Source: Sulfurovum sp.
Lineage (GTDB): Bacteria > Campylobacterota > Campylobacteria > Campylobacterales > Sulfurovaceae
NCBI GenBank assembly: GCA_020721345.1
Contig: DYMX01000011.1
Span: forward strand, 1 to 42,215
Direction of reading: 5' to 3'
Length of the DNA: 42,215 nt
The notes under the pieces are model-generated. The model saw only the letters and a list, made by a program, of their open reading frames with translations. It was not told where the DNA came from and ran no database searches. The position numbers were made by a program, and so were the translations under genes. Positions within the stretch are counted from its first letter, which is position 1. The number at the start of each line of letters is the position of its first letter. Positions 1 to 42,215 of the stretch are shown piece after piece.

Positions 1-51
1 ACCAAGTGACCAAGGGATAGAAGGTGGATTTACACAGTTTATTTTACACTC

Positions 52-326
52 TCATTTTTTTCGAAGCGCATTAATCATTTCGTTCGAAACATTTTCGTCA
101 AATAATACACTAAGTAAACCATTTTCTACAATCATCACATATCCTGTAGCAAACAAGATCAACAAGGAGCCGATTTCAAAATAACCGTATATCGGACCTA
201 TCCTTGTATATACTTCTTTTTGATCATTTTTGTCTCTCAGCGTTACCCCACAAATACAAAAAGAAGTACGGAACCTCCTATCCAAGAGATAGCAGCGATG
301 AGATGTAAATGCAATGCCATATTCAT
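52..326 (-). pseudogene. CopD-like small heme/copper-type membrane protein, disrupted by a 1-nt frameshift
   Basis: Reading starts at ATG 326 (MNMALHLHLIAAISWIGGSVLLFVFVG, stop) and continues in another frame as VTLRDKNDQKEVYTRIGPIYGYFEIGSLLILFATGYVMI...; a fifth G in the GGGG run near 244-248 would restore ...FVFVGVTLRDKN... Confidence 0.6.
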
Positions 327-330
327 TTTA

Positions 331-651
331 TTACCACATTGTTCCACTACCGCCGAGCGCAGCTTTAACATTATCATCGGCCATTGAAATATTCCATGCG
401 GGCTCCCACACCACTTCCACTTCAACGACTCCCACTCCCTCGATTCTCTCTACGGCTTCATGAACCCACTGCTTAATCATTTGATGCAGCGGGCACCCTC
501 GCGTCGAAAGCGTCATAACTACCTTTACATTGCAAGACTCTTCAATGATCGCATCATAGATAAGACCCATCTCGACAAGGTTAAACCCTACTTCAGGGTC
601 GACAACAGTACTAATCGCTTTGTAAACCTGATCTTTTGTAATTGTACACAT
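331..651 (-). CDS. MIP18/DUF59 (SufT/PaaD-like) Fe-S assembly family protein
   Basis: VDPEVGFNLVEMGLIYD...VKVVMTLSTRGCPLHQMI is the DUF59 signature. Confidence 0.85.
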   Translation of the reverse strand: MCTITKDQVYKAISTVVDPEVGFNLVEMGLIYDAIIEESCNVKVVMTLSTRGCPLHQMIKQWVHEAVERIEGVGVVEVEVVWEPAWNISMADDNVKAALGGSGTMW

Positions 652-664
652 ATTCTTTCCTTGT

Positions 665-1900
665 TCATTTATAATTCAACATCCATCTAACACTGTAAAA
701 CATACATCCCCCACCTACCACCATTAAAGATATTCCCGTTTTAAACAGTGTATCATCTCCCAATAAAAGACCGAAACCTCCAATGACCACGCCCAAAGAG
801 GAAAACACAAATTCGTACTGAGCTGCTTTTTTGGGATACATCTCATGAAGCATAGGTACTTTTTCCTTGCCAACCAAAGGGCTAAACCGCTCAAACCAAA
901 CCAAAAAAGGTATGATTTTGTAAAGATGTCCGGTGATCAAAAATGTAAAAAATCCCATGATAACAAACCATCCCGCAGCAAGTAAAAGCTGTTCAGAGTG
1001 GACTAAAACATTTATCATCCCCAAAATCAATGCCGATGCAAGCGATCCGTAACCAAAATACATGGATTTTGCCCAGATATCATTCTCTTTTCTCGCTCTG
1101 GAACGATAGATGATCATGATTTGATATAGATAAAACCCTACCGATAAAAAAATAATCGATAGAGACAATAATTCTCCCCATTGATCTATGCCTAAAAATC
1201 TTGCGATCGAATATCCGGACACTCCTGTTGCCATCAGCCAAAATGCACGTTTGATAGGCGTTTCGTCAAAACCGTGAGAAAGACCGAACATAGGCAATAA
1301 AATAATTGACAGTCCCATAATAGTTAATGTAACATATCCTCCCAAGACGAACATGGCATGAATATTTAACCATTTATCCATATTGATACTAAGTCCCTCT
1401 CCAATTCCCAAAGCCATCATAAAACCGGAAAAAATACCCAAAGAAAGGAATAAGCTTGAAACTGCAACCGTTTTGACTGTCAGCGAGATATGTTTCACAT
1501 GCCAGAGTGTCATAATCGTATCATATAAAAATATTGAAATAGAAACAATTACTAACAGACCCCCATATGGTAGGACTTTAGGGGAAACAAGAAATCCAAT
1601 CCCCATCAAAAAAGTACCTACTGCCAAAAAAGGCCAGACAAGACGATATAGATCGATACCGAAATGGCCGACTTCCATTACGACCGGTATTAATTGCGCC
1701 ATAGCTCCAAAAATGATCATCATCACAAAACCCAAAAGATACCAATGAACCAAAGCCAATAGATTTAGATCATTATGCGAAAAATCGGATTTCATAAAGA
1801 ATAAAAAAACTATACCCGTTACATAAAAGAATGATCCCATCTTAAAAAAAGGCGCAATCACCCCAAGTGGAGGCGCATAATCTCTTGAAACATTAAACAT
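665..1900 (-). CDS. Polytopic membrane protein related to heme-copper oxidase subunit I / NnrS-like proteins
   Basis: About 12 hydrophobic segments with intramembrane His (VHWYLLGFVMMIIFGAMAQLIPVV, LNIHAMFVLGGYVTL, ITGHLYKIIPFLVW); family call from motif resemblance only. Confidence 0.55.
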   Translation of the reverse strand: MFNVSRDYAPPLGVIAPFFKMGSFFYVTGIVFLFFMKSDFSHNDLNLLALVHWYLLGFVMMIIFGAMAQLIPVVMEVGHFGIDLYRLVWPFLAVGTFLMGIGFLVSPKVLPYGGLLVIVSISIFLYDTIMTLWHVKHISLTVKTVAVSSLFLSLGIFSGFMMALGIGEGLSINMDKWLNIHAMFVLGGYVTLTIMGLSIILLPMFGLSHGFDETPIKRAFWLMATGVSGYSIARFLGIDQWGELLSLSIIFLSVGFYLYQIMIIYRSRARKENDIWAKSMYFGYGSLASALILGMINVLVHSEQLLLAAGWFVIMGFFTFLITGHLYKIIPFLVWFERFSPLVGKEKVPMLHEMYPKKAAQYEFVFSSLGVVIGGFGLLLGDDTLFKTGISLMVVGGGCMFYSVRWMLNYK

Positions 1901-1907
1901 CTAACGA

Positions 1908-2258
1908 TTATCCATGGCAAGCACTATTGCTAAGATCGGCATTTTCACTTTTTTCATGGCTATAGGAAAAAAGCAGCTGTATCCTTCCGTCATCCATATT
2001 TGCAGATTCGATGCTATAGTTTTCTTCCACTCTATCAAGCAAGCTCATCGGTTTTTTATGATTGATCATCAAAAGTTTTGTATGTTCATCAACCATTTTA
2101 AGTCCGATCATTGCATTAACCATCGGTTCAGGCGGACCGCATTTGGAAGTATCAAATTCTATGATCTGATCTTCTCCCATTTGGTATTTGAAAAAAGGAA
2201 CCGTAGCTCCTTGCGGCATAAATTCTTCTGCCTCTGCGGGTTTGATTATAGTTTGCAT
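1908..2258 (-). CDS. DUF2249-like domain protein
   Basis: FDTSKCGPPEPMVNAMIGLKMVDEHTKLLMINHKKPMSLLDRVEENY resembles the DUF2249 PPEP...P.pLl pattern. Confidence 0.6.
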   Translation of the reverse strand: MQTIIKPAEAEEFMPQGATVPFFKYQMGEDQIIEFDTSKCGPPEPMVNAMIGLKMVDEHTKLLMINHKKPMSLLDRVEENYSIESANMDDGRIQLLFSYSHEKSENADLSNSACHG

Positions 2259-2295
2259 ATTATTATTTCTCCTATCATTGAATTTAACAGAACGA

Positions 2296-2301
2296 ATTAT
2301 A
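2296..2301 (-). promoter_or_regulatory. -10 hexamer (TATAAT, minus strand)
   Basis: + strand ATTATA; spacing to the FNR box matches class II activation. Confidence 0.65.
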
Positions 2302-2323
2302 ATAAATTTTTTTATTTATAATA

Positions 2324-2337
2324 TTGACCCACATCAA
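2324..2337 (-). promoter_or_regulatory. FNR/CRP-type box TTGA-N6-TCAA at about -41.5 of the leftward promoter
   Basis: TTGACCCACATCAA is a perfect half-site dyad; TATAAT on the minus strand lies at 2301-2296. Confidence 0.75.
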
Positions 2338-2401
2338 GACCTGAAATGTTTATCCATGAAATCCCCGGTCATCTCATCAACCTTCCGCATCCTCATCTTC
2401 C

Positions 2402-2425
2402 CTCGTTCCCATCGATGGGAACGAG
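2402..2425. repeat. 24-bp perfect palindrome CTCGTTCCCATCGATGGGAACGAG
   Basis: Sequence equals its own reverse complement; sits in a divergent intergenic region. Confidence 0.9.
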
Positions 2426-2442
2426 AAAAAAGATAAATCCGT

Positions 2443-2464
2443 CGGTTTACTTTCGGTTTACTTT
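2443..2464 (+). repeat. Tandem 11-bp direct repeat CGGTTTACTTT x2, candidate response-regulator operator
   Basis: Two identical 11-bp units ending 8 bp before TATAAT (2473-2478). Confidence 0.7.
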
Positions 2465-2472
2465 ATGTAAGA

Positions 2473-2478
2473 TATAAT
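2473..2478 (+). promoter_or_regulatory. -10 hexamer TATAAT upstream of the tolC-like operon
   Basis: Exact consensus, 82 bp upstream of the likely TTG start. Confidence 0.5.
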
Positions 2479-2554
2479 TCTATTCGCTAATTCAACAAAA
2501 AGATATAGTTGAAGTTTGGTAGATTTTAAATTAATATTTTTGAAGGAGATCGGG

Positions 2555-3838
2555 TTGAAATATATATATTTATTTTTATCATTCAGCTTTTACATAAATG
2601 CAACGACTTTAAATATAGATGAATTAATCAACAAAGCTATACAATTCAATCCTGATATAAAAACTATGCAAAATCAAAAAAGTATGGATCTACATGATGA
2701 GGATATAGCTAAAAGTTCAAGATTACCGACCCTGAATCTGAACCTAGATTATAGTCCTACAAAAACTTTTGCATTACCTCAGAATGGTCAATTTGCCACG
2801 ATAGATAGCAGCTATAAGCATGCGGACCTCACCTTAAATTATGTATTCTTTGATTTCTTTCAGACAAAATATAGAGTTGAGATGTCAAAAAACAAAACAG
2901 CCATAAGTCAAATAATGCTCAATGATTCCCAAGAACTTTTAGCTTATAAAGTGAAAAAAACATATGACGCTTTGGTCTTGGAAGAGGCTAATAAAAATAT
3001 TGAATTTAAAAACCTAAAATATCACAAAGAACTTTTAGCGCAAGCTAAAGCATTTTATTTAGCAGGATTGAAAACAAGTGCTGATATAGATAGTATAAAC
3101 GCTTCATTGCTTGAAGTAGAAAATTCATTTGTGATTGCGCAATCCAAATTTGAGAAAGCAAAAATCGCTATGCAATACCTCACCGGTGAATCGTTGGGAG
3201 ATGATTTTGTGTTAAAAAATACTTTAAATACAGACCATATGAAAAGCTACTCAGAAAAAGAGGTTGAAATGCTCAAAACGAAGCTTTTAAATAATAATAA
3301 CTCTTTGAAAAGGGCAGACCTGCTGATAAACAATAGCGATACAAATATTGATCTCCAAAAAAGTAAAAGATACCCAGCTGTAAATATTTTTGCAACATAT
3401 GGGTACGAGGATAGCCTTAATAGTTATGATACCAAAGTTGTTGGAGTACATACATCCATATCTTTGTTCGATGGAAACAAGAATAGCGCAGAGGTACAAA
3501 AAGCTTTTATTGAGAAAAGTAAAAATTCAAATGAATATGAATCAAAAAAACACGCTCTAGAGGAGAGTCTTATGGGGCTTTTGATGGACTCGAATAGGTA
3601 TATGTATACAATCGAGGTCAAACAAAATATTATTCATTCAGCGCAAAGCGCTAGAAAGATCATGAATGCTAGATACAAAGAGGGCTTAGCGACATATATA
3701 GAAGTTTTAGATGCTATTAGAGTAGAAAATAGCGCCAAAAAAGCCCTACTGCAAGCAATATTCGAGAGAAATGATATATTAAATACAGTATCTTATCTTT
3801 TAAATGAAAATAATTTCCCAAAGAAGGATAATCTATGA
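2555..3838 (+). CDS. TolC-family outer membrane efflux protein
   Basis: Long helical OEP-type protein; TTG start at 2555 preceded by AAGGAG and followed by a signal peptide (LKYIYLFLSFSFYINA); the ORF as listed starts at 2516. Confidence 0.85.
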   Translation: MKYIYLFLSFSFYINATTLNIDELINKAIQFNPDIKTMQNQKSMDLHDEDIAKSSRLPTLNLNLDYSPTKTFALPQNGQFATIDSSYKHADLTLNYVFFDFFQTKYRVEMSKNKTAISQIMLNDSQELLAYKVKKTYDALVLEEANKNIEFKNLKYHKELLAQAKAFYLAGLKTSADIDSINASLLEVENSFVIAQSKFEKAKIAMQYLTGESLGDDFVLKNTLNTDHMKSYSEKEVEMLKTKLLNNNNSLKRADLLINNSDTNIDLQKSKRYPAVNIFATYGYEDSLNSYDTKVVGVHTSISLFDGNKNSAEVQKAFIEKSKNSNEYESKKHALEESLMGLLMDSNRYMYTIEVKQNIIHSAQSARKIMNARYKEGLATYIEVLDAIRVENSAKKALLQAIFERNDILNTVSYLLNENNFPKKDNL

Positions 3839-4980
3839 AAAAATTTATTTATATCTCCATAGCCGTTGGCTTGATAGTAGGTCTGCTCTTTTATACATTA
3901 GTTTACAAATCTAAATCTACATATGAAACAGCTAAGGTCAAAGCTGGCGGGTTTGATAAGAAAATATTTGCAACTGGAATAGTGGACAGTGAGGTAATGT
4001 ATCAACTATCAGCAGACTCAACAGGCAAAGTCTTGAAGTTGTCAGTAGCAGAGGGTGATTTGGTCAAAAAAGGTCAAACATTGGCAATTATAGATTCTGT
4101 GGACTTGCAAGACAAGCTTAATGAAACGCAGTATAGTATATCCAAAGCCATCTCTAGCCAGAGCAGTTCAAAAAGCAAAATAAATGAAGCTAAAGCCAAA
4201 TATAACTTAGCGTACAAAATGCTAGAGAGATATACTCAATTACGAAAAGGCGGCTTTGTCTCCCAAGTGGAGTTTGATAATATTAAATTAGCAGAGGTCT
4301 CAGCAAAAGCAACATTGGATAGTTCATACAATGAACAACTTTCGTCAGGGGACGAGGTCTCCAGACTAAGCTCAACTCTAGCAGGGCTAAAAGAAAAATT
4401 GCAAACATATGAGATAAAATCCCCTAGCGATGGTGTTGTGGTGCAGACAGATATAGAGCTTGGAGATATTGCCTTGGCTGGTAAAGTTGTCATCAAGATA
4501 GTCAATCCAAAAGATGTTTGGGTGAAAACATTTTTAAACGAATCATCTAGCGGTGAGATAATGAAAGGTCAAAAAGCATATATCTCTCTTCGTTCAAAGC
4601 CCAACCAAAAACAAATAGGCTTTGTGAAGAAAATCGAGATAGTTGGCGACGCAGTAACCGAAGAGAGGATAATAGGCGTATCATTTGAGAAGACTCAAAC
4701 ACAATTTTTTCTCAACGAACAAGCAGAGGTTGATATTGTTGCCAAGCAGTTTAGAAGTGTATTACAAGTACCTGCAAAGACAATTATAAAAGAAAACAAC
4801 AAAGATGGGCTTTGGGCCTATAGAGATGGAGAGGCAAAGTTCGTACCGGTAGAGATATTAGCTAGGGATACTAGCGCAAATATTGTGGCGATAAAAGGCG
4901 ATATAAAAGAGAACGACACAATATTAGTACCAGATACAAACAAGAAACCATTAGCCAATGGAGCAAGTGTGCGAATATGA
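3835..4980 (+). CDS. HlyD/MacA-like efflux periplasmic adaptor subunit
   Basis: N-terminal TM, lipoyl-like TGKVLKLSVAEGDLVKKGQTLAIID, coiled coil, IKSPSDGVVVQTDIELGDIA; overlaps the upstream ORF. Confidence 0.88.
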   Translation: MKKFIYISIAVGLIVGLLFYTLVYKSKSTYETAKVKAGGFDKKIFATGIVDSEVMYQLSADSTGKVLKLSVAEGDLVKKGQTLAIIDSVDLQDKLNETQYSISKAISSQSSSKSKINEAKAKYNLAYKMLERYTQLRKGGFVSQVEFDNIKLAEVSAKATLDSSYNEQLSSGDEVSRLSSTLAGLKEKLQTYEIKSPSDGVVVQTDIELGDIALAGKVVIKIVNPKDVWVKTFLNESSSGEIMKGQKAYISLRSKPNQKQIGFVKKIEIVGDAVTEERIIGVSFEKTQTQFFLNEQAEVDIVAKQFRSVLQVPAKTIIKENNKDGLWAYRDGEAKFVPVEILARDTSANIVAIKGDIKENDTILVPDTNKKPLANGASVRI

Positions 4981-6112
4981 TAAATCTCGCAATAAAAGAT
5001 ATATCACACTCACTTGGTAAGTTTATAGTTACCTCAGTAGGTGTGGGTATGTTGCTTGGTATAGTGCTAATAATGCTAGGCGTTTACCGTGGAATGATAG
5101 TGGATGCTAAGGCACTACTAAACAGTGTAAATGCTGATTTGTGGGTTGTGCAAGAAGATACCATGGGACCTTTGCTGAATCTTCTAGGTTGTTTGAAGAT
5201 GTAAAATATCAAATTAGAAATGTTGAAGGTGTGAGCGAAGCTGCTGCTATGACATTTCAGACTATACAGATACCAACAAGCCTAAAACAAGAACGGGTAA
5301 CAGCTGTTGGATACGAGATAGGTAAAATCGGCAAACCGCAAAATATCATTAGTGGGCGTGAGTTGGCTAGGGAGCATTATGAGATTGTTGTGGATACCAA
5401 GCTGGGCTTTAAACTTGATGATAAAATACCATTAGGAAGAAACATATATACAGTAGTCGGAATTACAAAAGGTGCCGTCTCAAGCTCTGGAGAAGCACTA
5501 GTGTACATAAGTCTAAAAGATGCTCAGCAACTTCAATTTTTGGCCTCAAATGATACCATTAGAAGTGATAGAGCAAGAGGAATAAAAGACACTACAAGCA
5601 CAATAGTGAATACAATAGTTGCCAAAGTATCATCAGGGTATAGCCCAAAAGATATTGCAGAAAATATCAAAAAATGGAAGCATAAAAGTGCTTATACTAA
5701 TGAGAAACAGGTAGAAATTCTAACAAAAAATGTGATAGAGAAATCTTCAAAACAGATAGGTCTATTTACTATTATTTTGATTATCGTATCTTCGGTTATT
5801 ATCTCACTCATTATATACACCATGACCATTGGTAAGATAAAAGAGATAGCTATACTAAAACTCATAGGAATGCCAAATATTGAAATTGTTAAAATGATAG
5901 TCCAGCAATCACTTGTATTAGGATTTTTGGCATTTGTAGCTGGCAATATATTTGCCAATGCAATAAAAAGCAAATTTCCTAAGAATGTCCAGCTACTACC
6001 AGAGGATTCGGTGGGCTTATTTTTTGTAGTCGTTTTAGTAAGCGTCATTGGCTCACTGTTTGGTATATATAAGGCACTAAAGGCAAATCCAGCACAAGCG
6101 ATAGGTGAATAG
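4977..6112 (+). pseudogene. FtsX/MacB-DevC-like ABC transporter permease, frameshifted
   Basis: ORF 4977-5204 gives ...ADLWVVQEDTMGP then shifts; ORF 5141-6112 continues FAESSRLFEDVKYQIRNVEG...; one extra T in the TTT run at 5171-5173 restores a 378-aa ORF. Confidence 0.8.
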
Positions 6113-6113
6113 T

Positions 6114-6824
6114 ATGAGTTCCTTGGCAATAAAAGTAGAAAATTTAAAAAAAGAATACATAACAAAAGATAGTACCTTGCAAGTTATCAAAGGCATAGAT
6201 TTCGAGCTTGAAAAAGGTGAAATAGCGATGCTTTTAGGACCAAGTGGTAGTGGGAAAACAACGCTACTGTTGATGTTAGGATGTATACTAGAGCCAACAA
6301 GTGGAAGAATTACATTAGATGATGAGATTGTTTATGAGGATAGGTGGATACTCAAAGATACTAGGAAACTAAGGAGAGAGAAACTAGGTTTTATATTCCA
6401 AGCACACAATCTAATACCGTTTTTAAATGTGCAAGACAATGTAACTCTTTTACCTCAACTAAACGGAATAGCAGAGGTAGAATATAAGAAAAAAGCAAAA
6501 GAAATTCTGACCTACCTAGGGATAGAAGATAAAACAAATTATATGATAGGAAGTTTATCAGGAGGGCAAAGCCAAAGGGTAGCAATCGCTAGATCTTTGG
6601 CTAATGATCCTCGAATTATATTAGCAGATGAACCAACAGCAGCACTAGATAAAGAGAGGGCAATTTCTGTGATGGAGCTACTGCGAAAACTAGCCAAAGA
6701 ACAAGAAGTGGCTATGATAGTGGTTACCCATGATGATAGACTGTTGCCATATTTTGATAGTGTACTAAAAATAGACGATGGCTATTTAACCAAAACAAAA
6801 GCAAGTGAAACAAAATTGCATTAA
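6114..6824 (+). CDS. ABC transporter ATP-binding protein (MacB/LolD-like)
   Basis: Walker A GPSGSGKTT, signature LSGGQSQRVAIARSLA, Walker B RIILADEPTAALD. Confidence 0.95.
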   Translation: MSSLAIKVENLKKEYITKDSTLQVIKGIDFELEKGEIAMLLGPSGSGKTTLLLMLGCILEPTSGRITLDDEIVYEDRWILKDTRKLRREKLGFIFQAHNLIPFLNVQDNVTLLPQLNGIAEVEYKKKAKEILTYLGIEDKTNYMIGSLSGGQSQRVAIARSLANDPRIILADEPTAALDKERAISVMELLRKLAKEQEVAMIVVTHDDRLLPYFDSVLKIDDGYLTKTKASETKLH

Positions 6825-7029
6825 GTAGGAGAAAATATTCTATCTACAACCTACTGCTTATGTATATAATGATCTAAATTATGATCTAACTTATTCTTTG
6901 TTTCACATAGTTACATCATAAAAATACAAGTTCAAAAAAGTAACAAATAAAACAAAACACTTTAAACAACTTTAGGGTAATATATCTGCATAATAGGGAG
7001 AAATCCCATTATCTTTAAAAGGGGTTGAT

Positions 7030-7419
7030 ATGACACATATTGTGAGTGAACATCCATATTTCGGCGTGTTTGTCCTATTTGTTTTGACATTTGTTGCATT
7101 TAGCGCAACACTGAATTTGCAAAGATTTATCAGTAGAAAGTTAGCTAGACTTGATACGGAAAAACTTAAAATGAGTATATATGAGTGCGGACCTGAAGTT
7201 ACAAAACAGCCAAATACGATTTCAGTTCAATTTTATCTCATTGCATTGCTTTTTATATTGTTTGATGTAGAGATAATTTTTATGTTTCCATGGGCTATTG
7301 ACTTTAAGCCTCTTGGTTGGTTTGGATTTGTTGAGATGATACTATTTATATTATTACTTGCAATAGGATTTGTATATGCATGGAAAAAAGGAGCATTAGA
7401 ATGGCACAGCATCAAGTAA
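7030..7419 (+). CDS. nuoA: NADH-quinone oxidoreductase subunit A
   Basis: YECGPEV...[23 protein letters not shown] signature. Confidence 0.95.
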
Positions 7420-7919
7420 ACTATGCCTCATCTGCGGGGTTGCCTATAGCGCTCACTACTGTAGATAAACTTGTAAACTGGGGAAGATCAAATTCGCTTT
7501 GGCCATTAACTTATGGACTAGCCTGTTGCGCTATTGAGATGATGGCAAGTGGAGCTAGTAGATTTGACTTTGATAGATTCGGTACTATTTTTAGAGCGTC
7601 TCCAAGGCAAGCCGATGTTATGATCCTTGCCGGAACATTGTCAAAAAAACATGCTGAGTTCACAAGAAGACTTTATGACCAAATGGCAGAGCCAAAGTGG
7701 GTTATATCTATGGGAAGCTGCGCAAATACCGGCGGTATGTTCAATACTTATGCTACCGTTCAAGGAGTCGACAGGATCGTTCCGGTTGATATTTATCTGC
7801 CTGGATGCGCCCCAAGACCTGAAACACTCCAATATGCACTTATGATGCTCCAAAAGAAGATCCGTAGAGAATCTGCAAATATGAATAAAAATACAAAACA
7901 AAATCTAAGGTTGATATAA
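7401..7919 (+). CDS. nuoB: NADH-quinone oxidoreductase subunit B
   Basis: [10 protein letters not shown]...[37 protein letters not shown]; start ATG 7401 overlaps nuoA. Confidence 0.96.
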
Positions 7920-8701
7920 TGAGAAAGTACACACCAAAAGATAATGTTCAAGCTAAATCATACTATACCGATAGATTTCATGTTACTCCAAGAGTACCAA
8001 GAAACGAAGTCCAGAGCGGCAGTCATTTTGCAGATGTTGTAAACAGTTTCAAAAAACTTGCGTACGAATCTTATGTAGAATTGGGACAACTTGTTATTCA
8101 TATCAAATCAAGCGATAATATAAAAGTTTTAGAGATATTAAGAGATAAATGCGGATATACTGTTTGTTCTGAGCTTAGCGCAGTTGATTATTTAGCGCGT
8201 GATGGTGAGTTTGAAGTTTTTTATCAAATGCTAAATATGAGCCAAGCCAAAAGAGTCAGAGTAGTTACAAGAATCAAAAAAGACGAAGCAATTGAAAGCG
8301 CGGCAAGTCTTTTTAAGTCGGCAAATTTTGCTGAACGTGAAATGTATGATATGTTTGGCATCGTGGCGAATAATCATCCATATTTGAAGCGAATACTTAT
8401 GCCTGATGATTGGGTTGGACATCCGCTTCTAAAAACATATCCGTTGCAAGGCGATGAAGCTGCAAGCTGGTATGAGGTGGATAAGATATTTGGAAAAGAA
8501 AATAGAGATGCAATCGGACCAGAAAACAGAGATCCTGCAAAAATAGACAGATACGATACGAAAAGATTTTCTAGAGTAGGTTATGAAGTTCCGTTCGGTA
8601 CAGATATAACCCAAGGCGAAAAAGAAAACGATATTGAGTACAGTAAAGCCCAGCTTGCTGATTATACAAAATCACAAAAACAGTTAGATAAAAGAAAGTA
8701 G
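7919..8701 (+). CDS. nuoC: NADH-quinone oxidoreductase subunit C
   Basis: SANFAEREMYDMFGIVANNHPYLKRILMPDDWVGHPLLKTYPL. Confidence 0.95.
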   Translation: MRKYTPKDNVQAKSYYTDRFHVTPRVPRNEVQSGSHFADVVNSFKKLAYESYVELGQLVIHIKSSDNIKVLEILRDKCGYTVCSELSAVDYLARDGEFEVFYQMLNMSQAKRVRVVTRIKKDEAIESAASLFKSANFAEREMYDMFGIVANNHPYLKRILMPDDWVGHPLLKTYPLQGDEAASWYEVDKIFGKENRDAIGPENRDPAKIDRYDTKRFSRVGYEVPFGTDITQGEKENDIEYSKAQLADYTKSQKQLDKRK

Positions 8702-8714
8702 AGGGTAGACAGTC

Positions 8715-9944
8715 ATGCAACAAACCAATAAATTAACCCCATTTTTTGAAAACCTAAATTTTGAGAGAAGTGATAATATGATGGTTATCAACTTCGGTCC
8801 TCAACATCCATCGGCTCACGGACAGCTTAGACTTGTGCTTGAGCTTGACGGAGAAAAGGTGACAAAAGCATATCCTGATATCGGATATCTTCACCGCGGT
8901 ATCGAAAAAATGGCAGAAAATATGACATATAACGAGTTCTTGCCTACAACAGATAGACTTGACTATATAGCATCTACTTCAAACAACTATGCTTACGCGC
9001 ATGCAGTTGAGAAACTTTTAGAGCTTGAAATACCTGAGCGCGCGCAAGTTATCAGAACAATGCTTCTAGAAGTTAACCGTATCATATCTCACTTGTTTTT
9101 CTTGGCAACTCACGCGCTTGATGTTGGAGCAATGTCGTTATTTTTATACGCATTTAGAGAAAGAGAATTCGGTATGGATCTAATGGAAGAGTATTGCGGG
9201 GCTAGGCTTACGCACTCTGCCGTTAGAATCGGGGGAGTTCCTCTTGATTTGCCTAAAGACTGGACTCGCGAGCTTCTCAAATGGTGCGATACCGTTGAGC
9301 ATGAGCTTGCCAATACTTATGAGATGCTGTTAAACGAGAATAGAATTTGGAAAATGAGACTTGAGGACGTCGGTGTTATCTCGGCCGAGGAGGCGCAAAG
9401 CTGGGGGTGCAGCGGTCCTATGCTAAGAGGTTCAGGCGTACAGTATGACATAAGAAAAGAAGAGCCTTATGAACTTTACGGTGAGCTTGAGTTTGATATA
9501 CCGGTAAGCGATAGATGCGACAGTTACGGAAGATATAGATTATATATGGAAGAGATGAAAGAGTCTATTAAGATACTAAGACAGCTTGTTCCGCTCTATG
9601 ACAGATCGGCGCCACAGCTTATGGCGCATGCGCCGCAATACATCTCTGCTCCTAAAGAAGAGATAATGACGCAGAACTATGCTTTAATGCAGCATTTCGT
9701 TCTTGTAACACAAGGCATGAGACCGCCGGTTGGAGAGGTTTACGCCCCAACTGAATCTCCAAAAGGCGAACTTGGTTTTTATATAAAAAGCGAAGGTGAG
9801 CCGTATGCTTATAGATTAAAATGCAGAGCGCCAAGTTTCTTCCATACAGGACTTCTTCAAGAGATCTTGGTAGGCACTTATATAGCTGATGTAGTTACTA
9901 TCATTGGTAGTACAAATATAGTTTTCGGCGAAGTTGATAGGTAA
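8715..9944 (+). CDS. nuoD: NADH-quinone oxidoreductase subunit D
   Basis: [22 protein letters not shown]...[31 protein letters not shown]-terminal [18 protein letters not shown]. Confidence 0.97.
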
Positions 9945-9954
9945 GGGAGAGAGA

Positions 9955-10185
9955 ATGAAAAGATATGATCTAAGACATCTAAAAGATGATTTTTATGACA
10001 AAATGCTAACCCTTATCAAAGGTGACCTAAAAAACAATGAAGTTGGAATCTTTCTTTTTGAAATAGGCGATTTCAGCCATATTCAAAAGAGCGCCGATGT
10101 TGTCAAAGAAGCAGGGCATGAGCTTTTGAATTCACTTAAATTCAATGAAGCGGATTGGACTATAGTCGTTAGGAAAAAAGGCTAA
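9955..10185 (+). CDS. Small nuo-operon protein in the NuoE position (HP1264/Cj1575c-like)
   Basis: MKRYDLRHLKDDFYDKMLTLIKGDLKNNEVGIFLFEIGDFS; no NuoE 2Fe-2S cysteines; likely ATG start at 9955 within ORF 9934-10185. Confidence 0.65.
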   Translation: MKRYDLRHLKDDFYDKMLTLIKGDLKNNEVGIFLFEIGDFSHIQKSADVVKEAGHELLNSLKFNEADWTIVVRKKG

Positions 10186-10187
10186 TA

Positions 10188-12197
10188 ATGGCTAATGTAT
10201 TTTTCTCTACTTGGCAAGGCGAACTAATAGACAACAGAAACAAAAAAGAAGATGAATTGCAGGCAAGCGCATTTTCTTTGCCTGAAAATTATACATCGGA
10301 CAAGTCTTCAAAAGCTTTTATAGGCTGGGATGGCGTAGCGTTATTTGATAAAGATGTTGATGTTGTAAGACTTGCTATGGAATATGCGGCACAGTATCAA
10401 ATCTATTCGGAAGCTTGCGGCAGATGCACACCCGGTAGATGGGGTGGACGAATATTGTATGATCTGCTTGACAAAATAGCAAGAGGAGAAGGAAGTCATG
10501 ATGATATTGCTCATCTAAAAGAGGTTAGCAGCACTATGATGATTACATCAAAATGCGAGATCGGCAAAACAGTACCAAAACCTATACTGGATTTAATGGA
10601 GCATTTTGCGGCCGATTTTAATGATTTGATAGATAACCAAAAAGCATCGCGCCATTATAATGAAGAGATCAACTATATAGCCAAAGTAACTGCCCCATGT
10701 ACCGATATGTGTCCATCTCATGTTGATATACCTGCTTACATAGAAGGTGTTAGGGATATGCAGTTTAGCGAATCTTTGGGTGCGACGAGACAAACTATGC
10801 CTTTAGCGCATACTTGCGGCAGAGTTTGTCCTCATCCATGCGAGGATGCATGCAGAAGAGCAAATTTGGACAGCCCGATTTCTATTATGGAGCTTAAGAG
10901 ACTTGGCGCTGATTATGAAACAGATCACGGGCTTCCATGGCAACACCCTTTTGAGCCAAAAGAGCCGAAAAATGACGGTAAGAAAGTTGCCATCATAGGA
11001 GCCGGTCCTGCAGGACTGACGGCGGCTTATTATTTGGCGCTTGAAGGGATACAGGTAGATATTTTTGAAGAGCTGCCTGTTCTTGGCGGAGAAGTTGCAG
11101 TGGGTGTTCCGCAGTATCGTATGCCTATAGAGAAGTACAATAAAGATATAGTGCTTGTAACTTCTATGCCGACGGTAAATGTTATTACAAACCATCGTGT
11201 TGATGCGGCACGACTCAAAGAGATAGATAGCGAGTACGATGCAACGCTTCTTGCTTTTGGAACAAGACTTTCTAAAAAAATAGGCGCTGCTAACGAAAAA
11301 ATGGATATGGGCGGATATTGGGGCGCTATAGCGATGCTTGACAAAGTAAATCTATGGCATAAATATAGCACAGGAAGCCCTGCAAGCAATGAGCTTAAAG
11401 ATAAGGTTGTTGTATGTGTAGGTGGTGGATTTACCTCGATGGACGTTGTTAGATGTTCTATCAGAGAAGGCGCTTCAAGAGTTGTTATGCTTTATAGAAG
11501 AGATGAAAAAACCATCATAGGCAATACAACATATGAAGAGTATCATGAAGCAGTAGAAGAAGGCGTTGAGTTTATATTTCACTCTGCAATCGAAGAGATT
11601 TTTGATGATGGAAAGAATATCACTAAACTAAAGATCAACCAATATGAGCTTGTTCCTGATCCAAATGGAGGAAGGGCCCAGCTTGTAAAAAGAGAAGACG
11701 GTGATTTTGAAATGGAGTGTGATTATCTAATTCCTGCAGTTTCTCAATCTGCCGATCTTCAACTATTGCCTGCCGAATGGGAGCTTGCTCTTACATCATG
11801 GGAAACCTTGCTCACAAACGGGAAAGATTATATGACAAGCCGCCCTGGACTTTTTGCTGCAGGAGACTGTGAATATGGACCAATGACCATAGTAAATGCA
11901 GTCGGTCAAGCAAAAAGAGCCGCATCCGTTATATCAAAATATATCTATGACGGAAAAGTTTCACTAAGCGATGATGAGATCATGGAAGATCATCTTAAAA
12001 AACTAAAAGTTTATAATAAAAAAGAGAAGATCACAGGCTGGATGCCTGGACTTCCAAGGGTTGTTAGTCAAAAACTTGAAGTAGACGAGAGAAAAGATAA
12101 TAATAAAGAGGTAAATATGGGCTTTACCGGCGAAGAAGCCGTAGATGAAGCGCAAAGATGTATGAGATGTTATTATATTTCAATGGTGGCGGTGTAG
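10188..12197 (+). CDS. NuoF-C-terminal/GltD-like (SfrB-like) FAD/NAD(P)-dependent oxidoreductase fusion in the NuoF position
   Basis: N-terminal CGRCTPGRWGG...SKCEIGK (N3-like), then CTDMCPSHVDIPAY, CGRVCPHPCEDACRR, VAIIGAGPAGLTAAYYLALEG, VVCVGGGFTSMDVVR, GLFAAGDCEYGP, RCMRC; no canonical NuoF FMN motif. Confidence 0.85.
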   Translation: MANVFFSTWQGELIDNRNKKEDELQASAFSLPENYTSDKSSKAFIGWDGVALFDKDVDVVRLAMEYAAQYQIYSEACGRCTPGRWGGRILYDLLDKIARGEGSHDDIAHLKEVSSTMMITSKCEIGKTVPKPILDLMEHFAADFNDLIDNQKASRHYNEEINYIAKVTAPCTDMCPSHVDIPAYIEGVRDMQFSESLGATRQTMPLAHTCGRVCPHPCEDACRRANLDSPISIMELKRLGADYETDHGLPWQHPFEPKEPKNDGKKVAIIGAGPAGLTAAYYLALEGIQVDIFEELPVLGGEVAVGVPQYRMPIEKYNKDIVLVTSMPTVNVITNHRVDAARLKEIDSEYDATLLAFGTRLSKKIGAANEKMDMGGYWGAIAMLDKVNLWHKYSTGSPASNELKDKVVVCVGGGFTSMDVVRCSIREGASRVVMLYRRDEKTIIGNTTYEEYHEAVEEGVEFIFHSAIEEIFDDGKNITKLKINQYELVPDPNGGRAQLVKREDGDFEMECDYLIPAVSQSADLQLLPAEWELALTSWETLLTNGKDYMTSRPGLFAAGDCEYGPMTIVNAVGQAKRAASVISKYIYDGKVSLSDDEIMEDHLKKLKVYNKKEKITGWMPGLPRVVSQKLEVDERKDNNKEVNMGFTGEEAVDEAQRCMRCYYISMVAV

Positions 12198-12198
12198 C

Positions 12199-14442
12199 AT
12201 GAGCATACAAAGACAAGAAAAAAAACCCGTAACTATTACGATCGACGGCAAAGAGTGCATGGGAAGTCAAGGTGAGACGATCTTGAAAATCGCAAGAGCA
12301 AACGGTATATATATTCCTACGATGTGCTATCTTAGTAAAGTTGAGCCGATAGCAAGCTGCCGTATGTGTGTCGTGGAAGTAGAGGGAGTTGAAGGCATGA
12401 TTCTTTCATGCCAAGAAAAAGCAGTAGATGGAGCAGTTGTTAAAACAAGCTCAAAAGATCTTTATACCCAAAGACAAAATATAATGAAGCTCTATAATGT
12501 AAATCACCCGCTAGAGTGTGGTGTTTGCGATAAGAGCGGAGAGTGTGATCTGCAAAACAAAACATTGGAATTCGGCATCTCCCAGCAAAGCTTTACAACA
12601 AGAGAATCCCATAAAAAAGTTGAGAACTGGGGATATGTTTCATATGATCCGGCACTTTGCATAATGTGTGAAAAGTGTGTTAGAGTGTCAAATGAGATAA
12701 CCGGAAATGAAGCGTTAAGCATAAGTGTCGGCGGATATAAATCAACAATAGTAAACAGTAAAAATTTCACTTGCGCATCTTTGGGTGAAAGTGCTGCTGT
12801 TTGTCCTGTGGGTGCACTTGTAAATAGTGATTTCAAATACACTTCGAATGCATGGGAGCTAAAGCGTATTCCGGCGAGTTGCGCACATTGCAGCAGTGTA
12901 TGTTCGCTTAACTATGAAGTTAAAAATGACAAAATATACAGAGTTACCAATAATTTTGAATTTAGTTCGCTTTGCGGGGCGGGCAGATTTGGATTTGATT
13001 TTGAAAATAGAAATGCCGTAAAAGATTTTGAGATATTCAGGGAAGCTGTAAGCGCATTTAAAAGAGCAGATACTGTTCGTTTTTCTGCTGTAATAACAAA
13101 CGAAGAGGCTTTGATATTGCAAAAACTCAAGGACAAATACAAATATAAACTTGTTTGCGATGAGGCTTATGGTTATCAACAATTCCTAAAAGCATACGGA
13201 AGTATCACGGGAGAGACACTTTATAGCGGAGATTTGAATTCTATAAAAGAGTCAAGCGCTGTGATAGTATTTGGCAGCAGAATAAATGATGACAATCCTA
13301 TGGTTAAATACCATATAACAATGGCAAGTAAAAGAAATAGAGCAAGAGTTGCGTATCTTCACCCTATAGAAGATAGCAATATCGGCAATATCGTAACACA
13401 GTTTATCAAATATGAAGCCGGAAGCGAAGAGGGTGTTGCTGCATTGCTTGCAAATACACTTTTAAGCAGCCGTGAGATATCACCGGAGTTAAAAAGCTTT
13501 TTAGATAACCTTGATATAGGCAATCTAAGCGCAGAGAGCAGTGTTGGCGAAGAAGAGCTTACGGCTCTTTTGAAATCTATTGACAAGAAAGATAGGTTGA
13601 CTTTTGTTGTCGGCAATGATATATATAACCACCCGAGAGCAAAAGAGATAGCCAAATTGCTCGGCGCTATAGATAAATACAGTGATTTCAGTTTCGTTAT
13701 TGTTCCTCCTGCCACAAATGCATTGGGAGTATCACTTATCTGTTCGCTTGATGAGAAAGCAGAGGGGTATACGGTAGGGTTTAATTCAAAAGGTAATTTT
13801 GAGCTTAGCAGTTTAGGAGGCGGAGATATGGATATGCCTGCGCTTAATCAACAAGAAGGAACATTGACAAATATCGATAAACGCGTTGTTCCTACAAATG
13901 TTGCGCTAAATTATAACGGATATGTTCTAAATGATATAGCAAATGAACTTGGGTTGAATGCTGAATATACTATCGATTATACTTCTGATCTGCCTGTAAA
14001 ATCCGGCTTCAGATCAGAAGTATTTGACGATCTGCCTTCATATTTTGATAACAGCGGATTTGAGCATAGAGGATATTTGCTGACCTCAAAGAGCATGAAA
14101 GCAGCGCAAGGCTTTGATGATATAGAAGAGTTGCCGACTTTTGACGGAGCGATAGTTTATAATTGTAATGAAAATATAAATATGAATATATTTACAAATG
14201 TTACAAAGGCATTTAAAAGTGATGTAGTTTACCTAAAGGGTTCACCTCAGTTTGCAAATATCGTTAAACTAAAAGATGGCGAAGAGATAATTTTTAGCGC
14301 CAATGGAACTAAATATAAAAGAGTGTTTAAGATCGATGAAAGTATGAAAGGCACTATAGCGCTTAATCCGACATTTGATATGGATTTGCATGCAAGTTTA
14401 AATAGTTCATATAGATTTAGTCATTTAAATAGGGAGCAGTAA
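12199..14442 (+). CDS. nuoG: NADH-quinone oxidoreductase subunit G, paralog 1
   Basis: 2Fe-2S domain CRMCVVEVEG, N5 HPLECGVCDKSGEC, N4 CIMCEKC...CPVGAL, N7-like CAHCSSVC...SLCGAGRFG. Confidence 0.92.
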   Translation: MSIQRQEKKPVTITIDGKECMGSQGETILKIARANGIYIPTMCYLSKVEPIASCRMCVVEVEGVEGMILSCQEKAVDGAVVKTSSKDLYTQRQNIMKLYNVNHPLECGVCDKSGECDLQNKTLEFGISQQSFTTRESHKKVENWGYVSYDPALCIMCEKCVRVSNEITGNEALSISVGGYKSTIVNSKNFTCASLGESAAVCPVGALVNSDFKYTSNAWELKRIPASCAHCSSVCSLNYEVKNDKIYRVTNNFEFSSLCGAGRFGFDFENRNAVKDFEIFREAVSAFKRADTVRFSAVITNEEALILQKLKDKYKYKLVCDEAYGYQQFLKAYGSITGETLYSGDLNSIKESSAVIVFGSRINDDNPMVKYHITMASKRNRARVAYLHPIEDSNIGNIVTQFIKYEAGSEEGVAALLANTLLSSREISPELKSFLDNLDIGNLSAESSVGEEELTALLKSIDKKDRLTFVVGNDIYNHPRAKEIAKLLGAIDKYSDFSFVIVPPATNALGVSLICSLDEKAEGYTVGFNSKGNFELSSLGGGDMDMPALNQQEGTLTNIDKRVVPTNVALNYNGYVLNDIANELGLNAEYTIDYTSDLPVKSGFRSEVFDDLPSYFDNSGFEHRGYLLTSKSMKAAQGFDDIEELPTFDGAIVYNCNENINMNIFTNVTKAFKSDVVYLKGSPQFANIVKLKDGEEIIFSANGTKYKRVFKIDESMKGTIALNPTFDMDLHASLNSSYRFSHLNREQ

Positions 14443-16916
14443 TGGAAGAAATTGAAAATAACGGAATTGTATCATTGATAATTGACGGCAAGATATGTAC
14501 TGCAAAAGAGGGCGAATATATACTTAACGTAGCAAGAGCAAACAGTATATTTATACCCGCAATATGCTATCTTACCAGATGTTCGCCGACACTGGCTTGT
14601 CGTATATGTCTTGTTGAAGCCGACGGTAAAAGAGTGTATGCTTGTAACGCCAAAGTTAAAGATGGCATGAATGTTGTAGTAAGCAATGAAGAGATACTTG
14701 AAGAACGAAAAGCTATTATGCAAGTTTACGATGTAAATCATCCTCTTCAGTGTGGAGTTTGTGACCAGAGCGGTTCATGTGAACTTCAAAATTATACTTT
14801 AGAGATCGGTGTTGATGAGCAGCCATATAGAATTGCAGATGTGCAAAGAGAAAGCTCTAATTGGAGCAGTGTTCTTCATTATGATCCGGCTCTTTGTATA
14901 GTGTGCGAGAGATGTGTTACTGTATGTAAAGATATGATCGGTGACAGCGCTTTGACAACTGGTCCTAGAGGCGGCGAAGGTTTGGATAAAGAGCTAAAAG
15001 ACACTATGCCTAAAGATGCTTATTCTATGTGGAACAAGCTACAAAAATCTGTAATAGCGCCAAGCAACGAAACAGACCAAACCAATTGTAGTGATTGCGG
15101 TGAGTGTATCGCGGTTTGTCCTGTTGGCGCATTAGTAAGTAGAGACTTTGTCTATACTGCAAACTCTTGGGAGCTAACAAAAGTACCGGCAACTTGCGCG
15201 CATTGCAGCAGTGGATGTCAGATCTACTATGAAACAAAACCAACTAGCATTGCAAATAGATATGAAAAGATTTACCGCGTAACTAACGAGTGGAATTATG
15301 TATCTTTATGCGGAGCCGGACGATTTGGATATGATTTTGAAAATAGAACTGCCTCAAAAGATGCAAATGCACTTAAAGATGCGGTTGTTGCTATAAAAAA
15401 AGCAGATGCTATCAGATTTAATTCAGTTATTACAAATGAAGAAGCTCTCATGCTGCAAACGCTAAAAGAAAAGCTAGGTGTCAAACTAATAAATAATGAT
15501 GCAAAAGCATTTAAAGATTTTATGACCTATTTTGCAAATGCGAAAGGCTCAACCCTAAGTAACGGCAATATAAGAACAATGATGCAAGAGAGTGATTTTA
15601 TTATTTCAGTAGGCTCAGCTCTTAGAAACGATAATCCAAATGTTAGATATTTATTTAATAATATTCAAAAGTTAAATAAAGGGGCAGGATTATATTTTCA
15701 TCCGATCGGCGATAAGGTGATAGAAAATCTTGGCAAAAATGTTGCTTGCATTGAAAACAAGATAAATAGCGAAGAAGCCGTACTTTATTGGATACTTGAT
15801 AATTTTGCAGACAAAGAAAAATTGCCTGCAGAAGTAAAAGATTATTTAGCATCACTCTCAACTACCACGAAAAAAACTATAAGTGAAACTGTTATGGAAG
15901 ATGTTGTAGAGACGGTAGTAGATGAAGCGACTGGCGAGAGTAAAGAGGTTACAAAAAAAGTTCCTAAAAAAGTTGACAAAGAGATAGAGGTAAACAAAAG
16001 CAAACTTCTTGAAATATTTGGAGCTCCTAGTGATTTTGCCGATACCATAGAGAAATTCTTAGCAAAAAAAGAGAATTTTTCATTGGTTGTAGGCGAGGAT
16101 CTTTATTTTCATCCACGATCAAAAAATCTTGCGATCCTTGTGGCATTGATTGAAAGTACAACACCGTTTAACATCGCTATCATTCCTCCTAAAACAAATT
16201 CATTAGGAGTATCTTTGATCTGTGATCTTGATGATGAATGCAGCGGATATGTTATCGGTTACAACGAAGTAGGAGATTTCAGATTGAGCGCTTTAGGTGA
16301 CGGCGATCTTGATATGCCGGCAATGAACCAGCAGGAAGGAACATTGACAAATATGCACAAACGTGTAGTGCCTACAAATGCCGCGCTTAGCTATAATGGA
16401 TATATATTAAATGATATTCTAAATGAACTCGGCATGGGCGAAAGATTGACGATCGACTGGACAAAAGAGCTGCCCGTCAAAGAAGGTTTTGAAGCGCGAG
16501 AATTTGATAGTTTACCAAACGGTTACAATAATGACGGAAGCGAAAATAGAGGATATGGTTTAAAATCTCAAAAGGTTAAGGCTACAGAATCTTTACCTAA
16601 AGAGATAAGTTCAAACGAGATGAGCGCCGATGTAATGGCGTATAGATGCAATCCTCAAAGACAATTCAATGAGTTTACCGCAACTGCCCATCAAATATTT
16701 GAGCCATTCGCTCTATATGCAAGTGAAGAAAAAGCCAGTGAACTTGGCAGCAGGGTTGCGATCGATCTAGACGGCACGGAATTTGTTTTGGATGTTAAAA
16801 TCGATGACAGAATGAGCGGGGATATAGTAAAACTTCCTGATTTTAAACACTCTTTTGAGATTTACAAATTTTTTGGACAAAATAGATTTAAATCTATATC
16901 CATAAGAAAGGCATAA
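14442..16916 (+). CDS. nuoG: NADH-quinone oxidoreductase subunit G, paralog 2
   Basis: CRICLVEADG, HPLQCGVCDQSGSC, CIVCERCVTVC...CSDCGECIAVCPVGAL, CAHCSSGC...SLCGAGRFG. Confidence 0.92.
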   Translation: MEEIENNGIVSLIIDGKICTAKEGEYILNVARANSIFIPAICYLTRCSPTLACRICLVEADGKRVYACNAKVKDGMNVVVSNEEILEERKAIMQVYDVNHPLQCGVCDQSGSCELQNYTLEIGVDEQPYRIADVQRESSNWSSVLHYDPALCIVCERCVTVCKDMIGDSALTTGPRGGEGLDKELKDTMPKDAYSMWNKLQKSVIAPSNETDQTNCSDCGECIAVCPVGALVSRDFVYTANSWELTKVPATCAHCSSGCQIYYETKPTSIANRYEKIYRVTNEWNYVSLCGAGRFGYDFENRTASKDANALKDAVVAIKKADAIRFNSVITNEEALMLQTLKEKLGVKLINNDAKAFKDFMTYFANAKGSTLSNGNIRTMMQESDFIISVGSALRNDNPNVRYLFNNIQKLNKGAGLYFHPIGDKVIENLGKNVACIENKINSEEAVLYWILDNFADKEKLPAEVKDYLASLSTTTKKTISETVMEDVVETVVDEATGESKEVTKKVPKKVDKEIEVNKSKLLEIFGAPSDFADTIEKFLAKKENFSLVVGEDLYFHPRSKNLAILVALIESTTPFNIAIIPPKTNSLGVSLICDLDDECSGYVIGYNEVGDFRLSALGDGDLDMPAMNQQEGTLTNMHKRVVPTNAALSYNGYILNDILNELGMGERLTIDWTKELPVKEGFEAREFDSLPNGYNNDGSENRGYGLKSQKVKATESLPKEISSNEMSADVMAYRCNPQRQFNEFTATAHQIFEPFALYASEEKASELGSRVAIDLDGTEFVLDVKIDDRMSGDIVKLPDFKHSFEIYKFFGQNRFKSISIRKA

Positions 16917-16917
16917 T

Positions 16918-17928
16918 ATGGACGCATTAACGATAGGAACAATAATAAAAATATTGATAATTTTAGCAATTGTATCAGCAATTGCAGGATTTGGAACATA
17001 TATTGAAAGAAAAGTACTTGCATTTATGCAGCGCCGTCTTGGACCAATGCATGTAGGTCCTTACGGACTCTTGCAAATCGCAGCCGATGGTATAAAGCTG
17101 TTTACAAAAGAGGATATCATTCCTCAAAATGCAAATAAATTTATATTTTCATTAGCTCCGGTAATAACTGCTGCAACGGCATTTATTGCTATGGCGGCAT
17201 TGCCGCTGTTTCCAACATTTACAATACCTGAATTTCTTCCACTCATTGGAGGTGCCATAGTACCTTCTATTGTTGCAGATATAAATATAGGCATATTGTT
17301 TATACTTGGAATAATGGCTGCAGGTCTTTACGGTCCGCTTCTTGCAGGTATGGCCCAATCAAATAAATGGGGCATCATAGGGTCTGCAAGAACGGCAGTT
17401 CAATTTTTAAGCTACGAAGTTGTTACCGGACTTTCTGTTTTGGCTCCTATTATGCTTGTAGGATCCCTTTCTTTAATTGATTTTAATGACGCTCAAGCAA
17501 GCGGGATTGGCTCATGGCTAATCTGGCAGCAGCCAATAGCATTTGTACTGTTTTTGATAGCAGGCTTTGCCGAAACTAACAGAACACCATTTGACCTATT
17601 GGAGCATGAAGCTGAAATTATTTCAGGTTATGTAACTGAGTACAGCGGTCTTAGATGGGGCATGTTCTTTATAGGTGAGTATGCAAACATGATAACTATC
17701 TCAGTTATTGCGGCAGTTGTATTTTGTGGCGGTTATAATGATCTATGGTTTATATCAGGATGGCTTTTATTTGTACTAAAAGTTATTTTCTTTTTCTTTT
17801 TGATGTTGTGGGTGAGAGCCGCTTGGCCGCATGTTAGACCCGATCAAATGATGTGGTTATGCTGGAAAGTATTGATGCCGTTAGCCGTGATCAATATAGT
17901 AATAACCGGCATCGTAGTAATGCTGTAA
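16918..17928 (+). CDS. nuoH: NADH-quinone oxidoreductase subunit H
   Basis: YIERKVLAFMQRRLGPMHVGPYGLLQIAADGIKLFTKEDIIP; AETNRTPFDLLEHEAEIISGYVTEYSG. Confidence 0.97.
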   Translation: MDALTIGTIIKILIILAIVSAIAGFGTYIERKVLAFMQRRLGPMHVGPYGLLQIAADGIKLFTKEDIIPQNANKFIFSLAPVITAATAFIAMAALPLFPTFTIPEFLPLIGGAIVPSIVADINIGILFILGIMAAGLYGPLLAGMAQSNKWGIIGSARTAVQFLSYEVVTGLSVLAPIMLVGSLSLIDFNDAQASGIGSWLIWQQPIAFVLFLIAGFAETNRTPFDLLEHEAEIISGYVTEYSGLRWGMFFIGEYANMITISVIAAVVFCGGYNDLWFISGWLLFVLKVIFFFFLMLWVRAAWPHVRPDQMMWLCWKVLMPLAVINIVITGIVVML

Positions 17929-17942
17929 AGGGAGGAAGAAAT

Positions 17943-18578
17943 ATGGCACATATTGAAGAACATAAAGATACGCAGGCTATCCAAAGAGAGAAGCAAAATT
18001 ACATAATGCTTGATTTGGGAAAAACTCCGCAGTTCGGCATACCTGCATTTATTCAGGTTGTAAAAAGAAGTTTAAGCAGAGAGCTGCTCAAAGGTCTTGG
18101 CGTAACATTTAGAGAGATGATAAATGCTCTATTTAAGGGCAAATTGCATACAACACAGTATCCATTTGAAAAATTGCCGATAGCGCCAAGATATAGAGCT
18201 ATACATGAAATGCTAAGGCTGCTTGAAAGCGGACACTATAGATGCATAGGATGCGGACTTTGTGAAAAAATTTGTATTTCCAATTGTATAGCAATGGAGA
18301 CAAGATATGATGAAAATCAAAGAAAAGAAGTGAGCGAATATACTATCAATTTCGGTCGTTGTATATTTTGCGGATATTGCGCTGAAGTATGCCCTGAGCT
18401 TGCAATCGTTCATGGCGGAAGATATGAAAATGCAAGTGAACAAAGAGCAGGGTTCTCGCTGTTTGAAGATATGCTAACACCTATCGATAAGCTAAAAGAG
18501 CAAAATGAGTTTGCGGGATTTGGAAGCATTAGTCCAAATGCAGATGAAAATATCAAAAAAACACCACTTGCATACTAG
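17943..18578 (+). CDS. nuoI: NADH-quinone oxidoreductase subunit I
   Basis: Two 4Fe-4S motifs CIGCGLCEKIC and CIFCGYCAEVCPELAI; ATG 17943. Confidence 0.95.
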   Translation: MAHIEEHKDTQAIQREKQNYIMLDLGKTPQFGIPAFIQVVKRSLSRELLKGLGVTFREMINALFKGKLHTTQYPFEKLPIAPRYRAIHEMLRLLESGHYRCIGCGLCEKICISNCIAMETRYDENQRKEVSEYTINFGRCIFCGYCAEVCPELAIVHGGRYENASEQRAGFSLFEDMLTPIDKLKEQNEFAGFGSISPNADENIKKTPLAY

Positions 18579-18587
18579 GAGCGAAAT

Positions 18588-19142
18588 ATGTTTGAACAAA
18601 TTGCATTTTATTTTTTTTCAGTCCTAACAATAGGGCTGTTCTTGGTTACCGTATTTAGTAAAAATGTTTTATACGCTATGACATCGCTTGCCAGCGGTAT
18701 GGTAGTAATTGCAGGATTTTTCTTTTTAGTTGGGGCTGACTTTTTGGGAGTCGTCCAACTTATAGTTTATGTCGGTGCGGTTATGGCGCTTTACGCATTT
18801 GGTATGATGTTCTTTAATGTAACAAAAGACCTTAAAGAGAAGAATACATCAAATATCTGGGTCATGATAGTTGGCGTAACTGTTGCGCTTTTGATGACCT
18901 TAATGTTTGTTGGAGCTATCAATCCGGATGCGATCTATGCATCATTGCCTATGAGTGATAAAATGAACAATCCTGAAGCAGTTGGAATGGCATTATTTAC
19001 AAAGTACCTCGTTCCTTTTGAGGTTGCTGCAATTATGTTGCTTATAGCAATGATCGGCGGTATCGTATTGGCAGGTAAGAAAATGGATACTAGCTTGACC
19101 AACATAGAAGATGAAGTATTACAACAAAAGGATGCAAAATGA
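18588..19142 (+). CDS. nuoJ: NADH-quinone oxidoreductase subunit J
   Basis: Membrane protein with ADFLGVVQLIVYVGAVMALYAFGMMFFN. Confidence 0.94.
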   Translation: MFEQIAFYFFSVLTIGLFLVTVFSKNVLYAMTSLASGMVVIAGFFFLVGADFLGVVQLIVYVGAVMALYAFGMMFFNVTKDLKEKNTSNIWVMIVGVTVALLMTLMFVGAINPDAIYASLPMSDKMNNPEAVGMALFTKYLVPFEVAAIMLLIAMIGGIVLAGKKMDTSLTNIEDEVLQQKDAK

Positions 19143-19441
19143 TCGGATTGAATCATTATTTAATTTTATCAGGAATACTATTTACCATCGGTCTTATCGG
19201 TGTTCTTAGAAGAAGAAACCTGCTTATGCTTTTTTTCTCAACCGAGATAATGCTAAATGCTGCAAATGTTGCTTTTGCCGCAATTTCAAATTTTTATCAT
19301 GACCTATCAGGACAGATGTTCGCATTCTTTATAGTCGCGATTGCAGCTAGTGAAGTTGCTATCGGTCTGGGACTATTGATACTTGTTTATAAAAAAGAAA
19401 ATACACTGGATCTTGATGATCTTGCGTCTATGAAAGGATAA
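19139..19441 (+). CDS. nuoK: NADH-quinone oxidoreductase subunit K
   Basis: RRNLLMLFFSTEIMLNAANVAF...AASEVAIGLGLLILVY. Confidence 0.96.
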   Translation: MIGLNHYLILSGILFTIGLIGVLRRRNLLMLFFSTEIMLNAANVAFAAISNFYHDLSGQMFAFFIVAIAASEVAIGLGLLILVYKKENTLDLDDLASMKG

Positions 19442-19443
19442 CC

Positions 19444-28569: not shown

Positions 28570-30267
28570 ATGAAATTTAAATCATTGATCAACGATAAAT
28601 TACAAGAGGCATTTGACAAAGCGGGCATTAAACCTGATCTGATAACCGTAAACGACGCATCAAAGCCTGAATTCGGAGACTTTCAATACAATGGGATAAT
28701 GGCAGTTGCAAAAAAGCTTGGACATAATCCAAGAGATACCGCTTTGCTTTTAGCAGACAATATCCATGGCGATATGATAAGCAAGATAGAAGTGGCAGGT
28801 CTCGGGTTTATAAATATACATATAGATAACAATTGGCTTTCAAGTAGAATAACCGATATTTTCAAGAGTGAAGATCTTGCTATAGAAAAAGACATAAATC
28901 AAAAAACTATAGTTATTGACTATAGCGGACCAAATATGGCAAAAGAGATGCATGTAGGACATCTTAGATCCACTATTATTGGCGATAGTTTGGCAAACTT
29001 ATTTGAATTTCTTGGTCATAAGGTTATCAGGCAAAATCATATAGGTGACTGGGGTACGCAGTTTGGTATGCTTATCGCCTACTTGGAAGAGGTTCATAAA
29101 AATGACAGCTTCGATGAACTTAAAAATTTGGAAAATTTTTACAAATTGGCTAAAAAAAAGTTTGATGATGATTTGGATTTTGCCGATAGAGCTAGAGAGT
29201 ATGTAGTAAAAATACAAAGCGGAGATAAGCATTGCTTGGAGCTTTGGCGAAAATTTATAGATATCTCTCTGTCTCATTGTGATGAGGTTTATGAAAAACT
29301 TGCCATCGGTCTTACCAAAGATGATGCAAGAGCTGAGAGTTTTTACAATGATCTATTACCTGCGATCATAAAGAAATTAGAGCACAGCGGATTGCTTCAA
29401 ATAAGCGATGGAGCTAAATGTGTATTTTTGCCAAATAGAGAAGCGCCGCTTATTGTTCAAAAAAGCGATGGCGGATATCTTTATGCTTCAACAGACCTTG
29501 CCGCCATAGGCTATAGAAATGATGTTTTGAAGGCAGACAGAATATGTTATGTTGTTGATGCAAGACAGAGCGATCATTTTGCCGGAGTTTTTTGGACTGC
29601 AAAAGAGTCCGGCATTTGCAATAATGATGCAAGATTAGAACATATTGCATTCGGTACCATGATGGATAAAAGCGGCAAACCCTTTAAAACAAGAGACGGT
29701 GGAACAGTTAAGCTTATAGACTTGCTTGATGAAGCAGTCATTAGAGCAAAAGACACCATAAAAGATAGAGCAAATTTTTCAAACGATGAAGTGGCATCTT
29801 TGGCAAAAATTATAGGTATCGGCGCGGTAAAATATAGCGACCTTAGCATAAATAGAGAATCGAATTATATTTTTGATTGGGACAAGATGCTCTCATTTGA
29901 CGGCAATACATCACTTTATATGCAGTATGCGTATGCTAGAATACAGAGTATTTTAAAAAAATTTGCCGGTGATATTTCCGGTAGTGTTGAGCTCGGATCG
30001 GATATCGAGCACAAACTAGCAATTATGCTTTTAAGTTTTGAAGATATTTTGCAAAAAATCGCACACGATGCTACGCCTCATACAATAACTAGTTTTTTGT
30101 ATGATTTGGCTACAATTTTTATGAGGTTTTATGAACAAAGCCCGATATTAAGAGATGATGTGCCAAATAATGTGAAGATGAGTAGAATTATGTTATCAAC
30201 CGTAGTTGCTCGCACTATTAAAAAAGGTTTGGAAATTTTGGGAATAGAGGTGGTCGATAGACTGTAA
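28570..30267 (+). CDS. argS: Arginyl-tRNA synthetase
   Basis: VIDYSGPNMAKEMHVGHLRSTIIGDSLANLFEFLGH; C-terminal YEQSPIL. Confidence 0.96.
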   Translation: MKFKSLINDKLQEAFDKAGIKPDLITVNDASKPEFGDFQYNGIMAVAKKLGHNPRDTALLLADNIHGDMISKIEVAGLGFINIHIDNNWLSSRITDIFKSEDLAIEKDINQKTIVIDYSGPNMAKEMHVGHLRSTIIGDSLANLFEFLGHKVIRQNHIGDWGTQFGMLIAYLEEVHKNDSFDELKNLENFYKLAKKKFDDDLDFADRAREYVVKIQSGDKHCLELWRKFIDISLSHCDEVYEKLAIGLTKDDARAESFYNDLLPAIIKKLEHSGLLQISDGAKCVFLPNREAPLIVQKSDGGYLYASTDLAAIGYRNDVLKADRICYVVDARQSDHFAGVFWTAKESGICNNDARLEHIAFGTMMDKSGKPFKTRDGGTVKLIDLLDEAVIRAKDTIKDRANFSNDEVASLAKIIGIGAVKYSDLSINRESNYIFDWDKMLSFDGNTSLYMQYAYARIQSILKKFAGDISGSVELGSDIEHKLAIMLLSFEDILQKIAHDATPHTITSFLYDLATIFMRFYEQSPILRDDVPNNVKMSRIMLSTVVARTIKKGLEILGIEVVDRL

Positions 30268-30303
30268 TTGAGGATTAATTAAATTACAACTAGGAGGTTT
30301 TTT

Positions 30304-30633
30304 ATGGTTAAAGTTGCTTTGTTTGCTGTTTTGATTGCTGTTCTGCTTTTGATGCTTTTTCGTAATAAACTTAATTTTTCAATGATCTTTATAGTTACTA
30401 TTAGCTTCGCTATCGTTTCTTTTTGTGCCATTATCGGTTTAAATATGAAATCTACGCCCATATTTTTCGCCATTCATAATGTGGCCATTATGCTGGCAAC
30501 CGGAGCGATTTTGTATTATATGATAACTAAAAGATATCTTTTGCCTGTTGTATTGTTGCCTATTTTTACACTTGCATTATATATGGTGACAGCATACTCA
30601 AGCGGCGCAAAAGACAATATACTGCTTGGTTGA
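30304..30633 (+). CDS. Small membrane protein of unknown function
   Basis: 109 aa with about four TM segments; AGGAGG near the start. Confidence 0.6.
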   Translation: MVKVALFAVLIAVLLLMLFRNKLNFSMIFIVTISFAIVSFCAIIGLNMKSTPIFFAIHNVAIMLATGAILYYMITKRYLLPVVLLPIFTLALYMVTAYSSGAKDNILLG

Positions 30634-30734
30634 GACCGTTTTAACTTAGCCGTTTTTATCATTTGGTCTTTGAAGCTTTATCATTTTTTGGATATAATAC
30701 CTTCTCACTATATAAAAAATCGAAGGAGTGTCAA

Positions 30735-30965
30735 ATGGCAATATTTGATGAAGTAAAAGATGTAGTTGTTGAACAACTTAATGTTAGTCCGGATGAAGTA
30801 AAAGAAGATTCAAAATTTGTTGAAGATCTAGGTGCTGATAGTCTTGATGTTGTTGAGCTTGTTATGGCTCTTGAAGAGAAATTCGATATCGAAATTCCTG
30901 ATGATCAAGCAGAAAAAATTGCAACTGTAGCTGATGCTATCAACTTTATAGAAGGCAATAAATAA
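30735..30965 (+). CDS. acpP: Acyl carrier protein
   Basis: [41 protein letters not shown] 30735 with upstream GAAGGAG. Confidence 0.97.
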
Positions 30966-30976
30966 TTACACCAAAC

Positions 30977-31003
30977 CTTTTTTGAAGCAAGGCTTCAAAA
31001 AAG
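30977..31003. terminator. Strong hairpin downstream of acpP
   Basis: CTTTTTTGAAGC-AAG-GCTTCAAAAAAG, 12-bp perfect stem. Confidence 0.65.
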
Positions 31004-31018
31004 TTTGTTGTTTGAGTT

Positions 31019-31048
31019 GACTAATGTAAAAATTGTTTTACATTAGTC
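31019..31048. repeat. Second strong hairpin in the acpP-fabF gap
   Basis: GACTAATGTAAAA-ATTG-TTTTACATTAGTC, 13-bp perfect stem. Confidence 0.8.
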
Positions 31049-31069
31049 AGAGCAAAAATAGGAGAGAAT

Positions 31070-32287
31070 GTGAAAAGAGTAGTTGTAACAGGTCTAGGAA
31101 TGATAAATAGTCTTGGACACGATAAAGAGAGTTCTTTTAAAGCTATATTAGATGGCGAATGTGGAATAAAAAAAATAGAGCTTTTTGATGCCTCTGAACA
31201 GTCTGTGCAGATAGCAGGAGAGGTTGTTGACTTTGATCCAAGTACTATCATGGATCCAAAAGAAGTAAAAAAAGCGGATAGATTTATTCATCTTGGAATC
31301 AAGGCAGCGCAGGAAGCTATGGCAGATGCATCTTTTAAAGACGGATTTGATAGTGAAAGATTTGGGATATCTTCAGCATCTGGGATAGGCGGGCTCGGTA
31401 ACATAGAAAAAAATTCACTTGTTTGTGCAGAAAAAGGTCCAAGAAGAATTTCTCCATTTTTTATACCTTCAGCGCTTGTAAATATGCTTGGCGGTTTTGT
31501 ATCGATAGAACACGGACTAAGAGGACCAAATTTATCAAGCGTTACTGCTTGTGCGGCAGGAACTCATGCTATAAATGAAGCTGCTAAGACAATTATGCTA
31601 GGCGGCGCTGACAGAATGCTTGTTGTTGGCGCAGAATCTGCGATATGCGCTGTCGGAATAGGCGGATTTGCTTCAATGAAGGCTCTTTGCTCGGACAATG
31701 AGAACCCGCAAGGATCATCAAGGCCGTTCGATAGCGATAGAAGCGGGTTTGTAATGGGAGAGGGTGCAGGAGCATTGGTGCTTGAAGAGTATGAAGCTGC
31801 AGTTGCAAGAGACGCTAAAATATACGGCGAAGTTATTGGATTTGGCGAAAGCGGTGATGCAAATCACATAACAACTCCTGTTGTTGACGGTCCGGCGCGC
31901 GCTATAAAAGCCGCTATGAATATGGCTGGAAATCCGAAAGTTGATTATATTAATGCTCACGGCACAAGTACGCCGGCAAACGATAAAAATGAAACAGCTG
32001 CTATAAAATCAGTATTTGGAAGCAAAGAGAACTGTCCTCCTATTAGTTCTACAAAGGGGCAAATAGGGCATTGTTTAGGCGCTGCTGGTGCAATTGAAGC
32101 GGTTATCACTCTTATGGCTATGAGAGATGGAATACTTCCTCCGACAATCAACTATACTACACCGGATCCAGAGTGTGATTTGGACTATATTCCAAATGTT
32201 GCAAGAAAAGCGGATATTAATGTAGCTATGAGCAATTCGTTTGGTTTTGGCGGAACAAACGGCGTTGTAATATTAAAAAAAATATAA
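31070..32287 (+). CDS. fabF: Beta-ketoacyl-ACP synthase II
   Basis: [25 protein letters not shown] active Cys; [17 protein letters not shown] start. Confidence 0.96.
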
Positions 32288-32297
32288 GGATAATATA

Positions 32298-33233
32298 ATG
32301 GTAACTTATCTTGATTTCGAAAAGCATATCGAGCATCTAGATGAGGCTATCGAAAATGCAAAAGCTACAAATGATACTAAATCACTAAAAAAGCTTGAAG
32401 CTGATTTAGATAAAGAAGTAAAAAAAATTTACGGTAGTCTAAATGATTATCAAAAATTACAACTTGCTCGCCATCCCGATCGTCCATATGCATTAGATTA
32501 TATTAGAGTCATTTTAGACGATAGTTATGAGATACACGGCGATCGCGCTTTTTATGATGATAGCGCTATTGTATGCTTTATAGGATATGTTGACGGGCAT
32601 AAAACTATGGCTATAGGCGAACAAAAAGGTAGAGGTATCAAAAATAAGATCAAAAGAAATTTTGGTATGCCAAATCCTGAAGGATACAGAAAGGCTCTTA
32701 GGTGCGTAAGACTTGCCGAGAAATTTGATATCCCTGTACTTTTGCTTGTCGATACTCCGGGCGCATATCCTGGAATTGGAGCAGAAGAGAGAGGACAAAG
32801 CGAAGCGATTGCTAGAAATCTTTTTGAGTTTACAGGCATTAAAGTACCGCTTGTTTCTATCGTTATAGGCGAAGGCGGAAGCGGCGGGGCATTGGCTATC
32901 GGTGTTGCTGATAGGCTTGCTATGATGAGATATTCCGTATTTTCTGTAATTTCACCTGAAGGTTGTTCTGCAATTCTTTGGGATGATCCAAAGAAAGTTG
33001 AAGTGGCCACAAAAGCGCTTAAAATAACTCCGGATGATCTAATGAAGCACAAACTTGTTGATAGCGTACTAGACGAACCGTTAACAGGCGCTCATAGAGA
33101 TAAGGTTCAAGCCGCAAAAGTTTTAAAAGAGTACTATCTAAAATCACTTGGGGAGCTTAAAAGCCTAAGTGTTGATGAGATGCTCGATCTTCGCTATAGA
33201 AAACTTACTTCAATCGGCGCCTTTAGCGAGTAG
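32298..33233 (+). CDS. accA: Acetyl-CoA carboxylase carboxyltransferase subunit alpha
   Basis: [61 protein letters not shown]. Confidence 0.96.
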
Positions 33234-33242
33234 TTTGCATAT

Positions 33243-33854
33243 ATGATGCATGACATAGCCATTTGGATAGTCGATACCATTGGCGGTGTGGGATATATCG
33301 GTATATTTGTACTCATGTTTCTTGAGAGTACATTTGTGCCTGTACCTAGCGAGGTTGTTATGATCCCGGCAGGATATCTTGCGTATAAAGGTGAAATGAA
33401 TTTTATTATTGCAACTCTAATGGGAACTTTAGGTTCTCTTGGCGGAGCTTTATTTAACTACTTTTTTGCCCTTAGGTTTGGCAGGGTATTTTTGCAAAAA
33501 TATGGAAAATATATACTATTCCCTCCTAAAAAACAAGAAAAGCTAGAACATTTTTTTCAGCATCACGGTGAGATCTCTACTTTTAGCGGAAGATTGATTT
33601 TGGGAGTACGTCATCTCATATCTCTGCCCGCAGGATATGCAAAAATGAATCTATCGAAGTTTATTATTTATACTACTTTAGGTTCTGCCTTGTGGACGCT
33701 TGTTTTGATGCTTGTAGGATACTTTGTAGGTTCAAATGAAGCGCTTATAAAACATTATCTTAGCATTGCTACTATAATTGCCGTGATTTCTATAATCTTG
33801 ATAGCAGTTATATATGTTTATAGATTGAAAAAAGATGTAGAAGAAGAGATATAA
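33243..33854 (+). CDS. DedA-family membrane protein
   Basis: FLESTFVPVPSEVVMIPAGYLA...GRLILGVRHLISLPAGYAKM. Confidence 0.92.
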   Translation: MMHDIAIWIVDTIGGVGYIGIFVLMFLESTFVPVPSEVVMIPAGYLAYKGEMNFIIATLMGTLGSLGGALFNYFFALRFGRVFLQKYGKYILFPPKKQEKLEHFFQHHGEISTFSGRLILGVRHLISLPAGYAKMNLSKFIIYTTLGSALWTLVLMLVGYFVGSNEALIKHYLSIATIIAVISIILIAVIYVYRLKKDVEEEI

Positions 33855-33896
33855 TAAAAAATAGAAGATATACCAGCCAAAGAGGCTAGCGTAAAA

Positions 33897-34121
33897 TTAA
33901 TTTTGAGCTTTTTTGAACTCTATGATTAGCTTAAGCGCTTCGTCTTTTAGTAAAAGTTTCTCTTTTTTGATAACTTCAAGTTCTGCATCACTTAGGTGAA
34001 GTCTGCCCTCGTCGGCATCTTTTGCTTTTTGGTCAAGTTCATTGTGTTTTTCAAATATTTTTGCAAAATGCGCATTTGATTGCTTAAGTTGACTGATTTC
34101 GTCTCTGTATTCGTGTAACAT
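33897..34121 (-). CDS. DUF465/YdcH family protein
   Basis: FAKIFEKHNELDQKAKDADEG...LSDAELEVIKKEKLLLKDEAL. Confidence 0.8.
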   Translation of the reverse strand: MLHEYRDEISQLKQSNAHFAKIFEKHNELDQKAKDADEGRLHLSDAELEVIKKEKLLLKDEALKLIIEFKKAQN

Positions 34122-34176
34122 ATTACTCCTTTATATTTTATTTATTATAACATTTTTAGTGTTACAGTTCTTTTAG

Positions 34177-35379
34177 TTATGTTCTATACTCGGCATTTAT
34201 CTTGACATAATCATAGCTAAGATCGCAGCCATAAGATGTAAAAGTACCGTTTCCTAAACCAAGATCGCAAGTTATATGAAAACTTGGCTGTTTCATGACT
34301 TTGTATGCTTTTTCTTCTCTTTCTTTGTCGAGCTCTCTTTGTTCACTCGAGTATATAAGCAACTCATCATAATGAATGACAAGTTTTTCTTCATCGCATT
34401 CTATGCCGCTTGCGCCAATAGTGGATGCTATGCGACCCCAATTTGGATCTTCTCCAAAAAGCGCCGTTTTTACCAATAATGAATTGCTTAGCGTAATGCT
34501 TGCTTTTTTGGCATCTTCGTCGCTCAGCGCTCCCTTGACCTCAAATGCCACAGTTTTTGTTGCCCCTTCACCATCGCGAAGTATCATCATAGCAAGTTCA
34601 AAAGTGATTCTTTTTAGAGCTTGACTAAAAGCATCTTTGTCATAGGCACCGCTTTGTCTATTGGCTAGCAAAAATACGCTATCGTTTGTGGATGTATCGC
34701 CATCAACAGAGATACTATTAAATGAATTATCTACAGCAGTTTCTAAAAGTTCGTCCATATCGCCTTTTGGTATATCGGCATCCGTAACTATAAAGCACAG
34801 CATGGTCGCCATAGCAGGATTTATCATGCCCGCGCCTTTTGCAATAGCGGCAATATGAAAATAAGAGCCGTTTGCAAGCTCGACTTTAAAGCATATCTCT
34901 TTTTTAAAACTGTCTGTGGTCATGATAGCGCGAGCAGTATTGTTGCTATCTTTAGCGTTAAAATCAAACTTATCAAAAGCAGAAGATATTTTTTCCAAAG
35001 GAAGCCTGTATCCAATAACTCCGGTTGAGCTCATAATAGGATTTGTAATTTGTAATTTGTTTTTTAAAATTCCAAATAACTCTTCAATGTCTTCAATGCC
35101 TTTTTGACCTGTCATGGCATTTGCATTTTTGGCATTTATAAGCATAAAATCTGTTTTAAAATCTGCAGGATATTTTAGAAAATGTTTTATGGGTGCTGCT
35201 ACAAAGCGGTTTGTTGTAAATTTTGCTGTTACATTACAAAGAATTTCGCTTCTGATAAATGAGACATCCCCGTCAATAGAGCCGTCACTATTTGGTTTGC
35301 GAAGACCGATATTTACCGAGTTGCAGTAAAAACCTTTAACATTGTCTAAACCGTTTTTTAGGGATAATATTTGAAACAT
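34177..35379 (-). CDS. argJ: Glutamate N-acetyltransferase/amino-acid acetyltransferase
   Basis: IAKGAGMINPAMATMLCFIVTDADI; SVDGDTSTNDSVFLLANRQSG; autoprocessing TMLCF site. Confidence 0.95.
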   Translation of the reverse strand: MFQILSLKNGLDNVKGFYCNSVNIGLRKPNSDGSIDGDVSFIRSEILCNVTAKFTTNRFVAAPIKHFLKYPADFKTDFMLINAKNANAMTGQKGIEDIEELFGILKNKLQITNPIMSSTGVIGYRLPLEKISSAFDKFDFNAKDSNNTARAIMTTDSFKKEICFKVELANGSYFHIAAIAKGAGMINPAMATMLCFIVTDADIPKGDMDELLETAVDNSFNSISVDGDTSTNDSVFLLANRQSGAYDKDAFSQALKRITFELAMMILRDGEGATKTVAFEVKGALSDEDAKKASITLSNSLLVKTALFGEDPNWGRIASTIGASGIECDEEKLVIHYDELLIYSSEQRELDKEREEKAYKVMKQPSFHITCDLGLGNGTFTSYGCDLSYDYVKINAEYRT

Positions 35380-35430
35380 TGGATTTTCTCCAAATTGAAA
35401 TTTTGTAGTACTAGAGTTAATAAAATTATT

Positions 35431-35494
35431 AAAGAGCGACTAGTCGCGAGGGTACTCTGCCGAAGAGCTAATTTTGAGCTTTGCCCAAAATTAG
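35431..35494 (-). ncRNA. Copy B of a two-copy, three-hairpin structured element
   Basis: Minus strand: CTAATTTTGGGC-AAA-GCTCAAAATTAG; CTCT-TCGGC-AGAG; GCGAC-TA-GTCGC; overlaps the rpmB stop codon. Confidence 0.6.
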
Positions 35495-35703
35495 TTATTT
35501 TCGATAGTAGCCTTTTGAGCTCTTTTTTTCATAGTTCTAAGAGTTGAAGCCGCTACTTTGATTTTTCTTGTAGTACCGTCTTCAAGTGTAACTCTGAGAG
35601 TTCTTAGGTTTGGAAGTTGTCTTCTTTTTGTTTTGTTATTTGCGTGTGATACATTGTTACCAGTTAATGGACCTTTGCCACTTATTTCACATCTGTTTGC
35701 CAT
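35491..35703 (-). CDS. rpmB: 50S ribosomal protein L28
   Basis: [38 protein letters not shown]; start at 35703. Confidence 0.95.
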
Positions 35704-35846
35704 AAGTTTTACCTTTAATTGTATATTTTGCTTTTTTGTAAAATGCAATTTTGTGTGCGATTATATCCAAAATACTATAAATGTTACTTAAATAAAAATA
35801 TTTTTTGTGTTATAATTGATACTACCAATTACCATAAAGGATTTAA

Positions 35847-36491
35847 ATGCTTGTAGCGCCTAGTATATTATCGGCAGAATTTGGACAGCTTTCAAATGAC
35901 GTTAAAGCGATTTGTGAAGGTGGGTGTGATTATGTGCATGTAGATGTAATGGATGGGCATTTTGTACCGAATTTGACAATCGGTCCGGTAGTTGTAGAAG
36001 CAGTTGCGAAAGCAAGCACAAAACCTCTTGATATTCATCTGATGGTAGAAAATAACAGTTTTTTTGTTGACTTGTTCGCGCCCTTAAAACCTGAATTTAT
36101 ATCATTTCACATAGAAGAAGAGAAACATCCTCATAGGCTGATCCAAAAAATTAGAAGTTTAGGCATAAGACCCGCTATTACTCTAAATCCTCATACTCCG
36201 CCTGAATCTATAGAATATCTTTTGGGCGATATTGATATGGTACTTCTTATGAGTGTTAATCCCGGATTTGGCGGTCAGTCGTTTATACCTACAGTTATAG
36301 AAAAAGCAACAAAACTAAAAGCGCTTATTCAAAAAAGAAATCCTAATTGCCTTATAGAAGTTGATGGCGGCGTGAGTGATAAAAATATAAGTCTACTCAA
36401 AGATGCCGGAGTAGATATGGTAGTGGCAGGCTCTTATGTTTATGGCAATAAAAATGGTATTAAATATGCAATTGATTCATTAAAGGTATAA
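35847..36491 (+). CDS. rpe: Ribulose-phosphate 3-epimerase
   Basis: APSILSAEFGQL...YVHVDVMDGHFVPNLTIGP...VNPGFGGQSFIP. Confidence 0.96.
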   Translation: MLVAPSILSAEFGQLSNDVKAICEGGCDYVHVDVMDGHFVPNLTIGPVVVEAVAKASTKPLDIHLMVENNSFFVDLFAPLKPEFISFHIEEEKHPHRLIQKIRSLGIRPAITLNPHTPPESIEYLLGDIDMVLLMSVNPGFGGQSFIPTVIEKATKLKALIQKRNPNCLIEVDGGVSDKNISLLKDAGVDMVVAGSYVYGNKNGIKYAIDSLKV

Positions 36492-36492
36492 A

Positions 36493-37083
36493 TTGAAGTG
36501 CAAAATATGCGGTATAACAAATCTCGAAGATGCGATAAGCGCCTGTGAAGCAGGAGCTGATGCTTTGGGATTTGTTTTTTATGAAAAATCACCAAGATAC
36601 ATAGAGTTTAGTACTGCAAAGGAGATAGTTGAAAAATTGCCGCCTTTCGTCAAAACAGTGGGGCTTTTTGTCAATGTAAATTCAGAAGATGTCAATAGAA
36701 TTTGCGAGCAGTGTAATATAGATATAGCGCAGATCCATTTCGATGCAAATGATGAATTTTATAATGAATTGAAAGTATCGTATATAAGAGTTGTCAGAGC
36801 GACTTGCAAAGAGGATATCGTCAAGTATCTTGACCACTATATGATCGTTGACGCTTTTGTAGAAAATTTTGGCGGAGAAGGTAAGAGAGTAGCGCTTGAG
36901 TGGTTTAATGGGCGTGATTGTTCCAAGATCATATTGGCAGGCGGGCTAGCAAGCGAAAATTTACATGAACTCAAAGCATATAATTTTTATGGCGTTGATG
37001 TGAGCAGTGGAGTTGAAAGCTCTAAAGGTAAAAAAGACAACACAAAAGTAAAAGAGTTCATAGCTAATGCAAAAAGTTTATGA
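36493..37083 (+). CDS. trpF: Phosphoribosylanthranilate isomerase
   Basis: KCKICGITNLEDAISACEAGADALGFVFYEKSPRYI; GVDVSSGVESSKGKKD; TTG start. Confidence 0.94.
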   Translation: MKCKICGITNLEDAISACEAGADALGFVFYEKSPRYIEFSTAKEIVEKLPPFVKTVGLFVNVNSEDVNRICEQCNIDIAQIHFDANDEFYNELKVSYIRVVRATCKEDIVKYLDHYMIVDAFVENFGGEGKRVALEWFNGRDCSKIILAGGLASENLHELKAYNFYGVDVSSGVESSKGKKDNTKVKEFIANAKSL

Positions 37084-37846
37084 ACAGCTAACCGCTGCTT
37101 TTAGAAAAAATAGCGGTGCGCTTGATGAGATGAGTTTTGAGGGAATCGTCAAAAAACATACATCTCTTTTTGAAGAATGCGATACGATCTTTTTGCTTCT
37201 CCAAGCATCTGGCTATCCTATAGAATACGAAAATGGATATATCTATAAACCTTTTTTTACTTCATATAAAGAAGAGAGATTTTGCATCATAGACATAGAA
37301 ACAAACGGCAGCAATCCCAGCAACTCACAAGTTATCGAGATAGGGGCGGTAATGGTTAAAGATGACAAAATTGTTGATAGATTTGAGACATTTGTAGAGT
37401 GTGCTTTTTTGCCGGAATACATTACAAAAGTAACCGGCATTGAGCCCATTGATCTGCTTGATGCGCCTAGCCAAAAAGAGGCGTTGACAAACCTGAGAGT
37501 ATTTATGCAAGATGCCGTATTTGTAGCCCATAATGCAAGTTTTGATCATAGCTTTTTGAACGCCTCTTTTAAGCGGCATGGATTGGGTGAGATCGGCAAT
37601 ATGAAGTTGTGTACCATAGATCTTGCTCGTAGAACATTTGAGAGCGAAAGATATGGTTTGGCTTATTTGATAGAGTCTTTGGAGATACCGACAACGGTTC
37701 ATCATAGGGCTTATAGCGATGCCTTGTCTGCATCATATGTTATGAAAAAAAGCTTTGAGACCATACCGCATCATATAAAAAGCAGCGATGATCTTATAAA
37801 ATTTGCAACTTCAAGCAAAAAAGAGAGAGGCAAGAAAGAAAAATAA
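37067..37846 (+). CDS. dnaQ: DnaQ-like 3'-5' exonuclease (Pol III epsilon family)
   Basis: FCIIDIETNGSNPSNSQVIEIGAVMV; FVAHNASFDHSFL; HHRAYSDALSASYV (DEDDh). Confidence 0.85.
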   Translation: MQKVYEQLTAAFRKNSGALDEMSFEGIVKKHTSLFEECDTIFLLLQASGYPIEYENGYIYKPFFTSYKEERFCIIDIETNGSNPSNSQVIEIGAVMVKDDKIVDRFETFVECAFLPEYITKVTGIEPIDLLDAPSQKEALTNLRVFMQDAVFVAHNASFDHSFLNASFKRHGLGEIGNMKLCTIDLARRTFESERYGLAYLIESLEIPTTVHHRAYSDALSASYVMKKSFETIPHHIKSSDDLIKFATSSKKERGKKEK

Positions 37847-37848
37847 AT

Positions 37849-38484
37849 TTATTTTTGCTTATCCATAAAATCATGTAAAAAGAGTATTGCGGCAAAAAGC
37901 GGGGCAAATATATTTAATACAGGGATATAGTTAAAGAGTGAGGCAATGAGGGATATCGTTCTGCTTGATCTGACATCAGGTTGATGAAACAGTACGCCTA
38001 CATCATACGCCGTGGGAACTTTTACTTGGATAGACCAAAGATAGAGCATAATTATCTGCCCGATAATCGGGATAAAAATAAGCGGCAAGCAAAGCGCAAA
38101 CAGTGTTAGAAATATTACCGTTGCTTTTAGATTTATGAATATCACTTTTAAAATATCCGCTTTGCCATCAGGTTTAATGTTTGGATAGCGCTGCAAAGAA
38201 ATCTCTTTTATGACATTATCGCTCCATATAGATGTACCCATAGATAGAAACGAAATAAACAAAACATACCCAAACAGTATTTTGATCAATGTTTGACTTG
38301 AGATTTGAAGCCAATCCCATGGGATGAATTCCAAATAACTTGACATTGCCGCGCTAATCGTATCCCAAAAGCCCCACATTATAGCGGTTGAGGCAAGTAA
38401 GCTAAAAAAAGCTATTTTAAGCGCAAAAAAAATCACCCTAAAACTTAAAATATCTCTAAAGGTTTTTAGTATGGAGTTTATCAT
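37849..38484 (-). CDS. EI24-domain (CysZ-like) membrane protein
   Basis: Multi-TM protein with an EI24-like pattern (YPNIKPDGKADILK...LPLIFIPIIGQIIMLYLWSIQVKVPTAYDVG). Confidence 0.6.
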   Translation of the reverse strand: MINSILKTFRDILSFRVIFFALKIAFFSLLASTAIMWGFWDTISAAMSSYLEFIPWDWLQISSQTLIKILFGYVLFISFLSMGTSIWSDNVIKEISLQRYPNIKPDGKADILKVIFINLKATVIFLTLFALCLPLIFIPIIGQIIMLYLWSIQVKVPTAYDVGVLFHQPDVRSSRTISLIASLFNYIPVLNIFAPLFAAILFLHDFMDKQK

Positions 38485-39012
38485 TTAGTCTACATACTCA
38501 TTTTTAAATTTTACATATCTTGCAGCGCTTGCATAAAGTTCTGCAACTTCATCATCGGTTAACTCTCTGACAACTTTGGCCGGACTTCCCATTATGAGGC
38601 TTCTTGGAGGAAAAACTTTATTTTTTGTTACAAGCGCACCCGCACCCACGATAGACTCCTTGCCTATAATCGCACCGTCAAGTATGGTTGCGCTCATACC
38701 TATAAGACATGCATCTTCGATAGTGCATCCGTGAAGCATTACGCGATGCCCCACGGTTACATCATTGCCGATGATAGTAGGGTATCCATCGCTCATATCA
38801 TCCAATTTATGATGCGTAACGTGTACCATTGAGAGATCTTGAATGTTTGAACGATCGCCTATCTTGATATAATGCACATCACCTCTGATGACCACCCCGA
38901 ACCAAGCAGCGCTGTCTTTGCCCATCTCAACACGCCCTATGACATCAGCGCTATGCGCAATAAAAGCATTTTCTCCTATTTTGGGAGAGTAATTTTGAAA
39001 ATTCATTATCAT
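38485..39012 (-). CDS. Gamma-carbonic anhydrase family hexapeptide-repeat protein
   Basis: Left-handed beta-helix repeats; metal His pattern MVHVTHHK...VTVGHRVMLHG. Confidence 0.9.
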   Translation of the reverse strand: MIMNFQNYSPKIGENAFIAHSADVIGRVEMGKDSAAWFGVVIRGDVHYIKIGDRSNIQDLSMVHVTHHKLDDMSDGYPTIIGNDVTVGHRVMLHGCTIEDACLIGMSATILDGAIIGKESIVGAGALVTKNKVFPPRSLIMGSPAKVVRELTDDEVAELYASAARYVKFKNEYVD

Positions 39013-39156
39013 GTTTTTTACCTGTATTGTTTTTATTTGTGATTATAGCAAATTTTTTTATCTAAAATTTATTTTGATAATATAATGCTTTATTTACCTT
39101 TAGTTAACGTTTATTTTGAATTTTTCTATATAATTCTATAAAAAAATAGGATATTT

Positions 39157-42215: not shown

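Follow-up and report, generated by a model that had tools for sequence, protein, structure and literature searches.

A fusion flavoprotein at the NuoF position of complex I operons in Campylobacterota is a candidate NADP(H) entry module

Where do electrons enter a complex I that has no canonical NuoF? The question is raised by a contig of Sulfurovum sp. (DYMX01000011.1), of which a stretch of 42,215 nucleotides (the window) was analysed. At the nuoF position of its nuo operon (7030–24353, forward strand) lies an ORF in which a NuoF-type region is fused to a GltD-type flavoprotein (Table 1). The operon is tight, with the gene order A-B-C-D-X-fusion-G1-G2-H-I-J-K-L-M-N and gaps of at most 13 nt; the fusion ORF is 2 nt from the upstream nuoX and 1 nt from the downstream nuoG1. 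For nuoI, the ATG at 17940 is a likelier start than the listed GTG at 17853. The host genome is 1.24 Mb and 98.9% complete, and the whole-genome absences reported here rest on sequence searches; among named organisms, Sulfurovum and Sulfurovaceae metagenome-assembled genomes are nearest to it. This variant of complex I is genuine and conserved and is informative about mechanism, and the fusion is probably the nucleotide-exchange subunit of this proton-pumping enzyme, which would connect NADP(H) through FAD and NuoG1 to menaquinone. Elsewhere in the window, an ABC-transporter permease (4962–6112), located between its adaptor (3835–4980) and ATPase (6105–6824), is split by a frame change near 5140–5200, indicating either a broken gene or an assembly error.

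Table 1 Genes of the nuo operon and regions of the fusion flavoprotein in the window
Feature	Position	Strand	Basis or content
nuoA	7030..7419	+	First gene of the operon; position and sequence
nuoB (N2 cluster subunit)	7380..7919	+	Position and sequence
nuoC	7919..8701	+	PF00329, 1.5e-38
nuoD	8715..9944	+	PF00346, 2e-103; TIGR01962
nuoX (76 aa, NuoE position)	9955..10185	+	PF16514, 2.3e-39; phmmer 1.1e-26 to 2lxr_A
Fusion flavoprotein (669 aa)	10188..12197	+	NuoF N3-type helical region and GltD/StnC-type FAD, NADP(H) domain; two predicted 4Fe-4S clusters
NuoF-type N3 region (aa 73–145)	10404..10622	+	PF10589, 5.7e-20; C77, C80, C123; Gly83 replaces the third ligand
Fer4_20 region (aa 168–247)	10689..10928	+	PF14691, 4.2e-23; C171, C175, C210, C214, C218, C222, Lys237; invariant
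Two Rossmann folds (aa 265–575)	10980..11912	+	Pyr_redox_2, 8.7e-23; FAD fold GAGPAGL; dinucleotide fold GGGFTSMD...YRR (R437, R438); R311
C-terminal RCMRC (C658 and C661)	12156..12170	+	Permuted GltD N-terminal ligands
nuoG1 (first NuoG paralogue)	12199..14442	+	Fe-S half and C-terminal half; NF006305, 838.8 bits
nuoG2 (second NuoG)	14442..16916	+	Full Fe-S set; in both operon types; NF006305, 1103 bits
nuoH	16918..17928	+	Operon reading
nuoI	17940..18578	+	NF004542, 1e-95, from residue 46 of the longer frame
nuoJ-K-L-M-N (membrane arm)	18588..24353	+	Includes antiporter-like pumping subunits; operon reading

The fusion shares with canonical NuoF (bovine 51 kDa subunit, E. coli) the C-terminal N3-type domain and the place in the operon. 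However, a Pfam search of the ORF finds no PF01512, in agreement with the sequence-only reading, made before any database search, that the FMN/NADH domain is absent. NuoF models of NCBIfam cover residues 32–158 only, and the best NCBIfam models are GltD-like (PRK12771, 7.6e-109, from residue 146). The same reading had described an N3-type cysteine region joined to a GltD-type domain. The two parts are borne out by PF10589, PF14691, and Pyr_redox_2, but the N3 site is one cysteine short, with three cysteines rather than the four of canonical NuoF. In the motif C77-G-R-C80-x-P-G83...C123, the third ligand is replaced by glycine in 39/39 aligned copies and in all 79 rows of a second set. Lacking one ligand, the site may not hold a normal 4Fe-4S cluster; an unusually ligated cluster or no cluster is possible. 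The AlphaFold model of the fusion, of moderate confidence overall (pLDDT 73) and of low confidence near the Fe-S regions, shows the N3 region as a helical bundle, indicating that the fold is retained.

The remainder of the protein has the cysteines of Fer4_20 and the GAGPAGL and GGGFTSMD folds, which confirms the earlier assignment of its own 4Fe-4S cysteines and of two dinucleotide folds. It corresponds to GltD, NfnB, and the N-terminal module of dihydropyrimidine dehydrogenase, with the same two predicted 4Fe-4S clusters and the same FAD and NADPH folds. In contrast to these proteins, the fusion has one cysteine pair at the C-terminus, and its partner would be NuoG, not GltB or NfnA. The RCMRC pair, cysteine in 39/39 copies, matches the N-terminal ligands of GltD and NfnB, with residues 624–661 of the query aligned to residues 8–45 of 5vj7.

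Among proteins of solved structure, subunit A of NfnABC (9bov, 9n5u) and StnC (8oh5) are closest in both sequence and fold, followed by NfnB, GltD, and dihydropyrimidine dehydrogenase. NfnA and StnC have the same GltD-type FAD/NADPH domain, an RCxxC after the domain, and coupling to NuoG-like clusters. In StnC, NADPH reduces the FAD, which passes electrons to a proximal 4Fe-4S cluster partly ligated by Lys170 and on to a NuoG-like chain; the enzyme requires R239 to be active, and the FAD is non-bifurcating (PMC10482914). Counted along the sequence alignment, K237 of the fusion corresponds to K170 and R311 to R239; both are invariant in 13 diverse copies and in 80/80 further rows. The architectures differ, however. 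In NfnABC and StnABC, GltD is inserted in a NuoG-like polypeptide, and the enzymes are soluble and bifurcating, with a NuoF-like FMN subunit, whereas here GltD is joined to a NuoF N3-type region, NuoG is separate and duplicated, and the genes lie in the operon of a membrane complex I.

The identity of the nucleotide is suggested by the second Rossmann fold. It is followed by an invariant YRR motif (R437, R438), common to StnC and NfnB. The StnC- and NfnB-like invariant residues support NADP(H), short of proof; a preference for NADP over NAD is plausible, based on the short YRR motif and on the relatives. The fusion could instead be a complex I subunit that uses NADH, making the enzyme a plain NADH:quinone oxidoreductase with a different flavoprotein. 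Specificity is easily switched in this superfamily, which leaves room for NADH. In addition, the second Rossmann motif reads GGGFTS and thus departs from the usual GxGxxA, which in StnC has been proposed to favour NADP(H) (PMC7483475). However, the invariant YRR is shared with StnC and NfnB, both of which use NADPH, and in the relative C. jejuni respiration is reportedly supported poorly by NADH as a donor (PMC4178425). We therefore consider NADH as the partner quite unlikely.

The partners that accompany StnC-type subunits are missing. No PF01512 was found in the host genome, and the best match to PF01257 scores 19.5 bits, under the cut-off of 24.8; counterparts of the NuoF-like StnB and the NuoE-like StnA are thus absent. 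A canonical nuoEF elsewhere in the genome, which the sequence-only reading had named as evidence against its proposal, was not found by these searches. That reading was right that no NuoE-like 2Fe-2S protein is encoded above the cut-off but overlooked NuoX at the NuoE position. NuoX has no cysteine and is homologous to HP1264 of H. pylori (PDB 2LXR), for which FMN binding in a new fold has been reported (PMC6269979). Being cysteine-free, NuoX cannot be counted as a NuoE of the 2Fe-2S kind, although it does occupy the NuoE position.

NuoX offers a possible second entry point. Ferredoxin may be the main donor, acting through NuoX or the extra NuoG clusters, with the fusion as an auxiliary ferredoxin:NADP+ or confurcating branch. 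Consistent with such a role, flavodoxin or ferredoxin use has been reported for relatives without the fusion (PMC6682613, PMC4585668), NuoX and NuoG2 occur in both operon types described below, and R311 also corresponds to R201 of NfnB. However, the StnC-type FAD with its Lys-ligated cluster has been reported to be non-bifurcating (PMC10482914), and the absence of PF01512 from the genome leaves no bifurcating FMN subunit of the HydBC/StnAB type. Ferredoxin as the main donor is accordingly unlikely. A flavodoxin-fed complex I has been reported in C. jejuni (PMC4178425); no PF00258 flavodoxin was found in the host genome, so that this route looks unavailable here.

The gene order of 78 nuo loci provides a further line of evidence. 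NuoX-fusion-NuoG1-NuoG2 occurs in 42 loci (some cut by contig ends) and NuoX-NuoY-NuoG2 in 35, so that 77/78 loci have one of two types and the two are never mixed. The second type is represented by L041–L051, L057, L062–L065, L067–L073, L077–L080, L083, L084, L086, and L099–L103. The complex I of C. jejuni and H. pylori has the same operon layout, a PF16514 NuoX, and a NuoG2 of the same family, but has no fusion and has a cluster-free NuoY where the window has the fusion and a full NuoG1. The 78th locus (L066, in genome G080 of genus g19, family f2; 1431–4099) has NuoX followed directly by NuoG2; having lost NuoY as well, this locus is reduced one step further.

In all 42 loci of the first type, the fusion gene lies between nuoX and nuoG1. 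Among 80 further fusion loci, NuoG1 is next in 73; of the other seven, five stop within the fusion gene or at its end, one continues into non-nuo DNA, and in one NuoG1 is preceded by a fusion ORF split in two. The nuoX-fusion-nuoG1 arrangement is found wherever the contig reaches, with the exception of L184 (9882–11300), in which nuoX precedes the fusion and nuoG1 is absent. L184 is the only fusion locus that continues without NuoG1, and a CRISPR-like repeat array follows soon after the fusion gene; it represents a mis-joined metagenome-assembled genome or a rearrangement.

NuoY, the known NuoF replacement at the position of Cj1574c and HP1265, is related to NuoG1. It is homologous to NuoG1 residues ~350–747 except for a central segment that it lacks (hhalign E 1.7e-48, probability 100), scores 360 against NuoG1 and 177 against NuoG2, and has the motif LDxGYLSAES...EEE in common with NuoG1. 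The NuoG family PRK08493 detects three of four NuoY proteins, and no Pfam family matches NuoY proteins above cut-off. NuoY has no conserved cysteine, with at most 7/35 sequences having one in any alignment column, which makes it unlikely that the published electron uptake from flavodoxin proceeds via Fe-S cofactors of its own. The possibility that NuoY derives from the N3 part of the fusion was dropped, as NuoY matches the C-terminal half of NuoG1 instead.

NuoG1 itself is a close paralogue of NuoG2 (43% profile-profile identity over 730 columns). The eight dicluster cysteines of NuoG2 are kept in 72/72 sequences. In the window, NuoG1 has lost the second 4Fe-4S site of the ferredoxin-like domain (S164, L195, S198), a loss seen in similar form in four other loci (L053, L059, L061, L097); judged from these residues, the window NuoG1 has come to resemble, by convergence, ordinary NuoG with its single-cluster N4 pattern.

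On a tree of NuoD, NuoG2, and NuoH (73 loci, 1549 columns), the fusion/NuoY state changes at least seven times, all changes being forced by supported branches. In a tree built from the part that NuoG1 and NuoY have in common, the NuoY sequences lie beside the NuoG1 of their own families: NuoY from genome G208 is paired (97/81) with NuoG1 from G096, a member of the same genus, and the NuoY sequences of family f6 group with f6 NuoG1. A single NuoY clade, as expected from one origin and subsequent spread, is rejected (AU p = 0.0011; 0.0024 without four long-branch rows). Gain of the whole cassette by transfer would change the state, yet would leave the nesting of NuoY beside the local NuoG1 unexplained. 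We infer several joint losses of the fusion and the Fe-S half of NuoG1, the C-terminal half being left each time as a structural piece, and that NuoY is thus a cluster-free remnant of NuoG1 that arose in parallel. G208, a genome of the window's family, has two nuo loci (L057 on contig C9 and L051 on contig C59); in one of them, NuoY groups with family f10, suggesting transfer or contamination.

In every loss, the fusion disappeared along with the clusters of NuoG1, as would be the case for a single electron path. Given that the two operon types are never mixed and NuoY is a NuoG1 remnant, the fusion acts with the Fe-S half of NuoG1 as a single module for electron input. That the two are wired together is supported mainly by the parallel co-loss of the fusion with the cluster-bearing half; that the pair is part of complex I is supported mainly by the survival of the other half in complex I operons.

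The latter observation bears on whether the fusion and NuoG1 could form a soluble, co-transcribed NADPH:acceptor oxidoreductase that does not feed complex I. The top NCBIfam match of the fusion is the GltD-like PRK12771, of which SfrB is presumably a member. The resemblance to SfrB noted in the earlier reading applies to the GltD part. PRK12771 aligns from residue 146 (profile position 25) with a score of 364.8 against a cut-off of 516, so that the N3 part is not common to proteins of this model, and the closest solved proteins are those of NfnABC and StnABC instead. Geobacter SfrAB is a like pairing of a NuoG-like with a GltD-like protein and is soluble, and StnC is likewise assembled from similar parts in a soluble enzyme (PMC7483475). 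However, NuoG1 is closely related to NuoG2, and its C-terminal half persists as NuoY in complex I operons that have no fusion, which argues against a stand-alone enzyme. In accordance, a report on C. jejuni assigns Cj1574c, at the NuoY position, a role in passing electrons to complex I (PMC4178425). In addition, complex I without the fusion would have no identified nucleotide entry in the host genome. A soluble enzyme is therefore rather unlikely, and the fusion is best described as a probable subunit of complex I.

As such a subunit, the fusion would exchange electrons between NADP(H) and FAD in its GltD/StnC-type domain. The FAD would then reduce the two 4Fe-4S clusters of the fusion, the FAD-proximal one being probably ligated by three cysteines and Lys237, and electrons would proceed through the Fe-S half of NuoG1, NuoG2, NuoI, and NuoB to menaquinone, with the membrane arm pumping protons. 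The NuoF-type helical domain may dock the fusion on NuoG1, as NuoF docks on NuoG, and perhaps carries a modified three-cysteine cluster; the ligand missing from the N3 site makes the geometry of the wire uncertain. NuoX with FMN would be a separate possible entry for ferredoxin or flavodoxin. A three-way, flavin-branched complex I, in which the doubled NuoG wire joins NADP(H), entering at the fusion's FAD, with ferredoxin, entering at the FMN of NuoX, is very unlikely. If true, quinone reduction and pumping would be coupled to both pools, with confurcation in the forward direction and energised reduction of NADP+ and ferredoxin in reverse.

The direction of electron flow is suggested by the gene content of the host. 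Neither PntB nor, besides a GltD adjoining gltB, a second NfnB-like protein was found in its genome, and ATP-citrate lyase is encoded. Together with the missing PF00258 flavodoxin, this makes reverse electron transport from menaquinol to NADP+ a natural role. In autotrophs without transhydrogenase, the complex is probably often run backwards for NADPH, with the proton motive force likely driving NADP+ reduction from menaquinol. Over 298 genomes, the fusion co-occurs with ATP-citrate lyase (Fisher 7.6e-35), which was not detected in 18 fusion genomes; the correlation is strong but largely phylogenetic. A strict link between fusion and autotrophy is not significant with independent pairs (about 2/7 for, 0 against, the rest undecided).

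The reading proposed here suggests how autotrophs of vents and redoxclines that use the rTCA cycle (Sulfurovum, Sulfurimonas, Nitratiruptor) could link the quinone pool to NADP(H). It also gives NuoY, which replaces NuoF in Campylobacter and Helicobacter, an origin, as the piece of a NuoG duplicate left after an NADP(H)-type module was discarded; NuoY would then be read as structural, not redox-active, and complex I as a case of repeated swapping of the electron-input module. No description of the fusion or of the origin of NuoY was found in the open literature, where neither the descent of NuoY from NuoG1 nor its repeated, parallel emergence seems to have been described; subscription papers lay outside the search, so an earlier mention is possible. 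The domain swap is lineage-wide and visible in public sequence, so that it is new mainly as an interpreted system.

A protein search finds the fusion in 81 of 298 Campylobacterota genomes, with up to 85% identity in other species, indicating that it did not arise by chance; the survey, on which the sequence-only reading had made novelty depend, places the fusion across the lineage and not in the host genome alone. Named carriers among the matches listed are Sulfurovum, Sulfurimonas, Sulfuricurvum, Nitratifractor, Nitratiruptor, and Hydrogenimonas. In a search of genome contigs, the best 80 fusion loci are all from Campylobacterota; rarer occurrence in other phyla is possible. Among the 298 genomes, NuoX is found in 242 and PF01512 in 59, and no association of the fusion with a separate PF01512 protein was seen. 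Longer fusion ORFs (open frames of 726–966 aa) are present in 7 of the 81 carriers, and in the examples examined the additional residues form an insert that separates the GltD part from the N3 region. Family f2 includes a genus, g44 (L039 of G286, 5812–8595; L076 of G294), in which a long polar-rich linker at this site extends the fusion to ~928 aa.
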